Shown here: one piece after another, positions 1 to 59,061 of the stretch
Layout of the letters: every line of letters starts with the position of its first letter
Position numbering within the stretch: the stretch's first letter is position 1
Virus record (IMG/VR): IMGVR_UViG_3300007963_000007
Span: 1-59,061 of that record
DNA length: 59,061 bases
Origin: a virus
Reading direction: 5' to 3' (one strand)
Translations under genes and position numbers: made by a program
Notes under the pieces: model-generated
Databases searched by the model: none
Told to the model about the DNA's origin: nothing
The model's input: the letters and a program-made list of their open reading frames with translations, nothing else

Positions 1-294
1 ACTGGATCGAAAGATCGTCTTGCCCGTGCTGGCATTGTGGAATTCGATTCCTTCGGTAGCGACCAGTATGCTGCCGAAGAACTGATCGCAGAGTTGGGTG
101 CCTGTTTCCTGAGCATGGTCACTGGATGCTGGGGTGACGATCAGGTGGACAATTCCGCAGCCTACATCAAGGGCTGGTCCAGCAAACTGAAGGAGGACCC
201 CAAACTCTACACCCGTGCTGCCAGTGCAGCGCAGAAAGCCGCAGAGTGGATTCTGGGATGCCCCCTCGATGAATGGACCCCCGATGCAGCCTAG
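1..294 (+). CDS. ArdC-like antirestriction protein, C-terminal fragment
   Basis: The open frame runs in from the left edge, so only the last 97 residues are present. The first residues read TGSKDRLARAG, then FGSDQYAAEELIAELGACFL, then an AAYIKGW segment and a helix-rich end. This matches the conserved C-terminal part of ArdC-type proteins, in which H-x-TG follows the HExxH zinc site and is followed by FGS-YA-EEL-AEL-A-FL. ArdC proteins bind single-stranded DNA and protect incoming DNA from restriction; the DNA-binding half and HExxH should lie just outside the window. A GTG at 37 could be misread as a start, but the family match continues upstream of it. A strong hairpin follows the stop. Confidence 0.75.
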   Translation, partial: TGSKDRLARAGIVEFDSFGSDQYAAEELIAELGACFLSMVTGCWGDDQVDNSAAYIKGWSSKLKEDPKLYTRAASAAQKAAEWILGCPLDEWTPDAA

Positions 295-302
295 CCTGAT
301 CC

Positions 303-328
303 CCGCCCCCTGTATCCGCAGGGGGCGG
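303..328 (+). terminator. Hairpin after the ArdC-like gene
   Basis: CCGCCCCCTG and CAGGGGGCGG form a perfect 10-bp stem with a 6-nt loop directly after the stop codon. No U-run follows, so it may be a weak terminator or an mRNA 3'-end stabiliser. Confidence 0.5.
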
Positions 329-377
329 CATTCAGCCAATGCTGAGAACCAAACCAAACCAACAACCAATCCGAATA

Positions 378-695
378 ATGAATTCCGATCAGACCACTAC
401 TACCGACAAGCAGTTCTCCCAACTCCTCAGAATCCAGAGAAACCAACTGGATCGACAGATCAGGGAACTGCTTTACATCGCAGAGAACACCGATGAGGTG
501 ATCCAGAAACTGGAAGTCGAGATGGCAAAAGCTAATGCCGACATCGACTGGGAAGGCTCACCCCATGGGCAGGTGAAGCGGGGACAAGACATCGACAGGG
601 TGGTCAATCGCATTGTCCATAAAGGGGTAGGTCCTCACTTCCTGCCGATGTCTGACAGTCAATTCCAGAGAACCCTCCCGACCCTAAACCACTAA
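378..695 (+). CDS. Small coiled-coil protein
   Basis: Unrecognised protein of 105 residues. The start at 378 is preferred over an in-frame ATG at 339 because it follows the C/A-rich leader (repeated CCAA, then GAATA directly before ATG) that precedes most early genes. The middle part (QLLRIQRNQLDRQIRELLYIA and onward) is charged, helical and probably coiled-coil. The gene sits between the ArdC-like fragment and the first copy of the early promoter block, which begins just after its stop codon. Confidence 0.6.
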   Translation: MNSDQTTTTDKQFSQLLRIQRNQLDRQIRELLYIAENTDEVIQKLEVEMAKANADIDWEGSPHGQVKRGQDIDRVVNRIVHKGVGPHFLPMSDSQFQRTLPTLNH

Positions 696-701
696 TCCTC
701 A

Positions 702-769
702 GAGAGTTACAAACCAAATTCTATTTCCCTCAGAAAAGTCTTGAAATCAAATCAGAATCTGTCTTAAAT
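702..769 (+). promoter_or_regulatory. Early promoter block, copy 1
   Basis: The block has the order ATCCTCA, GAGTTACAAA, TCTATTT, AGAAAAGTC, then a -35 TTGAAA (741-746). A 16-17 bp spacer ends at a weak -10 (CTTAAA 763-768 or TTAAAT 764-769). The predicted transcription start lies within a few bases of the ATG at 780. Near-identical blocks occur at about 1350, 3645 and 5945. Confidence 0.7.
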
Positions 770-779
770 AATCACCGTC

Positions 780-1334
780 ATGAATACTCCTACTCCTACT
801 TGGAAAAAGAAAGTCGCCGCTGAACTGGATCGCACCATGAAAGTGCGGGGCCTGAAAGTCCCCCCGAAATGGCACACGTTTGGTGACCCCCGCATGAACA
901 TCCCGACTCGATGGTTTCGGACAGGGATGGTGACCCTGCGGGATGATGGTCGGCGCAAGTGCAAGAACCATGAAATCCTTTGCCGACTTGTGAGTCGGCA
1001 GGGTCGATGGGCGAGGCCGTCCTCCTCCAGTGAAACGACTCGATTGCAGAGAAGGCAGGACCTTGCCTCGACCATTAGGAAGCACGCCGAAAATGGGAAG
1101 GTTGCCATCGTCCACGGGGGCAGGGATTGTGACATGGTCGAGGTCCATGGACTGGTCAGGGTTCTTCCCGCCACTGTCACCCATGTCGAACAGTTCATTC
1201 AGGAACTGCATGACGGGGCCGAAGGTCCTATCTGGTGGAATGTAGCTCGCCCTTCCGATGCCGAAGATGAGCAGGTCACATCCCGCGACAGGATTGCCGA
1301 GGCTACCGAGGACGGTCACCCATGGAGCGTGTAA
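780..1334 (+). CDS. Unknown early protein, 184 aa
   Basis: The product is not recognised. It is basic in its first 130 residues (many K and R, for example MNTPTPTWKKKVAAELDRT) and acidic near the end (PSDAEDEQVT). The start follows promoter copy 1 by about 10 bases, so the mRNA should be leaderless or nearly so. Long open frames on the opposite strand over the same bases have no promoter or leader and are treated as shadows. The position directly behind a strong early promoter suggests expression at the onset of infection. Confidence 0.6.
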   Translation: MNTPTPTWKKKVAAELDRTMKVRGLKVPPKWHTFGDPRMNIPTRWFRTGMVTLRDDGRRKCKNHEILCRLVSRQGRWARPSSSSETTRLQRRQDLASTIRKHAENGKVAIVHGGRDCDMVEVHGLVRVLPATVTHVEQFIQELHDGAEGPIWWNVARPSDAEDEQVTSRDRIAEATEDGHPWSV

Positions 1335-1349
1335 CCTGACCCCTTGATC

Positions 1350-1420
1350 CTTAACGAGTTACAAAGAAAATCTATTTCCTTTTAGAAAAGTCTTGAAAAC
1401 AAATCAGAACCTGCTATTAA
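1350..1420 (+). promoter_or_regulatory. Early promoter block, copy 2
   Basis: The same block as copy 1: GATCCTTA, GAGTTACAAA, TCTATTTCC, AGAAAAGTC, -35 TTGAAA (1393-1398), spacer of exactly 16 bp, -10 TATTAA (1415-1420). The GTG start codon at 1429 lies 8 bases after the -10. Confidence 0.75.
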
Positions 1421-1428
1421 TTGTCACA

Positions 1429-1719
1429 GTGAAAGCCAACCGACCCACCTTCATCTTCACCGGAACCCTGAACGGGGAACCTAAGTCAACCACCGTCACC
1501 CCTAGCGCATGGGCCAAGGCCAAGGCAGGGGGGTCCCTAGCGGGGGCGAGACTGGTCCTTCGCATCACCCCCTCGACCCAGTGCTTCATCGAAGAAAGCG
1601 TTGCCCTTGTTCCCTCTCTCCCTCAGTCCGAATTCGGAGGTGATGGGAACAACCCCCTTGTCGAATCCCCCAAGGCAGATCGGGGTCGGCTGAATGATAC
1701 CCTTTGCCTGAACCACTAA
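1429..1719 (+). CDS. Unknown early protein, 96 aa
   Basis: Unrecognised. An in-frame ATG at 1393 overlaps the -35 box, so the start is placed at the GTG at 1429, eight bases after the -10. This mirrors the other leaderless starts. The first half looks beta-rich and basic (KANRPTFIFTGTLNGEPKST) with an Ala/Lys-rich stretch; the tail is polar. The coding status rests mainly on the promoter and on the gene filling the interval. Confidence 0.5.
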   Translation: MKANRPTFIFTGTLNGEPKSTTVTPSAWAKAKAGGSLAGARLVLRITPSTQCFIEESVALVPSLPQSEFGGDGNNPLVESPKADRGRLNDTLCLNH

Positions 1720-1740
1720 CCAACATCCTACCCACCTGTC

Positions 1741-2013
1741 ATGAACATCGACCAAGCATATTCCATTGCCCTGCAAGCACGCAAGGCTTCCCGCCAGCAG
1801 ACCCTGAAGAATCTCCCTGCTCACCTAACTGAAGAGCATCGACTCGCCCAGAAATACCCCAACTTTTCCCGCCAGACGATCACCAACCTCGCTAACGCTA
1901 TTCGCCAGTGCGAAGATGAAGAGTTAGCCCTGTGGGATGTTCAGCGTAAACGCGAAAGCGAACTGAACCATGCCGAGGCTTGCCATGGAGAATATCACTT
2001 CGACGAAAACTAA
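1741..2013 (+). CDS. Small helical protein, 90 aa
   Basis: Unrecognised. The start follows a C/A-rich leader (CCAACATCC, CCCACC) with no Shine-Dalgarno. The sequence is predicted all-helical with many Gln, Arg and Glu (QARKASRQQTLKNL; NAIRQCEDEELALWDVQRK). It is the first of a run of four or five tightly packed small genes with similar leaders, probably one operon from promoter copy 2. Confidence 0.55.
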   Translation: MNIDQAYSIALQARKASRQQTLKNLPAHLTEEHRLAQKYPNFSRQTITNLANAIRQCEDEELALWDVQRKRESELNHAEACHGEYHFDEN

Positions 2014-2036
2014 ACCCACCCACCACCATCATCATC

Positions 2037-2273
2037 ATGAAATTATTCCTGTATAATTGGACGCATCACACGCTGACTGCCATGCTCATTACCCAGACCT
2101 TCCTGTTCTCCCTGCTATTGTTTATTGCCTTCTATTCAGGCACGCAATCGGCATGGGAATTCGTCCAGTGGTTTTACCCTGCCACTTGGCTGGTCCTGTC
2201 CACCCTTCCTGCCCTCGCAATAGCCCTGCCTGTAGCCTTCCTTGACGCTATCGTCTACAAGCAGAAAGCCTGA
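2037..2273 (+). CDS. Small two-helix membrane protein
   Basis: The 78-residue product contains two hydrophobic segments, about residues 14-34 (AMLITQTFLFSLLLFIAFY) and 50-70 (WLVLSTLPALAIALPVAFL). It ends in a short basic tail. The leader is an extreme C/A repeat (CCACC, ATCATCATC) and the start is the ATG directly behind it. No family recognised; an early inner-membrane protein could modify the host envelope or block superinfection, but this is only inference from topology. Confidence 0.6.
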   Translation: MKLFLYNWTHHTLTAMLITQTFLFSLLLFIAFYSGTQSAWEFVQWFYPATWLVLSTLPALAIALPVAFLDAIVYKQKA

Positions 2274-2294
2274 ACCATTAATACCACCACTGTC

Positions 2295-2558
2295 ATGAAC
2301 GAATTGTATCAGTCCCTCCAGAAATCCGAAGATGAACTCCGTGCCTACCAGCAGGAACATCGAGAAACCCTGCTCCAGAATCCGATCTTCCCGTGGGGAG
2401 ACTTACTCACCTCCGAGAAAATCCTGCGGAAGATCGACCAACTGAAGTCGCAAGTCGAGATCCTCGACAAACTGCACGACCTCCAGAAGGAAGTCGAGAT
2501 GGTCGAGCGGGAAATCAAGAATGAAGAACGCAGTTACCGTGCCGCTCACATTGGATAA
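2295..2558 (+). CDS. Small coiled-coil protein
   Basis: The 87-residue product is almost entirely heptad-like helix, in two parts separated by NPIFPWGDLL. The second part (EKILRKIDQLKSQVEILDKL and following EVEMVEREIK) is a good coiled-coil candidate. The leader contains ACCACC before the ATG. Function unknown. Confidence 0.6.
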   Translation: MNELYQSLQKSEDELRAYQQEHRETLLQNPIFPWGDLLTSEKILRKIDQLKSQVEILDKLHDLQKEVEMVEREIKNEERSYRAAHIG

Positions 2559-2577
2559 CACTCACCACCTGAATACC

Positions 2578-2874
2578 ATGTCCCCATATAAAGAACTACC
2601 ACGACCCCAAGGGTATACCACCCTTGATGCCCTCAGAAAATTGAAGCAACGCTTCTGCAATCAACGCCCCTGCCGAGAGGAACTGCACCGGAACGCACGA
2701 TCCACGGCATGGACCCATAGCCTGCACCCTGACCAGCAGGATGAACTTATCTACATGGCTGAATGCGAGATCCCCCACACGATTGACGGGGTAGCAGGTT
2801 ATGAAGTTCGACGCATCGATTGCGTGGATAAACATCACAACCCTAATGACAGGCTTGATAAAGCGCATAGATAA
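2578..2874 (+). CDS. Unknown early protein, 98 aa
   Basis: Unrecognised. The start MSPYKELPRP is chosen over an upstream in-frame ATG at 2521 because the leader CACCACCTGAATACC directly precedes it and the upstream ATG lies inside the previous gene. The protein is rich in His, Arg and Cys, with scattered Cys at about residues 28, 33, 64 and 85, but no clear zinc-binding spacing. Confidence 0.55.
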   Translation: MSPYKELPRPQGYTTLDALRKLKQRFCNQRPCREELHRNARSTAWTHSLHPDQQDELIYMAECEIPHTIDGVAGYEVRRIDCVDKHHNPNDRLDKAHR

Positions 2875-2877
2875 TAA

Positions 2878-2917
2878 CCACCACCACCACCAGAACCAGA
2901 ACCAGAAAGAACCAGAA
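2878..2917 (+). repeat. CCA / CCAGAA microsatellite leader
   Basis: A run of CCA triplets (2878-2892) passes into CCAGAA hexamers (to 2917) and ends two bases before the next start codon. This is the most extreme form of the C/A-rich leaders that stand in place of Shine-Dalgarno sequences here. Confidence 0.7.
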
Positions 2918-2919
2918 TC

Positions 2920-3168
2920 ATGAGCTTTAAAACCAGAGAAATTCTGACAGCAGCCGGATGGGTCGCCAGACCAGTCAATCACCTAAATCGCGTTGAGCCT
3001 GATGAAGAGGATCATTGTGAGTGCTGCAAGCATCAACAGGCGAGCCAGATTATTTTTGCAGGCAGGACTCAACATGGTCACCCTATTCTCTGGGCGCAGT
3101 GTCGCAAATGCTCTGAAGAGTCATTGGTCAGCTTTGCTGCTGATCGAGCAGAGGCAAATAGGGCGTAG
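2920..3168 (+). CDS. Small zinc-ribbon-like protein
   Basis: The 82-residue product has Cys33, Cys35 and Cys36 (HCECC) and Cys61 and Cys64 (CRKC) about 25 residues apart, consistent with a small zinc ribbon. A basic N-terminus precedes the fingers. No further family can be named. The start is fixed by the repeat leader immediately upstream. Confidence 0.6.
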   Translation: MSFKTREILTAAGWVARPVNHLNRVEPDEEDHCECCKHQQASQIIFAGRTQHGHPILWAQCRKCSEESLVSFAADRAEANRA

Positions 3169-3190
3169 CAACCACCACCTGAATACCACC

Positions 3191-3655
3191 ATGAGTTACG
3201 GAGTTTGGAAGAAGCATAAGAAGAGCAAGGGCTGGTCCTCAATTGAGATCGACTCCCCTTGGAACGGTCACACGGTCAGGGACCTTGCCGATGCAGCAGA
3301 GCATAGTGAGAGGGCGAAGACCCAGTTCTCTTTCCTGAAGTCTGCGGTCCATAAGCACCTGCCTTACGACTGCTGGTATCCTGCCGATGCAGTGCATGAA
3401 TACTGGGATGAGAACCTCGACCAGTTTAGATGGCGCATCCAACAGGCGAAGACCTACCCCCACCGCAAGATCGAGTCTTACTATATCGGAGGGGGAGAGC
3501 ATCAGACATGGATTGCTTTTGATGATGTCCATGCCCTGATCGATGGCCTCAAGGCTAATGGCGCGGGGTCTGACCTCATCCAGAAGGAGATCCAGAGATT
3601 GTTCGAGGAATACCTGAAGACGCAACACCCTGAGGATCAGTCAGTTACAAACTAA
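3191..3655 (+). CDS. Unknown early protein, 154 aa
   Basis: Unrecognised. It begins with a basic stretch (WKKHKKSKG) and has aromatic-rich central helices (YDCWYPADAVHEYWDENLD). The start follows the CACCTGAATACCACC leader. The GTTACAAA element of promoter copy 3 is encoded in its last codons (Ser-Val-Thr-Asn-stop), so gene end and promoter overlap. Confidence 0.6.
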   Translation: MSYGVWKKHKKSKGWSSIEIDSPWNGHTVRDLADAAEHSERAKTQFSFLKSAVHKHLPYDCWYPADAVHEYWDENLDQFRWRIQQAKTYPHRKIESYYIGGGEHQTWIAFDDVHALIDGLKANGAGSDLIQKEIQRLFEEYLKTQHPEDQSVTN

Positions 3656-3706
3656 ATTCATTTTATATCAGAAAATCCTTGAATGTTTTCCAATCTCCTG
3701 TATAGT
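3645..3706 (+). promoter_or_regulatory. Early promoter block, copy 3
   Basis: GTTACAAAC, ATTCATTTT, CAGAAAATCC, -35 TTGAAT (3679-3684), 16-bp spacer, -10 TATAGT (3701-3706). The ATG at 3717 is about 10 bases downstream, so a leaderless or near-leaderless mRNA is expected. It has the best -10 of the four blocks. Confidence 0.75.
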
Positions 3707-3716
3707 GTTAACCATC

Positions 3717-3986
3717 ATGAGCGACCAACCTACCATGCAACAGAAAGTGAAAGTCAGAAAGCTCCACGCCGAGGCACCTGCCGAGATTCCTAAGTTCGTC
3801 AAGGCCGCGAAGATCCTGAACAAGATGACCGGACTGTCGGCATCAGTCACCGTAGGTCAACGTGACTCGATCAGGGAGGTCCTGTCCTTCACCCCTGCGA
3901 CTGCCGAGGGCAAGGAACTGCGGGGCAATATCCTGAAGGAGGCTGATTCCCACATCCCTGAAGGCGGTCTGTTCTTTATCGATTAA
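3717..3986 (+). CDS. Unknown early protein, 89 aa
   Basis: Unrecognised. The ATG at 3717 is chosen because the in-frame ATG at 3705 overlaps the -10 box. Residues 9-40 form a basic helix region (QKVKVRKLHAEAP, KFVKAAKILNKMTG). A Ser/Thr-rich middle and a hydrophobic end (GGLFFID) follow. It heads the operon that includes the SprT-like gene. Confidence 0.6.
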   Translation: MSDQPTMQQKVKVRKLHAEAPAEIPKFVKAAKILNKMTGLSASVTVGQRDSIREVLSFTPATAEGKELRGNILKEADSHIPEGGLFFID

Positions 3987-4016
3987 TCCTGAACCCCTCA
4001 CCATCCAACTCCTACC

Positions 4017-4538
4017 ATGTATACTGCCACAGTAGATCGTCGTCACCTGAATCCTAACGAGACTCCCATCGAGTTCATCGAAGAGTTTGCCCGAGTCCAG
4101 TTAGCTAAATGGAACCTCACCGACTGGACCTTTGTCTGGGATAACGCACGCCGCAGATACGGACAGTGCCGACACATCAAGAGAGAGATTAGCCTGAGCA
4201 GGATTCTTACCTCGATGAATGACATCGAGCAGAGCATCGACACTGTCCTCCACGAGATCGCCCATGCACTAGCGGGGCGGGGTCAGGGTCACAACCATGT
4301 CTGGAAGCAGTGGTGCATCAAGGTCGGGGCGCAACCCCAACGGTGCTTCACCTCCACCGTTAACGGTGGGCAGGTAGATACCCCGAAAGGGAAATGGAGA
4401 CTGGTCCATGTCGATACTGGCGAAGTGTTCAGGCACTACCACCGCAAACCGAGAAGGAAGCTGGGCATTCAGCGTGGCGTATGGTGGAGGGGCAGGAAGA
4501 ACGAGACACTGGACAAACTCCAAATCGTAGAAGCGTAA
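4017..4538 (+). CDS. SprT-like zinc metallopeptidase
   Basis: The 173-residue product has HEIAHAL at residues 79-85 (His79, Glu80, His83) and a downstream GHNHVWK (His92, His94). This is the SprT/Spartan arrangement, in which the third zinc ligand follows HExxH within about ten residues. SprT-like enzymes cut DNA-bound or DNA-crosslinked proteins; in a phage it might clear host proteins from DNA. A basic C-terminal half (HYHRKPRRKLGIQRGVWWRGRK) would suit nucleic-acid binding. SD-free leader rich in CC/CA; the next gene starts two bases after the stop. Confidence 0.8.
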   Translation: MYTATVDRRHLNPNETPIEFIEEFARVQLAKWNLTDWTFVWDNARRRYGQCRHIKREISLSRILTSMNDIEQSIDTVLHEIAHALAGRGQGHNHVWKQWCIKVGAQPQRCFTSTVNGGQVDTPKGKWRLVHVDTGEVFRHYHRKPRRKLGIQRGVWWRGRKNETLDKLQIVEA

Positions 4539-4540
4539 CC

Positions 4541-4888
4541 ATGCAAGGAGCAGAAGAATACTTTAAGGGATGGATCTCCGATGGAGACTGGGTCACTTTC
4601 AAACTTATCGAGGGGGACAAGACCTTCATCGAGAAGGGAAAGATAACCTTCCCCAATCAGGATGACTGGGATGAGGGAGTGGCTAAGGACATGGTCTACA
4701 TCTTAAACGAAGACCTCGCAGGTTACGATGGGTGTGATGGTGAGTGGCCTGAGGGCAAGCCTATCCACCGCAACCTGATCGAGGAAAGGCTGGGCGACCA
4801 TAACTGGGAGGACGACCGTGACAGGGAGGATGCCGAGGATTATGAACTTATGAAGCGGGACGCATGGGATGCATACCGCAGACGTTAA
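4541..4888 (+). CDS. Acidic unknown protein, 115 aa
   Basis: Unrecognised. It is strongly acidic (DDWDEGVAKD, DDRDREDAEDYELM) with several Trp. The start is two bases after the stop of the SprT-like gene (TAACC then ATG), so the two are co-translated or at least co-transcribed. Acidic small early proteins are often inhibitors or DNA mimics, but nothing specific supports that here. Confidence 0.6.
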   Translation: MQGAEEYFKGWISDGDWVTFKLIEGDKTFIEKGKITFPNQDDWDEGVAKDMVYILNEDLAGYDGCDGEWPEGKPIHRNLIEERLGDHNWEDDRDREDAEDYELMKRDAWDAYRRR

Positions 4889-4908
4889 TCACCAACCAAC
4901 CAACTGAT

Positions 4909-5235
4909 ATGAAACTGAAAGAAAGTGAATGCCTCCCAGAAGGACTATGTTCCTGTTGCTTTGAGGGGCAACTCCGCGACGAGACTAGCGACTATGTGTG
5001 CGACTATCTAGGCAGCACAATCACGGTTAAAGACCTTCCATGCACCAAGTGCGACAAATGTGATGAGAGGTTCTACAGTCCCGCAGCAGCACGGCGCATT
5101 GAAGATGCCGTCGAGAAGTTGAGAGAAGAAATGGGGCTTGAACCCCTACTACGTGAACCCCGCAACCTGCACCCTGAACCCTGCGACATGGACGAAGACG
5201 GGGTGGGGTGCAAGCCCCAAGACAGGGACCGTTAA
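4909..5235 (+). CDS. YgiT-type zinc-finger protein (MqsA N-domain-like)
   Basis: The 108-residue product carries Cys14-x2-Cys17 and Cys48-x2-Cys51. A beta-strand region (STITVKDLPC) and the tail DERFYSPAAARRIEDAVEKL surround the second pair. This pattern is characteristic of YgiT-type zinc-finger domains found at the N-terminus of MqsA antitoxins. No HTH domain and no MqsR-like toxin gene is next to it. The last 30 residues are low-complexity (Pro, Glu, Asp). The leader (repeated CCAA then CTGAT) fixes the start at 4909. Confidence 0.65.
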   Translation: MKLKESECLPEGLCSCCFEGQLRDETSDYVCDYLGSTITVKDLPCTKCDKCDERFYSPAAARRIEDAVEKLREEMGLEPLLREPRNLHPEPCDMDEDGVGCKPQDRDR

Positions 5236-5256
5236 TCACCAACTACTACCAATAAA

Positions 5257-5946
5257 ATGAAAGCTGAAAACACCACGCATTCCATGCTCGTAGTAAACCC
5301 TACGGACATAACTAATTACAACAGGGATCAGTCCAGCCTAGAAGCATTCTGGCTTTTCTGTATGTTCGTTGCTGGCAAGAACAGTGACTACGCATCCCGT
5401 TGCCTGTCCCGCTTACTCCATAAGAGCAGGGTCAGTCCCCTCAGATTCGGACCCAAGCTGGGGGAAGAAACCCCCTTCGATTACTTCCGATCTATCGGAG
5501 AGACTGGGGTGCATAACGCACTGGTCGCAAGCAAGGTCGGGCAGTATGGACGACTCACCAAGGGGATCATGCAGTCCCTTGATCTGGACCTCGCATCCTG
5601 CACCCTTGACGAACTGCTCTCGATCCATGGGGTCGGGAATAAGACGGCAAGATTCTTCATGCTGCACACCAGACAGGGGTGCGATTACGCCGTGCTGGAT
5701 ACCCACATCCTTGCTTGGTTGCGGGATCGGGGGGTAGACAACGTGCCTAAGAACACCCCGACTAACGGGAAGGAATACCGGAGGCTAGAGAAGACTTTCC
5801 GTTACCTGTCGAGACTGGCATACCCCTTCCTGTCTGACGCTCAGATCGACTTGCTGGTCTGGTCTGCCCAGAGTGGCAGGATTTCATCCGAGGAACTGTT
5901 CGACATGGCGAACCCGTTTGAATCCCGAGACGGGGTAGATGATTAA
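5257..5946 (+). CDS. HhH-GPD DNA glycosylase / AP lyase
   Basis: The 229-residue product has a helix-hairpin-helix IHGVGNKTARFF with Lys129 in the position of the nucleophilic lysine of bifunctional glycosylases such as endonuclease III Lys120. VLDTHILAWL follows, with Asp148 in the catalytic Asp position. No C-terminal [4Fe-4S] cysteine cluster is present, which is more like 8-oxoguanine-type glycosylases. It should excise a damaged or modified base. A Nmad1-like gene lies in the same early region, so a role with modified DNA is conceivable. Promoter copy 4 starts right after the stop. Confidence 0.75.
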   Translation: MKAENTTHSMLVVNPTDITNYNRDQSSLEAFWLFCMFVAGKNSDYASRCLSRLLHKSRVSPLRFGPKLGEETPFDYFRSIGETGVHNALVASKVGQYGRLTKGIMQSLDLDLASCTLDELLSIHGVGNKTARFFMLHTRQGCDYAVLDTHILAWLRDRGVDNVPKNTPTNGKEYRRLEKTFRYLSRLAYPFLSDAQIDLLVWSAQSGRISSEELFDMANPFESRDGVDD

Positions 5947-6019
5947 TCCTCAGTGAGTTACAAAGAAAATCTATTCCCCTGTAGAAAAGTCTTGAATATA
6001 AATCAGAACCTGCTAGGGT
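5945..6019 (+). promoter_or_regulatory. Early promoter block, copy 4
   Basis: AATCCTCA, GAGTTACAAA, TCTATTCCC, AGAAAAGTC, -35 TTGAAT (5992-5997), 16-bp spacer, -10 TAGGGT (6014-6019). It is almost identical to copy 2 outside the -10. The start codon at 6036 follows by 16 bases. Confidence 0.75.
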
Positions 6020-6035
6020 ATACCCAGACTCAACC

Positions 6036-6221
6036 ATGAATAATCTGTTCCCAACCTTTTACCCCGTCGCTAAAGCCAAGGCTATGCTGGCTGAGATTTA
6101 CTCCACCCCTGAACCCTTCGATGAAGGGGAGAAGGTTGAGCTTCAGCCCCGCAAGTGGAAGGGCGAAGACTACGCAGTGCTTGCTGTAATTGTTGATGGC
6201 GAAGTAGTCCTTTACCTCTAA
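6036..6221 (+). CDS. Unknown early protein, 61 aa
   Basis: Unrecognised short protein directly behind promoter copy 4. It starts with a helix (YPVAKAKAMLAEIY) and ends in a beta-like hydrophobic stretch (YAVLAVIVDGEVVLYL). First gene of a compact operon running to about 8040, with most neighbours overlapping or separated by only a few bases. Confidence 0.6.
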   Translation: MNNLFPTFYPVAKAKAMLAEIYSTPEPFDEGEKVELQPRKWKGEDYAVLAVIVDGEVVLYL

Positions 6222-6228
6222 ACGAATC

Positions 6229-6459
6229 ATGAATACTGAAACAAAAATACTAAAAGACCGTGAGCCAACTCTTGAGGAGTCCCAGCAATTTGTTGGTGGG
6301 CTGGTCGAACTGGTTTATCTCGACGGGGGAGATCAACTCCTTGTGAACGAAGAGGGTCTTATCAAAGACCTCCCCCCAAATCCAAGTGCTTCTGCCATTG
6401 CTGGCAAACATATAGTTGGGAATGCCCTTGTCCTGCAAGGTAACGCTAAATGGAAATGA
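6229..6459 (+). CDS. DUF3846-like protein
   Basis: The 76-residue product has the pattern FVGGLVELVYLDGGDQLLVN followed by EEG, then LPPNPSA and IVGNALVL. These match the short DUF3846 family common in phages and mobile elements (GG-IE-V, NEEG, LP-N--A, I-G). The family is of uncertain function and is often found with antirestriction genes. Seven bases separate it from the previous stop. Confidence 0.65.
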   Translation: MNTETKILKDREPTLEESQQFVGGLVELVYLDGGDQLLVNEEGLIKDLPPNPSASAIAGKHIVGNALVLQGNAKWK

Positions 6460-6461
6460 TC

Positions 6462-6800
6462 ATGAATACTGAATCCGTGAATACCAATACCGAAATAATA
6501 CCGACTACCCGAGAGGTAGGGGTCAAGGTCATCAAGCCTCAGACCACCGAAGAAAAATACGCCGATGCATACCATGCCGAGTCACTGGCAGCAACCCGTT
6601 TACGGGGGGACATCTGCTACGAGGTAGGAATCTTACGAAACCTGCTCAAGAACTTTGGCGAGTGGAGTCCCTCTAATATTAAATCCATCCTGACCCATGT
6701 TGAGGGTCGCCTTGACAAGGCACTGGATAAGCACAACTCCGAAACCATATCGAAGAACCCTTTCCTGCAAGGACTGAGAACGGAGGCATCCAATGACTGA
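6462..6800 (+). CDS. Unknown early protein, 112 aa
   Basis: Unrecognised. The start at 6462 repeats the 12 bases that begin the previous gene (ATGAATACTGAA), which may reflect a duplicated start region. An alternative ATG at 6450 lies inside the previous gene. The N-terminal third is polar and disordered; the rest is helical with a TRLRGDICYEVGILRNLLK segment. It overlaps the next small gene by 8 bases. Confidence 0.55.
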   Translation: MNTESVNTNTEIIPTTREVGVKVIKPQTTEEKYADAYHAESLAATRLRGDICYEVGILRNLLKNFGEWSPSNIKSILTHVEGRLDKALDKHNSETISKNPFLQGLRTEASND

Positions 6801-6972
6801 ATCAGAACTAATGGACATCATGTCTGATGGACCCCGTGCCTATGCTCCGTTCACACAGCAAGACATCCAGAGAGAACGGGAGGAATACCACAACTGGATA
6901 GACCAACGTGAAGCGGAAGCACGGCAAGCGATGGATCAAGATCTGGAATACATAAACGAGAAGACCAAATGA
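6793..6972 (+). CDS. Small charged helical protein, 59 aa
   Basis: A short frame beginning MTESELMDIMSDGPR and ending DLEYINEKTK. It exactly bridges its neighbours: the ATG lies inside the end of the previous gene and its TGA overlaps the ATG of the next gene as ATGA. That coupling is the main evidence that it is real. The protein is highly acidic and helical (QREREEYHNWIDQREAEARQ). Function unknown. Confidence 0.65.
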   Translation: MTESELMDIMSDGPRAYAPFTQQDIQREREEYHNWIDQREAEARQAMDQDLEYINEKTK

Positions 6973-7625
6973 ACACCACAACCAAATTAATCGAAATCGA
7001 AATCGGAGGCTACACCGTAACGCTACCTGATGGAGCAACTATAAATAGCCAGAGCTTCGACGACTCTCTGACAGTTCCGGTCCCTTACGATCTGGAGAGA
7101 GGTCAGGCAATGCAATGGGGCAGGTTACCTGTTCCGAAAGACCCCGAGGGGAAGCAACTACTTCGCCTTAACTCTGCGTTGATGAAGATGATCTTACAGG
7201 AGGAGGAAGAGGACCTTTATTCTGATGAAGAACTGGATGTTATATGCCAAACAGTTCACGCCCAGAATGGTGATAGGTTCTCAGATGATGATGTCATCAG
7301 CACAATCTTTCTGATGGCACTGTATGATGCTTATGAACCCGAGGAAGAAGAGGAGAAGGAACCCCTTGTATACCTTGTCGAGTGGGAGTCATGGAGTGAC
7401 AACATCATACGGACAACGGAAGTCATCGTCGGTGCTGATGAGGATCTGGAGGAGGCAATGGACCAAGGACTAGAGGACTGGTTCAAGGCACGGTGGGTTT
7501 TGAGGGACGCTAACTACGAACGTATGCTGGCACAATTAAACAGCACCGAGGAAGTGACAACTGAAACCCACAGCACATTTCCGGTAGGATTTGTTGGGCG
7601 CGACACAACTGTTAATTATGAATAA
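6969..7625 (+). CDS. Acidic unknown protein, 218 aa
   Basis: Unrecognised. It is coupled to the previous gene by ATGA. Two Glu-rich runs occur (LQEEEEDLYSDEEL near residue 77 and YEPEEEEEKEP near residue 124), giving a strongly acidic protein. The N-terminus looks like beta hairpins (IEIEIGGYTVTLPDG). A YLVEWESWSDNIIRTTEVIV segment may be a small alpha/beta domain. Confidence 0.65.
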   Translation: MNTTTKLIEIEIGGYTVTLPDGATINSQSFDDSLTVPVPYDLERGQAMQWGRLPVPKDPEGKQLLRLNSALMKMILQEEEEDLYSDEELDVICQTVHAQNGDRFSDDDVISTIFLMALYDAYEPEEEEEKEPLVYLVEWESWSDNIIRTTEVIVGADEDLEEAMDQGLEDWFKARWVLRDANYERMLAQLNSTEEVTTETHSTFPVGFVGRDTTVNYE

Positions 7626-7905
7626 AGAAACAATCGAATTGGCTAACTCTATTAGCCTTAATCAAATGGCAGACCTGATCAGAATCTTCTCTGACAGGAT
7701 AGGGGTTTTCGTCGGGAGTGCAGGGGTTTTGAAGAAGCACCTGAAGGACCGTGGGATAGGGGGGATTGATGGTGAGGGGGTCAACCGTGAGGTAGATGAT
7801 TACGAGTTCTTAGTTGACTCTGAGTTAAATGAGGACAACCCCGTAGTCACTAACGGTGCGACGATTCAAATTAACCTAGCCTTTACTAGTCCTGACCATG
7901 CTTAA
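7618..7905 (+). CDS. Unknown early protein, 95 aa
   Basis: Unrecognised. It overlaps the end of the previous gene by 8 bases (the ATG of MNKETIEL lies before the previous TAA). An amphipathic helix region (NQMADLIRIFSDRIGVFVGS) is followed by Gly-rich and acidic segments. Confidence 0.55.
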   Translation: MNKETIELANSISLNQMADLIRIFSDRIGVFVGSAGVLKKHLKDRGIGGIDGEGVNREVDDYEFLVDSELNEDNPVVTNGATIQINLAFTSPDHA

Positions 7906-7911
7906 AGCGCC

Positions 7912-8040
7912 ATGCCTGTAATCATCATTACGGTAGCGGCACCTGATGAGGCCGAGCAAATTCTAAGGGTCATTAGGGAAGCTGAAGATAACAGGGACAT
8001 AGACTTTGCCTATACCACTGAGGTAGATAATGAGGATTGA
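7912..8040 (+). CDS. Small acidic protein, 42 aa
   Basis: A short frame starting MPVIIITVAAPDEAEQILRV and ending TEVDNED lies six bases after the previous stop and fills the gap up to the next promoter. The pattern of a beta strand then a helix is protein-like. Function unknown; low certainty because of the length. Confidence 0.4.
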   Translation: MPVIIITVAAPDEAEQILRVIREAEDNRDIDFAYTTEVDNED

Positions 8041-8057
8041 AAAAAAAATAAAAAGTC

Positions 8058-8085
8058 TTGAAAAAGAATTCAATCTGTGTATAGT
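8058..8085 (+). promoter_or_regulatory. Sigma-70-type promoter, 16-bp spacer
   Basis: -35 TTGAAA (8058-8063), 16-bp spacer, -10 TATAGT (8080-8085), preceded by an A-tract that could act as an UP element. The spacer end CTGTG and the -10 TATAGT are shared with the promoter at 10581. The ATG at 8095 is 9 bases after the -10, so the transcript should be leaderless. Confidence 0.75.
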
Positions 8086-8094
8086 CCTAACATC

Positions 8095-8556
8095 ATGAGC
8101 CAACAAATGAATATTGAGATCACTCCCCATGTAGTCGAAGTGTTGAAGCACGGACAAAGCATGGAGTCCTGTTACCCTAAGACAGATAACCGTGTAGGGG
8201 ACATCGTTGTGAACGAGAGGAACGGGGAACACGCTATCCTTGTAGGGACAAGTGAGGCCCCCTCTAACGAGTGGTTGTATATGCAGAATGACAGACGAGT
8301 CTGCGTTCTAGCTGAGTCCCCAGAAGGCAGTAACCTACCTTACAAATGGGACCACATCTGGTGGACTGCGTTCCCTGTTTCCGGTGGGTCTATGCTGACT
8401 CCTGATTTCTTGGTCAAGGCAGCTACGTGGGGTGAAGGCTACCCCGATGAGAAGTTTGCGATCTTTGACAGGGCATTCAGTAATGCTAACTCCTTTGCGA
8501 AGGATACGTTATCCACTCTACCCCTGTTCGACGACTGGTTCGCATGGAAGGACTAG
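8095..8556 (+). CDS. Unknown early protein, 153 aa
   Basis: Unrecognised. The start at 8095 is set by the promoter, because an in-frame ATG at 8077 overlaps the -10. The sequence looks like a small beta domain (VGDIVVNERNGEHAILVGTS; NEWLYMQNDRRVCVLAES) with a Trp-rich middle (KWDHIWWTAFP) and a helical end. Expression from a strong, isolated promoter suggests an important early role. A large RNA structure follows its stop codon. Confidence 0.6.
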   Translation: MSQQMNIEITPHVVEVLKHGQSMESCYPKTDNRVGDIVVNERNGEHAILVGTSEAPSNEWLYMQNDRRVCVLAESPEGSNLPYKWDHIWWTAFPVSGGSMLTPDFLVKAATWGEGYPDEKFAIFDRAFSNANSFAKDTLSTLPLFDDWFAWKD

Positions 8557-8567
8557 AAATAATTTCA

Positions 8568-8641
8568 GTCCCGCCCCCCTACGTTCATGTGTTTGCCCTG
8601 TAGTTTGTAGGAGTTCTACTAGGCTAACGGGGGGGCGGGAC
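8568..8641 (+). ncRNA. Nested G/C-rich stem-loop element
   Basis: GTCCCGCCCCCC (8568-8579) and GGGGGGCGGGAC (8630-8641) form a perfect 12-bp stem around a 50-nt loop. Inside, GTTTGCC (8591-8597) pairs with GGCTAAC (8622-8628) with one T-T mismatch. A small GTAG/CTAC hairpin lies within that. There is no U-run, so this is not a standard terminator. It fills the gap between two early genes and could end, process or regulate the mRNA, or be a small RNA. Confidence 0.5.
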
Positions 8642-8669
8642 ACTCACTCACTAAAACCAAATACCAAAC

Positions 8670-8696
8670 ACCACCAACCAACCTGAATATTATGAA
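8670..8696 (+). repeat. Duplicated C/A-rich translation leader, copy 1
   Basis: A 27-base sequence (ACCACCAACCAACCTG, then GAATATTATGAA overlapping by one G) includes the start codon at 8692. It is repeated exactly at 8916-8942 before the next gene. Confidence 0.85.
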
Positions 8697-8916
8697 AGAC
8701 ACCTACCCCACACACCACTGGGAAGTATTCACCAGAAACCTGATAGTCGAGATCAACGGCACGGGGTTCGGAGAGATCATCAGGAAGGTGACTCCCGGCA
8801 AGCATTACCATGCGTCCGTGAACGGACAGAGACTCATAGTCAAAGACCCTCATGGGGCCGCGACTGTTGAGGTTCTCTCGCTCCCCAGAGATCTCGACAC
8901 TATGGGCTACGACTAA
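8692..8916 (+). CDS. Unknown early protein, 74 aa
   Basis: Unrecognised. The start is defined by the repeated leader. The product looks beta-rich (LIVEINGTGFGEIIRKVTPG; YHASVNGQRLIVKDPHG) and could be a small OB- or SH3-like barrel, but no motif supports a name. Its end touches the second copy of the leader. Confidence 0.6.
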   Translation: MKDTYPTHHWEVFTRNLIVEINGTGFGEIIRKVTPGKHYHASVNGQRLIVKDPHGAATVEVLSLPRDLDTMGYD

Positions 8917-8942
8917 CCACCAACCAACCTGAATATTATGAA
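8916..8942 (+). repeat. Duplicated C/A-rich translation leader, copy 2
   Basis: An exact second copy of the 27-base leader at 8670, containing the ATG at 8938. Two unrelated genes therefore share an identical initiation region. Confidence 0.85.
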
Positions 8943-9660
8943 GAACATAAGTTCCTTATCACCAACCGAATCCCTTGAGCAGATTGCCAAGGGTCTGCGT
9001 CTCGACCCTCAGATCGTTACTGATACCTTTTGTTTCGGAGAGAGATGGATCGGCAGGGATGAACCTGAATACCGACACACGATTAAACTTCAGCGAGGAT
9101 CAGGGTGGAGAGTTCTAAGCCTCCACTCTTACCAGTCTGGGGATGCTAGATACAAGGTCACAGTAGAAGACCTGCCCCAGAAAACTAAAGAGTGGGTCTT
9201 TGCTAAATCAATGGAGGCGCTGGGCATGAGGCAGGTTGCTCGTCAACGCAAGGCCGAGGAGAAGGCAAGGTGGGCAAGGATAGTGGAGAAGTATAAAGCC
9301 CTGTTTCATGCGGGGGATTACCATGAAGAGTTAATGTCCTCCGGTTTGTTTGCCCTGTCAGAGAAGGACTACACTACCTCCGATTACTGGAGTGAACCCC
9401 TTTACCCTTACCTTAGATCTGGGACCAATGACGGGCGCTACCGTATTGAGATAAACCCAGTCGCACATCGTGACAAGGATGGGATGCTGGCGAAAGATGA
9501 AGACGGGGACTACACTTATTTCCCTGCCCTCTATTTTAATCACGCTACTTTCCCTCTCAGTTCTTTCGCAGAGGTATTCAAACTGAGGCACAACATTATG
9601 CAGTCTCAGGAAGACTTCGACAGGTATGAAGAAACCCACAGTATCAATGAATTACACTAA
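8938..9660 (+). CDS. Unknown early protein, 240 aa
   Basis: Unrecognised. The N-terminal part (SLEQIAKGLRLDPQIVTDTF) could be a small HTH-like helix bundle. A basic helix (RQVARQRKAEEKARWARIVE) lies near residue 100. The C-terminal half is aromatic and acidic. It overlaps the next gene by 14 bases, indicating coupled translation. Confidence 0.6.
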   Translation: MKNISSLSPTESLEQIAKGLRLDPQIVTDTFCFGERWIGRDEPEYRHTIKLQRGSGWRVLSLHSYQSGDARYKVTVEDLPQKTKEWVFAKSMEALGMRQVARQRKAEEKARWARIVEKYKALFHAGDYHEELMSSGLFALSEKDYTTSDYWSEPLYPYLRSGTNDGRYRIEINPVAHRDKDGMLAKDEDGDYTYFPALYFNHATFPLSSFAEVFKLRHNIMQSQEDFDRYEETHSINELH

Positions 9661-9940
9661 AGTATCTGGACCAGAGTTTCACTGTAAACTCCTAGAAAAA
9701 AACACCTTGGTTATTTATAGGGGGAAGAAGATTGTTGCGACCCTTAGTCAGGATCTGAACCTCCCCAAGGACCGACAGGCAGATGATAAGGCGTGGGAAG
9801 AACTGGTTTACCTTACTTGCAAAGCACCTGCACTTCTCCATGCTCTCTCTGTGTTGTTAACCGACAGGGGTTTAACCACCAGTGCAGGGAGAATCTGGAT
9901 AAAGGAACACGCAGCAGAACTGATAGACCAACTACTATGA
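9647..9940 (+). CDS. Unknown early protein, 97 aa
   Basis: Unrecognised. The start MNYTKVSG lies inside the end of the previous gene. It has a beta-like N-terminus (TLVIYRGKKIVATLSQDL) and a helical C-terminus (CKAPALLHALSVLLTDRGL). It ends in ATGA overlap with the following small membrane protein. Confidence 0.6.
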   Translation: MNYTKVSGPEFHCKLLEKNTLVIYRGKKIVATLSQDLNLPKDRQADDKAWEELVYLTCKAPALLHALSVLLTDRGLTTSAGRIWIKEHAAELIDQLL

Positions 9941-10065
9941 GTATGAAAGAACTCATCATTTGCATAACCGCTATCACAGTAACATTAATAGTATTAAGGA
10001 GAAGAAGACATGACAGGAAGCTGGAAAGAACTGACAGAAAAACTGGTGGATTTTTACGACCGTGA
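9937..10065 (+). CDS. Tiny single-helix membrane protein, 42 aa
   Basis: Starts by ATGA overlap with the previous gene. Residues 5-20 (ELIICITAITVTLIVL) form one membrane helix followed by a very basic tail (RRRRHDRKLER), giving an N-out/C-in or inverted topology typical of phage micro-proteins. It overlaps the next gene by 56 bases, which is unusual and lowers confidence. Confidence 0.45.
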   Translation: MSMKELIICITAITVTLIVLRRRRHDRKLERTDRKTGGFLRP

Positions 10066-10234
10066 GACAGACCCCGACAAGAGGGTAGACGTAAGAGAAA
10101 AGATTATATCTCTTGGGGAAATCCTAGACGAGCAACAAGAGATCTTGTCTGGGGAAAGAATCCCCTCCATGGGGCAGATCCGAAACCCTAAGAAGCAGGA
10201 GTATTATAATGACCTTGGAGGAGATTCAGAGTAA
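10010..10234 (+). CDS. Small acidic helical protein, 74 aa
   Basis: Unrecognised. A helical, charged protein (WKELTEKLVDFYDRETDPDK; VREKIISLGEILDEQQEIL). It overlaps both neighbours, as is usual in this operon. Confidence 0.55.
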   Translation: MTGSWKELTEKLVDFYDRETDPDKRVDVREKIISLGEILDEQQEILSGERIPSMGQIRNPKKQEYYNDLGGDSE

Positions 10235-10400
10235 GCAAGCGGACGAACACGCTAAGATCGAAGCTGAGATTATCGAGAACGTAGCACAACGTAAGTGGAC
10301 TAAAGGTCAGTTCACCCAGAGTCTCGCCCTACTTTACATCATGGGGATACGGCACGGTCATGAAAGGTATCAGCAAAGCAAGGCCCCAGTTAATGAGTAA
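10209..10400 (+). CDS. Small helical protein, 63 aa
   Basis: Unrecognised. It starts 26 bases inside the previous gene (ATGACCTTGGAGG) and ends 8 bases inside the next. Helical, with a hydrophobic segment FTQSLALLYIMGIRHGHERY. Confidence 0.55.
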   Translation: MTLEEIQSKQADEHAKIEAEIIENVAQRKWTKGQFTQSLALLYIMGIRHGHERYQQSKAPVNE

Positions 10401-10584
10401 ACTTGTCAATGTGGCTAAGTATCTTCCTTGGATGAGACGGGTGTGTTCCCGTTACCTCATCCTAGATCAGTTAGAAGAACTTAAAGACGACATCAAGAAC
10501 ATGACTGAACCCCGCATCGGCGCACCCGTTGACGAGATCTTCAACCGGATAGACCAGATAAAAAAAGACATAACAAATTCTTGA
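10393..10584 (+). CDS. Small helical protein, 63 aa
   Basis: Unrecognised. The start MSKLVNVAKYLPWMRRV is chosen because it overlaps the previous stop by 8 bases, like its neighbours; an in-frame ATG at 10360 is the alternative. The C-terminal half is a heptad-like helix (DEIFNRIDQIKKDI). The last codons overlap the -35 of the next promoter. Confidence 0.5.
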   Translation: MSKLVNVAKYLPWMRRVCSRYLILDQLEELKDDIKNMTEPRIGAPVDEIFNRIDQIKKDITNS

Positions 10585-10608
10585 CAAAAGAATCTATCTG
10601 TGTATAGT
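10581..10608 (+). promoter_or_regulatory. Strong promoter, consensus -35, 16-bp spacer
   Basis: -35 TTGACA (10581-10586), 16-bp spacer ending CTGTG, -10 TATAGT (10603-10608). This is the closest match to the sigma-70 consensus in the window. Unlike the other promoters it has a long leader (about 108 nt) with a large hairpin before the first gene at 10723. Confidence 0.8.
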
Positions 10609-10658
10609 CACCCCGAGTCCAATGAAGATGACCACAACCATGCTTCATGGACTCCGCT

Positions 10659-10699
10659 CCCACCCTCTGAGGTTTTCACTTTTCTCCTTGGGGGGTGGG
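10659..10699 (+). promoter_or_regulatory. 14-bp hairpin in a 5' untranslated leader
   Basis: CCCACCCTCTGAGG (10659-10672) pairs with CCTTGGGGGGTGGG (10686-10699) over 14 bp (three G-T wobbles) with a 13-nt U-rich loop. It lies between the promoter at 10581 and the start codon at 10723, so it may act as an attenuator, mRNA stabiliser or protein-binding site. Confidence 0.6.
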
Positions 10700-10722
10700 G
10701 GCAAACCAAAACTGAATACATT

Positions 10723-11112
10723 ATGGCAACTCCATTATCTAAAGAAGTCCACCGAGTGGTGGAGATCGACGGGGATAAATACCTCGCCTCCCTTGAACCT
10801 GCTAAGTTCCTCAAGGACCTCCCGAAGTTTGCGCTACGCAAGATGAGGTCAAGCACGGTCCATAGGATGAACATCGAGTCCCTCATTAAGGACCCCCTCC
10901 CTGCACCTGAACCAGTGCCAACCTCCGCGAAGGAGGTCAGCAGACCAACGGCAGAAAGATTACGTGAACCTGCTTTCACTGCTGGTGACATCAAAGATAT
11001 ATTGATGAAGCGTAAGCTCGACCGTAGGCTAAGGGACGAGGTCCTGAAAGCGGTGGATACTTTGCTTAAAGAAGACCAAGCAGGAGAAGTAATCGAGGAG
11101 GGAGCAGAGTGA
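10723..11112 (+). CDS. Unknown early protein, 129 aa
   Basis: Unrecognised. The start MATPLSKEVHRVVEIDG is chosen because the leader CAAACCAAAACTGAATACATT matches the early-gene leader pattern; the frame extends upstream to 10600, but that overlaps the promoter. Middle part Pro-rich (PLPAPEPVPTSAKE), C-terminus helical and charged (MKRKLDRRLRDEVLKAVDTL). It heads the operon that includes the SNF2-like helicase and is coupled to the next gene by GTGA. Confidence 0.6.
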   Translation: MATPLSKEVHRVVEIDGDKYLASLEPAKFLKDLPKFALRKMRSSTVHRMNIESLIKDPLPAPEPVPTSAKEVSRPTAERLREPAFTAGDIKDILMKRKLDRRLRDEVLKAVDTLLKEDQAGEVIEEGAE

Positions 11113-11411
11113 TCTTCGTTAAGAAAAAAGAGAAAGGGCTTTACGATGTCCGAGACATCTTGGGCAGTCACTACTTTGTAGAGGATAGCAGAAGAAAGGA
11201 GTCCCTCCCCCCTGATTTTAATGGACCTGAATGGGCTTCTAGAGATAGGTGGGTTATCTGGAGCATAAGCGAGGACCCCGTAATGGATGACTTCCTTGAG
11301 CAAAGTGGGTATCAACTCGATGAGTTAGAATTCTTGGCATCAGAGTCCACAATGCAGGAGTGCCTAGCCCTCATAGGTATGTGGTGTGCTGCCGCTCAGA
11401 TCGGAGATTAA
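11109..11411 (+). CDS. Unknown early protein, 100 aa
   Basis: Unrecognised. It starts at a GTG overlapping the previous stop (GTGA). Aromatic-rich alpha/beta-looking sequence (LGSHYFVEDSRRK; RWVIWSISEDPVMDDFLEQS) with a hydrophobic C-terminal helix (QECLALIGMWCAAAQIG). Confidence 0.55.
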   Translation: MIFVKKKEKGLYDVRDILGSHYFVEDSRRKESLPPDFNGPEWASRDRWVIWSISEDPVMDDFLEQSGYQLDELEFLASESTMQECLALIGMWCAAAQIGD

Positions 11412-11432
11412 CCCCCAAACAAAAACGAACCA

Positions 11433-11762
11433 ATGGCTAAGAACATCAAAGCACGTAACAACGCTACGAAAAGATTACAGAAGATCGATTACTTTCTGGA
11501 TCTCATCGAAGGGATGTCTCATTCCCTAGACGAAGAAGACGCACAAGGTATAGCAGCATATCTACAGAAGAGGCTCATCACTACCTGTGACAAATTAACT
11601 GGGCGCATCGACCCGAGTGATGTGTTCCGGTTAGTGAACACCAGCAAGAAAGCAGAGACAGAGTCCCATGATATTTATTGTGGTAAGTGTGATTGCTGGC
11701 ACGACAAAGCAATCCATGCTGGGGAAGATAAGTTAGGAGCAGGGAAGGGCCTGAAGCTATGA
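11433..11762 (+). CDS. Unknown protein with Cys pair, 109 aa
   Basis: Unrecognised. Basic N-terminus (KNIKARNNATKRLQKID), helical middle, then CGKC-DCWHDKAIH near residues 85-95, a possible small metal site. It is coupled by ATGA to the helicase gene and may act with it. Confidence 0.55.
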   Translation: MAKNIKARNNATKRLQKIDYFLDLIEGMSHSLDEEDAQGIAAYLQKRLITTCDKLTGRIDPSDVFRLVNTSKKAETESHDIYCGKCDCWHDKAIHAGEDKLGAGKGLKL

Positions 11763-13138
11763 AGGAATTGTTCCCCCCTCAACAAGAGGCGCATGATTTC
11801 TTTGTCCCTAACCTTTTGTCAGGGAGAAGCACCCTTGACTCATCCTACATGGGAACAGGCAAGACGGTAGTGGGGGCGCGGACTGCGAGAACTATCCTAG
11901 CTAAGTCCGACCGGATTAAAAACGTAGCAGTAATATGCCCGAAGGCAGTGTCCCCTACTTGGAAAAGAGAACTGGAGGAGTGCGGCATCGAACCGTTGTT
12001 CATTCTCAACATAGAGAAATTGCGTCTGGGGAAAACAGGGTGGCTTGCGAAGCGGGGGAAGAAACACTTTACGTGGAACCCCCTGACCTGCCCCCGCAAA
12101 GAGACGTTGTTTCTTGTGGATGAGATCCACCAGTTAAAGGGACCGTGGACTCAGAATGCTGCTGTTCTTATTGCCCTTATAAGGCAGGGGTATGTAGTCC
12201 ATGGGATGAGTGGGACTCCTTGTGAGTCTCCCATAGAGATGCGCCCTCTAGGGTATATGCTGCGGTTGCACAACAACGACCGGAGCAGTCCCTGCGGGAG
12301 CTTGCCCAGTTACTTCTCATGGCTGCATTCTCTACGGTGCGAAGAGGGATACTTCGGAGGCTACGAAATGACCGACCCAGAGTTTGCCCTGACAGAATTA
12401 CGAAAGGCTATGTATGGTGTAACGACCAAAGGCTTAACCGTAAAAGACTTCCCTGATTCCTTTAGGGCTAACCGTGTAATCGTGGACCCTATCGAGTTTA
12501 AGAATAATAAGAAGATCGTTAGGGAGTATTCCAAACTTAACCTGTCAGCAGAAGATGTCCGAGCATACATTGAAGACGGGACAATGCCCGAGAAAGGCGA
12601 GGAAGAAGACGAACTAACAATCGTCAAGATAGGTAGGGCGCGGGAGATGTGCGAGATGTATAAGATCGCGGACATCGCCTCCATGACAAACGAGGCAATG
12701 GATGAGGGCTATAACGTAGCGATCTTCCTGAACTACACCGAGAGCATAGAAGAACTAACTGCTCTGTTGGATTGTAAAGCTATCTATGGGGCGACACACC
12801 CTGACGATAGGGACGAATACATCGAGCAATTTCAAAACGATGAGGCTCATTGTCTGGTGCTTAACTCTGCCACTGGTGGGACAGGCATCTCCCTGCATGA
12901 TGTCCAAGGGAAAAGGCCGAGGCTATCCCTGATCTCCCCTAGCTTTAACGCTAAGGAATTCTCTCAGGTTATCGGGCGCATCCACCGTAACGGGGCTAAG
13001 TCTGATGCCCTTCAGAAGGTGCTGCTGGCGCATGACTCCATCGAGGAATACGTCATGACTGCTATAAATAGAAAGTTACAGAACATGAAGTTGATCCATG
13101 ATTCTGAACCCTGTAAACTTACCTCGACACATTACTAA
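11759..13138 (+). CDS. SNF2-like superfamily 2 helicase
   Basis: The 459-residue product has motif I MGTGKT (residues 31-36), motif II DEIH (121-124) and motif III SGTP (151-154). The C-terminal lobe has motif VI QVIGRIHRNG (403-412, Arg407 and Arg410). The order and the GRIHRNG form fit SNF2/Rad54-like double-stranded DNA translocases of phages. A single-domain compact enzyme without accessory domains. It probably remodels or strips proteins from DNA during replication or recombination. Coupled by ATGA to the previous gene and TAATG to the next. Confidence 0.85.
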   Translation: MKELFPPQQEAHDFFVPNLLSGRSTLDSSYMGTGKTVVGARTARTILAKSDRIKNVAVICPKAVSPTWKRELEECGIEPLFILNIEKLRLGKTGWLAKRGKKHFTWNPLTCPRKETLFLVDEIHQLKGPWTQNAAVLIALIRQGYVVHGMSGTPCESPIEMRPLGYMLRLHNNDRSSPCGSLPSYFSWLHSLRCEEGYFGGYEMTDPEFALTELRKAMYGVTTKGLTVKDFPDSFRANRVIVDPIEFKNNKKIVREYSKLNLSAEDVRAYIEDGTMPEKGEEEDELTIVKIGRAREMCEMYKIADIASMTNEAMDEGYNVAIFLNYTESIEELTALLDCKAIYGATHPDDRDEYIEQFQNDEAHCLVLNSATGGTGISLHDVQGKRPRLSLISPSFNAKEFSQVIGRIHRNGAKSDALQKVLLAHDSIEEYVMTAINRKLQNMKLIHDSEPCKLTSTHY

Positions 13139-13434
13139 TGAAAGAGCCAGAAGATACCACCACCACTATTATAGATGTAGGGGACACTCATATTTCTATC
13201 AAAGCAAAACCTGATGACCACGACAACAACCCGTCTGGATGGAGTATCATTGCGTTCAGTCCTTCTGCCAGCATAAGGTGCGTGAGGGCGCATCAGGAGA
13301 AGCACCTCAATAGATTTATCTTAGGCATCCTTGCTATGAGCGGTTCCTCTTTTGAGGACGAACAATCTAAGTTATTTGAGAAGGTGCGGGACGGTATTCA
13401 CACAGTAACCAAGGGGTCTTTTGAACTCACATAG
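13138..13434 (+). CDS. Unknown early protein, 98 aa
   Basis: Unrecognised. The ATG shares a base with the helicase stop (TAATG). Beta-rich first half (TTIIDVGDTHISIKAKPDD; WSIIAFSPSASIRCV) and a helical C-terminus (EDEQSKLFEKVRDGIHTV). Confidence 0.55.
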   Translation: MKEPEDTTTTIIDVGDTHISIKAKPDDHDNNPSGWSIIAFSPSASIRCVRAHQEKHLNRFILGILAMSGSSFEDEQSKLFEKVRDGIHTVTKGSFELT

Positions 13435-13436
13435 AT

Positions 13437-13805
13437 ATGACACTAGATCAGTTACTCAAGCTACACGACCAGACCTGCGAGAATTGCAGAGACATTATGA
13501 AGCGTAAGTCCCTCGACTATACTGGGGGCAAAAAAGCATCGGACCCTTTTGCTAACTTCAGGACATCTGAGTTAGTGGGAGTGAACCCTGTAAAGGGGAT
13601 CATGCTCCGTGTTCTGGATAAGATCCAGAGGATTAATTCTTTTACCAATGACGGGGAGTTGCAGGTAGAAGGAGAGACAGTGGACGATGCCTGTGAAGAC
13701 ATCGTTAACTACGCTATCCTTGCCAAGGCTATGCTGAAAGAGCAGAGGGCTAAGGCGAGTGAGGAAGCAAGAGAGGCACTCACCACTCCAATAACTTACT
13801 CATGA
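13437..13805 (+). CDS. DUF1599 / Nmad1-like protein
   Basis: The 122-residue product (CENCRDIMKRKSLDYTGGKK, then DPFANFR, GIMLRVLDKIQRINSF, VDDACEDIVNYAILAKAM) matches the short all-helical MazG-like family DUF1599, also called nucleotide-modification-associated domain 1. Such proteins often accompany phage genes for modified nucleotides or act as nucleotide hydrolases. The acidic pattern in VDDACEDIVNY would suit a metal site. Last gene of the early operon; a terminator hairpin follows at 13899. Confidence 0.7.
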   Translation: MTLDQLLKLHDQTCENCRDIMKRKSLDYTGGKKASDPFANFRTSELVGVNPVKGIMLRVLDKIQRINSFTNDGELQVEGETVDDACEDIVNYAILAKAMLKEQRAKASEEAREALTTPITYS

Positions 13806-13878
13806 TGTAACACATAGTTACTGTCGCCAGCAGGAACAGATACACTCCGAATTCTGTATCAAGGCTAATAGCCACCAC
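13780..13878 (-). CDS. Possible tiny membrane protein, 32 aa
   Basis: A short minus-strand frame from a GTG that overlaps the end of the basic-protein gene. It reads VVAISLDTEFGVYLFLLATV then TMCYIMSKLLEW, one membrane helix. The frame stays open further upstream (to 13986) but that overlaps the basic-protein gene in another frame. It also overlaps the convergent end of the Nmad1-like gene by 26 bases. Offered as a possibility only. Confidence 0.3.
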   Translation of the reverse strand: MVAISLDTEFGVYLFLLATVTMCYIMSKLLEW

Positions 13879-14080
13879 CCCTCCCCATCTTTTTAACCAA
13901 CCGTTTCCGCAAGGAAGCGGTTTTCCCTTTTGGTTGTGGTTTTCTGGAGGGTTTGCGGTGCGTCCATCCTTTCTTTGATAGATCAAGATGTTTCTTGTGC
14001 GTCTTCACTTTAACTCCTTCCCCTGTGTCAGGGTGGAACATCGTGTGAGGCACAAACTTTTTCTTAGTTTTCTTAGCCAT
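13865..14080 (-). CDS. Small highly basic protein
   Basis: The 71-residue product is mostly Lys, Arg, His and Gly (MAKKTKKKFVPHTMFHPDTG; RKPSRKPQPKGKTASLRKRL; GRGGGY). The start lies five bases after the stop of the giant gene, so it is the last gene of the minus-strand virion operon. Its charge suggests a DNA- or RNA-binding virion or packaging component. The plus-strand terminator is embedded in its coding sequence. Confidence 0.6.
   Translation of the reverse strand: MAKKTKKKFVPHTMFHPDTGEGVKVKTHKKHLDLSKKGWTHRKPSRKPQPKGKTASLRKRLVKKMGRGGGY
13899..13922 (+). terminator. Intrinsic terminator of the early operon
   Basis: AACCGTTTCC and GGAAGCGGTT form a 10-bp stem (one G-T pair) closed by a GCAA tetraloop, followed on the plus strand by TTTTCCCTTTT. 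It would end plus-strand transcription from the early region. The bases also encode part of the minus-strand basic protein. Confidence 0.7.
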
Positions 14081-14085
14081 GGCGA

Positions 14086-17000
14086 TTACTTATCTATCCT
14101 TTTAAATTCTGGTTGTCTGTAAATGTGGTTCTGTAGGAGCATGAATCGGTGCCTTGTGGCACTTTCCTTCATCATAATTTCTTTTGCCCTTGGGGACAGG
14201 ATAATCCTTTGGGAGAACCCAAGAGCAGAGTGCTTGACTCTTTTCTCCCCCACCTGTTTTGTTTTTGCCTCTGAGATGATCTCATCCCACGACAACCCTA
14301 GACTGTGGAACCCCCTGACAACGGTCCCCAATTCATCGTTCAGATTGTGGACTGTGTCGGCAACATCCTCATAAATGCTTATGACTTTCTCGTCCGACAT
14401 AGTTCTTTTGGTGTATGTTCGACTCAGCCTAGACTTAGCGTCTCTTGTTCTTCCGGCGTTGTCTCTTAGGTAAGTCCGCAGGTTAGCCGACAAATCAATC
14501 GGGTAAGGTTTAACAGGAAGGAACTCTTGGAACATGATCCCGAGAGGCCCCCGACCCATTAGTCCTTTTCCTGTGTATGTCCCCTGCATAGCACTTACTG
14601 CCTCTGCTATTTTCTTCGGGGTCCTCAACCCATAAGCCTTGTCTACAATATGCAGCGTCCCCCTCCAGAGTTGTTCGCCATAATCATCCCCACCTTTGAT
14701 GAAGATCGGTTGACCACGATCATCCGTGTTTGTGGCAACGTCCATTATCGCTCCGAATAATATCTGCTCTCCCATGTATCCTTCGGCAACGCCCCCCAAA
14801 ATTGAGGGGACAACTTCGTCCCAATCTCCGGTCACCATATGTTCAACCGCACTACTAGTGGGGTTTGTCACCAAGGAGAACGGGTTAAGGTAGGTGAGAT
14901 CCAGACTGTTATACTTCCCATTTTTATCCTTCCAATAAATCAGTCGGTTGTTCCGAAGGTAAGGAGGTGCGCTCAACCTCAATGCCTCTTCCTCATCGTC
15001 ACTAAGACCTGCCCAGAGACGGTTGATCATGGTAGGCAATACCCCGCTAACAAAGGACAACATAAATGTAGAGTGCGCTACCCTGTTTATGCCCCTGTTC
15101 CTGATCACCTTGTTACCGCTTCTCATTTCTTGGAAACCCAGCTTGTAACTATTGATCATGACTCGCGGAACCTCTGCCGCGAACCGCAAGTAAGGGGAAA
15201 TGGCGATCCCTATCTCACCCCTCGTAAAGCCTGTAACCCATGGGGGCGCTTGACTATACGTTTGAGAAGTCATCTTAACCTTCTCTGCCGCTTTCATTTT
15301 CATTGCGGGGGAGGGTGTGCCGTCTGGTCTAAGTAGTCTGCCGAATTGACCACTGGGGTCTGACTCTGCTGCTTGGACCAACACCCTTAACTCATGCTCA
15401 TACAAACTGATCTTATGGTATGCATCCATGGCAGACGCCATACGAGTCAACAGTCCTAGAGTTGCGTTGTAACCACTTGCTGAAGCGTCCCAACCTTTCT
15501 TAACGACCCCCGTCACACGACCTGCTGGGCTTTGCTTACCCAACTTGTCGATCAGTTTGGTTAACCCCTCTTGCACGGAGAAGTAATCTTTCTTGCCTGA
15601 AAGCAAATCTTGCAGAAGCTGTGCGTCCATCTCATCCCCCCACACATTCATTGCAGCAAGCTCTCTAAGTTCTGCGTTCATCTCAGCACGGGAACCGAAT
15701 GCTGCCCTCCTGATAAGGGAGTCCTCTTTCAGACCTTCAGTAAGACCAAGAACACCCCCGCCTTCTTTGAACATGGCACCTATGCTGCCGTAATGCCCTT
15801 GCATAGGCCCGAAGAACAATGCGTTACCAACGGCATTTCTGAGATAGAAACCCGCAGCACCTAATGTCTTAGATGCCAACGAAAGACCAGTGGCGATTTG
15901 CAAGCCCCTGATAACCCCTGCTGCGACTACTGCTGCCATCTTTCTGGGCTTAACCTTGTCCACAGAAAACATTGCGGTTAGGTTGTCCGCAGCTTCTTTC
16001 GGCATATACATTCCAGAAGCGGGATTCCAATCGGGATGCTCCTCATCACGTAGTTGGACCCACCCCGCATACTTCCTGTCATCAGGTGCCAGTTCTCGAT
16101 CTTTCTTAAACTCTTCGGCAGTAATCATCCAAGGTTCTCGCGTGTCCCCACCGACCCCTGAAAGTCTGGTAGTTTTACTTCTGCCATGGGCGACTACTCG
16201 TTGAAGGAATGCTTGGTTCGACATGATCGAACCTACATTTATAAATGTATGCAGAGCATTATCTAACCCAGCCTCGTCCCCATAGACTCCAAGCAATTGC
16301 TGCAATGGTTCTGGGATATCTTTCTTCTCATCAAAACTAGACAAGATTTCCTTGAGGGGTTTAGCAAGATGCGTATGCCCTTTCATGGTTATGTGCTGCA
16401 CGGAGTCGCCCCCGATATACGCATCCATGCTAGTGTCTAGCTTCATATTCCCGTAGCTATCAATGAAGTCGAGCATCATGTTAGTCCCGATAGTCTTAGC
16501 GTCTGTTCCTTTTGCGTGGAGTGCTTGTTCTGCTTGGTCCAAGGCATCACTTCTACTGATAGAAAGGTCGTTCCGCATAATGTGGTCTGCCTCTTGTTCC
16601 AGATACTGTTGGGCGAAGTAGTTCGCGGCGTCTGTCCTAGCTAAAGCATAGTCGGGGTCTGTCTTAATCGTGTCTGCCCAATCATTATCCTCAAACATAC
16701 GGAACCTGCGGGTGAAATAGATCCCCAAGTTAGTATCGAAGACTGCGTCGATAAGTGTGCTGCCGAAAAGATCCTTAGCCTTTGCCGACATCTCGTCTGT
16801 CAACTTACGTAGGTCCAGAACGATAGTCCATACGTCAGTATCAAGCGCCATCAGATCTTTCAACCCCCTGTCTCGTTTAGCGATCTCTATCTGCCTGTTC
16901 TGCTTTCTGTATTTAAGTGTCTCAGCATCACGGTTATCTTTTGCTATTTGAAGAGCAAGGTCCCTGTCTGCCTTATCAGCAATACCCGATGCTGCTTTGC

Positions 17001-20000
17001 GTTCGTTTTGATACAGGGTATCTACTGCCTCCCTCTGGGAGTCGGACAACATAGACCCCCGTATAGATCCACCTGCTTGCGCTATAAGTTCTGGTGGGAT
17101 GTCGATCCCCCGCTTCTTAGCTGCCTTGACCGCTCTGTCAAACCGGAGCTTATAGTCTTCGGCAGTTTTTTTATTCTCCCTGATGAACGCATCCCGCAAC
17201 TCCATAAACTTGAGGATGGCGGGGTCGGACTCCCCCCTGAAAACTTTCCAGAACAGATTGGGGCTTTTATAAGTCCCAATCTCCATAAGCGGAAGATCAA
17301 GCAGTTCAACAAAGTTACTGTAGTCTACAGAGTCCCCGTCTAATACTGAAGGGATGTCTGATGCTGCCCCGTAACGGGATTGCAACTTTGGGGGGTCAAT
17401 CTTTTTGACTCTATAACGGGATGCCCCGTATTTCATGTCGAGGCGCTCCGCTTTACGACGAGCAAATTTGCGTTTGTCGTAAGCGTAGTCCTTGCCTACC
17501 TGCTCCCCAGTGTGGCTGTCTATAATCTTAAAGACAGATTGACCAAAGTGCTTCCGATGTTCCGCTTCAATTTGAAAGAGTGACCCCCCGCCAACCTTCG
17601 CCATCACATTGGCTCTTTCAGCCTGACGAACTTCTTGCGTCAAATTATCGTATGCGAGTCGGGCTTTCTCTTTCCAGAATGTGCTTTTCTTTAGATCTTC
17701 TTCCGTCCAAAGTGGAACAGTCTCACCCTGATAAGCCTCCGTTGTAAGCGAAGCAGGAACAAGTTCCCCCAGACTACGTTCGTCTTGTGCTGAAAAAGTT
17801 CGCCCAGTTGCGTGGCGAACTAAGAATCTAGCGACATCTTCGGGAGGGTAGGTGAAAGCCGCTCCTCGCAAAACGTCACCTAAGTGCTTTGTCCGCGCCC
17901 CTTCGACCAGTGGCAAACGCGCCCTTGAGAGATTTGCGGCATCAAGTAATTGTTTATCGGCGTTCTCTACGGCGTCTTTGTTTTCTTCCATGAAGACGAA
18001 CCCTTGAGTAACCTCCCCTTCAACAAACTGCTTCGCCGTGAAGTCGTATCTTTTTATAGTAGAGGCATTAAAATGATGGTCCTCTGTAGCGGGGGCAAAC
18101 TGTGGAAGGGGGCCTTCCCAACCAACCTCTTCTAAGTAAGCAATTACTTTATCAAAGTGTGCTTTATCTTCTACGTGGGCTATTTTTGTTACTCCCCCCA
18201 AAACGCGAAGGAAGTCTAACCCGAAATGAAAAGCCTTGAGGTCCGTGTTGGCTAATCGGGGGACCTTCTCCTTGACCCAATCAGGGATGCGGCCAAGAGA
18301 ATAGACAGAATCATATACCTTCCCAGCCATAGATGTGCTGAGTTTATAGAACTTTTCAAAAGGCATATTCCAGAACTGGTATTCCTCACTTAAACCTTGG
18401 ACGCTTTCAGCACTGTCTGCCCCGTAACGGGATTGCAGAATGCTCTTCTTGGTAAGGTTGAACCGCTTCGATGGAGGGATCACGTTCCCTTCTTCATCAC
18501 GAAGAACAACTTCTGCTGATTTAATAATTGCTGACGGACCAGTGACAATCTGGGCGGCTAAAGGTTGGTCAAACCCTCTTGACCCACCAACAGCCTTCTC
18601 GTCCCAAATAGTTCCATAGCCTTCTTCTTCGTAGGTTTTCTGCTGGAACCTGCTATCCATGAAACCACCCTTACCTTCGGTGTATTTTATAGGCCCCGTC
18701 TTAATATACACACGGGTCATGGTTCTCATGGGGCCTAACACGGTGTCCGCAGAAATAGCCTTTAGGAAAGCGTCCGTCTTGGGGGTTTTAAGAGCAGATC
18801 GCCTTATAAGTTCTGAGGTTTCTCCAAACGCTTTTTGGACTTCGTTTTTACTAAGACGCACCATGTCCCTCACCCAAGTGGTGACTTTATAATCAGGTAT
18901 GTCGTTGTCCCAGTTATCTAGCACATAATTATAGTCGCCAGAATTGTATGCATCTATCAGCCTTTTCCCAAAGGCCCCAAACATTGTTTGGCCTTCCGCA
19001 CTACCTACGTTAAAGGTCAAAATATCTTTGGCCCTACTATCCCCAATCTTGGGCGGGGCGGCTCGCCTATTGGTGGTCCGCATATCTTCTCTAGGCAGAA
19101 CAGTAGCTTCCGCATTAGCGTAACCTTGTGACAAAAGGTTGTAGGCAACTAGTTGTCGGATAGCTTCGGGAGCTTTTTTGATTACTTCTACAGTCCTCTT
19201 ATTGGCTTTTTTAGCCTCGTTCTTATCAACCCCTATAGCGGGGGTGCCAGAATAAGTTCCCGCCGTGTCTCGATATTTGGCGGCTACATCTTGATCGAAG
19301 TCTTGCACCCAGAAAGCAATGGGACCAAAAACTTCCCTGCCTTTTTCTAACCCGCCTCTAGCGAAGACTTGCGGGACGCCTTGCTCGTCTAGGTGGAACC
19401 CTAATCTAGCGGCTATTTCCTCAATAACTATTTGGGCAGTCGCCAAGTCACCTGCCGCTACTGCATCTAAGTAGTGGTCATCTACTTCTTCCGCAGTCTG
19501 TCTCTCAGGGAATCCAGTGGGGGTAACCCCCGCAACTGACCCCCCGTAGCGAGACTGAAGTTTTTTCGGGGGTGTTAGTCCTCCCCGACGATCTCCGTCA
19601 GCGTCTCTAGATACTCTTCCTCTTCGCTGGTTAGCGGTGGATTCTCTAAAAGAGACTGCATCATTTCCTCTTTCGTTTCGGAAGACTTCGTTGGCGGCTG
19701 TAGCGTAATCAGGCGCTTCTTCTTGCCCCGACCCGAATTCTTTGTGGACTGCTTTTTCATAATACCAAAGTATCGCTTGCGCTTCCGCAGGGATCATGCG
19801 GACCCCAGTTGAGGATTCTAATTTATCCATCGCGCCCATCATTGCAAGTCTAATAAACCTGCGGTGACCTCCTGAAACTGGGGCTTCAATTAATTCTACC
19901 CCATTATCAAGAACCTTATAAAGAGCATTGGTAGCTTTCCTGAGTTCATCAGTTACAGGAGATGCTTTCTCCATCTTGCCAGAAAACTCAACCCATGAAC

Positions 20001-23000
20001 CTTCGCTCTCGCCCCAGAACATCTGTCTGTGGCTGGGCTTTGTCCAGAACTTGGCTAACCCTATAACAAGGTCCGTGCTTCTTTTGCGTTTACGACCAAG
20101 CCCTGCTTGTTTGAACAACTCCCCTTTCGGGTCCGTTTTAATATACGCCTCTAAAGCTGCATCTACTCTTTTCTTTTTCGCTGCGAATTCCGCACGGGTG
20201 TCCTTCGCTAGTTGCGCCCCTATTGTCCGACCGAAGGTTCTCATGAACCAAAGGTCCATGGTAATGGGATCAAAGTTTCCGTTAAGGTTATGGTGGAACG
20301 AACCTAACTTAGCCCCAAAGACTAGCGCGAACGGAACCGTCTCGTCGATCAACTCCCCTGTAGTTAATTTTTCTGCCTGTGTTTTGGTGTAACCAAAGTC
20401 CACTTGCAGTCTTTCTCTTAGCTCCGCTACGGTTCCTGTGGTAGATAAGAACTCTTCAACGAATTCCCAACCATGTTGGTCCGCCCATTTATCTAGTAGC
20501 TTTAAATGACCATTAATCGCAGACGGTCTTGTGCCTCTCGGCTTTTCATCGTTGAAGAATTTGCCTGTAGCTTTCCACTGCTTATAGATTCTCCAAGAAT
20601 CCTCTGTCTGCTCTTTAACCTTGTTGCCGTTTGATGTGACAGCAAGAAGGGCTTTAAGCACAAAACTATTCTCTGGCTTTTTAATGTCGGGGTCTAGTTC
20701 CTCAAAAATATCGAGGGCCATTTTAACACGCTCCTCATACCAAGAAACAAAGTCAGGGTATTCATACAAAGCACGTTCAAGAACCCCAAGTATCTTACCC
20801 GCAGTTTTTTCGACATCTTCGTAATATGCTGCTTCCTTACCCTTGTCTTTCCAATCTTTCGCCTGACCTCTCCAATTTTTCTTCCAATCAACCCTGTCTT
20901 TAGGGGCGATCTTAGAGTCCAGAAGTTTTGCTAACTCATGGGGTTTACTGCCTAGTATGCCAGAGTCGATATGTTCGACTCCCCTATGCATCGCTTCGTC
21001 TACTTTTGATTGCGCGGCACTTACATTCTCAGAAAACTCAATGTCCCCACCGTAGCGTGTCTGCAATTTCTGCAACGTGGTAGGTGATTCCTGATTCTTG
21101 TCTACTGATTCCCGAAGTCTCTCATGCGCGGGGCGGTCGGATTCTAGTTCAGGGTCTAGTGGGGCGAACACCGCATTCCGTGCGAGGACAGTGAAGTTCT
21201 TAAATGGATTCTTCTCGCCCTGTTCATGCGCTTTGAGATCACTGACCATCATCACTTCGTCCGCAGAAACAAATTTCTGGTCCGTGTTATAAACGTCTGC
21301 CCCTTGGTCATCTTTGGACGCACTATACATATAGTTCCCTTGGGCAGGGTTATATGCCAGAGTACCCCACTCGGAGAGATCTAGGTCACTAATGTCGATA
21401 GCTTCATTGGCAGAGACAAGGTCCCCTGATGGTCCCCCTACTACTGTCTTTGCTCCTTGCGCGTAAACAACAGTTCCTGCTGGGACAATTTGTTTTTTGC
21501 CCAGCAACTCAAGTTCAGGGTTCGTCAGCAACAAATCAGTTTTGCCAATCTTTGCTGCTGCGCGGTTCCTATTAGCTTGTCTGTTAATATTGTCCGCGAC
21601 CTCCTCAAGAGTCATGGCTTCCTCAAGGACATAAGAAGCGGCAGACCCCTTCAAAAAGGTTTCGTATTGGGCGTCCGATAAGTTTACTCCTGCATTAGAC
21701 AAGCGGACGTTAAACGCATTGTATTTCTTGCCTCTAATAGCGACAGAAAAAGGCATTACTCCCAGAGGGTAGCTTTCGTCAAAAGCCTCGTTTTCTGTCC
21801 CGCCCTTTAGCAACCTTTCTCTACTTAGTCTTCCAAGAGTAATATTGGTGTGCGATTTACCAACACGAACTGTCCTCCCTGCTTTGGCGTCTTCTATAAA
21901 CGATTCAGGAAGAGGACTTGCGTTAGTAACAACCGACTTGCCTTCTGCTAGACCCCCCAGTCCTGTATGGTCGGAGGGGACTCCTCCAGCATCGGCACCT
22001 ATTCTAGTTTGTAGTGAGGGGGTCAACACCGCAGGACCTTCACTTTCGTCTTCTTCCTCGTCCCTGCCTTCTACGGACTTGTTCATTTCCAACTGCTTCA
22101 GCAACTGGCGAAGAGTCGCATCAGGATCGGCAGTATCAAAATGCATACCGTTAGGGGAAGTCCGGTAACCCGCTTCCATTGCCCTCATCTCAGTGATCAT
22201 ACGGTTCACTGACTTCCTCATGTAAGGAGGCACTTGCCCACTTACACGATATGTCAACTTACGAAGTTGAGCTTTGAAATACTTCTGGACAGTCTTAATG
22301 AGGGTAGGATTCTCCAAAAGGAAATCTACGTTCTCTTCCGTAGTCGCGCCCCTAAGCACATTCTGTGTGTGCATCCGTAAGCTCTCTTCAACCAAGATGA
22401 ATTTCTCAGCCTCTCTAACTTTGGGGTCGGGGCTGTTCAATCTTTCTACTGCCTCCGCTTGTTCATCTGCTGGGTAGTATTTCTCTATGACCTTCAACGC
22501 TTCTTTGTTGGTCATAGCTGCCATCATGTCGTTGATTTCAGCTTGCGTGAGCGTAGCGAAAGAACTGACATGGGCCATCTCCTCATTAAGAATCTGAGAA
22601 AGTATATGCTCTCTGTTTATTCCTGTCCCCCCAGCTTCGGCTAACTTTTTGTTTAAGAAGATAGCGGCTCGCACACCGTTGATATGGATCGACTGTGTGT
22701 CTAGGTTGAACTCTGCAATGACATCGATACTGTCATCAAATACGACATTTACTTCGTTGGGCAGGAAAGCCGCCGCCCAAGCATAAATCTCTCTGGCGCT
22801 TTCGATTAGTTTTTCCTCTAGTGCGGCTTCCCCCCTGCCCCCGATGCTGGAGGCCAGTGCGTTCCTTCTAGTCTGAGAACCTACAACGCTAGCCGCAACT
22901 GATTCTGCGATAGACCCTCCGGTTACGGGGTCGGTTTGCGTAGCAATATCAAGCACCTTGGCTACGGCTTCACTGTATTGCCTAGATGGGACTCCCATCA

Positions 23001-26000
23001 ATTGCCCTAAGCGTATTAAGATCCTTTGCAACAAATTGCGTGAGCCATCTGGCACCCTGATACCTTTGACGTATTTTTGGAATTTAGGGGATACCAAGAT
23101 GTGAGTTAAAAACTCATCTAGGTTTGACATGGCATAATCAACTAAGCCACTTTGGGGTCCTTTGTTTGCTTCCCTCCTGACTTGTTGGAAAAGTGCTTCA
23201 AGCGCGGCGATTGATTCGTTTTCTTTTGCCGTCCTATTTTTAGGGTCAGTCCGAAGAATCCCAAATGTAATTGCGTGGGTAAGTTCATGCAGGAGAACCC
23301 CCTCAACACCTCCTTCTGCCCGTCGAGCTAAGTTAATAGCTACTTGGGGGGTGCCTGTCGCATCAACTGTATACTCACCAGCAAACGCATGAGTAGACAC
23401 ATCCATAACAAAGTTGATTCTGGAAAGAAGCCCTTTCTTGCTAAGAATAATTTTAGCAACAAGTGCATACATCTTGTTTTTTCCTTTAGAAATTTTCTCT
23501 AAAGCAGAAATAACAGAGTCCATGTTGCCATTCTCTAGACCGAGTGCATCGACTTCTTTCATGTTCCGCTTTATGTTTTGTTTGCGGGACTTGCCATCTA
23601 CAATGGCGCGTGAATGAAATGCTTGAGTAGCTTTCTTAACGTCTTTGAAGAAATCTTTTGCGTTAGTTATGGTGACTTCCACATCTTCCCCCATAATACC
23701 TTGCAAGGATTCTCTGACTAATTCGGCGTAAGACGGGTCAGTATCTGGGGACGCTTCAACTTGGGGGGCTGAGATGCCAAGAATCTTGAGCGTCTTTCTA
23801 AGAGGGGCAGCGTTTGTATACGCTCCAGCTTTCAGTTCCAATTGAAACTGGAGGGCAGACTTATTAGATGAAGTCGCCCCAGTAACAAAGTAGGCTACTA
23901 GTTCGTCAAAGACTTGCTCTGGTGTTTTTTTGTCTGCGTTCCCTTCTGCGTCTTGGTAAACCGTTGCATTAAGGAGCATTTTAGCTGCCCCCAACAATTC
24001 AGGATCTCCTTCTAATGCTGCTGCTGCGCCTGTGTGCAGGTCTTGGATAAACCCTTCCAATGTAGCTTGCGATGGGGGGCGCATAGGGTTGAGTCGTGGC
24101 GGGACGTAGGTGTCGTCTCTGCCATTCTCTTCTGGGTTGTATGTCTCCTCAGAAGTGTGAAGGTCTGTGTCAGGTTCAAGCAAACTGACAAAACTTCTCT
24201 TAGCCCGTTTTGCTCTTTGGAATTGTTGTCTCTGGAAGAACTGTCCATGTCTGTCCTTTGTTTCAAGGATAGATATAATATTGGAGTCGGTATCCGAATC
24301 TGCTGATTTAGCCGAATACTCGTAAACGGCTTTTTGAATCTCTAACTGCAAAGCTACGGCGGTAGCTTCCACAAAATCTTTATTAAGGTTTAAAGATTCA
24401 TCCGAAGCGACGGCCCCACGAAGGAGTTCTATGTTGCTAGCCTTCTTGAGCAACCCCGCTAGAGTTATTTGTCTACTTGGTCTGAACGGGTCGGTAACTT
24501 TAACTTTGCCGTTGAAAGGTTTTGCCGCTTCTTTCGCGGCTTTAACTTGTTGGGCTAGTTCTGTGAAAACAGAGTAGTCTTCTTCTAACGCGCCGACTTT
24601 GTTAAAGGCAGTCTTTGCGGAAACCAGCCCCCCAGATTCACGGACCATAATGTCCGATACAAAAAACTGGTCGCCTACTTGTTCAAACCTAAACGATGGA
24701 TTAGTTGTGTCGGCGTTGACTATTTCTTCCGTAACGGGGACAGCCACATTACTCTCAAGTAGAGTGAGCATACCTGCTGGGTCATTGTTAAACACCCCAT
24801 GCCCCTTTGAATTTACAAAAACAAAGCTGGCTACGCCTCCATACACAGACGGGACTTTAGCCCCGCCAGCAGGTTTCGTTTTTCTTAAAACAGGAAACCT
24901 CTCCCTAATTTTTTTTGCCAATGTCTGCGTTAACACGGCTAGCGATGCATTGTCCGTCTCTGCAACAGCAACACCTAAGTCTTCAAGTTGGCTAACTTCT
25001 AAAGAATGTGGGAAGCCTCCTTCAACTAAACTTTCAATAGCTTCTTCTGCTTCTTTAGAAGGGCCTTTCTTTTCAGCTTCTCTAAGGGCCGCAATATCCC
25101 TATTGAATGTTTCTAACAAAGTTCTTTTTACTGCCTCACCTTGCTCTGGGGACATAACCCTGCCCGACTCGACAGCTTCACGTATGCTTCGTCTGAGCCT
25201 ATCTGCGGCGGCACCTTCTGGGGTTTCTTGAAGTTGCCTTTCCAGTTGCCTAAATAGTTTAACACGCTTCTCTACGCCTTTTAGGTTTAGTGTGTAGGCA
25301 ACTTTTAAATCAATTTTAACCTGCTTGGCAGAGTGCTGGGACGTTACTCGTCCTGCACCATTGGTGTCCCCCTCGCTTTCAGTTAGGAGTTGAGTAGCTG
25401 CCGAAGAACTAGCAGTTTCCAGATCAACAGAACTTTTTGTTTTCTTCCTAGCCGACTCGGTGTTTACTGCCTCCTCTACTGTTTCTTTAGGGATGTTTTT
25501 CATCCCTTCTTCAATCGAGTCCGCTTCCGCTTTTACATCTTCGGGGGAAAGTTTCTCTAAGGTTTCGTCCGCTTCTTCTTCTTCGGTTAGTGTAGTGCCA
25601 TCGGTTTCTTCGGCTCTTTTATACCTCCTAATAATACGCTCCGCTTCCTTAGCCGTAGTAGGCGCACCCGCCCTTTTGAGTTGCCCCGTCAAACCCTTCG
25701 CTTCGACATCTTTTTCGTATTGCTCGAAAAGGCTTTTCTCAAATCTTGCTGCCGCCGCCTGATCAAGGAACATACGGGGGGCAACATTCTTTGCCGTCCT
25801 CCCAATAAAGGTTGACCCCGCGCCCATCAGCCCCCCTAACAAGGCGGCGTGGAAAACCCCCTGCATTCTTTCAAGGAAAGGAGTGTCTTCGTCTGTAGCG
25901 GCATCAATAATGAAAGAGTTTAATAGTTCATCTAACCCTTCTTCGTATGCCTCATCAGCAAAATTTCTCAGGTAACTCTTGGGGGCGTCAATAAAATGCT

Positions 26001-28413
26001 TACGTATAGCCTTCTTAATAGACCTTTTGAATACTTCTTTAAACGCTTCGTTTCCAACATTACGTCCTAATACAGCAGACGTAATCCTTTTAATTTGACG
26101 GAAGGACATATTCCGTAGCAAGGCGTCTTCAACCCCGCCACGACCAATCATGGACATACCAGAAGTAAGGATGCCTGTCATAAGCCCTGCTTTTAAACCT
26201 GCTCCTAGCGCGGCATCATGGGCTTCGGCTTTAACTCTCTCTTCACTCCAGCCCTCTTCCCAAGTGCCATCTTCGTTTTGGTGGCGGGATTTCAGGTCGT
26301 CCTCAATATGTTTAAAGACTGTCCCGTAAGTCCCTCCTGCCGACCTGTTGGCAGCAGGTAAAAACACAGCAGGGGCCATGGCAATCTTCTTGGTAAGTCC
26401 GCTATTGTATGCCCTGATGACTGCATTAGCTTGATCAAGATCACCTACGATTTCTTTCTTGAACAAGTCTTTAGCTCGTTTTTCAAAAGATTCTTTGCCC
26501 GTAACTCTAAGGCTTCCTCTGAACGCTGCCGCTATAATTTGTCTCGCCGCGACAGTAGCACTAGTCTTTGCCCCTACATAACCAACTGCTGCGGCACCAG
26601 TAGCCCCAAACGTGGGGGCGGCGGCTGCGGCTAACAAACCAGTAACGCCCATGTCCAGCATTACGGGGGCAATCATCTCTAATGCGTCTTGGCCAAGACC
26701 AAACTTGTCGCCAAACAACCTGCCCATTTCTCGTTGGTGGGCTTTCTCTGACGCAGTTTTAAGCAAACCTTGTTGACCCCACTCGGCACCTGACATAGCG
26801 GCGATGCCGTGGACGATACCCAAAACACCTTCATCCCAAATACTGCGCCCCAACCCTTCCATGCTTTCAGAAAACTTATTCCAGTTCGCTTCGTCAGTTG
26901 TGAACTGTTCTAAAATTTCTCTGTTTGAAATACCTTGTTGACGACCAGTGACAACGGCTTGCGACCACTTGTCCCCAAGATCTTTATCTTTAGAAATTAT
27001 ATCGTTATAAGTATCAAACGATGCCTCAACTTCAATTTGGCGTAGTTGTTCTAAAGCCTCTTGTGTTTTGGAATCTACCAAAGCGGCGTCCAATGCATTG
27101 GCATGGAGGTCGGGTCGGGCTTTAAGTTCCTGTGCTACTGTGGGGAGCTTGTAGGTCCCGTAATGCACGTTAAGCCACTGATCGTCCTCGTTCTCATGGT
27201 ATACATACCACCCTTCTGGCTTCTCGTCGTGTAGTTCTCCAGTGCCTACTTTGGCTTTACCATTGTCGAGAGTTAATTGATCGGCCACATCTTCCAAGAC
27301 ATCGCGGCTGTAATCTAATTTCGCACCTAAATCCGCAATAAGACTATCTCTAGTGTTAGAGAAATTATCCGCATAAGTTTCTTGTAGAAACTCCGCTTCT
27401 TCCATAGCACGAATTGCTTCGTCTTGCCCCCCAAAAATTTTTGCTAGAAGCTGACCTCCAGATTCATACACATCAGCACTAGCAGTGCCAACATTATCCC
27501 AGAAACCATACTTAGAACGCGCTTTACTCTCCGTCAAAGCGTCGAGCATAATAGATAAATGCCTATTCTCCGACACTTGATGCATAGGCCCTATTAACCG
27601 ATCTTGTTTTATCAGTTCGATTGCTTCGGCTTCTGCGATGTATCGCTGCTGAATTTCCCAGTATTTTAGCAAAGTGTTTTTGTTAGTGTATAACGACTCA
27701 GAATACTCGGGAATACGATTGTTGAATTTTATATTAAAGAAATGCTGCGGTCTTACTCCGTAGTCACTGGACTCCTTGATAACATCGGCAATCGTTTTGC
27801 CTTCTGGAATCCTGCCTCCTAATAGGCGAGGCTTACCATCTTCATAAACAACAGCCGCATTAATCTCGCCCCTGTTAAAAAGTTTAGTCCTTTGGTCTGT
27901 CTCAGCGCGTTGCAGAACCTCTCTTACAAGCCCAGTCTTTACCTCAACTTCTGTAGGACCTACTTCCGTCTCGTCTTGCTCGTAAGTCCCCGCTTGAATT
28001 CTAGCGGACAAATCCAAGAAGTCGTCAATTTTCCCTACGTCTTTCCTAGTTAAAGGACTCTTATCATTTTTGTTGAGCCACCCTAATTCATGAGCCGCTT
28101 TGATTCTTTCGGCCCGTTCGTAATCACTAATCCTGTCTAAGTTTTGGATTTGTGAAGCTACTTCATCCCTATTTTCTTCTGTGAGATACCCATGCCCCGA
28201 TAAGTAACTAACTAAATCACCACCGATACGGTCCTCTGCTTCTTCATTGTAAAGCCCCGCCTCCATGTGGGCTATGCGAACATGATCCATGTATCGTGCT
28301 ACTTGCTCGATGGGGTCCTCAAAAACATTGTTCTGAGTCCAAACTTCAAACGGAGTCACTTTAGGACTCCGGTTATCTCCAGTGGTAGGGTCGGGTATGC
28401 TTTGGTCTGACAT
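14086..28413 (-). CDS. Giant polyvalent internal virion protein, 4775 aa
   Basis: One uninterrupted 14.3-kb frame. The N-terminal 1.5k residues are long charged helices with hydrophobic stretches near residues 575-625 (LAAAAAPTFGATGAAAVGY), 745 and 865. A zincin domain has HELTH (His1709, Glu1710, His1713) with a probable third ligand Glu near 1767. A second, degenerate site EEMAH lies at 1944-1948. From residue 2134 five copies of L-Q-[ST]-R-[YI]-G separate modules of about 316, 502, 374, 351 and 1099 residues. Module 2450-2952 contains FGAKLGSFHHNLNG and TMDLWFMRTFGRTIG, as in domains of other phage large polyvalent proteins. Module 2952-3326 ends KSAEVVLRDEEGNVIPPSKRF, a tail also recurrent in such proteins. 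The C-terminal module has hydrophobic helices near 4170 and 4457. Its place behind the terminase and lack of a tape-measure gene suggest an ejected virion protein. Enzymatic roles beyond the zincin are not established. Confidence 0.8.
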   Translation of the reverse strand: MSDQSIPDPTTGDNRSPKVTPFEVWTQNNVFEDPIEQVARYMDHVRIAHMEAGLYNEEAEDRIGGDLVSYLSGHGYLTEENRDEVASQIQNLDRISDYERAERIKAAHELGWLNKNDKSPLTRKDVGKIDDFLDLSARIQAGTYEQDETEVGPTEVEVKTGLVREVLQRAETDQRTKLFNRGEINAAVVYEDGKPRLLGGRIPEGKTIADVIKESSDYGVRPQHFFNIKFNNRIPEYSESLYTNKNTLLKYWEIQQRYIAEAEAIELIKQDRLIGPMHQVSENRHLSIMLDALTESKARSKYGFWDNVGTASADVYESGGQLLAKIFGGQDEAIRAMEEAEFLQETYADNFSNTRDSLIADLGAKLDYSRDVLEDVADQLTLDNGKAKVGTGELHDEKPEGWYVYHENEDDQWLNVHYGTYKLPTVAQELKARPDLHANALDAALVDSKTQEALEQLRQIEVEASFDTYNDIISKDKDLGDKWSQAVVTGRQQGISNREILEQFTTDEANWNKFSESMEGLGRSIWDEGVLGIVHGIAAMSGAEWGQQGLLKTASEKAHQREMGRLFGDKFGLGQDALEMIAPVMLDMGVTGLLAAAAAPTFGATGAAAVGYVGAKTSATVAARQIIAAAFRGSLRVTGKESFEKRAKDLFKKEIVGDLDQANAVIRAYNSGLTKKIAMAPAVFLPAANRSAGGTYGTVFKHIEDDLKSRHQNEDGTWEEGWSEERVKAEAHDAALGAGLKAGLMTGILTSGMSMIGRGGVEDALLRNMSFRQIKRITSAVLGRNVGNEAFKEVFKRSIKKAIRKHFIDAPKSYLRNFADEAYEEGLDELLNSFIIDAATDEDTPFLERMQGVFHAALLGGLMGAGSTFIGRTAKNVAPRMFLDQAAAARFEKSLFEQYEKDVEAKGLTGQLKRAGAPTTAKEAERIIRRYKRAEETDGTTLTEEEEADETLEKLSPEDVKAEADSIEEGMKNIPKETVEEAVNTESARKKTKSSVDLETASSSAATQLLTESEGDTNGAGRVTSQHSAKQVKIDLKVAYTLNLKGVEKRVKLFRQLERQLQETPEGAAADRLRRSIREAVESGRVMSPEQGEAVKRTLLETFNRDIAALREAEKKGPSKEAEEAIESLVEGGFPHSLEVSQLEDLGVAVAETDNASLAVLTQTLAKKIRERFPVLRKTKPAGGAKVPSVYGGVASFVFVNSKGHGVFNNDPAGMLTLLESNVAVPVTEEIVNADTTNPSFRFEQVGDQFFVSDIMVRESGGLVSAKTAFNKVGALEEDYSVFTELAQQVKAAKEAAKPFNGKVKVTDPFRPSRQITLAGLLKKASNIELLRGAVASDESLNLNKDFVEATAVALQLEIQKAVYEYSAKSADSDTDSNIISILETKDRHGQFFQRQQFQRAKRAKRSFVSLLEPDTDLHTSEETYNPEENGRDDTYVPPRLNPMRPPSQATLEGFIQDLHTGAAAALEGDPELLGAAKMLLNATVYQDAEGNADKKTPEQVFDELVAYFVTGATSSNKSALQFQLELKAGAYTNAAPLRKTLKILGISAPQVEASPDTDPSYAELVRESLQGIMGEDVEVTITNAKDFFKDVKKATQAFHSRAIVDGKSRKQNIKRNMKEVDALGLENGNMDSVISALEKISKGKNKMYALVAKIILSKKGLLSRINFVMDVSTHAFAGEYTVDATGTPQVAINLARRAEGGVEGVLLHELTHAITFGILRTDPKNRTAKENESIAALEALFQQVRREANKGPQSGLVDYAMSNLDEFLTHILVSPKFQKYVKGIRVPDGSRNLLQRILIRLGQLMGVPSRQYSEAVAKVLDIATQTDPVTGGSIAESVAASVVGSQTRRNALASSIGGRGEAALEEKLIESAREIYAWAAAFLPNEVNVVFDDSIDVIAEFNLDTQSIHINGVRAAIFLNKKLAEAGGTGINREHILSQILNEEMAHVSSFATLTQAEINDMMAAMTNKEALKVIEKYYPADEQAEAVERLNSPDPKVREAEKFILVEESLRMHTQNVLRGATTEENVDFLLENPTLIKTVQKYFKAQLRKLTYRVSGQVPPYMRKSVNRMITEMRAMEAGYRTSPNGMHFDTADPDATLRQLLKQLEMNKSVEGRDEEEDESEGPAVLTPSLQTRIGADAGGVPSDHTGLGGLAEGKSVVTNASPLPESFIEDAKAGRTVRVGKSHTNITLGRLSRERLLKGGTENEAFDESYPLGVMPFSVAIRGKKYNAFNVRLSNAGVNLSDAQYETFLKGSAASYVLEEAMTLEEVADNINRQANRNRAAAKIGKTDLLLTNPELELLGKKQIVPAGTVVYAQGAKTVVGGPSGDLVSANEAIDISDLDLSEWGTLAYNPAQGNYMYSASKDDQGADVYNTDQKFVSADEVMMVSDLKAHEQGEKNPFKNFTVLARNAVFAPLDPELESDRPAHERLRESVDKNQESPTTLQKLQTRYGGDIEFSENVSAAQSKVDEAMHRGVEHIDSGILGSKPHELAKLLDSKIAPKDRVDWKKNWRGQAKDWKDKGKEAAYYEDVEKTAGKILGVLERALYEYPDFVSWYEERVKMALDIFEELDPDIKKPENSFVLKALLAVTSNGNKVKEQTEDSWRIYKQWKATGKFFNDEKPRGTRPSAINGHLKLLDKWADQHGWEFVEEFLSTTGTVAELRERLQVDFGYTKTQAEKLTTGELIDETVPFALVFGAKLGSFHHNLNGNFDPITMDLWFMRTFGRTIGAQLAKDTRAEFAAKKKRVDAALEAYIKTDPKGELFKQAGLGRKRKRSTDLVIGLAKFWTKPSHRQMFWGESEGSWVEFSGKMEKASPVTDELRKATNALYKVLDNGVELIEAPVSGGHRRFIRLAMMGAMDKLESSTGVRMIPAEAQAILWYYEKAVHKEFGSGQEEAPDYATAANEVFRNERGNDAVSFRESTANQRRGRVSRDADGDRRGGLTPPKKLQSRYGGSVAGVTPTGFPERQTAEEVDDHYLDAVAAGDLATAQIVIEEIAARLGFHLDEQGVPQVFARGGLEKGREVFGPIAFWVQDFDQDVAAKYRDTAGTYSGTPAIGVDKNEAKKANKRTVEVIKKAPEAIRQLVAYNLLSQGYANAEATVLPREDMRTTNRRAAPPKIGDSRAKDILTFNVGSAEGQTMFGAFGKRLIDAYNSGDYNYVLDNWDNDIPDYKVTTWVRDMVRLSKNEVQKAFGETSELIRRSALKTPKTDAFLKAISADTVLGPMRTMTRVYIKTGPIKYTEGKGGFMDSRFQQKTYEEEGYGTIWDEKAVGGSRGFDQPLAAQIVTGPSAIIKSAEVVLRDEEGNVIPPSKRFNLTKKSILQSRYGADSAESVQGLSEEYQFWNMPFEKFYKLSTSMAGKVYDSVYSLGRIPDWVKEKVPRLANTDLKAFHFGLDFLRVLGGVTKIAHVEDKAHFDKVIAYLEEVGWEGPLPQFAPATEDHHFNASTIKRYDFTAKQFVEGEVTQGFVFMEENKDAVENADKQLLDAANLSRARLPLVEGARTKHLGDVLRGAAFTYPPEDVARFLVRHATGRTFSAQDERSLGELVPASLTTEAYQGETVPLWTEEDLKKSTFWKEKARLAYDNLTQEVRQAERANVMAKVGGGSLFQIEAEHRKHFGQSVFKIIDSHTGEQVGKDYAYDKRKFARRKAERLDMKYGASRYRVKKIDPPKLQSRYGAASDIPSVLDGDSVDYSNFVELLDLPLMEIGTYKSPNLFWKVFRGESDPAILKFMELRDAFIRENKKTAEDYKLRFDRAVKAAKKRGIDIPPELIAQAGGSIRGSMLSDSQREAVDTLYQNERKAASGIADKADRDLALQIAKDNRDAETLKYRKQNRQIEIAKRDRGLKDLMALDTDVWTIVLDLRKLTDEMSAKAKDLFGSTLIDAVFDTNLGIYFTRRFRMFEDNDWADTIKTDPDYALARTDAANYFAQQYLEQEADHIMRNDLSISRSDALDQAEQALHAKGTDAKTIGTNMMLDFIDSYGNMKLDTSMDAYIGGDSVQHITMKGHTHLAKPLKEILSSFDEKKDIPEPLQQLLGVYGDEAGLDNALHTFINVGSIMSNQAFLQRVVAHGRSKTTRLSGVGGDTREPWMITAEEFKKDRELAPDDRKYAGWVQLRDEEHPDWNPASGMYMPKEAADNLTAMFSVDKVKPRKMAAVVAAGVIRGLQIATGLSLASKTLGAAGFYLRNAVGNALFFGPMQGHYGSIGAMFKEGGGVLGLTEGLKEDSLIRRAAFGSRAEMNAELRELAAMNVWGDEMDAQLLQDLLSGKKDYFSVQEGLTKLIDKLGKQSPAGRVTGVVKKGWDASASGYNATLGLLTRMASAMDAYHKISLYEHELRVLVQAAESDPSGQFGRLLRPDGTPSPAMKMKAAEKVKMTSQTYSQAPPWVTGFTRGEIGIAISPYLRFAAEVPRVMINSYKLGFQEMRSGNKVIRNRGINRVAHSTFMLSFVSGVLPTMINRLWAGLSDDEEEALRLSAPPYLRNNRLIYWKDKNGKYNSLDLTYLNPFSLVTNPTSSAVEHMVTGDWDEVVPSILGGVAEGYMGEQILFGAIMDVATNTDDRGQPIFIKGGDDYGEQLWRGTLHIVDKAYGLRTPKKIAEAVSAMQGTYTGKGLMGRGPLGIMFQEFLPVKPYPIDLSANLRTYLRDNAGRTRDAKSRLSRTYTKRTMSDEKVISIYEDVADTVHNLNDELGTVVRGFHSLGLSWDEIISEAKTKQVGEKRVKHSALGFSQRIILSPRAKEIMMKESATRHRFMLLQNHIYRQPEFKRIDK
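17368..17385 (-). repeat. LQSRYG linker motif, copy 5 (residue 3677)
   Basis: Encodes P-K-L-Q-S-R-Y-G-A at the junction to the C-terminal 1099-residue module; preceded by a basic, Pro-containing linker (KKIDPPK). Candidate protease processing site. Confidence 0.75.
18421..18438 (-). repeat. LQSRYG linker motif, copy 4 (residue 3326)
   Basis: Encodes K-S-I-L-Q-S-R-Y-G-A-D. Same core as copies 3 and 5 but with different codons (CTG-CAA-TCC-CGT-TAC-GGG). Confidence 0.75.
19543..19560 (-). repeat. LQSRYG linker motif, copy 3 (residue 2952)
   Basis: Encodes P-P-K-K-L-Q-S-R-Y-G-G-S after an Arg/Asp-rich disordered linker (RRGRVSRDADGDRRGG). Codons CTT-CAG-TCT-CGC-TAC-GGG differ from the other copies. 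Confidence 0.75.
21049..21066 (-). repeat. LQTRYG linker motif, copy 2 (residue 2450)
   Basis: Encodes L-Q-K-L-Q-T-R-Y-G-G-D; the Ser is replaced by Thr. Lies between two apparently unrelated modules. Confidence 0.75.
21997..22014 (-). repeat. LQTRIG linker motif, copy 1 (residue 2134)
   Basis: Encodes T-P-S-L-Q-T-R-I-G-A-D after a Glu/Asp-rich linker (EGRDEEEDESEGP). Tyr is replaced by Ile. A weaker relative, L-A-S-S-I-G-G, lies at residue 1853 (around 22840-22857). Confidence 0.65.
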
Positions 28414-28442
28414 AGCAGAAGCAGGTTGTGTGTAGTGAATTG

Positions 28443-29552
28443 TTATTTAGGGAAGAAGTCAGGGGCGTCTAGTCTCAGATATTCCTGTTTTTCCTTTTCA
28501 GTAAGCGTGCCGTCACCATCAGCATCGGCATCAGGATGCTCTAGCAAAAACTCGGCCAGTTTTTCTTCTGCTGTAGGACCAGCGGTGGGGGGTTTGGGAA
28601 GCCATGTTGGTGTGGGCGCTTCGCCCGACAATCTTTGGCGTTCTGTATTTTGAAGTTCAATCAATCGGGCCTTAGCCGCAAGCGGGGTTGTAATGACATC
28701 ACCTGCTTCATCTTTAATTTTAAGGGCGCGAACTTGAGGTTCGTAACTCCTCCAACTAGGCGTGTCTGTAACAGGGGAGCCTCGGTCCGTCCCTCCCGAT
28801 GTTGTAACTACGGGGTTTTCAAGCATGTCGTCTAGGATAGATATATGAGCTTGATGCCCTGCTATATTGCTCTCAACTTGGTCTTTTAGAGCCTGTTGCT
28901 TCATTTTGGCGAGTTGTAGATCCCTATCCTGCTTTGTAGCTTCCGCACTTGCTGCCCGTGCTTTGTCCATCTTTTTAGCCAAGTTCAGAACAATCCTTTC
29001 TTGTGACGTTAAAGTTCCGTCCTCCCTAGCAATCTTCAGCAAACCCGCATACGGTGTTCCCGCCTGTGCAGCAGCAAAGAGTTTACCAGCATGGTCATCC
29101 AAAGACTTGATCTGCTTGGCTTCCGTATTGAGTTTTTCAAGAGAAGCCATGAACGCAGTATTCGCGGCTGGGTTATTGGTAAGCAAGTCTGGGTTCTTCA
29201 TCGCCCACTCGTTAGCTAGTTTGGTCCGTTCAAATACGGAAACCAACGCACCTTCATCATCCGTTTGGTTGACGATACCATCTAGGTCCTTAGTTGCTTC
29301 TTCCGTCCTGCCCATGAATGCAACACGCTTTTTCTCGTCTGTAACTTTCTTGCCCAGATCAAACTGTGCAGTCTCAAATGCTAAATTCATCGAGGACTCA
29401 CGCGACAACTGAGTCCGCAACTTGATCATCTTATCAAGTTGTGGGTCTACTTGGGCCTGTTCAAACGCTCCAATATTACTGGACTCTGATCTGGATAAGA
29501 ATCCGTAATTATTACGTAAAGGCGCTATATTGTCGTCGAAGAATTCGCTCAT
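28443..29552 (-). CDS. Helical virion-type protein with C-terminal EF-hand
   Basis: The 369-residue product is mostly charged coiled-coil-like helix and ends in a perfect 12-residue EF-hand calcium loop, DADGDGTLTEKE (residues 343-354), with D at 1, 3 and 5, G at 6 and E at 12. A flanking helix (AEEKLAEFLLEHPDAD) precedes it. It sits between the terminase-linked gene and the giant protein in one operon, so it is probably an internal virion or head protein. Calcium may control assembly or stability. The family is not recognised. Confidence 0.65.
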   Translation of the reverse strand: MSEFFDDNIAPLRNNYGFLSRSESSNIGAFEQAQVDPQLDKMIKLRTQLSRESSMNLAFETAQFDLGKKVTDEKKRVAFMGRTEEATKDLDGIVNQTDDEGALVSVFERTKLANEWAMKNPDLLTNNPAANTAFMASLEKLNTEAKQIKSLDDHAGKLFAAAQAGTPYAGLLKIAREDGTLTSQERIVLNLAKKMDKARAASAEATKQDRDLQLAKMKQQALKDQVESNIAGHQAHISILDDMLENPVVTTSGGTDRGSPVTDTPSWRSYEPQVRALKIKDEAGDVITTPLAAKARLIELQNTERQRLSGEAPTPTWLPKPPTAGPTAEEKLAEFLLEHPDADADGDGTLTEKEKQEYLRLDAPDFFPK

Positions 29553-29560
29553 CAGTATGA

Positions 29561-30157
29561 CTAGTTTTTCTTACCGAAGAGAGCCTTCCACCACTTTGGC
29601 TTTTCAGCGGCATCGGGGATTGGGTTAGCTATCAACCTATCCATCAACCTTCGATTCACATCTCTCGCCTTCTTTGCATCTGCCGCTACTTGCTCCCTCT
29701 CAGCCATATAAGCGGGGGTGGCTATTGAAGGGGCAGACGCTTCTGGGGACCTTGCCCAATCTGCTGCTGCTTGCTCGGCGGCTCGGGTGAAACCTTTCTT
29801 GCGGAGCATTATAGCTTGCCTCAATTTTTTTCTTCTGGTGTGTTTTTCTTTCCCACCAGCAGGTCTAGCTAAACCCGGACCCTGACGCTTTTCCACCCAT
29901 TCACGATCCTTCTGCCTTTCTTCTTCTTCTTTTTTGCGTCTGATTGTCTCTCTGTCCGCTTTGCCGTAAGCTGATTGGAACTGCTCATCTGTGATGCCTA
30001 GCTTTCCGGCTTCTTTGCCAAACTGCGTAAACGCTTTAGGATCAACCTCCATGGGGTCGTCTGAATACGATAGCTTACTAGGGTCATATCTCCCAGAAGC
30101 AGACTCTAGCATTCGGTCGTAAAGTGCCTGTCGTTCTTTTACGTTTTTGTCTGCCAT
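29561..30157 (-). CDS. Charged helical virion-type protein, 198 aa
   Basis: Unrecognised. Very rich in Lys, Arg and Glu, with a RRKKEEEERQKDREWVEKRQ helix and a basic stretch KEKHTRRKKLRQAIMLRKKG. The C-terminus is KWWKALFGKKN. It lies 8 bases upstream of the EF-hand gene and downstream of the large terminase in the same operon, which suggests an internal virion, head-completion or packaging role. Confidence 0.6.
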   Translation of the reverse strand: MADKNVKERQALYDRMLESASGRYDPSKLSYSDDPMEVDPKAFTQFGKEAGKLGITDEQFQSAYGKADRETIRRKKEEEERQKDREWVEKRQGPGLARPAGGKEKHTRRKKLRQAIMLRKKGFTRAAEQAAADWARSPEASAPSIATPAYMAEREQVAADAKKARDVNRRLMDRLIANPIPDAAEKPKWWKALFGKKN

Positions 30158-30190
30158 AGGCTAAAAATATAGTGGTTTGTATTTATAAAG

Positions 30191-31978
30191 TCAATCCGCT
30201 AGAGTGGCTTCAGAATTCTGTAACGCTTGCCGTAAAGTATTCATTGATTTTCTCTTCCTGAACTTTGACCCATCCAGTTCTTCGGGGGGGTCCACAGCCA
30301 CCAGACCTAAGCGTTGTCGGGCGCAATCAAGAGCCAAGAAAGCAGCATCAGCGAGATCAGGGCTGCGCCCGAATCGTGCTTTAAACTCAGGCTTGGATTC
30401 TATTTTCATGCGTAAAGTAGAACTCTTTACCATGTCGTAATTTCTAGCCGTTATTTCTTGGGCTAAATCTGAGGTGACACCAAACACTTGACGGGTCCTC
30501 ATCAGTTCTTTTCCGACAAACCACAACTCGGACACTCTATTTACATAGAGTTCATGACCTACTAATTGACTATTAACGCTGACCCTCTTGTCACTTGCCT
30601 TCCCGCCGAAACCAATCCTCATAATTTTACCAGACCATTCTCCAGAGAGGACATCGCAAAAAGGCGCACCTGCACCAGTGGCATCCACAGCTACGTTCTC
30701 GGGCAGGATTTTCAATTGTTTACACTTGTCCTTAATCTGCCGCACAATTTGATAAGTGCGGGGGACTGCTTTATTTGTGGCGTCATCGTTCAAGTGGATA
30801 GCGTCCCCAAACTCTAGAACATACTGCCCAGAAACATCGTAACCACACTTAGCGGTATACATGATAGTCCTATCTCCACCATTAGTGAAAGCGGGGTCTA
30901 TGCCACATAGGTTAATCGGGCTACCTTGCCACTCGACATTACCAAGCGCCCCGCTACTGGTTAACTCGTTCTCGGTGTATATGCCCGTAGTCTCATCACT
31001 ATCGAAAAATACTGCACGGACCATCCTCATATAACCCCTGCTCTCTACTCCAAGTAGGGCTTTGTCTTCATTTAATTTTTCTTCGGTAGGTAGCCACGGA
31101 TAAAGTGTCTCTCCTGCTAAAATGTTGGGGGATCTCTCCCCGTCTAACCGTAGGTAATACCCGTTCCACTTTGTCTTCCATTCGTCCGCAGTATTAGTAT
31201 CGACACTTTCCCACCCATCTGCGGGGGTGGACCAAATCCCAAAAGCATCAAATCTAGAATTCGGGTTGGACATACCAATGAGTTGGAACTCTGGGTTCTT
31301 TGAAAGGTTCGTCAGTCCAGCTTGAAGAATTGCTTCAGAAAGTTCTGATAGCTCATCTCCAATCAAAATTATACGCTTCTGTTTAATGCCGATAAATTTA
31401 CCTACAGCCTCCTTGGTTTTCGACTTCTCGGCTGAAATAAGCGAAAGTCCCGCCCTTTCTATAAGAAGACCGCTTTCGTTTATATAAGCTGCGTTCCCGA
31501 TAGAGTCCCTGATTTTAATGGGGGCGTTGTCAATGACTGACAAAAGAGACATGACAGACCCCCAAATTCGTTTCCGTGCCTCTCTTAAAGTAGTAGAGGT
31601 CATAAGAACAAGAGTGTCTTGTGGTTGACTTAGCCAATTAACAATGCCCCAAGCTGCCATGGTGTGACTCTTTCCAGATGAAGCACTACCTCCTATAGCT
31701 AGGTATTTATTTTCTAGGGCCGCACGAATCATCTTTTCCGCCCAAGGATGCTTAACCATTAATTTTTCAGGGAGATCTTCCCTGTTCCACAACTCGTCAC
31801 ACAGTCTCCAGAAATAATATTCTTTAGCGAGGACCTCTTCGTGTTTGGCGAACCCATAAAGGAGGGCTGTTAAAAGACTGGTCGGGGGAATCAGAAACCC
31901 ACCCACATCCATTTTTTTAGATTTAGGGTCTATTCTGGGTTCCAGTAACTGCTTGCTCCTCTCAGCCTTTAAAGCCAT
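30191..31978 (-). CDS. terL: Terminase large subunit
   Basis: The 595-residue product (from MALKAERSK) has a Walker A GGSASSGKS at residues 96-104 and a Walker B IILIGDE with Asp208-Glu209. The RNase-H-like nuclease half has GIDPAFTNGGD (Asp361), VAVDATG (Asp432) and SPDLADA (Asp541, Asp544). It is the ATP-driven motor and nuclease that packages DNA into the prohead through the portal. A GTG seven codons upstream (31999) is an alternative start; a possible minus-strand promoter (TTGCGT, 16 bp, CATAAT at 32004-32009) would begin transcription close to it. First gene of the minus-strand operon; divergent from the small terminase candidate. Confidence 0.9.
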   Translation of the reverse strand: MALKAERSKQLLEPRIDPKSKKMDVGGFLIPPTSLLTALLYGFAKHEEVLAKEYYFWRLCDELWNREDLPEKLMVKHPWAEKMIRAALENKYLAIGGSASSGKSHTMAAWGIVNWLSQPQDTLVLMTSTTLREARKRIWGSVMSLLSVIDNAPIKIRDSIGNAAYINESGLLIERAGLSLISAEKSKTKEAVGKFIGIKQKRIILIGDELSELSEAILQAGLTNLSKNPEFQLIGMSNPNSRFDAFGIWSTPADGWESVDTNTADEWKTKWNGYYLRLDGERSPNILAGETLYPWLPTEEKLNEDKALLGVESRGYMRMVRAVFFDSDETTGIYTENELTSSGALGNVEWQGSPINLCGIDPAFTNGGDRTIMYTAKCGYDVSGQYVLEFGDAIHLNDDATNKAVPRTYQIVRQIKDKCKQLKILPENVAVDATGAGAPFCDVLSGEWSGKIMRIGFGGKASDKRVSVNSQLVGHELYVNRVSELWFVGKELMRTRQVFGVTSDLAQEITARNYDMVKSSTLRMKIESKPEFKARFGRSPDLADAAFLALDCARQRLGLVAVDPPEELDGSKFRKRKSMNTLRQALQNSEATLAD

Positions 31979-32006
31979 ATTAATTAATATCGATAACACC
32001 TAGATT

Positions 32007-32579
32007 ATGAGCGATAATCCTAAAGACGCAATTCAAGAACGGGCCGTCGCACTTTATTACGCAGACTGGAAAACTTGCGCTATTGCAAAAGAACTTGGAG
32101 TGCATTCAGGAACAGTTCGTAGATGGTTTAAAAGGAAAGGAATACCTGCTAGGAAAAACGGTTTGGTCCCTGTTGAAAAACCAGACGGTGTTAAAGTAGA
32201 TAAGACAATCCCCGTAGAAGAGAACCTTGAGAACATGACGGACGAAGCTGTTATGCGCGTTAAACATGACGCACGGGAAAAGGAGAACGAAGATATCATG
32301 GCTTTAGCGGAAAGCCAAAGTTCGCCAGCAGAGAAATACCAACACTACGTAGCGCAAGCAGGGATTCGTTTGCTTAGAGATAGCATGAAGAATCTTAAAG
32401 GGCCAAAAAACGTGAGGGAGTTTTCTGAGTTAGATCAACTAATCAGACGCAACCTCGGTTTGAACGCGAAGACAGGCGGGGGGACATCTAAAATGCAAAT
32501 CGATATATCGATACTAAATAATAGAAAAGCAGACAGAGGTAACGGAACAGTTATAGACATACCATCAGATGATACATAA
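32007..32579 (+). CDS. HTH protein, probable terminase small subunit
   Basis: The 190-residue product has an N-terminal helix-turn-helix (YADWKTCAIAKELGVHSGTV, then RRWFKRKG, residues about 18-50) for DNA binding. An acidic linker and a helical region (YVAQAGIRLLRDSMKNLKGP and VREFSELDQLIRRNLGL) follow, typical of small-terminase oligomerisation domains. It starts 7 bases from the divergent terminase region. Small terminases recognise the packaging site and feed DNA to TerL. Its location at the head of the replication operon on the opposite strand from TerL is unusual; a transcription regulator is the alternative. Confidence 0.6.
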   Translation: MSDNPKDAIQERAVALYYADWKTCAIAKELGVHSGTVRRWFKRKGIPARKNGLVPVEKPDGVKVDKTIPVEENLENMTDEAVMRVKHDAREKENEDIMALAESQSSPAEKYQHYVAQAGIRLLRDSMKNLKGPKNVREFSELDQLIRRNLGLNAKTGGGTSKMQIDISILNNRKADRGNGTVIDIPSDDT

Positions 32580-32913
32580 CTTTGAAGACTTTTCGTGGGA
32601 CTACAACCCCGCTGACGATCCATATATTGATAGGCAGAAATCTTGTTTTGCTGATTATGAGGACGCTAGGCCGACTGAGTATAAAGAAGTAATCTTCTTT
32701 GACCTTCTAAAAGAAGCATTAGTGGGAGTTGTGCAAAATAATGAAGGCCCCCCTAGTGCTTGCTATGACAGTTCTGCTGCGTTGTCCCTTCTTCAGAAGC
32801 AACACGGGCTAACAGCCAAAGATGCAATGGCAGCTTTAGCGGAACTTATATCCACAGATTTGGGGCCGTCTTCCCCGTGTTTCCTAGACACTAGTATTAT
32901 TGAGAATAAATGA
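32569..32913 (+). CDS. Unknown protein, 114 aa
   Basis: Unrecognised. It starts 11 bases inside the previous gene. Acidic, aromatic N-terminus (HNFEDFSWDYNPADDPYIDR) and a helical part (AALSLLQKQHGLTAKDAMAA). Coupled by ATGA to the next gene. Confidence 0.55.
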   Translation: MIHNFEDFSWDYNPADDPYIDRQKSCFADYEDARPTEYKEVIFFDLLKEALVGVVQNNEGPPSACYDSSAALSLLQKQHGLTAKDAMAALAELISTDLGPSSPCFLDTSIIENK

Positions 32914-33161
32914 CCCGTCTTTTCCCAGATAAGGAAATAGTATGTGATCCGTTTGTTTTAATAAGAGTGGATCACCCAGAGAAAAATGACTTCTCTTTTA
33001 AGGTGAGGAAACTAAAGGGGGAGTTTTATAGAGTAATACCAAACACAGCAAAAGAAGTGTTTTTCTTACAGTTGTTAAGTAAGAATGTTTTCCGGTATAC
33101 CCCTGAATCAGGGGACGGTGTTATTATCACTTTAAATTGTTGTGATAGTAGGAATAGATAA
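32910..33161 (+). CDS. Unknown protein, 83 aa
   Basis: Unrecognised. It begins by ATGA overlap and ends 20 bases inside the resolvase gene. Beta-rich (CDPFVLIRVDHPEKNDFSFK; YTPESGDGVIITLNCC). Might be a small partner of the resolvase, from coupling only. Confidence 0.5.
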   Translation: MTRLFPDKEIVCDPFVLIRVDHPEKNDFSFKVRKLKGEFYRVIPNTAKEVFFLQLLSKNVFRYTPESGDGVIITLNCCDSRNR

Positions 33162-33639
33162 TGGGTTGGCTGGGGGTTTAGTGGCCCTCTCTAGATTTGA
33201 CGGGGGCATAATTTCTAAAATCGTTATGCCTACGAAAACAGTAGGCAAGAAAAGAGAGATAGATATTAGGGCTATCAATGAATGGCTCTTGGATTTTAAT
33301 ACCCCGTTCACTCTAGCGATAGAGGAACCACTAGCACACGCAAAGAGTTCTCAGGCTGTTCGATCTATGGCGCTGAGTTACGGCAAACTATTAGGTATGG
33401 CCGAAGCAAAGGGGTATGATGTATTTAGAGTATCTATTCCCCTTTGGCAAAAAACCCTATTGGGCAAAGTGCCTAAAGGTATGACCAAGAAAAGGGCGCT
33501 ACAAGTGGTTACTGAACTTGTGCCTGACGAAGACTGGACTAAAAATAGTAGGTGCCGTGTTCCACATGACGGAATGGTGGACGCTTACTTAATAGGTAGG
33601 TATTTGTGGGGGTTGGAAAAACTTGAAAAAACTCTTTGA
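33142..33639 (+). CDS. RuvC-like Holliday-junction resolvase
   Basis: The 165-residue product starts at GTG and shows the RNase-H-fold acidic residues of RuvC: GIDNGLAGG (Asp6), LAIEEP (Glu60 region) and HDGMVDAYLIGRYL (two Asp near the C-terminus). Phage RuvC-like enzymes cut branched DNA produced by recombination and replication before packaging. It is followed immediately by a promoter whose -35 overlaps its stop codon, so it marks an operon boundary. Confidence 0.8.
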   Translation: MIVGIDNGLAGGLVALSRFDGGIISKIVMPTKTVGKKREIDIRAINEWLLDFNTPFTLAIEEPLAHAKSSQAVRSMALSYGKLLGMAEAKGYDVFRVSIPLWQKTLLGKVPKGMTKKRALQVVTELVPDEDWTKNSRCRVPHDGMVDAYLIGRYLWGLEKLEKTL

Positions 33640-33663
33640 CTCAACAAGTCGTGTAAGTATAGT
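33636..33663 (+). promoter_or_regulatory. Replication-operon promoter, 16-bp spacer
   Basis: -35 TTGACT (33636-33641), 16-bp spacer, -10 TATAGT (33658-33663). The ATG of the nuclease gene at 33672 is eight bases after the -10, so the mRNA should be leaderless. The -35 contains the resolvase stop codon. Confidence 0.8.
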
Positions 33664-33671
33664 CCTCGGCT

Positions 33672-34787
33672 ATGCAATCACCCGACCACTCTTCTAGGGG
33701 CCACGCTGAGTTTTCTCCAAGTAGTCTGAAGTATTGTGCAGCTTGTGCAGGTTACCAAGGTAAAGAAGGGACCTCCGCCGCAGCAGAGAAGGGAACAAGG
33801 ATTCATGAGGCTATCGAAGTAAGAGACTCTAGTAACCTTCAAAGTGAAGAAGAGGTGTCAATTTACAATGAGATTATTGCTGACCAAGATGAATACCTTA
33901 AAAATTACGAAGGTAAGGAACTTACCGAGAGTTGTCAGGAAATTCTTCTAGACGTTGCACTCAAAGGGACCGCAACATACGGGACTTGTGATTTCCTTAA
34001 TATTTACGACAACACACAAGGGGTGTTAATTGATTACAAGACTGGGATATCCGTCATAGATTCTCCTGAAAAGAACTGGCAAGCGAAAGCATACACGGTT
34101 GGTTGCTTCCAGAAGTTCCCTGATTTGGAGTCGATTAACTTTATATTCTTTGTCCCACAGAGGAACGAAATACTTTCACACACATTTCAACGAGTAGATC
34201 TAGAAGAACTAATCGACGATCTTTCTAGTGTTATATTGAAAGCAGAGAGAGTCCGACCAAAGTGGGGGGATGGTGCGCCCCCTTTAGAGGATTTGACTCC
34301 GACAGTTCATTGCAGGTTTTGTAAATACGAAGACGTGTGCCCTGCTCTGGGTGGGTTAGTTGTTGAGGTAGCCAAAAAAGTAGACCCTTCTTTACCAGAT
34401 GTAGATATTGACTCTACTGAAGACCCCTATGTTATCGAACAGCTTTGGGCTATAGCTAAGATTGTTACAAACTGGGCCGACCGTTTTAAAAAGAGGGCCG
34501 TTAACCTTGCCAGAGAAGGAAAGGAATACCCCAACCTAAGATTAAAAACTATGGGAGCGACTAGAAAAGTAACGGACAACGCAATCCTAGCTAAGATAGC
34601 TGACGAATACGGCATAGATGCCGAAAGTCTTCTCGCTCACGTAAACATCCCATTAGCTAAAGTAGCTAAAATGGTAGGGGATACAGCCGAAAGGGGCGGC
34701 AAGAGAAAAAAATCTGAAGAATTTATTGACGCCTGTGAGAACACAGGTATTGTCGAAACCTCACCCCCACGGCAGACCTTGTCGTAG
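33672..34787 (+). CDS. Cas4/RecB-like Fe-S nuclease (DUF2800-like)
   Basis: The 371-residue product has a PD-(D/E)XK core: GTRIHEAIE (His45), YGTCDFLNI (Asp107) and LIDYKTG (Asp121, Lys123), then NWQAKAYTVGC. Cys22/Cys25 and the C-terminal CRFCKYEDVCPA (Cys214, Cys217, Cys223) can bind a [4Fe-4S] cluster, as in Cas4, AddB and phage DUF2800 proteins. Predicted 5'-3' exonuclease for recombination or replication-fork processing. It opens the operon with the unknown 239-aa protein, polymerase and primase-helicase. Confidence 0.8.
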   Translation: MQSPDHSSRGHAEFSPSSLKYCAACAGYQGKEGTSAAAEKGTRIHEAIEVRDSSNLQSEEEVSIYNEIIADQDEYLKNYEGKELTESCQEILLDVALKGTATYGTCDFLNIYDNTQGVLIDYKTGISVIDSPEKNWQAKAYTVGCFQKFPDLESINFIFFVPQRNEILSHTFQRVDLEELIDDLSSVILKAERVRPKWGDGAPPLEDLTPTVHCRFCKYEDVCPALGGLVVEVAKKVDPSLPDVDIDSTEDPYVIEQLWAIAKIVTNWADRFKKRAVNLAREGKEYPNLRLKTMGATRKVTDNAILAKIADEYGIDAESLLAHVNIPLAKVAKMVGDTAERGGKRKKSEEFIDACENTGIVETSPPRQTLS

Positions 34788-34820
34788 GGATTCACAGAAA
34801 CAAGAAACATCGAAACACTG

Positions 34821-35540
34821 ATGAGTAAAAAAGCCACTGAGCTAGCAGAAGCCCCTAAGTCGGGACTGTCATCCGTTCTTGAATCGGATACGTTGGAACA
34901 ATCGGACATTGATATCCCAAGGATTAACATTGTCCAGAAGACCAGTGATATTACTGGTCCTGATGGGGAACCAGTAGCTACTGGTTCTATTGTATTGGAT
35001 AAGCAGTTTGTCTTAGCTGGTCCTGATGACACTATTAAGGTGATTCCTGTAATGGCCATGAAGGCATGGCGGGAAGATATTCCTTACGATAGCGATGAAA
35101 TTTCGCGTATCGCTAACAGCAAAGAAGAGAGGGACGCCCTCTCTAAAGAGAGTGATTACTCTATGCTTGAATTTGCTGACATTACTCTCCTTATCAAAGG
35201 GGGCGATATTACTGGTCCTGATGGGAACCCAGTTTCTCCAGATAAATTGGCTAATGGGGAAGCCTTCCCATTCCCAATGGGGGAGGAAAATGGCGAGCCT
35301 GTCTTGTATGCTCTTGGGCGTATTAATGTTGCCAAGGACGCCTATCGGCAGACGTTTAAGCGCCTGACTACTTTCGGTATGTTTAATCGGGGTGTTGAGG
35401 CTTATGCGCGATTGTGGAAGTTTAATTCTTCTTTGATTACTAGAGGTCGCTACAGTTGGTATGCTCCTTCTCTTAACGTAACTCAGGAAGCTCCTGATGA
35501 AGCCGTCTCTAACTTTATTGGAGGGTTTATAGGGCAATGA
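34821..35540 (+). CDS. Replication-operon protein, possible ssDNA-binding
   Basis: The 239-residue product is not confidently recognised. Its place between a RecB-like nuclease and DNA polymerase is where phages often encode a single-stranded DNA-binding or annealing protein. It is acidic at the N-terminus and has two ITGPDG segments (about residues 43-60 and 128-145), beta-rich central parts (VLAGPDDTIKVIPVMAMKAW) and an aromatic C-terminal half (YARLWKFNSSLITRGRYSWY). The function is inferred from context only. Confidence 0.5.
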   Translation: MSKKATELAEAPKSGLSSVLESDTLEQSDIDIPRINIVQKTSDITGPDGEPVATGSIVLDKQFVLAGPDDTIKVIPVMAMKAWREDIPYDSDEISRIANSKEERDALSKESDYSMLEFADITLLIKGGDITGPDGNPVSPDKLANGEAFPFPMGEENGEPVLYALGRINVAKDAYRQTFKRLTTFGMFNRGVEAYARLWKFNSSLITRGRYSWYAPSLNVTQEAPDEAVSNFIGGFIGQ

Positions 35541-35752
35541 TTGTTGAGGTCCCCAGTAACTCCGATATTCTCACAAAAGAGATTGAACATCTTGAGGGTG
35601 CTTGCGAGCAAATGAAGGTGGCTATTGCAAAGTCTCAATACGATCTTGCGGCCACTCGCGTTATCCTTGATGCTTTGAAAGCACAAGTAAAAGCTCTTCC
35701 TGTGCAAGGAGAACTCTTGTCTGAGAAGGCAGAAGAGGGCGAAGACGAGTAA
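35537..35752 (+). CDS. Small coiled-coil protein, 71 aa
   Basis: Coupled by ATGA to the previous gene. Nearly all helix with heptads (ILTKEIEHLEGACEQMKVAI; RVILDALKAQVKAL) and an acidic tail. Perhaps a partner of the upstream protein. Function unknown. Confidence 0.6.
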   Translation: MIVEVPSNSDILTKEIEHLEGACEQMKVAIAKSQYDLAATRVILDALKAQVKALPVQGELLSEKAEEGEDE

Positions 35753-35843
35753 TTTCCAAGACGGGAATGGTATTGCGGCGGTCGTGTTGTTGACTGGTAA
35801 GTTGTCATCGCCATTGGAGCAACCGCATAAAACTCCAAGCTAT

Positions 35844-35874
35844 ATGCCTCGCCTTCGTAAAGGGGGCGGGGCAT
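35844..35874 (+). terminator. Intrinsic terminator or attenuator before DNA polymerase
   Basis: ATGCCTCGCCTT (35844-35855) pairs with GGGCGGGGCAT preceded by GG over 12 bp with a 7-nt loop, followed by TTTTAAT. A smaller TTGGAG/CTCCAA hairpin lies just upstream. Because the polymerase ATG (35886) is only 11 bases downstream, this should cap readthrough and limit polymerase expression. Confidence 0.7.
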
Positions 35875-35885
35875 TTTAATGATCC

Positions 35886-37670
35886 ATGACTAAGCACACA
35901 TACGCAGTCGATTTTGAAACGTATTACGATAAAATATGCTCGATAAAAACTCTCGGAGTATTGGGGTATTTTAGCCACCCAGAATTTGATGCATATCTTG
36001 TATCGGTTGTGGGGACAGATGGTAATACGTTTGTGGGGCATCCGAAGGATTTTAACTGGGGCCTACTGAACGGGCAAATTGTCCTAAGCCATAACGCTAG
36101 TTTTGATGAAACCTTATTTTTATACGGAGTTAAGGAAGGATGGTGGGGGGGATGCAAACCAACGCAATGGTATTGCACGGCTGATATGGCAGCTTACTGT
36201 AAGTTGCCTCGTTCTCTTAAAGGCGCTACTGCTGAAGCCTTTGATCTTACTGTGGACAAGTCTACCCGCGATAATATGTCAGGTAAGAAGTGGGGTAAGA
36301 TGTCTGAAGAGTTTAAGAAGGAAGTGACGGACTACGCACTAAAAGACAGTGAGCTTTGTTTAAAGCTGTGGGAAACTTATCAAGACAAATGGCCGCAAGA
36401 AGAAAGGGAGATTAGTGCGCTTAACAGAAAAATAGCTCAAGGGGGTATCCCTATAGACAGTAAGCTACTGAAGTCTCAGCTTGAGATAATCAAGCAAAGA
36501 TTGTTTGAAGCAGAAGAAAACATCCCTTGGCTTGGGGAGAAGCCGCTTCTTAGTCGGGCTGCGTTCGATGAGCAATGTCGCTTAGTAGGTATTGAGCCTC
36601 CTGCTAGTTTAGCGGCAGATGATTCTGAGTCACAAGAATGGATTGAATACCACAAGTCAGAGCATACTTGGATAGACGCAGTCCGAAACTGGAGGAGGAT
36701 CAACTCTCTTAAAAAGAAGCTGGAGAGTTTTGATTATGCTACCATGCCCGACGACAGGTATTACGGAGGGACAATGTATTTTGGGGCGCATACTGGGCGT
36801 TTCTCAGGTTCGGGGGGTAACCTGAACTTACAGAATTTACCCCGCGAAGAAATGTTTGGGGTGAATCTAAGGCATCTGATCTCGCCGACAGAAGATAAGA
36901 GGTTGGTTGTAGTGGACCTTTCTCAGATAGAGGTTAGAACTTTGTGTTGGTTAGCGGGGGACAGAAAAATGTTGGATGAGATTGCAGAGTCAGCAGATAT
37001 ATACGAGGCGTTTGCGGTGCGTTTTCGTATGTGGGACGAGGGAAGGGGGTCCTTGAAAAAGGAAGACCCTAAGAGAAGACACAGTGTGAAGACTATGGTC
37101 CTTGGGTGTGGTTACGGAGCGGGGGCCGCAAGGTTTGCTAGTATGTCGGGGATACCAGAATCAGAGGCAGAGAAGATGGTTCTTCGTTATAGGAACAGTA
37201 TGCAACGGGTTAAGAAATTATGGTATAGCTACACGGGGGACATAGAGAGTTGTTACGAAGCAAGCAAACAAAGGGGCGGGGGGACCTCTTTTATTGTGTC
37301 GTTGCCAAGCGGGAGAGATTTGGATTACGGCCCTCTTAAACGTATGACGGAGAACAGGAGGAATCACTACCTCGCGTTTATCCCGCGCCATGGGAAAAAG
37401 GTAGCCGTTAAATTGTGGGGGGGCCTTGTAGCGGAGAACGCTTCGCAAGGTTTAGCTCGGGACATATTTTCAGACATGATGGTGAGAGTCGCATTGGCGG
37501 GGCATAAAATAGTAATGCACGTTCACGACGAATTAGTTGTGGAGGCACCTGCTGATAAGGCAGAAGAAACACTTGCCGATATCATAAAGATCATGTCAAC
37601 GCCCCCAGAATGGATACCTGATATCCCTGTCTCTGCCGAAGGATCGATTCTTAGAAGATACGAAAAATGA
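35886..37670 (+). CDS. Family A DNA polymerase (T7-like/Pol I)
   Basis: The 594-residue product has a 3'-5' exonuclease domain starting DFETYYD (Asp9, Glu11). The polymerase domain has motif A VVVDLSQIEVRT (Asp344), motif B R398-x3-K402-x3-L406-x3-Y410 and motif C HVHDELVVE (His545, Asp548, Glu549). There is no 5'-nuclease domain. Position 762 (E. coli numbering) is Leu instead of Phe or Tyr; Leu762 has been linked to slower, more accurate synthesis and temperate-like phages. A terminator hairpin lies just upstream. Overlaps the primase gene by ATGA. Confidence 0.92.
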   Translation: MTKHTYAVDFETYYDKICSIKTLGVLGYFSHPEFDAYLVSVVGTDGNTFVGHPKDFNWGLLNGQIVLSHNASFDETLFLYGVKEGWWGGCKPTQWYCTADMAAYCKLPRSLKGATAEAFDLTVDKSTRDNMSGKKWGKMSEEFKKEVTDYALKDSELCLKLWETYQDKWPQEEREISALNRKIAQGGIPIDSKLLKSQLEIIKQRLFEAEENIPWLGEKPLLSRAAFDEQCRLVGIEPPASLAADDSESQEWIEYHKSEHTWIDAVRNWRRINSLKKKLESFDYATMPDDRYYGGTMYFGAHTGRFSGSGGNLNLQNLPREEMFGVNLRHLISPTEDKRLVVVDLSQIEVRTLCWLAGDRKMLDEIAESADIYEAFAVRFRMWDEGRGSLKKEDPKRRHSVKTMVLGCGYGAGAARFASMSGIPESEAEKMVLRYRNSMQRVKKLWYSYTGDIESCYEASKQRGGGTSFIVSLPSGRDLDYGPLKRMTENRRNHYLAFIPRHGKKVAVKLWGGLVAENASQGLARDIFSDMMVRVALAGHKIVMHVHDELVVEAPADKAEETLADIIKIMSTPPEWIPDIPVSAEGSILRRYEK

Positions 37671-39847
37671 AATACCGATACATTAAAAATTTACGCGCAA
37701 CAAAATGTGAGGACAGTGATGATCTGTCTTCTATCAAAGTTGCCCCCAAACCTACGCACTCGTCTAAGGCTTTATTCAGAGAGTGGTGCGCGAAAGAAAC
37801 AACCGACCATTGTTTTTACAGCATGGCAGCGGGGCTTACCCCCAAAAGACGAATTGATAGCGAAAACAAGGTAGCCAAAATATACGGTGTTGTTGCGGAT
37901 TATGACGCCCCAGTAGATTGGGGGAACGTGGACGACATTATTGCGGCTAAGTGCGGGAAATGTATGCCTACGTGGAGGACCAAAACCAATAGTGGCTACA
38001 TACGGTTGGTGTTTGAGTTTGAGGAAGTGGCTTCTATAGACCACTCACTATACAAACCTTTTATGGCAGAGTTGAAGAAGTCTATTGGCTTCCACAAAAT
38101 CTTTGCGGGGTATGACACAAAGTCAGAAAACCCCTCTCAATACTTTGAGTTGGGGGAAGACTGGGTAGGTGTGCGTGGTAAGGTCCCACCTGCTGTTGTC
38201 CAGACTGCTTTATTTAAAGCCGCCAAATCGTCCCCACCTCAGTCCGTGGACACTTCCATACCAATAGAAAGGGTGGCCGAAGAACTGGAGGAACGGTTCC
38301 CAAACCGCTGGGTAGGAGAATTTGAAGTAGGGGCAAGAGGGCCTTTGTTTTGGATAGATGACGGCATTGATCGGGAGGGGTGCCAAGTGTTTGAAGACGG
38401 GATGGTGGTATATTCTGATAGGGATAACGGATGGAAAACGTGGCGTGATATTTTTGGACCAGCTTTTGTTAAAGATTTTGAACAACAAAAGATGGGGAAT
38501 CTTTTGGATGAGTATTGGTTTAACGGACGGCAGTTCTTTAAACTACTCCACGGGTCTGCCCAGCCGATACCAAGGGACCAATTAGTGTTGGAGCTAAGGC
38601 AAAGAGGATTTAAGGCGAGGTCTAAGAAGGGGGAAAACCTATCAGAAGTTGAGAGTGCCATTCTGGTTATAAGTAACGAAAACAGGATTAACGAGATAGC
38701 TCCTGTTGTGTTCCAGAGGGACCAACGTGTCGTGGACTACAACGGAACACGCATACTTAACAGTTCTAATATATCTCCTGTAGAACCAGCAGAAGACGGG
38801 GACATTGAGAAGTGGCCTTTTCTGTATAATTTCTTCGACCAGTTTTTCGTAGACTCAACATCTGTAAGAACAAAATACTTTTTCTTTGCGTGGCACAAAC
38901 GCTTTTACTTGGCAGTGTTAAATAACACTTTGGATCAGGGGCAAGCGTGTATTTTGGTAGGCCCTGCCAAGAGGGGTAAAACACTCCTGTCCAATAAGAT
39001 TATTGCAGAGAGTGTAGGGGGGTTTGCTGACGCTAGTGATTATTTATCTGGAGGGACTAAATTCAACAAGGACTTAGGTAGGGCGGCTAGTTGGGTCATT
39101 GATGACACAGTTAGTGCTGCGTCTTTCCAAGACCAGCGGAAGGCTACGGAACTTATTAAGAAGGGGGTAGCCAACCCACGAATAGAATTTATGGCTAAGT
39201 ATGCCGATGCTATATCACTGCCATGGGCGGGAAGGATTATAGTTAGTCTTAACGATGACGCTAACAGTATGAGTGTTATCCCTACATTGGATTCCAGCAA
39301 CAGAGATAAGTTGATGGCTTTTCGTGTATCGCAGAAGTCTTTTGACTTCCCAGAAAAAAAGGTGTTGGAGGATACTATTTCTAAGGAACTACCCCACTAT
39401 TGTAAATGGTTGGAAGAGTGGAAGCCTCCTGCCGAAGTTATGGACGACGATAGGTTTGGTGTGAGAAGTTTTATAGACGGGAATATTGCATCCGCAGCCT
39501 ACGATAACTCTAGCAGGTCGCAAGTCGCTGAACTTGTAGACTTCTTTTCCAAGGCGTGCCGAGAACAGAACGATACGCTAACACAGTGGAGGGGGACTAT
39601 AACTGAGTTTCAAGTAGCTATCCACGCTTACAACAACGGTAGGTCGTTGGGGGCGTCCAACAGACTTGAGTTTGTTAGGAACGGACTGTCTCATTTAGAA
39701 GACGCAGGTAAAGCTAACGACGAAATTAGGCCGATAAAATCAATCGGGCGGGGTTCTGGGAAGGTCTGGATAATAGATGTGTCTCAGGAATTTGACATCG
39801 ACCCAGATAAGTTTACAGAGAGTTTGGAGGCCGCAGAGACGCTATAG
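37667..39847 (+). CDS. AEP primase - SF3 helicase
   Basis: The 726-residue product has an N-terminal archaeo-eukaryotic-type primase with hDhD (VVADYDAP, Asp78 and Asp80) and SGYIRLVFEFE. The C-terminal superfamily 3 helicase has Walker A GPAKRGKT (432-439), Walker B ASWVIDD (near 476) and motif C IIVSLNDD (near 527). The fusion primes and unwinds DNA at the fork, replacing the T7-like gp4. Coupled by ATGA to the polymerase. Its last 35 bases overlap the convergent nuclease gene. Confidence 0.85.
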   Translation: MKYRYIKNLRATKCEDSDDLSSIKVAPKPTHSSKALFREWCAKETTDHCFYSMAAGLTPKRRIDSENKVAKIYGVVADYDAPVDWGNVDDIIAAKCGKCMPTWRTKTNSGYIRLVFEFEEVASIDHSLYKPFMAELKKSIGFHKIFAGYDTKSENPSQYFELGEDWVGVRGKVPPAVVQTALFKAAKSSPPQSVDTSIPIERVAEELEERFPNRWVGEFEVGARGPLFWIDDGIDREGCQVFEDGMVVYSDRDNGWKTWRDIFGPAFVKDFEQQKMGNLLDEYWFNGRQFFKLLHGSAQPIPRDQLVLELRQRGFKARSKKGENLSEVESAILVISNENRINEIAPVVFQRDQRVVDYNGTRILNSSNISPVEPAEDGDIEKWPFLYNFFDQFFVDSTSVRTKYFFFAWHKRFYLAVLNNTLDQGQACILVGPAKRGKTLLSNKIIAESVGGFADASDYLSGGTKFNKDLGRAASWVIDDTVSAASFQDQRKATELIKKGVANPRIEFMAKYADAISLPWAGRIIVSLNDDANSMSVIPTLDSSNRDKLMAFRVSQKSFDFPEKKVLEDTISKELPHYCKWLEEWKPPAEVMDDDRFGVRSFIDGNIASAAYDNSSRSQVAELVDFFSKACREQNDTLTQWRGTITEFQVAIHAYNNGRSLGASNRLEFVRNGLSHLEDAGKANDEIRPIKSIGRGSGKVWIIDVSQEFDIDPDKFTESLEAAETL

Positions 39848-40346
39848 GAAGATGATAGCCATTAACTTTATAAGTGAACCCATAGTCGTCAGGCTCTCCT
39901 CGTTTTTTATACTCAGCGAGCTTCTGTATTTTATTGGCGGTAGCCCAGCCCAACAGCCAAGCGCGGGTTAGGTCTTTCTTTACACGGACAAAAAAGTAAG
40001 CATTGGCGGGTAGCTTTTTTCCTTTAGGAGTGTTGACCGAAGCAGTGTAATGGGGAAGTGGTTTGCCCCCACATGACTTTGATTTTATGTCTATCTTCTT
40101 TTTGCCAAGGACATAGTCATGCGTATAGCTTGTGTCTCCAACATATTGGGCGTCAGGATAAAGAAGCTCAAAAGCTATCTCGCCTAAAAAGCCAGTCATT
40201 CTTCCGCTGCCGCGAGTAAAGGAGTTAGGGAGGATTCCTAAATTCTCACTACGCTCAAAAGCGTCTTTTACATTTTGCCCCGAAGGTTTGAACAAGATCA
40301 ACCCCTTGTCTCGCGTGAACTGTGGGGGTAATGCCTTTCGTTTCAT
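39813..40346 (-). CDS. PD-(D/E)XK endonuclease
   Basis: The 177-residue product carries GFLGEIAFELL (Glu56), YTHDYVL (Asp77) and KKKIDIKSK (Asp86, Lys88), the E-D-(D)xK order of restriction-endonuclease-fold nucleases. It could degrade host DNA or act in recombination or packaging. Last gene of the minus-strand late operon; overlaps the peptidase gene by ATGA and the end of the primase-helicase by 35 bases tail to tail. Confidence 0.7.
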   Translation of the reverse strand: MKRKALPPQFTRDKGLILFKPSGQNVKDAFERSENLGILPNSFTRGSGRMTGFLGEIAFELLYPDAQYVGDTSYTHDYVLGKKKIDIKSKSCGGKPLPHYTASVNTPKGKKLPANAYFFVRVKKDLTRAWLLGWATANKIQKLAEYKKRGEPDDYGFTYKVNGYHLPIASLRPPNSL

Positions 40347-40642
40347 TCATTGCCTAGACGCTTTTCTAGACGAGTCCAACTACTAAAAAAATGCGTATCA
40401 AAACACCTAACTATAGCTTCTTCTTCAAAGTTAGTGCAAGAGGATAGACCGCTTATGTCGAGACAGGCGTGCATCAACTCATGCCTTAATGTTTCCCGTG
40501 TCTTTTTGTCAGAAAGACCCGTGCTAATAACTATTAATTTCCGCTCTGGGTAGTATACCCCGAAGCAATCATCGTCGCTAAGATCTCTCTGTTGTATTTT
40601 AACAGTCTGCCCAGCGACTCTTATGGACTTAGGGAGCTTCAT
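40343..40642 (-). CDS. Small HExxH metallopeptidase
   Basis: The 99-residue product has LRHELMHA (His54, Glu55, His58) and a downstream EEEAIVR (Glu75), the zincin pattern seen in small phage peptidases related to ImmA/IrrE and SprT-like proteins. Between the amidase and the nuclease, coupled to both by short overlaps. It may cleave a repressor, host factor or virion protein. Confidence 0.7.
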   Translation of the reverse strand: MKLPKSIRVAGQTVKIQQRDLSDDDCFGVYYPERKLIVISTGLSDKKTRETLRHELMHACLDISGLSSCTNFEEEAIVRCFDTHFFSSWTRLEKRLGNE

Positions 40643-41186
40643 CGGAGTAGTAATTATTTACCCCGTCAGCATACACTTTGGCTAACTTGTCTAAATTAGC
40701 CGTAATCAAATCGACATCATTGACTGAGGACCCAAAAAAGGGTTCCGCGATACAAGCATATACGGGGGTCTTTCTGAGAAAGAGAGCGCCTCGCTGACCT
40801 TTTGATCGAGGTTTGGTTCCTCGGGATCTCAAGTCAGGGAATTCGTTTTCCATGGCCTCCTTTAATTTTGAGGCTAGTTTTTTGCCGCCCGTGCTAGTCT
40901 CCCAATGAAGCCATTCATGGCCTGTCGCTGTAGGACCCGCAGCATTGAAGTGTAGCTCAATACAAGCGTCTACTCCATCTTGTTTCATCTGACGGGATAC
41001 ATAATTAATGGCACCTACATAACTAGACGCTTGGTAGTCGTCATAAACTTTATAAGGCACATTCAGGAGGGGGGTTATTAAGGGAACTAACCTAGAATTA
41101 AACTGGTGTTCACTAACGCTATTGGCCCCAACGGTCCACGCGCCACTGTCTCCTCTACGGCTATGTCCGATTGCTAACCCTATCAT
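40629..41186 (-). CDS. N-acetylmuramoyl-L-alanine amidase (endolysin)
   Basis: The 185-residue product starts MIGLAIGHSRRGDSGA. The start is set by the ATGA overlap with the preceding small membrane protein, although the frame is open 24 codons further upstream. It shows the Amidase_3 pattern: GHSRRGDSG with a zinc His, IELHFNAA with the second His, and VYACIAEPFF with the catalytic Glu. It cuts the amide bond between MurNAc and the stem peptide to lyse the cell. No export signal, so it needs the neighbouring holin-like protein. Confidence 0.85.
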   Translation of the reverse strand: MIGLAIGHSRRGDSGAWTVGANSVSEHQFNSRLVPLITPLLNVPYKVYDDYQASSYVGAINYVSRQMKQDGVDACIELHFNAAGPTATGHEWLHWETSTGGKKLASKLKEAMENEFPDLRSRGTKPRSKGQRGALFLRKTPVYACIAEPFFGSSVNDVDLITANLDKLAKVYADGVNNYYSDEAP

Positions 41187-41350
41187 TTCTTTATTAACCT
41201 GTATAAGGACGCCAACCCTACTGTTAATCCGACAACGAGAGATCCGACTCGTAACCAATACTCCAACTGCTCTTGCATACTGGTTATCAACCCTAACATA
41301 GGCGCGGCCATGCCCACTAATGACTCGATAACTTTAGGAGAATTCATCAT
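41183..41350 (-). CDS. Small membrane protein in lysis cassette (holin-like)
   Basis: A 55-residue frame (MMNSPKVIESLVGMAAPMLG, ending RLIKK) with one clear membrane helix (VGSLVVGLTVGLASLY) and a weaker N-terminal hydrophobic segment. It is joined by ATGA overlaps to the lipoprotein upstream and the amidase downstream, which strongly supports translation. It may be a holin, antiholin or endolysin-associated protein. Confidence 0.7.
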   Translation of the reverse strand: MMNSPKVIESLVGMAAPMLGLITSMQEQLEYWLRVGSLVVGLTVGLASLYRLIKK

Positions 41351-41580
41351 TTGTCACTCCCTATAATCACAGCCCTTCGGAACGAATATTCGCTGAAGAA
41401 CTTATGGTTATCTCGGCCTACTAAACTACCTTCATGGAAGTCATACGTTACCCCCTCCTTCAGAGTTATCACGGGGGGATCGTATAAGGCGCTGTTGTTC
41501 CCGCTTAATGCGCTCGGCGACTCGTTCCATTTGGAGCAAGCTGATAGGGTCACCAGAAGAGGCCAACCTATCAAGCTCAT
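41347..41580 (-). CDS. Lipoprotein in lysis cassette, possible outer-membrane spanin
   Basis: The 77-residue product starts MSLIGWPLLVTLSACSKW, a short signal peptide ending in lipobox L-S-A-C. Cleavage and lipidation would leave about 62 periplasmic residues. The start is inside the coiled-coil gene in another frame, so the two overlap by about 140 bases, recalling nested Rz/Rz1 pairs. The tail (YSFRRAVIIG) resembles small phage lipoproteins found next to endolysins. Start codon inferred from the signal peptide; the frame is open upstream. Confidence 0.6.
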   Translation of the reverse strand: MSLIGWPLLVTLSACSKWNESPSALSGNNSALYDPPVITLKEGVTYDFHEGSLVGRDNHKFFSEYSFRRAVIIGSDK

Positions 41581-41674
41581 CTTGAAGATCGTCCAAGCGG
41601 TTGTCGCGTTTGAGTCTGATGTGTTCGATGTAGGCATTAAGGGCCGCAGTTAAAAGTTTAAAGAAGGAGGTCAC
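41441..41674 (-). CDS. Coiled-coil protein of lysis cassette
   Basis: The 77-residue product starts at GTG in a GTGA overlap with the holin-like gene. After a short amphipathic start (SFFKLLTAALNAYIEHIRLK) it is a coiled coil (NRLDDLQDELDRLA, then MERVAERIKREQQRL). No strong membrane helix, so a classical inner-membrane spanin is doubtful. It overlaps the lipoprotein gene in another frame. Confidence 0.6.
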   Translation of the reverse strand: MTSFFKLLTAALNAYIEHIRLKRDNRLDDLQDELDRLASSGDPISLLQMERVAERIKREQQRLIRSPRDNSEGGGNV

Positions 41675-41850
41675 TTAGACTTCGCCTTGCCGACATTCAA
41701 GGCCAACCACGATATTATGGTTGATACCTTCTGGATTATCCTATTATCACTTTCATTCGGTGTCATCGTTGCCACTAAGGAGGCGACAGCAACAACGCTT
41801 GCAGCAATTTGCAAAAGCATCTCTGCGTTTTCGGTAATATACTCAATCAT
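41671..41850 (-). CDS. Putative holin, 59 aa
   Basis: A short frame starting MIEYITENAEMLLQIAASVV with a membrane helix at about residues 12-29. It has a polar loop (TPNESDNRI), a second amphipathic helix (STIISWLALNVG) and a basic end (KAKSK). This resembles small putative holins of aquatic phages. GTGA coupling to the next lysis gene supports it. First gene of the cassette. Confidence 0.65.
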   Translation of the reverse strand: MIEYITENAEMLLQIAASVVAVASLVATMTPNESDNRIIQKVSTIISWLALNVGKAKSK

Positions 41851-41867
41851 ATGCGAGGGGGTTAGTG

Positions 41868-42827
41868 TTAAACAATGTTGGGGACTCTGCCGCCAGACCC
41901 CAGTGGGTCAAAGTTAACTGCGGGTTTGGCTGCTCCACGGTAAGCGTCTAGTTCTTGCTCCAGTATCTGGTTGGTGGTAGCCCAATGGTAAGACGCTCTT
42001 TCAATATCTGCATTGTCTTCTGCAATGCTTCCTAAAAGGGCGTGCTTAATAGCATTCAAGTTGCTGGGGTATACGGGGTCATAACTGTTTATCAACCGCT
42101 TAAACTTACGCTTAACTAAAAGACGCATCGTCTTCTTAGTGAGGTTTGTGTCATTACCAAGTCTATACCGCCTGTAGCTGTTAACTTTATTCGCTTCCTG
42201 CACAGTCCCAAGGACGAGTGTGTCAGTATCGTCTGTGATATTCTCGGCAGTAATTTCAACTGGGTTTTGTAAATCAGAATGACCGTTTCGGATCTCAGTA
42301 ATTGATGTGAAATAAGTGCTGGAGGTTTTGCTGGCGGCAGCAGTAGTAAACGTAGGCTTATATGTTGCGGTTACAGGGGTAGAGCTATTATCTAGACCTG
42401 TAATAGTTATAAACGAAGATTCTGTTCTCGGGATCTGAGTCTCGGGCGCGATAGGTTTTACGTGGATCTTATAGGCTTTTGAAGAATCTAGCTCATTGAC
42501 TGTGGGGACAAACCCATCGTCAATTAAACCAAAAGCCGCGATAGTTGTCCCGTCCGCGTTGCGGCCAGTAAGTCTGTAGTCGTGGAATCGGCTTCGTGTC
42601 TTTGCAGGGTCGTTATCAACCAGAGCAGAAATTACTGACTCAGCGTCATCAGGGAGGGTAAAATTGCCGTCCGTAGTAGAAATGACAGTCTCAAACAGAA
42701 GATCGCGCCACATACCCATGGCAAAAAGGCGGGGCATAATAAGATTCAACTCTTTTAAAAAAGAGCCTCCTGCTGATTTATAACTTGAAAGAGCGTCTTC
42801 TACACCCGCCACGGTCAAAGTAGCCAT
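41868..42827 (-). CDS. Tail/adaptor structural protein, 319 aa
   Basis: The product begins with a helical region (LIMPRLFAMGMWRDLLFETV), a beta-rich middle with TDGNFTLPDDAESV, and a C-terminal helical part (HALLGSIAEDNADIERASYH, ELDAYRGAAKP). The combination fits neck or tail-tube-A-type proteins of short-tailed phages. Between lysis genes and two large structural genes. Identity beyond a virion protein is inferred. Confidence 0.55.
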   Translation of the reverse strand: MATLTVAGVEDALSSYKSAGGSFLKELNLIMPRLFAMGMWRDLLFETVISTTDGNFTLPDDAESVISALVDNDPAKTRSRFHDYRLTGRNADGTTIAAFGLIDDGFVPTVNELDSSKAYKIHVKPIAPETQIPRTESSFITITGLDNSSTPVTATYKPTFTTAAASKTSSTYFTSITEIRNGHSDLQNPVEITAENITDDTDTLVLGTVQEANKVNSYRRYRLGNDTNLTKKTMRLLVKRKFKRLINSYDPVYPSNLNAIKHALLGSIAEDNADIERASYHWATTNQILEQELDAYRGAAKPAVNFDPLGSGGRVPNIV

Positions 42828-42879
42828 ACCGAAGGGTAATAGCTAAAAGCCTTGAGGTCAAGATCTCTAACTTATGGGG

Positions 42880-44238
42880 CTATACCCCGGCATCTGCGCC
42901 TTCTTCATCACAATTAGAAGTCGGGCAATCTACAAATCTAATCTCTGTCGAGCCATCGCTAGCAGGTGATTCCAAGAATTTATGGTTACCAGAACCGTGT
43001 GCTTGGTAAACGCTAACAGTGCCAGTTGACCGCAAAACAGAAGTATCTGTGTGGGATACATTTGTAACAGCAGTAGCGCAAGCTATGCTTGTAATTACTG
43101 AGGCATTAGCGGGTGCCGACGAACCACCCCCTACTACCCCCAAAACATAACAACTACCTCCAGTACTGCTACCTGCCGCAGCTACCTCATGGTATTGCAA
43201 GGTAAGTGTCCCATGCCCAGAACACGCACCAACTGACCCTGTCTCGACAGTAACCTCATTAACGACACTTGTAGTGCCTGTTGACGTAACAACGCTAACA
43301 GGTGTTAATTGCCTAGTATATAGTGAAGTGCAAGATAGATTTTTTAGACAAACGGCTAAACCGTCTTCAAACAGCCCCACTCTGTAGGAACCTATGTTCC
43401 ACTCTTTATTATACTCATTACCTTTAATCTCTATCTCGTCCCCATTAGTCGCTACATTTACTTGCGGGGTTCCTTTAAACGGACTGGACAGAGTCTGCCC
43501 CCTGTCGTCTATAGAGCGGAGGTAGTGGAAATCCTCAAGACCGCCCACATACTCTTTGTATACGTTCTCGCCTTCGCCTAGATTTTTTAGGTTGTTGTAA
43601 CCTTTAATCCACCACATAGGGCCTCTATGCCCTTGCACACCCCCATAAAGAGATGTTCCTCGGGGAGGCGTCAGTCTATCGTTCCAATAATTACGATCTA
43701 TCTTGCCATCTTTGACCCAAAACAATGGGATGAAATACAGCCCATTTGACCCAGAGCCTTCTTCATTCTCTGGGATAAAGTTAGTGCTAATAGGAACCTG
43801 ATCACCTTCTGACTTACCTAATACATAATTGTTACCATCTGCATTAGGTATTACGTTCCCATGTGTGTCAGTCATCCAACTAGACCAAACAACACAATTA
43901 GGGTCAACTTTGATATTAAGTTCTTTTAAATCATGGATAATGACATTGTTCGGTTTGCGGGGGTGTATCTCATAAAGATGGGCTTTGGTTATCCACACAA
44001 CCATGTCGCCATCAGGCTCAAACCTATAAGGTTCGTGTTCTTGCCTATAGCGTATATCGTCTTGCTCGATTATCTCGCCATCAGCAGCGGAAAAGCCCCT
44101 TGGTTGGTAGTAATCAAATATAGAGGGGGTAGTAAGAGGCTGTAGGAAAGCATCGGATAAATCTTTAGGGGAGGGAAAATTAATCCCATCGTCTCCCCGA
44201 CCTCCTAAAAACTCGCTTCCTGTAAAGTTTTCAGCCAT
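42880..44238 (-). CDS. Structural protein, 452 aa
   Basis: Unrecognised. N-terminal half aromatic and acidic (YYQPRGFSAADGEIIEQDD; DGDMVVWITKAHLYEIHP). C-terminal half is Ser/Thr/Gly-rich, beta-strand-like with Cys (VTVETGSVGACSGHGTLTLQ). The size, composition and place next to other late genes suggest a tail or fibre-associated virion protein. Confidence 0.55.
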   Translation of the reverse strand: MAENFTGSEFLGGRGDDGINFPSPKDLSDAFLQPLTTPSIFDYYQPRGFSAADGEIIEQDDIRYRQEHEPYRFEPDGDMVVWITKAHLYEIHPRKPNNVIIHDLKELNIKVDPNCVVWSSWMTDTHGNVIPNADGNNYVLGKSEGDQVPISTNFIPENEEGSGSNGLYFIPLFWVKDGKIDRNYWNDRLTPPRGTSLYGGVQGHRGPMWWIKGYNNLKNLGEGENVYKEYVGGLEDFHYLRSIDDRGQTLSSPFKGTPQVNVATNGDEIEIKGNEYNKEWNIGSYRVGLFEDGLAVCLKNLSCTSLYTRQLTPVSVVTSTGTTSVVNEVTVETGSVGACSGHGTLTLQYHEVAAAGSSTGGSCYVLGVVGGGSSAPANASVITSIACATAVTNVSHTDTSVLRSTGTVSVYQAHGSGNHKFLESPASDGSTEIRFVDCPTSNCDEEGADAGV

Positions 44239-44244
44239 TTACTA

Positions 44245-45492
44245 CTAATATGCAGGTGCGTGGACCGTCCACTTTGTTCTTAGATAACCACCCCGTGCAG
44301 GTTGTTGCTCGTCTCTAGCTACTATAGAGGCGGGGCGTTTGGCGGGTTTAGTTACGGGTACGTTTTTAATGTATACCTGATACTTGTAAACAGGGTCCAC
44401 AGTCCCTGTTGAGCAAACTAACTTACCCCCGTTCATTAAACATGGGGGGACCTGAAGTCTTACATAGGGAGTCCCAAATTGGAAGGACTGAGGCAGCATG
44501 GCTTTTGCTGCTACCGAAGAGAACTTAGTTTTAGACCACTGAATAGTAACTGTGGCTTGGCAAGGGCCACTATACGCTTCAGGTTCCATATGATACTCAG
44601 GAAAAGTCAAAAGTTGCCCGTCATGCTTTTCCCAAGCTACAATTTCTATGAAATCCAAAACAGGAGGCCATGAGTAATTCATAGACGTTTTATAATCTAT
44701 GACATCTATTAGGCCCTCGCCTCCTGTAGTTCCCGCGATTACTTCTTGTTTAACAACCTCAAACCAATCTGCGGATGCTTGTCTACCTTCTCTGTAAGCT
44801 GCGACTGATATGCCGTCAGCAGCAGTTACAGCGGTTTGCCACCAAGCGTTATCTGAGTCTACAACAAGAGCATCTATAGTAGCTTCCTCACCCGTGGGGG
44901 TTTCCCCAGTGTAGTAATAACTCAGTGTGCTTTTCAAATTCCGATTAGAAAGATCGTCCCACTTCAGTGTCTCGATATCTTCACGGACAAAATAGGTCCT
45001 CTGCTCAACAACAAACACGCCATCCAATTCACGATCTCCTATTCTTTTTTGATCGCGCCCCATTAGTATATACCCTTTCCCCGTAAAATTAGCGGCAGTA
45101 GGGGCAGTAGGCATATCAGTTCCTGCTACGACCGCGCTATCGTCTTCAGTAAATTCTGACCGCAGACTAACATACGTCCTAACAACTGTATTAAACTTAG
45201 TTTGACCAAGGCTCGCCTGTGAATACTCAAAGTTATACTCGTCCTGTGATGTCCTCGTATTAGCGTAGTAATACTCGTATAGCTGCCCTTGAGGGTCAGC
45301 TTGTTTTACATGAGCCAATACATGGTTGGGGAACTTATCAGTATCAGGGTGCGGGGTGCCGTAAACAGGCGGCGTATTCCCAACCCTTTGCTTGTCTACT
45401 GTCTCAAAGAACAAAAGATCCTGCACATTCGGGGAGACGAATGTGAGGACGGTCTGCCTCTGAGGGCTAGCTTGGTTCCTTTGAACGGGCAT
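44245..45492 (-). CDS. Structural protein, 415 aa
   Basis: Unrecognised. Beta-rich with many Tyr and Thr (GQLYEYYYANTRTSQDEYNF; GYILMGRDQKRIGDRELDGV) and a Pro/Arg-rich C-terminus. One base overlaps the upstream small gene and six bases separate it from the next. Likely a tail or baseplate-type virion protein from context. Confidence 0.55.
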   Translation of the reverse strand: MPVQRNQASPQRQTVLTFVSPNVQDLLFFETVDKQRVGNTPPVYGTPHPDTDKFPNHVLAHVKQADPQGQLYEYYYANTRTSQDEYNFEYSQASLGQTKFNTVVRTYVSLRSEFTEDDSAVVAGTDMPTAPTAANFTGKGYILMGRDQKRIGDRELDGVFVVEQRTYFVREDIETLKWDDLSNRNLKSTLSYYYTGETPTGEEATIDALVVDSDNAWWQTAVTAADGISVAAYREGRQASADWFEVVKQEVIAGTTGGEGLIDVIDYKTSMNYSWPPVLDFIEIVAWEKHDGQLLTFPEYHMEPEAYSGPCQATVTIQWSKTKFSSVAAKAMLPQSFQFGTPYVRLQVPPCLMNGGKLVCSTGTVDPVYKYQVYIKNVPVTKPAKRPASIVARDEQQPARGGYLRTKWTVHAPAY

Positions 45493-45686
45493 TATTCTAC
45501 GGCTTTATCGGGTGAGGTGTGTTCTGGGAGACTGTCATTTTCCAAAGAATTTACTCCTTCGGGGGCAGTAAACTTCTTGGCTAGTTTATGCGCTACTCCA
45601 GCAACAGGCAATCCTCCAGCTTTAACCGCTACATTGAGGACTTGGAGCATTGCGTTTTTTTCATGCTCTGTGAATTCAATTGTCAT
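45492..45686 (-). CDS. Small unknown late protein, 64 aa
   Basis: Unrecognised. FTEHEKNAMLQVLNVAVKAG GLPVAGVAHKLAKKF forms one or two helices; the tail is acidic. The TAA of this gene shares a base with the next ATG (TAATG). Confidence 0.5.
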   Translation of the reverse strand: MTIEFTEHEKNAMLQVLNVAVKAGGLPVAGVAHKLAKKFTAPEGVNSLENDSLPEHTSPDKAVE

Positions 45687-45719
45687 ATAGCCAGAAAGTA
45701 GAAGGGGTTCAGTTAGATT

Positions 45720-46010
45720 TCAACTATTTTCTTCCGCCAAGTCCGATTGATATTCCTCTGGCTGATGGCTCTGCCGCCACTGCTGATAATAATTTTCATT
45801 CTCTAAAGAAGCCGTTTCTTCGCTAGTAAGTAAAGCGCCCTCATCCTCTATCAGAAGGTAGGAACCACCGTCAGATGTTTCGGCAACAGTAAACGAGTAA
45901 AGATAAACCGTGTCATCTTCTGCTAGCTTAGGCCTCCCTAATTTATCCTCCCAAAGCTCTCTACTTCTTTGCTCGGCGTCACCAATATTTGCGAATTTTA
46001 AATAACGCAT
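45720..46010 (-). CDS. Unknown late protein, 96 aa
   Basis: Unrecognised. The start MRYLKFANIGDAEQRSRELW is placed five bases after the previous stop; an in-frame ATG at 46025 overlaps the previous gene. A small domain with YLYSFTVAETSDGGSYLLIE and a Gln/Glu-rich tail. Its position behind a tail-fibre gene is where small fibre-assembly or tip proteins often lie. Confidence 0.5.
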   Translation of the reverse strand: MRYLKFANIGDAEQRSRELWEDKLGRPKLAEDDTVYLYSFTVAETSDGGSYLLIEDEGALLTSEETASLENENYYQQWRQSHQPEEYQSDLAEENS

Positions 46011-46014
46011 AGTA

Positions 46015-46971
46015 TTACAAATCAATTTCGTTGTAGACGGCCATGTTTTTTTCTAGTGCGACTTGCAGGGCAGCAGAAAGCTGACTTTCCCAAACAAACG
46101 CTTCTCTACAGGTTCCATCTATAGGGTTTTTGTTGTCTTTCCTCGCTCCGATTCTAAATCTATTCCGATTCCCTATGTGTTTATCTTCGTTGGTGTCTTT
46201 AGTAGTCTCGGTGCCGTTGACTCTAAGTATCTGAGAATTCCCGTCTCCCCCTTGGGCGCTCGCCCTACTGCGGTCATACGATCCTATCACAACCATATTG
46301 GTGTCTGTAGGTTGACTAGCAGCACTTGCTAAGTCATGAGAATCTACAGACACATTATAAGCTACTGAAGTATTTCCAGTCAGTTCCACCCCATCATTAA
46401 AGTTATCTAAATCAACAAGCAGACCCGCCCCCCCACTGAAACTAAATATCTGCCCTGCCCAGACTAAAGTGAAATCGTCAGGACTGTTGGGTAGTCTGTA
46501 GTTGTTTACTTGGAAATAATCACCGTAAGCATAATGCCCCCCCACTGTTTCAAATTTTAAAGCATTTTTAGTCTTGGCCCCCGATACCATTAGAAGGGGT
46601 TGCCTACCTGATGTGGTTTGAACTGCATCTGGTGCAGTAGCATAACCACTCCAAGAGCCGCCCCCAGCTTGTGTGCTGGTATTACCACTTTGATTATACC
46701 ATTTGGGGACTGTAACGTCGCCGCCCCCTGCAAAATCCCGAAGCGTTGACCCTGCACTGGTCATGCTTTCGCTAGTGACTTCTTTATCGTTATAAAACTC
46801 GACATCAGCTTCGGTGCCGCTTGAGTTCCTCACTCTTAACGCATACCCAGTATAAGCGGCACGGAGTTTTCTTAAACTGTATGCCAGCCTAGCAGTGGGC
46901 ATTCCGCTTATGTCAAGAGGGGGGATAACATTTCTCTGGAATAACCCCGACAGTGACGGTCTTATAATCAT
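46015..46971 (-). CDS. Tail fibre/tip protein with carbohydrate-binding-type domain
   Basis: The 318-residue product has AYSLRKLRAAYTGYALRVRN, then VPKWYNQSGN and GRQPLLM. This pattern is found in alpha-L-arabinofuranosidase-B-like and LamG-like jelly-roll domains of phage tail fibres and marine enzymes. Most of the rest is beta sandwich (GDYFQVNNYRLPNSPDDFTL, VVIGSYDRSR). It probably binds or processes a cell-surface glycan. Coupled by ATGA to the repeat-rich fibre gene. Confidence 0.65.
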   Translation of the reverse strand: MIIRPSLSGLFQRNVIPPLDISGMPTARLAYSLRKLRAAYTGYALRVRNSSGTEADVEFYNDKEVTSESMTSAGSTLRDFAGGGDVTVPKWYNQSGNTSTQAGGGSWSGYATAPDAVQTTSGRQPLLMVSGAKTKNALKFETVGGHYAYGDYFQVNNYRLPNSPDDFTLVWAGQIFSFSGGAGLLVDLDNFNDGVELTGNTSVAYNVSVDSHDLASAASQPTDTNMVVIGSYDRSRASAQGGDGNSQILRVNGTETTKDTNEDKHIGNRNRFRIGARKDNKNPIDGTCREAFVWESQLSAALQVALEKNMAVYNEIDL

Positions 46972-49049
46972 GTCAAATTACCAAAGACTGCATAAGTATT
47001 AGACGCGATCCTAACAATAGTCGCAGGTTGATACCCTTGAGCAAGGGTGACCGTGCCATCGGTAGTCCCATTAATCACCATGCTATTTGAGGCAGTTATA
47101 TCGAGGTCAGCATTAGGGTTCACTACAGAAACATTAAACCCTACTCCAAGATCCCCAGTAATTGAGAGGTCATCGAAGTTAGCGTGGGTTCCGCTGATAA
47201 AGGTCCCATTGTCCGCAGCAACTAAAGTATAGTCCGCAGTTTTTTCTGACACACTAACCCCACCTTTGATATCTCCAGTAACGGTAATCGAATCAACGTA
47301 AGCGTCTTTCCATCGAACGCCTGTAGTTCCTAGATCTACATCACTGTCGGACTCAGGGCCAAAAACATTATCTGCAAGATACACCTGCTCTACGTTAGCC
47401 GCGTAAAAGTGAATCTCATCCGCAGTCTCAAAGTCGATCTTTGTCTGGTCGTCTTCCCCGATTTTGATATCAGTAGCTAGTAAGGAAGTAATTCCTGTCT
47501 GCGCGGCGTCTACAGTAAAGTCAATAGTCCCGTCCCCGTCTTCGTAAGCCACAGTAATGCCAGTCTCGGTATTACCCGTTAACATCGCGCCTACGATGTC
47601 TTGGATCTCTTCCGCCGTCTGGTCTGCGGTAGCTCCAGCTTCAATGCCATCTAGTTTAGTGTGGTCGGCAGATGTAAAGTTCTCATCAGTCTGGGAAGCG
47701 ACTACGAAATCTAAAGTGCCATCACTGTCCTCGTAGGTAACTGTAATACCAGTCTCGGTATTACCCGTTACCATTGCGCCTACAAAATCTTGAACTTGTT
47801 CAGCAGAAAGCTGAGTGTTTGTATCGGTCGCGTCAATAACGCCCGAGCTATCAATGCTTATATTTGTCCCCGCAGATATCTCGTTAAGAGTTACGTCTGC
47901 CCCCGCGTCGATACCGTCCAGTTTAGTGTGGTCGGCAGATGTAAAGTTCTCATCAGTTTGAGAAGCAACTACGAAGTCTATCGTGCCGTCTCCGTCTTCG
48001 TAGGTAACAGTAATACCAGTCTCGGTGTTTCCCGTTAACATCGCGCCTACAATGTCTTGAATCTCTTCCGCTGTCTGGTCTGCGGTAGCTCCAGCTTCAA
48101 TACCGTCCAGTTTAGTGTGGTCGGCAGATGTAAAGTTCTCATCAGTTTGAGAAGCGACTACGAAGTCTATCGTGCCGTCTCCGTCTTCGTAGGTAACAGT
48201 AATACCAGTCTCGGTATTTCCCGTTAACATCGCGCCTACGATGTCTTGGATCTCTTCCGCCGTCTGGTCTGCGGTAGCTCCAGCCTCTATACCACTGAGT
48301 TTACTAACCGCTGTATCGAGAGCAGCCCCATCAGCAGAAATATCGCGTCCGTCAACAGTATCGCCAATCGACATGGCTATGTTGCCAGACATGGTCCCCC
48401 CCGCGAGGGGGAGCTTAGTCGCTATCGAATTAGTTACTGTTGTCGAGAACGAGGCGTCATCGCCCAATGCAGCGGCAAGCTCATTTAACGTGTTGAGCGC
48501 CGCAGGACTGGAATCAATTAAATTGGTGATCTGAGTCCCCACATAAGATTGTGTGGCGTAACTTGAAAGGTCTTGGTCTGCGGTAGCTCCAGCTTCAATA
48601 CCGTCCAGTTTAGTGTGATCGGCAGATGTAAAGTTCTCATCAGTTTGAGAAGCAACTACGAAGTCTATCGTGCCGTCTCCGTCTTCGTAGGTAACAGTAA
48701 TACCAGTCTCAGTATTTCCCGTTAACATCGCCCCTACCATGTCTTGAATCTCTTCCGCCGTCTGATCAGCAGTAGCGTTAGCTTCAATACCGTCCAGTTT
48801 AGTGTGGTCGGCAGATGTAAAGTTCTCATCAGTTTGAGAAGCAACAACAAAATCTAAAGTGCCGTCACTGTCCTCGTAGGTAACCGTGATACCCGTCTCG
48901 GTATTACCAGTTACCATGCCCCCTACAACATCTTGAACCTCCTCGTTTTCTACAGGAGGGGTTGTTGTTGAGACGGTAACAGTGTTGTCTGCCTGAGTAA
49001 CCGAGACAGAGTTTGTATTCTGTGTTACAGATACGCTTTCGTTAGCCAT
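46968..49049 (-). CDS. Repeat-rich tail fibre
   Basis: The 693-residue product contains six copies of a roughly 63-residue unit (core VGAMLTGNTETGITVTYEDG, then DFVVASQTDENFTSADHTKL and DGIEAGATADQ). They lie in three pairs separated by unique inserts, and a unique beta-rich end carries a SEKTADYTLVAADNGTFISG segment. DHTKLDGIE repeats are a hallmark of tail and baseplate fibres of aquatic phages. The N-terminus (SVSVTQNTNSVSVTQADNTV) is Ser/Thr/Val-rich and likely attaches to the tail. Confidence 0.85.
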   Translation of the reverse strand: MANESVSVTQNTNSVSVTQADNTVTVSTTTPPVENEEVQDVVGGMVTGNTETGITVTYEDSDGTLDFVVASQTDENFTSADHTKLDGIEANATADQTAEEIQDMVGAMLTGNTETGITVTYEDGDGTIDFVVASQTDENFTSADHTKLDGIEAGATADQDLSSYATQSYVGTQITNLIDSSPAALNTLNELAAALGDDASFSTTVTNSIATKLPLAGGTMSGNIAMSIGDTVDGRDISADGAALDTAVSKLSGIEAGATADQTAEEIQDIVGAMLTGNTETGITVTYEDGDGTIDFVVASQTDENFTSADHTKLDGIEAGATADQTAEEIQDIVGAMLTGNTETGITVTYEDGDGTIDFVVASQTDENFTSADHTKLDGIDAGADVTLNEISAGTNISIDSSGVIDATDTNTQLSAEQVQDFVGAMVTGNTETGITVTYEDSDGTLDFVVASQTDENFTSADHTKLDGIEAGATADQTAEEIQDIVGAMLTGNTETGITVAYEDGDGTIDFTVDAAQTGITSLLATDIKIGEDDQTKIDFETADEIHFYAANVEQVYLADNVFGPESDSDVDLGTTGVRWKDAYVDSITVTGDIKGGVSVSEKTADYTLVAADNGTFISGTHANFDDLSITGDLGVGFNVSVVNPNADLDITASNSMVINGTTDGTVTLAQGYQPATIVRIASNTYAVFGNLT
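47500..48960 (-). repeat. Tandem fibre repeats, about 190 bp each
   Basis: Six near-identical DNA units, most similar around 47930-48100, 48110-48280 and 48590-48750, are split by unique inserts at about 47800-47910 and 48290-48570. The DNA identity between units invites recombination. Confidence 0.85.
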
Positions 49050-49450
49050 TATCCTGTAATTTCGGGTAAGATATCAAACGTGAGTCGGATATGGTGGACT
49101 GTTTCGCCAGAGGAATTTAGCGTAATCTTTAAATCCCCATATACCGTTATTGCTTCATTGGGTAGTAGAGTAGCTTGAGCTGTGTTCCACAGAAGCTGAA
49201 TGTTGGGTCCAGCGGAGGATTCGTAGGTCAAAGTAATGCGACTGTCCGCTTCTGCTACCGCTGTGCCACTTGTTGCCCCATGACGTAGTGTGTCAATGAC
49301 ATGCCCCATAAAACTATCCCCACGCTTACGGCGAATAACTAGCTCTGCATCATAGCCCGAGCTAAGATCCAAGGCATCGGAAGCCCCCGCAAGTTTGTAG
49401 GTCACATCTACTGTTTGTTGTTGTCCTCGTTGTAATTGTATATTCGCCAT
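49049..49450 (-). CDS. Small structural protein, fibre-associated
   Basis: The 133-residue product begins MANIQLQRGQQQTVDVTYKL and continues as a beta sandwich (YDAELVIRRKRGDSFMGHVI; VYGDLKITLNSSGETVHHIR). The opening resembles N-terminal domains of upper baseplate/fibre proteins. One base overlaps the fibre gene downstream (its stop shares a base with that ATG). Confidence 0.55.
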   Translation of the reverse strand: MANIQLQRGQQQTVDVTYKLAGASDALDLSSGYDAELVIRRKRGDSFMGHVIDTLRHGATSGTAVAEADSRITLTYESSAGPNIQLLWNTAQATLLPNEAITVYGDLKITLNSSGETVHHIRLTFDILPEITG

Positions 49451-49452
49451 AA

Positions 49453-50103
49453 TTATGCTTCAGTTAAAGTGAACCGATAATCAACTGCGGCGATTAGTTT
49501 CACCTCCGTATCGCCAGCATATAAACCCGTTAGATCCTTTGTGGTGGTCCCATCCAACTCATAGACCGTCCCAGTAGTGGAGGCGTCGGAAGTTGTCTTC
49601 ATTATGAAATGAGGACCAGCCGAAGTGTGGACAGTGCCAGTAGACCCCCCACCATTTGCAGTAGCATACATCAGATAAGTCCCCGCTGTTGTGACCGCAG
49701 AATCAAATGTAATTACACCAGCCGTTGTGAATGACGCTACCGGATGGCTCGTCAGGTCGGCTATCTTTGAACGGGCAAAAACTGGGTGATCTCCCCCCAC
49801 AGAAATTAGATTCACTATACCTGCGGGTATGCTTACGTCCCAATTGGTTCCCCCATCCATGCTTAATTCAAGCGCACCTACTGTATTGATATTTACAATA
49901 AGGAGTAATCCTTCTGCTGCATCCAACAACGAAGCATCTAAAGCGGCTCCGTTGTTGCTGTTGTTCGTAGCTCTCCCTCCCCCAGCAGAATAATTAGGTG
50001 CGGGGTTAGCGAATGTTAAAGCAGATGAAGTGGTGTTAAATGTTTCGTTATGGGCATGAGTCCCATACACAAGTCGAACATTCCCAGATATCGAATTTGC
50101 CAT
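49453..50103 (-). CDS. Structural protein, 216 aa
   Basis: Unrecognised. Small residues, Thr and Gly dominate and it looks all-beta (LLLIVNINTVGALELSMDGG; YLMYATANGGGSTGTVHTSA). It is likely a fibre-connector or head-decoration protein. First gene after a leaderless-type minus-strand promoter, so it heads the tail-fibre operon. Confidence 0.55.
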   Translation of the reverse strand: MANSISGNVRLVYGTHAHNETFNTTSSALTFANPAPNYSAGGGRATNNSNNGAALDASLLDAAEGLLLIVNINTVGALELSMDGGTNWDVSIPAGIVNLISVGGDHPVFARSKIADLTSHPVASFTTAGVITFDSAVTTAGTYLMYATANGGGSTGTVHTSAGPHFIMKTTSDASTTGTVYELDGTTTKDLTGLYAGDTEVKLIAAVDYRFTLTEA

Positions 50104-50108
50104 GCGTA

Positions 50109-50137
50109 ACTATAGAATTAAGTCAACAAAATTACAA
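50109..50137 (-). promoter_or_regulatory. Minus-strand promoter of the tail operon
   Basis: -35 TTGTAA (50132-50137), 17-bp spacer, -10 TATAGT (50109-50114). The ATG (50103) is five bases downstream of the -10, so the mRNA would be leaderless. The -35 also forms a TTGTAA half of the operator seen at 57970. Confidence 0.6.
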
Positions 50138-50192
50138 GCGTCACATCATGACTAAATAGTTGACTTGAAGAAACTATATCTGAATATCAGGT

Positions 50193-50915
50193 ATGCCGAC
50201 TAAGCATCACAAAATATTTATCGCTACTCCCGCATTCGGACATCAAGCGTTTATTGCCTACGTCAATGGGCTAATTAAATTTATGTCCACCCCTGTTCCA
50301 GAAGACCTTAGCTATGAAACGGTTGTCCATTTACACGCAGGGTCGGCAAATATTTCGCACGCACGAAACAATTGTGTCCGTGCTTTCTTAAAGTCTGACT
50401 GCACTAAGATGCTGTTTATCGACGCAGACATAGGGTTTGCCCCCGAAAACATCCACAACTTGTTGAGAAAGGATGAAGACGTAATGATGGCCCCATACTT
50501 AGCAAAGAGTGTTCAGGGGGTAGAGGGGGGCAGGTTCATAATTCATTTCCCCGAAAAACGGCCTATTGAGGTGGACGAGGACGGGTTTACCAAAATTGAT
50601 GCAGGTCCTGCTGGGTTCTTAATGATAGACCGAAGTGCCTTTACAAAAATAATGGAGAAATTCCCCGATAAAGAAGTCCCGTTAAAGCAGGTTCTGAGCG
50701 ACAAATTTATTGAGTTGAAGGACTTCTACACGTTCTTTGACTGCATAACCACCAAAGAGCATGGGGCTATGGGGGAAGACATATCTTTCTGCCACTTGTG
50801 GAAGTCAACAGGTGGGGAAATATATTGCGACACAAGGGCTGTGCTAATCCATTGTGGCATTACTCACTTCACTTCTTCGCTTAAAAGGACAATTGAAGCA
50901 AGTAACGCGCAGTAA
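50193..50915 (+). CDS. Glycosyltransferase-like protein (GT-A type)
   Basis: The 240-residue product has an N-terminal beta-alpha start (KIFIATPAFGHQAFIAYVNG), SANISHARNNCVRAFL, then the DxD-type motif LFIDADIGF (near residue 93). VMMAPYLAKSVQGVEGGRF and DAGPAGFLMIDRSAF follow. These are typical of family-2-like GT-A enzymes found in phages. It might glycosylate the capsid, DNA or host surface glycans. The only plus-strand gene inside the 18-kb late minus-strand block, so acquired or separately regulated. A -35-like TTGACT lies at 50160 without a clear -10. Confidence 0.7.
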   Translation: MPTKHHKIFIATPAFGHQAFIAYVNGLIKFMSTPVPEDLSYETVVHLHAGSANISHARNNCVRAFLKSDCTKMLFIDADIGFAPENIHNLLRKDEDVMMAPYLAKSVQGVEGGRFIIHFPEKRPIEVDEDGFTKIDAGPAGFLMIDRSAFTKIMEKFPDKEVPLKQVLSDKFIELKDFYTFFDCITTKEHGAMGEDISFCHLWKSTGGEIYCDTRAVLIHCGITHFTSSLKRTIEASNAQ

Positions 50916-50916
50916 A

Positions 50917-51666
50917 TTATTTCAATACAGATTTTCTGCCATACATATACAGGGCGAATCGGTCTGGATCTTCCGCTGCCATCCTTCGTAGCCGTGGGTC
51001 ACTATCAATAGTGTCTTTAATACGCTGCATTTTTTCTCGGTCCATGGAGGAGTTAGGATCAAACGTATCCCCCATAACGATATTAAACACAGATTCAAGA
51101 TCCACATTGACTTTCTCTGCTTCTGTTTCTTCCGCAACAGCGACCTCTTCAGGAGTAGGTTCTTTGTCTCCTTCATCGGCCATTATCTCTTCAGCCATTT
51201 CAGTTGCTTTAGGGGCAACGGGCGCTTGAGAAACTTCTTCAGCAGGAGTTTCCGGTTCTGCTGCTTCAGGTGCCATATCCTGTTTTATTTCCCCTAACTC
51301 TTCTTCCGAAGGAGGGGCAGGGTCTGCTGCGGGAGCAGGTTGCTCTTCGGGGTCGGGGGTTTGTTGCGCTCCATAACGTATGGGGTTTTCTCCTCCTTCT
51401 GCCATACCTACTTCTTTACGAGGGTCGGCGTCAGTAACGGGGTCGTCTGAAGCTAGTGCTTCTCTCGGATCATTAAGTCTCCTTAACATTTCTTTTACTG
51501 ACATATCCCCTTCATCTCCTTCTGCCCCTGCTGGTTCCCCTGCTTGAGGAACTACTTCGTCAAAGAAGGCTTTTCTAATTCCTCCTACGTTGATACCTGC
51601 TTTTTCTAGTGAACCAATCAAGGACTCTATACTAGCAAGGTTTTCCTTTAGTGTTTTATCTGCCAT
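50917..51666 (-). CDS. Acidic Pro/Glu-rich late protein, 249 aa
   Basis: Unrecognised. The middle is low-complexity Pro/Glu/Ala (EEQPAPAADPAPPSEEELGE) and probably disordered. The N-terminus (KTLKENLASIESLIGSLEKA) is helical and the C-terminus (DSDPRLRRMAAEDPDRFALY) is charged. Near residues 95-102 it has NPIRYGAQ, resembling the RYG-A part of the giant-protein motif. Between capsid and tail genes; a minor head or assembly protein is likely. Ends one base from the convergent glycosyltransferase gene. Confidence 0.55.
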   Translation of the reverse strand: MADKTLKENLASIESLIGSLEKAGINVGGIRKAFFDEVVPQAGEPAGAEGDEGDMSVKEMLRRLNDPREALASDDPVTDADPRKEVGMAEGGENPIRYGAQQTPDPEEQPAPAADPAPPSEEELGEIKQDMAPEAAEPETPAEEVSQAPVAPKATEMAEEIMADEGDKEPTPEEVAVAEETEAEKVNVDLESVFNIVMGDTFDPNSSMDREKMQRIKDTIDSDPRLRRMAAEDPDRFALYMYGRKSVLK

Positions 51667-51682
51667 TGTTCTTTTAAGAAAT

Positions 51683-51714
51683 GCGGGGCAGTGATCCGAA
51701 AACCACTGCCCCGC
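51683..51714 (-). terminator. Terminator after the capsid gene
   Basis: GCGGGGCAGTG and CACTGCCCCGC form a perfect 11-bp stem with a 10-nt loop, followed on the minus strand by ATTTCTT. It lies between the capsid stop and the next start, and should separate capsid mRNA from downstream genes. Confidence 0.75.
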
Positions 51715-51737
51715 GAGTTATGAGTGGAATTTATAAA

Positions 51738-53129
51738 TTAAACTCCAGCGGCAGTTGTGTTGCGCTTAAAGATGATCGTGTAACCGAAGTCGGTCTTGAT
51801 CGGCTTAGAAGCGGAAGCAAGGACACCACGGAAGAATCCGATTGTCCCATCTGGATTCGCTGCCTCTGACAAGATATTCTTCCACTTAAAGTCTCCTTGA
51901 TAAGAGACGGGGTCGAATGTCACGCCACCAGCACCACTGAAGGGTTGCGGAATCTGGGATTCAAACACTTCAGGGTGGATTACGAATGCGGCTTCAAACG
52001 GAGCGTTATCGTAATCGGCGTTGTCTGTGACAATACCGTTAGTGACCTTGTAGGGATATACAACGTCGAGGGTGTTGCCAGCGGACTGACCGCTACCAAG
52101 TGCGACTGCGTAACGAGGAGTGAGGTCGTCAATCAGGTGGTAGAAACCACGGAAGGACTTCTCAACTCCGAGCGGAGCAATCAACTCGGACACGCGAGCG
52201 TTGTTGTAACGAATGTCATCTCGGAAAGCGGTGCTTTCGGTCATCAGACCGTAAGAAGCCTCCGACGAACAAACGAGGGCAAATACTGGGCGACCGTTTT
52301 CACGGCCATAAGCATTGCGTCCCGCTCCTTTGCGGACCAACTGGTTGTAGACTTTATCCAACACTGCATTGGAGATATCACCAGTAACACCAGAAGCGGT
52401 GTCATCGGATACGCCAGCAGATGCATCATCTACAGTTCCAACAGCGGTGTTTCCAGAGACACCATCCTGATCCCTCAGAAGGTCACCTTCATTACCCGTG
52501 CTGAAATATGTGCCACTGGTGCGACAAGCTACGGTGTTGTCGGAAAGACGGTCGAACTCGTCACGGTAACGGGTTTCCCAAGTCCACCGAGTAGCCTCGG
52601 CAAGGGAATCCATTACAGCACGAAGCTGTTCTTGGCGGTGTGCGGCGTAACGCAAGTCGTCAACATTGATGCGAGGCGACTCAAGAACCGACCGCTTGAT
52701 GTTGTATTGCTTGATTACCTTACTGAAGTTGACGTATCCACGCCTGTCTCCAGAAGTCCCAAGGTTAGTTCCTCCGGGGCCATTGGCACCTTGGACCTGA
52801 TCGGCTGCGTCAGCAATAGGCTGATCGAGCATGGAAGAACCAAACTCGTTAGCTGCTGCCACAAGGCCAACATCGTCCCAGTTAGCTCCGAGAACATCCC
52901 CATCATCGTCAGTAGTTGGGAGCGCACGGTCGTATACCAAAGTGGTAAGTTTGTAGCCCATCCCATCAGGGAAGGACGATTTTTTCACAAGATCAATCCA
53001 AGGGGAAGTGTGGTTAACGCGCTTATGGATATCAGATCCAATACGGTTAGCCTCTTCAGCAAGGATTGTATCGATAGCAGTTGATGACGCAGTTGTGAAA
53101 TCTGCGGTTGCTGAATCTCTAGAAGCCAT
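51738..53129 (-). CDS. Major capsid protein
   Basis: The 463-residue product is assigned from its place directly after a scaffold-like gene and portal, its size, and its composition. It has an N-terminal arm (TTASSTAIDTILAEEANRIG), SPWIDLVKKSSFPDGMGYKL, an RSVLESPRINVDDLRYAAHR helix (E-loop/spine-helix-like), and a C-terminal domain (YAVALGSGQSAGNTLDVVYP; PEVFESQIPQPF). An HK97-type fold is expected. It has its own promoter, a long structured leader and a terminator, consistent with very high late expression. Confidence 0.8.
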   Translation of the reverse strand: MASRDSATADFTTASSTAIDTILAEEANRIGSDIHKRVNHTSPWIDLVKKSSFPDGMGYKLTTLVYDRALPTTDDDGDVLGANWDDVGLVAAANEFGSSMLDQPIADAADQVQGANGPGGTNLGTSGDRRGYVNFSKVIKQYNIKRSVLESPRINVDDLRYAAHRQEQLRAVMDSLAEATRWTWETRYRDEFDRLSDNTVACRTSGTYFSTGNEGDLLRDQDGVSGNTAVGTVDDASAGVSDDTASGVTGDISNAVLDKVYNQLVRKGAGRNAYGRENGRPVFALVCSSEASYGLMTESTAFRDDIRYNNARVSELIAPLGVEKSFRGFYHLIDDLTPRYAVALGSGQSAGNTLDVVYPYKVTNGIVTDNADYDNAPFEAAFVIHPEVFESQIPQPFSGAGGVTFDPVSYQGDFKWKNILSEAANPDGTIGFFRGVLASASKPIKTDFGYTIIFKRNTTAAGV

Positions 53130-53213
53130 TGTTCAAAAAAAGTAAAAATTAAAAAAAGAAGTTATCCCCCTGCGTAAGTGCAAGGGGCCGGATATTGGTA
53201 TTGCGAACCGCTT

Positions 53214-53241
53214 TTAGAACTATTTAAGGCTAGAGCAACCT
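53214..53241 (-). repeat. Capsid-leader repeat element, copy 2 (downstream)
   Basis: Plus-strand TAGAACTA, TTTAA, then GGCTAGAGCAACCT (53228-53241). It matches the copy at 53291-53319 with one substitution and one indel; the last 14 bases are identical. Confidence 0.75.
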
Positions 53242-53290
53242 TTAGCAGCACGTTTGCAGGAACACAGCCCTACCCGAAATGACTTATTTG

Positions 53291-53319
53291 GTAGAACTAA
53301 TTAATGGCTAGAGCAACCT
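53291..53319 (-). repeat. Capsid-leader repeat element, copy 1 (upstream)
   Basis: Plus-strand TAGAACTA, ATTAAT, then GGCTAGAGCAACCT (53306-53319). The two copies are 78 bases apart. Confidence 0.75.
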
Positions 53320-53339
53320 AAGTCGTATTCTTAAATAAA

Positions 53340-53367
53340 AACTAAGTTTAATTTTTTATTTTGTCAA
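53340..53367 (-). promoter_or_regulatory. Capsid gene promoter
   Basis: -35 TTGACA (53362-53367), 16-bp A/T-rich spacer, -10 TTAGTT (53340-53345). A CCCCT/AGGGG mini-hairpin (about 53369-53387) just upstream may end scaffold transcription. Confidence 0.65.
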
Positions 53368-53393
53368 CCCCTCTTTTGCTAGGGGATAGGCGT

Positions 53394-54581
53394 CTACAGC
53401 CTCCCGCTAAAAGCAGCTTCTACTCTGTCCTCGAAAGAGCGATCATCTGGTTTCCCGTCAACTACTTGCTTGGACGAAGGTGAAGCCCCAGACATAGTAG
53501 GCTCAGAACTCTCATACTCTGCCAATCGGTCAGTTAGTAGCTCGTTCTCTTTTCGCATACCAACATACTCTTTCACAATAGAGGGAAGAAGTTGGGCGCT
53601 AATAGAATTGTAGGTAAAATCTACAGGGTGTATTGACTGAGGGTCGTTTTCAGCGGCTTTCGATTGGATCGCCTCCATGTCTAGCCCTTCGATACCACTA
53701 AGAAACGGCAGCTTCTTTTGAACCCGTGAGGCTACATTTCTGGCTGCGTTTTGCCTATCCTGTAGTCTTTCTGCGGCATCTGCTTCAGATTGTTTTTCTG
53801 CGGCCAAGTTAGCTTCACTCAAGGCTTCCTTGGAATTTTCCATCATCGCATTGCGGCGTTCCATAATAGGGGTGATGTCTTCAATAATTCTAAACACCTT
53901 GGCCCTGTCTCTGTCAGTCGCATCAATCAAAAGCTCGCCCAGCTTTTCGTCCTGCTCTGTTGTATCCTCAATAGTAAAAGAATCGATCAAGGCTTCCTCA
54001 TCGATATTATACCTTTCTGCAATCTCGGTAGCACTGTCTACCAAAGAGTTAAGTGGTTCTTCGATAGCTGTTTTGTAAGCGTGAGTTTGCTCCAAATTAG
54101 AAATCAATTGAGATTTTTCGTATTCATCAATACGTTTTTGAAGAGTCTCAACGTCTTTGTTTTCTACAGCCCCGGTCAATTCTTTTAGCTTAGACGAACT
54201 CTCAACCTGCTCCTGTCGGAGTTTGTGCAACTCTGTTGTTGCTTCCTTCAACTCTGTCTTTAATTGCTTGAACCTAGATGCAGCTTTCGGGGTCCAATCA
54301 TCCGATATCTCTTCATCAAGGGTGTCTGTAGGGTCGAACTGTTCTTCCTCTGCCTCTGGTTCCTCCTTCTCGGGTTCCTCCTTCTCGGGTTCCTGTTTTT
54401 CAGGTTCTTCCTGTTCAGGTTCCTCAGTTTTAGTTTCCTCTTCGACTTCAGGAATATCCAAATTAGAAAATGCTGCGTCTAGGGCGCTAGCAAAATCAAG
54501 TTGGTCTTCTGACGTATCAGGCAATTCCTCTACGGAATCAGCAGTATCTACGGCTTCGGCAGTGGCTGTATCTTCGCTCAT
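53394..54581 (-). CDS. Scaffolding protein
   Basis: The 395-residue product is extremely acidic at the N-terminus with tandem EEPEKEEPE repeats, then long coiled-coil helices (RFKQLKTELKEATTELHKLR; LTDRLAEYESSEP), and a basic C-terminus (RSFEDRVEAAFSGRL). This composition and the portal-scaffold-capsid gene order identify a scaffold that guides procapsid assembly through its C-terminal helices. It precedes the capsid promoter. Confidence 0.75.
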   Translation of the reverse strand: MSEDTATAEAVDTADSVEELPDTSEDQLDFASALDAAFSNLDIPEVEEETKTEEPEQEEPEKQEPEKEEPEKEEPEAEEEQFDPTDTLDEEISDDWTPKAASRFKQLKTELKEATTELHKLRQEQVESSSKLKELTGAVENKDVETLQKRIDEYEKSQLISNLEQTHAYKTAIEEPLNSLVDSATEIAERYNIDEEALIDSFTIEDTTEQDEKLGELLIDATDRDRAKVFRIIEDITPIMERRNAMMENSKEALSEANLAAEKQSEADAAERLQDRQNAARNVASRVQKKLPFLSGIEGLDMEAIQSKAAENDPQSIHPVDFTYNSISAQLLPSIVKEYVGMRKENELLTDRLAEYESSEPTMSGASPSSKQVVDGKPDDRSFEDRVEAAFSGRL

Positions 54582-54582
54582 T

Positions 54583-54879
54583 TTATTCTATGTGGGTCCA
54601 CTCGTTTAGACTAACGGTGCTAGTTTTTGTAGTGTCGGGCAACTTTGTTAATTTTTCAAGGTCATTAAAAGCATCTCTGTAACCCGCATACCATGCGTGT
54701 CGCAAGTTGTTCCCTTCTGGGTTCTGCAAAGACCCATAAGAGGGACCTGCTACTTCTTTTAATATGGCGACAGCTTGTTTAAAGCTACCTGTATTTATAG
54801 CTTCTCGTAGTTCTTGGACAGACTTTGTGTCTCGGAACCACTGCGCTACCGGAATCGGTGGAGTCGGATGTTTAGGCAT
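54583..54879 (-). CDS. Small protein between portal and scaffold, 98 aa
   Basis: Unrecognised. Helical, with REAINTGSFKQAVAILKEVA and an aromatic LRHAWYAGYRDAFNDLEKLT segment. Located between portal and scaffold within a few bases of each; a head-assembly or minor head role fits the position. Similar small genes occur there in several podovirus groups. Confidence 0.6.
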   Translation of the reverse strand: MPKHPTPPIPVAQWFRDTKSVQELREAINTGSFKQAVAILKEVAGPSYGSLQNPEGNNLRHAWYAGYRDAFNDLEKLTKLPDTTKTSTVSLNEWTHIE

Positions 54880-54883
54880 TTAG

Positions 54884-57136
54884 TTACGCTTTGTCGCGGA
54901 AGTCTAGCGCAGCTTCGGCGTCTCGTATAGCCATTTCTTGTTCATGTTTTTTCTGCTTGATGGCCATCTCCAACTCAGCTTTTTCCTGCGCGATCTGCAT
55001 CTTTATATCATGCTCCTGCATCTTCATCCCCTGCTTCTCTGCCATAACTGCGTCTTGATCAATCTCTTGACCTTGGGCTTGCATCTGGGCTTGCTCGGCT
55101 TGCATCTGGTCACGTTGTATTTTCTGCGCGGCTTTAAGTGCGTTGTTGATTGCTTCTTCAGCAAACTGCAACACTTGTTTTGTATTAGCGACCATGCCCT
55201 CTAGGGCGGGGTCACCTGCTGCCAATTGAGCAGTATCGCTAATATGCTGATACATGACTTGTAGGACAGGCAAGACCTGAACCAAGTCAGCTTGACCAGT
55301 ATTAATTGCTTCAATCAATTGATTGAGAACAGGAACATGGACTTCCAAATGAGTCCCGTGCATTTCATTGGGGATGACAGGGATGTTGTTGCCTTGTTGC
55401 AATTGCAGGTTTTCAAACAACGCAATCTTAACATCTACTGTAGGACGCTTCTCAACTTCCGCAGGAACATAACGATTAGCTAGATCGTGACCAACACGGG
55501 TCGATACAATGTCTCTAGTCAGGTTGCGTCTGCCTACATCATCAAACTGTCCGCTAATTGCTTGCAGTTCTTTGAGGGCGACTGCTCTGTTTGCATAAGA
55601 TCCACTGCCGATGGATCTAACAGCGCGGGTCCGGTTAACATCAAGGGTATTAATAAACGCTTCAGGTATTCCACGCTTCGCGCACCTATTATAAAAATCG
55701 GTTATAGCTGCGTCTCGTTTTTTGGTCGTAACCACACGACGAACTACTTCTCTCAACAGTCTAGTCCACGAAGCGTAGAAAAGGTTTAGGGATGCCCCAG
55801 ACAATCTGGTCGTAACATCCATGTCAGCAACCACCTGCATCTGGTTCCGGTAGGGCGAACTCTGGGTAGGCCCATACGTGCTAACGGTATCGGTATTCAA
55901 CTGGAGTTGATTACTCAGGTCTTCCAGTGCAGGTTGAACCGCAGTCCCCAGATTGGGGATGGCTTTCTCAACAATCTTTACATTGGGACTCATCACGGCG
56001 TATGCACCGTAGTAAGTGAACTGCAACTCGTCCAAGGACCGTTGGTTCTCAGGCTGGATCATGATCGCAGATGAAAGCATCGCCCCGTCAATCTGCTGAC
56101 AACGGAGACGATTGCTTGTCTGAACATGAGCAAAGATACGTTGGCCAAGTCCGCGAACTGAATGGTAGGTCCCGTTAGACCCGACCCCATACGTAAACAT
56201 TACATAAGCCTGTTCTGCGTTTTGATACCTAGAAACTTTCTTATATAGGAAATCTTTCGGGCTGTTCTCAGCCGCCATGTAGTGGCTGATCGAACCGTCC
56301 ATTTCCTTAACCCAGAAATGCAAAACAGCTACTGTCGGGTTTTGAATCCCCGTGTGGATGTCGTTGTTCTTCATCTCCTGTTGGATAGCCTCGTAGTCGT
56401 CCAAAAGACTAGAGGATTGCCCACGCCTACCCTTGGTGCTGGCATTCTCAGAAATGACACGCTTTACCTCTTCCACATTCCAACCAACACTTTGTGCGGC
56501 CTTCTCATTCTTGATGAACCCATAAAGTTCATGCAAAAGATATTGTCTGCGGCCCACAGCTACATCGATACAGGATTCGGATGCAGGGGTCTGACGGGGG
56601 ATTAGAATATCCGTGAACCCGCCAACCCTGAACTTCCAATCGTCAGGGGTGTCAAAGTAAGCGATAGATACTCCGTGCTTAATGAACGTGGTGCAAAGAC
56701 GTAGGTAAGAACTGTGGAACTCGGGCCATGAGCGCATTAAGTGCGTTAGCTCATCAGCAACGATGTCTTCCATGGGGGCAATCTCGCTTTTCTCCCCCAT
56801 AGTCCCGCGAACTTCTACGAGACACTCCAAACTGGAATAAAGGTCCACATAAGCGGATAACGCAATATCCAGTAAGCGTTGTGCTTCCCCGAAATTCAGG
56901 TTCGTTTTCAGGGGTTGACCGCTCGTTTCCAGTCTCGTCTGGTTGTAAGGTGCGGCCCCGTCGAACATTGCGTCCACTCTCGCCCTGTTAATAGCGGACT
57001 TTTCGTCTGCTTTAGCTAGGGTTTTAAATATAGAAAGGGCGCTATTTACGTTTTTTAAACGAGTTTCAACCGGATTCCCTTTTTCTGTGAGGGCGTCAAG
57101 TTCCAGCCCGTCGATGTCTAAAGGGTGATCGTTCAT
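54884..57136 (-). CDS. Portal protein
   Basis: The 750-residue product fits the large portals of short-tailed phages. It has an N-terminal acidic region, a clip/wing part with FYNRCAKRGIPEAF and YGPTQSSPYRNQMQVVADM, and a long C-terminal Gln/Met-rich coiled coil (QRDQMQAEQAQMQAQGQEID and following) that would form the barrel. It forms the dodecameric gate for DNA entry and exit and contacts the terminase. First gene of the head operon; its promoter gives an mRNA starting only about three bases before the ATG. Confidence 0.8.
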   Translation of the reverse strand: MNDHPLDIDGLELDALTEKGNPVETRLKNVNSALSIFKTLAKADEKSAINRARVDAMFDGAAPYNQTRLETSGQPLKTNLNFGEAQRLLDIALSAYVDLYSSLECLVEVRGTMGEKSEIAPMEDIVADELTHLMRSWPEFHSSYLRLCTTFIKHGVSIAYFDTPDDWKFRVGGFTDILIPRQTPASESCIDVAVGRRQYLLHELYGFIKNEKAAQSVGWNVEEVKRVISENASTKGRRGQSSSLLDDYEAIQQEMKNNDIHTGIQNPTVAVLHFWVKEMDGSISHYMAAENSPKDFLYKKVSRYQNAEQAYVMFTYGVGSNGTYHSVRGLGQRIFAHVQTSNRLRCQQIDGAMLSSAIMIQPENQRSLDELQFTYYGAYAVMSPNVKIVEKAIPNLGTAVQPALEDLSNQLQLNTDTVSTYGPTQSSPYRNQMQVVADMDVTTRLSGASLNLFYASWTRLLREVVRRVVTTKKRDAAITDFYNRCAKRGIPEAFINTLDVNRTRAVRSIGSGSYANRAVALKELQAISGQFDDVGRRNLTRDIVSTRVGHDLANRYVPAEVEKRPTVDVKIALFENLQLQQGNNIPVIPNEMHGTHLEVHVPVLNQLIEAINTGQADLVQVLPVLQVMYQHISDTAQLAAGDPALEGMVANTKQVLQFAEEAINNALKAAQKIQRDQMQAEQAQMQAQGQEIDQDAVMAEKQGMKMQEHDIKMQIAQEKAELEMAIKQKKHEQEMAIRDAEAALDFRDKA

Positions 57137-57145
57137 TATTGGCCT

Positions 57146-57173
57146 ACTCTACTTATTTAATGAAACTAGTCAA
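57146..57173 (-). promoter_or_regulatory. Portal/head operon promoter
   Basis: -35 TTGACT (57168-57173), 16-bp spacer, -10 TAGAGT (57146-57151). The portal ATG (57136) is nine bases beyond the -10, so the mRNA should be leaderless. Confidence 0.75.
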
Positions 57174-57184
57174 TCGTTTAGAAG

Positions 57185-57212
57185 TTGACATTGAATAGGT
57201 AAAGGCTAAGTT
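57185..57212 (+). promoter_or_regulatory. Lipoprotein gene promoter
   Basis: -35 TTGACA (57185-57190), 16-bp spacer, -10 TAAGTT (57207-57212), divergent from the portal promoter with the two -35 boxes 11 bases apart. The ATG (57221) is eight bases after the -10: leaderless again. Confidence 0.7.
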
Positions 57213-57220
57213 CGCGGCTT

Positions 57221-57436
57221 ATGAAAGCAATCCTGATTAGCTTCGCGGCGGTGTCTTGTGTCTTGTTTGGTGTATCCTGTAGTTCTGCGGGACTTAACGG
57301 AAGTCTTCCAATCCCGTTCACAAACCCACCAACTAACGTAAAAGGGGAGATCGCGGTCACACCGCTTCCTCCAAAACTGTGCGTTGGATTGGATGTAATC
57401 CCGCGACCTGAACCCGCACCAGCGGAAGAGAAGTAG
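57221..57436 (+). CDS. Small lipoprotein, candidate superinfection-exclusion protein
   Basis: The 71-residue product has a signal peptide (KAILISFAAVSCVLFGV) and lipobox V-S-C near residue 20. The mature part is Pro-rich (GSLPIPFTNPPTNVKGEIAV; RPEPAPAEEK) with one further Cys. It is a single-gene transcription unit with its own leaderless promoter and a terminator, opposite in direction to all neighbours. Phage lipoproteins in this setting can block the receptor (Llp/Cor type) or act as an outer-membrane spanin; the independent control favours the first. Function inferred. Confidence 0.7.
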   Translation: MKAILISFAAVSCVLFGVSCSSAGLNGSLPIPFTNPPTNVKGEIAVTPLPPKLCVGLDVIPRPEPAPAEEK

Positions 57437-57438
57437 CG

Positions 57439-57936
57439 TTACTCAGAGTAACTACTCTCATCCCCCCAGAGTTGTCGGACTAGTTTATCTACTCTGACAT
57501 CTCTGGGGGTTTTTGTGTATATACTTGATAACTTCACGTAGGAGTGGCCCTGCTTGGTAAACTCACTAAGCATGAAAACTTCCCCAGCCCTCGGACCCGT
57601 CTTCTTCGGGTTGATCCGGTAAACGGCCCCGTAATGTGAAACCGCATAATCTGGGTATTCAGGGACTACCTTGGCCCCGTCCTCGTTCAGCACCCAATCC
57701 TTTGTCAGGGGTTTGTAATCGGGGTCGTCAATCTTGGAATGGTTGAAGCGATACTGCTTGCCCTCCTTATTACGGATAATCGTGTAGGTGTTGTATCCGT
57801 CCCACTGCTGCTTGAGCATCCTGCCCGTCTTCAGGTTGAACACAAAACCCTTGGGTGATAGAACATATTGGCTAGCTGCCTTCGGTATTCCACGGAACCC
57901 GTCCGGTGGCCAGTAGACCCATTTATCGTCAGACAT
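57439..57936 (-). CDS. Tandem NUMOD4-like protein without HNH domain
   Basis: The 165-residue product has two similar segments, YVLSPKGFVFNLKTGRMLKQ (about 24-43) and YAVSHYGAVYRINPKKTGPR (about 97-116). Each is followed by strands like YNTYTII and HSYVKL. This is the NUMOD4-type fold usually next to HNH nuclease domains. VDKLVRQLWG resembles the sequence after such domains, but no HNH residues follow. It may be a DNA-binding regulator or a decayed homing endonuclease. Preceded by a TTGTAA palindrome and an AGGAA sequence 11 bases before the ATG, one of the few SD-like sites here. Confidence 0.6.
   Translation of the reverse strand: MSDDKWVYWPPDGFRGIPKAASQYVLSPKGFVFNLKTGRMLKQQWDGYNTYTIIRNKEGKQYRFNHSKIDDPDYKPLTKDWVLNEDGAKVVPEYPDYAVSHYGAVYRINPKKTGPRAGEVFMLSEFTKQGHSYVKLSSIYTKTPRDVRVDKLVRQLWGDESSYSE
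57463..57514 (+). terminator. Terminator of the lipoprotein gene
   Basis: CCCCCAGAG (57463-57471) pairs with CTCTGGGGG (57501-57509), extended by TGTC/GACA after one mismatch, and is followed by TTTTTG. It lies inside the minus-strand NUMOD-like gene, so one DNA stretch serves both. Confidence 0.75.
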
Positions 57937-57969
57937 AATTCAAAAGTTTCCTGTTAAGGTTAGAGCTAG

Positions 57970-58015
57970 TTGTAAGTTACAATTAGGTATATAATAACAC
58001 AAGAAACTTTTTCAA
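57970..58015 (-). promoter_or_regulatory. Promoter with TTGTAAnTTACAA operator, copy 1
   Basis: -35 TTGAAA (58010-58015), 16-bp spacer, -10 TATATA (57988-57993), then the perfect palindrome TTGTAAGTTACAA (57970-57982) just after the predicted start of transcription. A roughly 53-bp surrounding block (57943-57996) is repeated at 58610-58663. Confidence 0.7.
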
Positions 58016-58027
58016 GTTGTTTGTAGA

Positions 58028-58146
58028 CGCAAAACCGCCCCTCCCATGGGATTACCTGCGCTAGATCTCCTGTTGAAACTCCCAACCCACTCTGAATCAG
58101 GCAACGTGGATCACTAACAAGGTTTCATGGCGAGGGGCGGTCTGCG
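58028..58146. ncRNA. Long structured intergenic element
   Basis: ACCGCCCCTC (58034-58043) and GAGGGGCGGT (58132-58141) pair perfectly, extended outside by CGCA/TGCG and inside by CCATG/CATGG (58044-58048 with 58126-58130). The enclosed loop of about 80 nt can fold further. No coding frame or U-run. It sits in the gap 57937-58221 upstream of an operator-controlled promoter. Could be a small RNA, a long-loop terminator or a DNA cruciform/packaging signal; the strand is unknown. The rest of that gap (58147-58221) shows nothing clear. Confidence 0.5.
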
Positions 58147-58221
58147 TGAGAATAGGAAGCAGGGTGGGGGTTACAAGTCGAAAAGGGGAGCTAAATTCGA
58201 CATATGTTAGTAACGTGTCGA

Positions 58222-58527
58222 TCACTCTGATTTTGCCGCTTTAAGCGTATATAGCTCGTCCATTAGCTTTTCAACACGCTTTTGAAGCTCCGAGATATGA
58301 AGATCCTGTCGTGTATCCGAAGGGAGTTCACCACTTCCCCATTTTCCGGCAGGCCATTTTTCCACAAATTCAGCATTTTTAGTCACCGTGCGCTCCAACA
58401 TCTGAATTTGAAAGTCGTTGTGCTGAACTTCAGAGTTCAGATTAGACGCCCACCAAACGATTCCTGCTGCCTGAACCGCGAGTCCCGCATAAAGCGTAAG
58501 TTTAGAATCTGTTTTGGGGGTGGCCAT
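58222..58527 (-). CDS. Membrane-anchored coiled-coil protein, 101 aa
   Basis: One N-terminal membrane helix (LTLYAGLAVQAAGIVWWAS, about residues 10-28) is followed by a periplasm- or cytoplasm-facing coiled coil (QNDFQIQMLERTV-like and ISELQKRVEKLMDELYTLKA). The topology resembles inner-membrane spanins or holin-associated proteins, but it is far from the lysis cassette. It has its own leaderless promoter. Confidence 0.6.
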   Translation of the reverse strand: MATPKTDSKLTLYAGLAVQAAGIVWWASNLNSEVQHNDFQIQMLERTVTKNAEFVEKWPAGKWGSGELPSDTRQDLHISELQKRVEKLMDELYTLKAAKSE

Positions 58528-58536
58528 TTAACCACT

Positions 58537-58564
58537 AGCGTATCAGCGTAGCGGTTTAAGTCAA
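58537..58564 (-). promoter_or_regulatory. Promoter of the membrane coiled-coil gene
   Basis: -35 TTGACT (58559-58564), 16-bp spacer, -10 TACGCT (58537-58542); a second TACGCT lies inside the spacer (58545-58550). The ATG (58527) follows nine bases after the -10. Confidence 0.55.
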
Positions 58565-58609
58565 TCCACCGTGCAGGGGGGTTTAGCGGGATCTCAAAAA
58601 CTATATTAG

Positions 58610-58663
58610 AAAGTTTCCTGTAGAGAGTATAGCTAGTTGTAAATTACAATAAGGTATATATTA
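58610..58663 (-). promoter_or_regulatory. TTGTAAnTTACAA operator block, copy 2
   Basis: A second copy of the block at 57943-57996, with the palindrome TTGTAAATTACAA (58637-58649) and the flanks AGTTTCCTGT and AGGTATATA. No good -35 is left, and the end overlaps the stop of the basic-protein gene. It may be a regulator-binding site or a decayed promoter. Confidence 0.65.
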
Positions 58664-58924
58664 GTCTAGAGAACTTTCGATTTCCTTTTTGCGAGCCTCT
58701 TTCTTTTTGGCATACGCTTCCGCACGGCTTTGCAGGATTTTTGCTTTGTGCTTTAGGTAGTATTGCTTGTTGTAATTCTTCCTAGCGTCAAACTTTTCGG
58801 GGTCCTTGAGTTCCTCCATGCGCCGTTTAGCCCGAATACGCTCTCTGTTTTTAGCATAATACTGGCGCTGGTATTCCCTACGCGCCTCTTTGTTACGCTC
58901 GTAGTAATTAATGTTCTGCTCCAT
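58661..58924 (-). CDS. Very basic repeat-containing protein, 87 aa
   Basis: The product is dominated by Lys, Arg, Glu and Tyr, with three related units (YYERNKEARREYQRQ, YYAKNRERIRAKRR, YYLKHKAKILQSR). This resembles small basic phage proteins near HNH/NUMOD genes and is probably DNA-binding. It has its own near-leaderless promoter. Confidence 0.6.
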   Translation of the reverse strand: MEQNINYYERNKEARREYQRQYYAKNRERIRAKRRMEELKDPEKFDARKNYNKQYYLKHKAKILQSRAEAYAKKKEARKKEIESSLD

Positions 58925-58932
58925 ACGGCTTA

Positions 58933-58960
58933 ATTATTCGTGCAATCGGGATTTGGTCAA
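58933..58960 (-). promoter_or_regulatory. Promoter of the basic-protein gene
   Basis: -35 TTGACC (58955-58960), 16-bp spacer, -10 AATAAT (58933-58938). The ATG (58924) is eight bases after the -10, as in the other leaderless units. Confidence 0.65.
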
Positions 58961-58969
58961 GTTTTTTCC

Positions 58970-59061
58970 CAGAGGGGGGATATATACACCTCGGTGCTGG
59001 AGAAAAACCCCCACCCCACCCGTCGCGTCTCGACCTCGGCTCCGCGCCCGTGGTCCCTGCA
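58970..59061. other. G/C-rich right end without genes
   Basis: The last 90 bases contain G and C runs (AGAGGGGGGA; CCCCCACCCCACCC) and then a G/C-rich stretch unlike the rest of the window. No gene is visible. It may be part of the next region, or a low-quality or foreign end. Confidence 0.4.

Follow-up and report, generated by a model that had tools for sequence, protein, structure and literature searches.

The window analysed here, a 59,061-nucleotide stretch of the IMG/VR virus record IMGVR_UViG_3300007963_000007, raises the question of why one short motif recurs between the modules of a single giant protein, and whether this motif marks sites of processing. The protein, of the ejection/polyvalent type, is 4775 aa long and is encoded at 14086..28413 on the minus strand. 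Its gene lies among packaging and virion genes, a large terminase gene (phrog_2, 4.7e-13) being located upstream with two small genes in between, and each chain combines several disparate modules that are exchanged among relatives, both of which are traits of the polyvalent class. The protein also displays the zincin trait, a predicted metallopeptidase with HExxH and a downstream Glu. A Pfam search with the whole protein gave zero matches at E≤0.05 and a search with the separate modules gave none above the cut-off; curated polyvalent domains were thus unmatched in the window protein. Comparison with named phages gave partial matches only. Elsewhere in the window, a tail-fibre-like ORF (46968-49049, minus strand) contains a DENFTSADHTKLDGIEAGATADQ-type unit repeated several times in near-identical form.

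The first-pass annotation had reported five copies of LQ[ST]R[YI]G and proposed them as processing sites. By direct search of the ORF, we recovered all five at the named residues, 2134 (LQTRIGA, 21997..22014), 2450 (LQTRYGG, 21049..21066), 2952 (LQSRYGG, 19543..19560), 3326 (LQSRYGA, 18421..18438) and 3677 (LQSRYGA, 17368..17385), all on the minus strand, and the spacings of 316, 502, 374, 351 and 1099 aa were confirmed; counted along the stop-to-stop frame, the residue numbers are 11 higher. The fifth residue varies in the first copy (RIG). Composition predicts about 0.0006 (6e-4) copies versus the five observed, and LQ[ST]R was not found elsewhere in the 4775-aa ORF. A search for repeated spaced words that was blind to this proposal placed Q.RYG, LQ.R.G and LQ.RY at the top in the giant protein. 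None of the other window ORFs examined contained the motif, and in most loci checked it was restricted to the giant ORF.

The copies delimit the parts of the chain, all of which are on the minus strand. The N-core (residues 1-2133, 22015..28413), conserved in relatives and 38% identical to that of locus L002, holds the zincin domain, with HELTH at residues 1709-1713 (23275..23289) and a conserved Glu downstream at about residue 1767. A second zincin-like unit, NEEMAH (residues 1943-1948, 22570..22587), has Asn in place of the first His and, to judge from its sequence, is probably inactive; this type of second repeat is kept in many relatives. Module 1 (residues 2134-2449, 21067..22014) is common to L002 and L014 at 52% identity. 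Module 2 (residues 2460-2950, 19564..21036) is a mostly helical LPD-type domain present in many unrelated carriers. Module 3 (residues 2952-3325, 18439..19560) ends in GNVIPPSKRF-NLTKKSI and is a divergent ART-type module, an identity read from this tail, which is common to ART modules. Module 4 (residues 3326-3676, 17386..18438) has no assigned type. In viral contigs, we found no relatives of module 4 and no close relatives of module 3. The C-core (residues 3677-4775, 14089..17385) is conserved in about 15 relatives.

The surroundings of the motifs were modelled using AlphaFold. For residues 2400-3000 (28 sequences), most of the module was well folded, with blocks at pLDDT 80-97. For residues 1560-2470 (16 sequences), the mean pLDDT was 59, and a three-stranded sheet with the HExxH helix was predicted at about 1660-1775. 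Copies 1 and 3 were predicted as disordered (pLDDT about 20-30 and <50, respectively) and copy 2 fell in a low-confidence linker (about 43-51). Placement of the motifs inside folded domains, which the first-pass annotation had named as contrary to its proposal, was not seen for motifs 1-3, since each lay in a low-confidence linker outside the folded modules. These models are consistent with disordered linkers, low pLDDT being no proof of disorder. In fold searches, neither model had a match at E≤0.001; zincin-fold proteins were among the top-ranked weak hits for the zincin model.

Relatives were taken from IMG/VR loci, whose records are metagenomic and often fragments. Profiles of the two cores matched 18 and 9 loci, partly on the same contigs. 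In 12 other relatives, module borders again carry the form L[QE][ST][RQK]φG[ASGV], and nearly all cassette-bearing relatives have the motif there, with three copies in L010, L012, L014 and L025 (LESRFGAD), four in L013 (LET form), two in L011, L032 and L038, and a single copy placed before the C-core in L018, L019, L020 and L024. Among 31 clade copies, L1 and G6 alone never vary; position 3 is S or T and position 2 is Q (18 copies) or E (13 copies). Between the window protein and that of L002, the alignment covers 5-2460 and 3666-4740, and in both the cassette left unaligned is bounded by motifs. When all pairs were compared, 230 of 304 homology breakpoints (HSP ends in the cassette region, which are non-independent) fell within 15 aa of a motif, representing 76% versus 12% at random positions. 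The claim that the motif marks module borders therefore extends to homologues. Several non-homologous modules come directly after a motif. In L016, L017 and L023, the N-core is joined directly to the C-core without a cassette, and no motif was found at the junction. One module, WSTP..EFSSADTSIN-like and perhaps a methyltransferase, is common to L012 (residues 2124-2338), L046 (residues 2238-2486) and L019 (about residue 2185); the motif precedes it in L012 and L046 and not in L019. In L002, the gene upstream of the giant protein (1-954, plus strand) has a C-terminus that ends with LQSKTRTRADDP, which is partly motif-like, and the window counterpart lacks it.

A scan with the LPD module matched 80 loci. 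The cores are common to the window, L012, L025 and L038; in L046, L080, L088 and L074, the LPD module is the sole part shared with the window, and L080 and L088 have a second module in common. The blind search returned other repeated motifs, SKAR (L046), GKAQ (L080), FSVDE (L088), NYSI (L074), IN[ML]QS (L039), N.AASLD (L112) and QFMPAE (L085 and L087), and further equivalents in unrelated polyvalent proteins were FLP.R and FSLK. Several carrier motifs were individually non-significant in this search, and the main weight lies on the tests of position. A carrier motif stood 118-143 aa upstream of the LPD core in seven carriers (window 141, L012 140, L025 124, L046 143, L080 127, L074 118, L088 124), and the next one 360-384 aa past it in six (window 361, L012 360, L025 374, L046 364, L080 384, L088 365), L074 having none. 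L087, with a motif 182 aa upstream, is outside this pattern, the copies of L039 bracket the LPD match only loosely, and LPD homology starts at the motif in L112. The LPD modules of L046 and L088 are 58.6% identical and have SKAR and FS[LV]D as motifs, respectively. Because one LPD family is found next to each carrier's own motif, we consider the motif a property of the carrier and not of the module, and its match to the carrier therefore suggests that it is read by something that comes with the carrier.

A scan with an ART-type module matched 80 viral and 47 bacterial-genome loci. ART modules end in IPLSxRF....DI[RL], and the carrier's motif comes next. For 82 module ends in 76 non-redundant proteins, the 4-mers right after the ART end recurred elsewhere in the same protein, other ART ends excluded, 41 times versus 3.2 expected from other polyvalent proteins. 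This excess was limited to about 5-6 residues, with values near background beyond, and recurrence within the protein was observed for 26 of the 76 ART-bearing proteins. A motif after ART modules is common, not universal. Motifs also flank the ART module of L118 and adjoin Pfam domains, GNAT in L118 and PBECR5 in L226; in Clostridia genomes, [KR]FS[LMD][KR] precedes PBECR5 domains and in several cases also follows them.

At the DNA level, the varying codons of the five copies had been taken as a sign of selection on the protein and against recent DNA duplication. For the window as a whole this stands, 18 of 50 synonymous codons being identical versus 16.2 expected. It does not stand for copies 4 and 5, which share nearly all of their DNA (CAA TCC CGT TAC GGG GCA) and may reflect recent DNA copying. 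In L010, L012, L013 and L126, as in the window, codon identity was about chance while the residues were kept, and protein-level selection is therefore needed. Identical synonymous codons were counted at 22/22 in L118 (10.7 expected), 24/30 in L087 (14.9 expected), 20/24 in L025 (8.3 expected) and 11/13 in L085 (5.9 expected); in these four loci, 15-24 nt of motif DNA are almost the same among copies with unrelated flanks, as if cassettes had been exchanged through the motif DNA. Such patterns, together with window copies 4 and 5 and the homology breakpoints at motifs, would be expected if the motif DNA were a short homology patch for cassette exchange with an incidental protein sequence. We hold this reading to be highly improbable as a full account, given the near-chance codons and kept residues of the window, L010, L012, L013 and L126, and a role as a seam would be compatible with an added protein role. 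For the window overall, the codon test led us to reject pure DNA duplication, which we accept as a partial cause elsewhere. Random codons in some loci and near-identical DNA in others thus indicate that motifs spread as DNA pieces and were also kept as protein.

A motif kept as protein could also act without cleavage. A carrier-specific partner, such as a core protein, a chaperone, the portal or the ejection machinery, could recognize the motif of each module at packaging or translocation. Docking of this kind accounts for the carrier specificity, the conservation at the protein level, the location in linkers and the lack of a motif where no cassette is present, and a precedent is provided by P1 DarB, which a short N-terminal signal directs to the capsid according to excerpts of PMC9024508. 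However, one chain should need one targeting signal rather than one per module or on both sides, and there is no known partner; we regard docking as rather unlikely. Alternatively, the motif could be a strand or hinge that closes or spaces the modules, as its position directly at module edges and the fixed RF....DIR that ends ART modules before it might suggest. Such a structural role is very unlikely in our view, as one module family bears unrelated motifs in different carriers and AlphaFold confidence is low at motifs 1-3.

Cleavage is preferred for several reasons: the sites seem accessible, enclose whole modules and disappear where cassettes are lacking, the class carries peptidases, and the related internal proteins P1 DdrB and DarA are reported as processed (excerpts of PMC5512222 and PMC12810830). 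The giant protein would belong to the polyvalent class as an ejection protein of podoviral type, with a zincin N-core, a conserved C-core and swappable effector cassettes between them, and with a short motif in a flexible linker at each cassette border that would be held by selection on the protein. A reader accompanying the carrier would recognize the motif at the protein level. This reader would most likely be a protease that releases the modules by cutting at or beside the motif, whether prior to packaging, inside the capsid or following injection. The data show the motif itself, its placement at borders, its carrier specificity and the low-confidence linkers of motifs 1-3; we infer cleavage, the protease, its timing and injection. 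The first-pass proposal is partly supported, its border position, protein-level conservation and predicted disordered linkers being borne out and its protease and separately packaged proteins being conjectural; the phage most likely injects the giant protein into bacteria. Overall, we give about an even chance to a processed ejection protein whose motif is recognized by a factor matched to the carrier, probably a protease freeing modules. Weighing against it are the loci with motifs and no HExxH (below), the lone copy before the C-core in L018, L019, L020 and L024, the recurrence at ART ends in just 26 of 76 proteins, the reportedly unprocessed N4 vRNAP with its HExxH, and the structural nature of the ejection protein PhiM1 gp48. 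More tentatively, and with somewhat less than even confidence, polyvalent proteins in general may be polyproteins governed by a processing code that is specific to the carrier, each lineage having its own site and matched reader; at the same tentative level, acquired modules may be brought under the carrier's site, with a code that permits free cassette shuffling.

The first candidate protease for this clade would be the embedded HExxH zincin. The H, E and H of HELTH are conserved in 16 of 16 aligned relatives, and the zincin region matches the tetrameric ejection protein gp48 of PhiM1 (PDB 8vb2, profile E=5.5e-9) and another internal virion protein in PDB (9e-9). The embedded zincin is not a universal reader, because L112, L121, L156 and L234 have repeated motifs and no HExxH. 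A strict link between motif and embedded zincin was also rejected, the frequency of HExxH being similar with strong motifs (21/26) and without them (43/56). Thermolysin-like zincins favour a hydrophobic P1' residue; the first motif residue (L, F or Y) would fit this preference, which is only suggestive. Separately, well away from its virion genes, the window has an ORF with a SprT-like zinc metalloprotease domain (4017-4538, plus strand; E=7.8e-12, HEIAH).

A search limited to the open-access literature yielded no description of such a motif, and we found no named phage with a virion proteome that carries it. The motif provides exact sites for the zincin question posed in 2017, namely whether and where injected polyvalent proteins are cut, which virion mass spectra could address. 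It also allows module borders to be located in proteins whose domains are unrecognized, and it may lead to the protease or partner that matches the carrier. Should the motifs prove to be processed, they would represent a new family of site/protease pairs.

Among known systems, the prohead proteases (T4 gp21, SPN3US gp245, P1 Pro) likewise act on phage-specific short sites in virion proteins. Unlike these systems, the window record, which may be a fragment, gave no S78 or S49 prohead protease match and has the motif in one protein only, and a prohead protease was rejected as the reader in the window. As in RNA-virus polyproteins, where 3C-like proteases cut LQ/S after Q, one short site is repeated between functional units; a 3C-like P1-Gln site was rejected, since Q and E alternate at the second residue in the clade and the motifs of other carriers are unrelated. 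The N4-like virion RNA polymerase resembles the giant protein, according to excerpts of PMC12633501, as a giant injected virion protein with an HExxH domain and a large helical C-terminal part; the HExxH-bearing N4 vRNAP is described in excerpts of PMC5512222 as unprocessed when packaged. PhiM1 gp48 shares the zincin-like region by profile match and is a structural ejection protein, whose cleavage is unmentioned in excerpts of PMC11440229; it differs in its size (1263 aa versus 4775 aa), and the C-core had no match in PDB, ejection proteins included. The polyvalent proteins, as described in excerpts of PMC5512222, differ from the window protein in that neither a repeated inter-module motif nor a carrier-specific site is part of the description. 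They are like it in being multi-domain giants that combine a zincin metallopeptidase with effector modules, ART-type ones among them, and autoprocessing by the zincin was proposed for them on other grounds (Iyer 2017, excerpts of PMC5512222).
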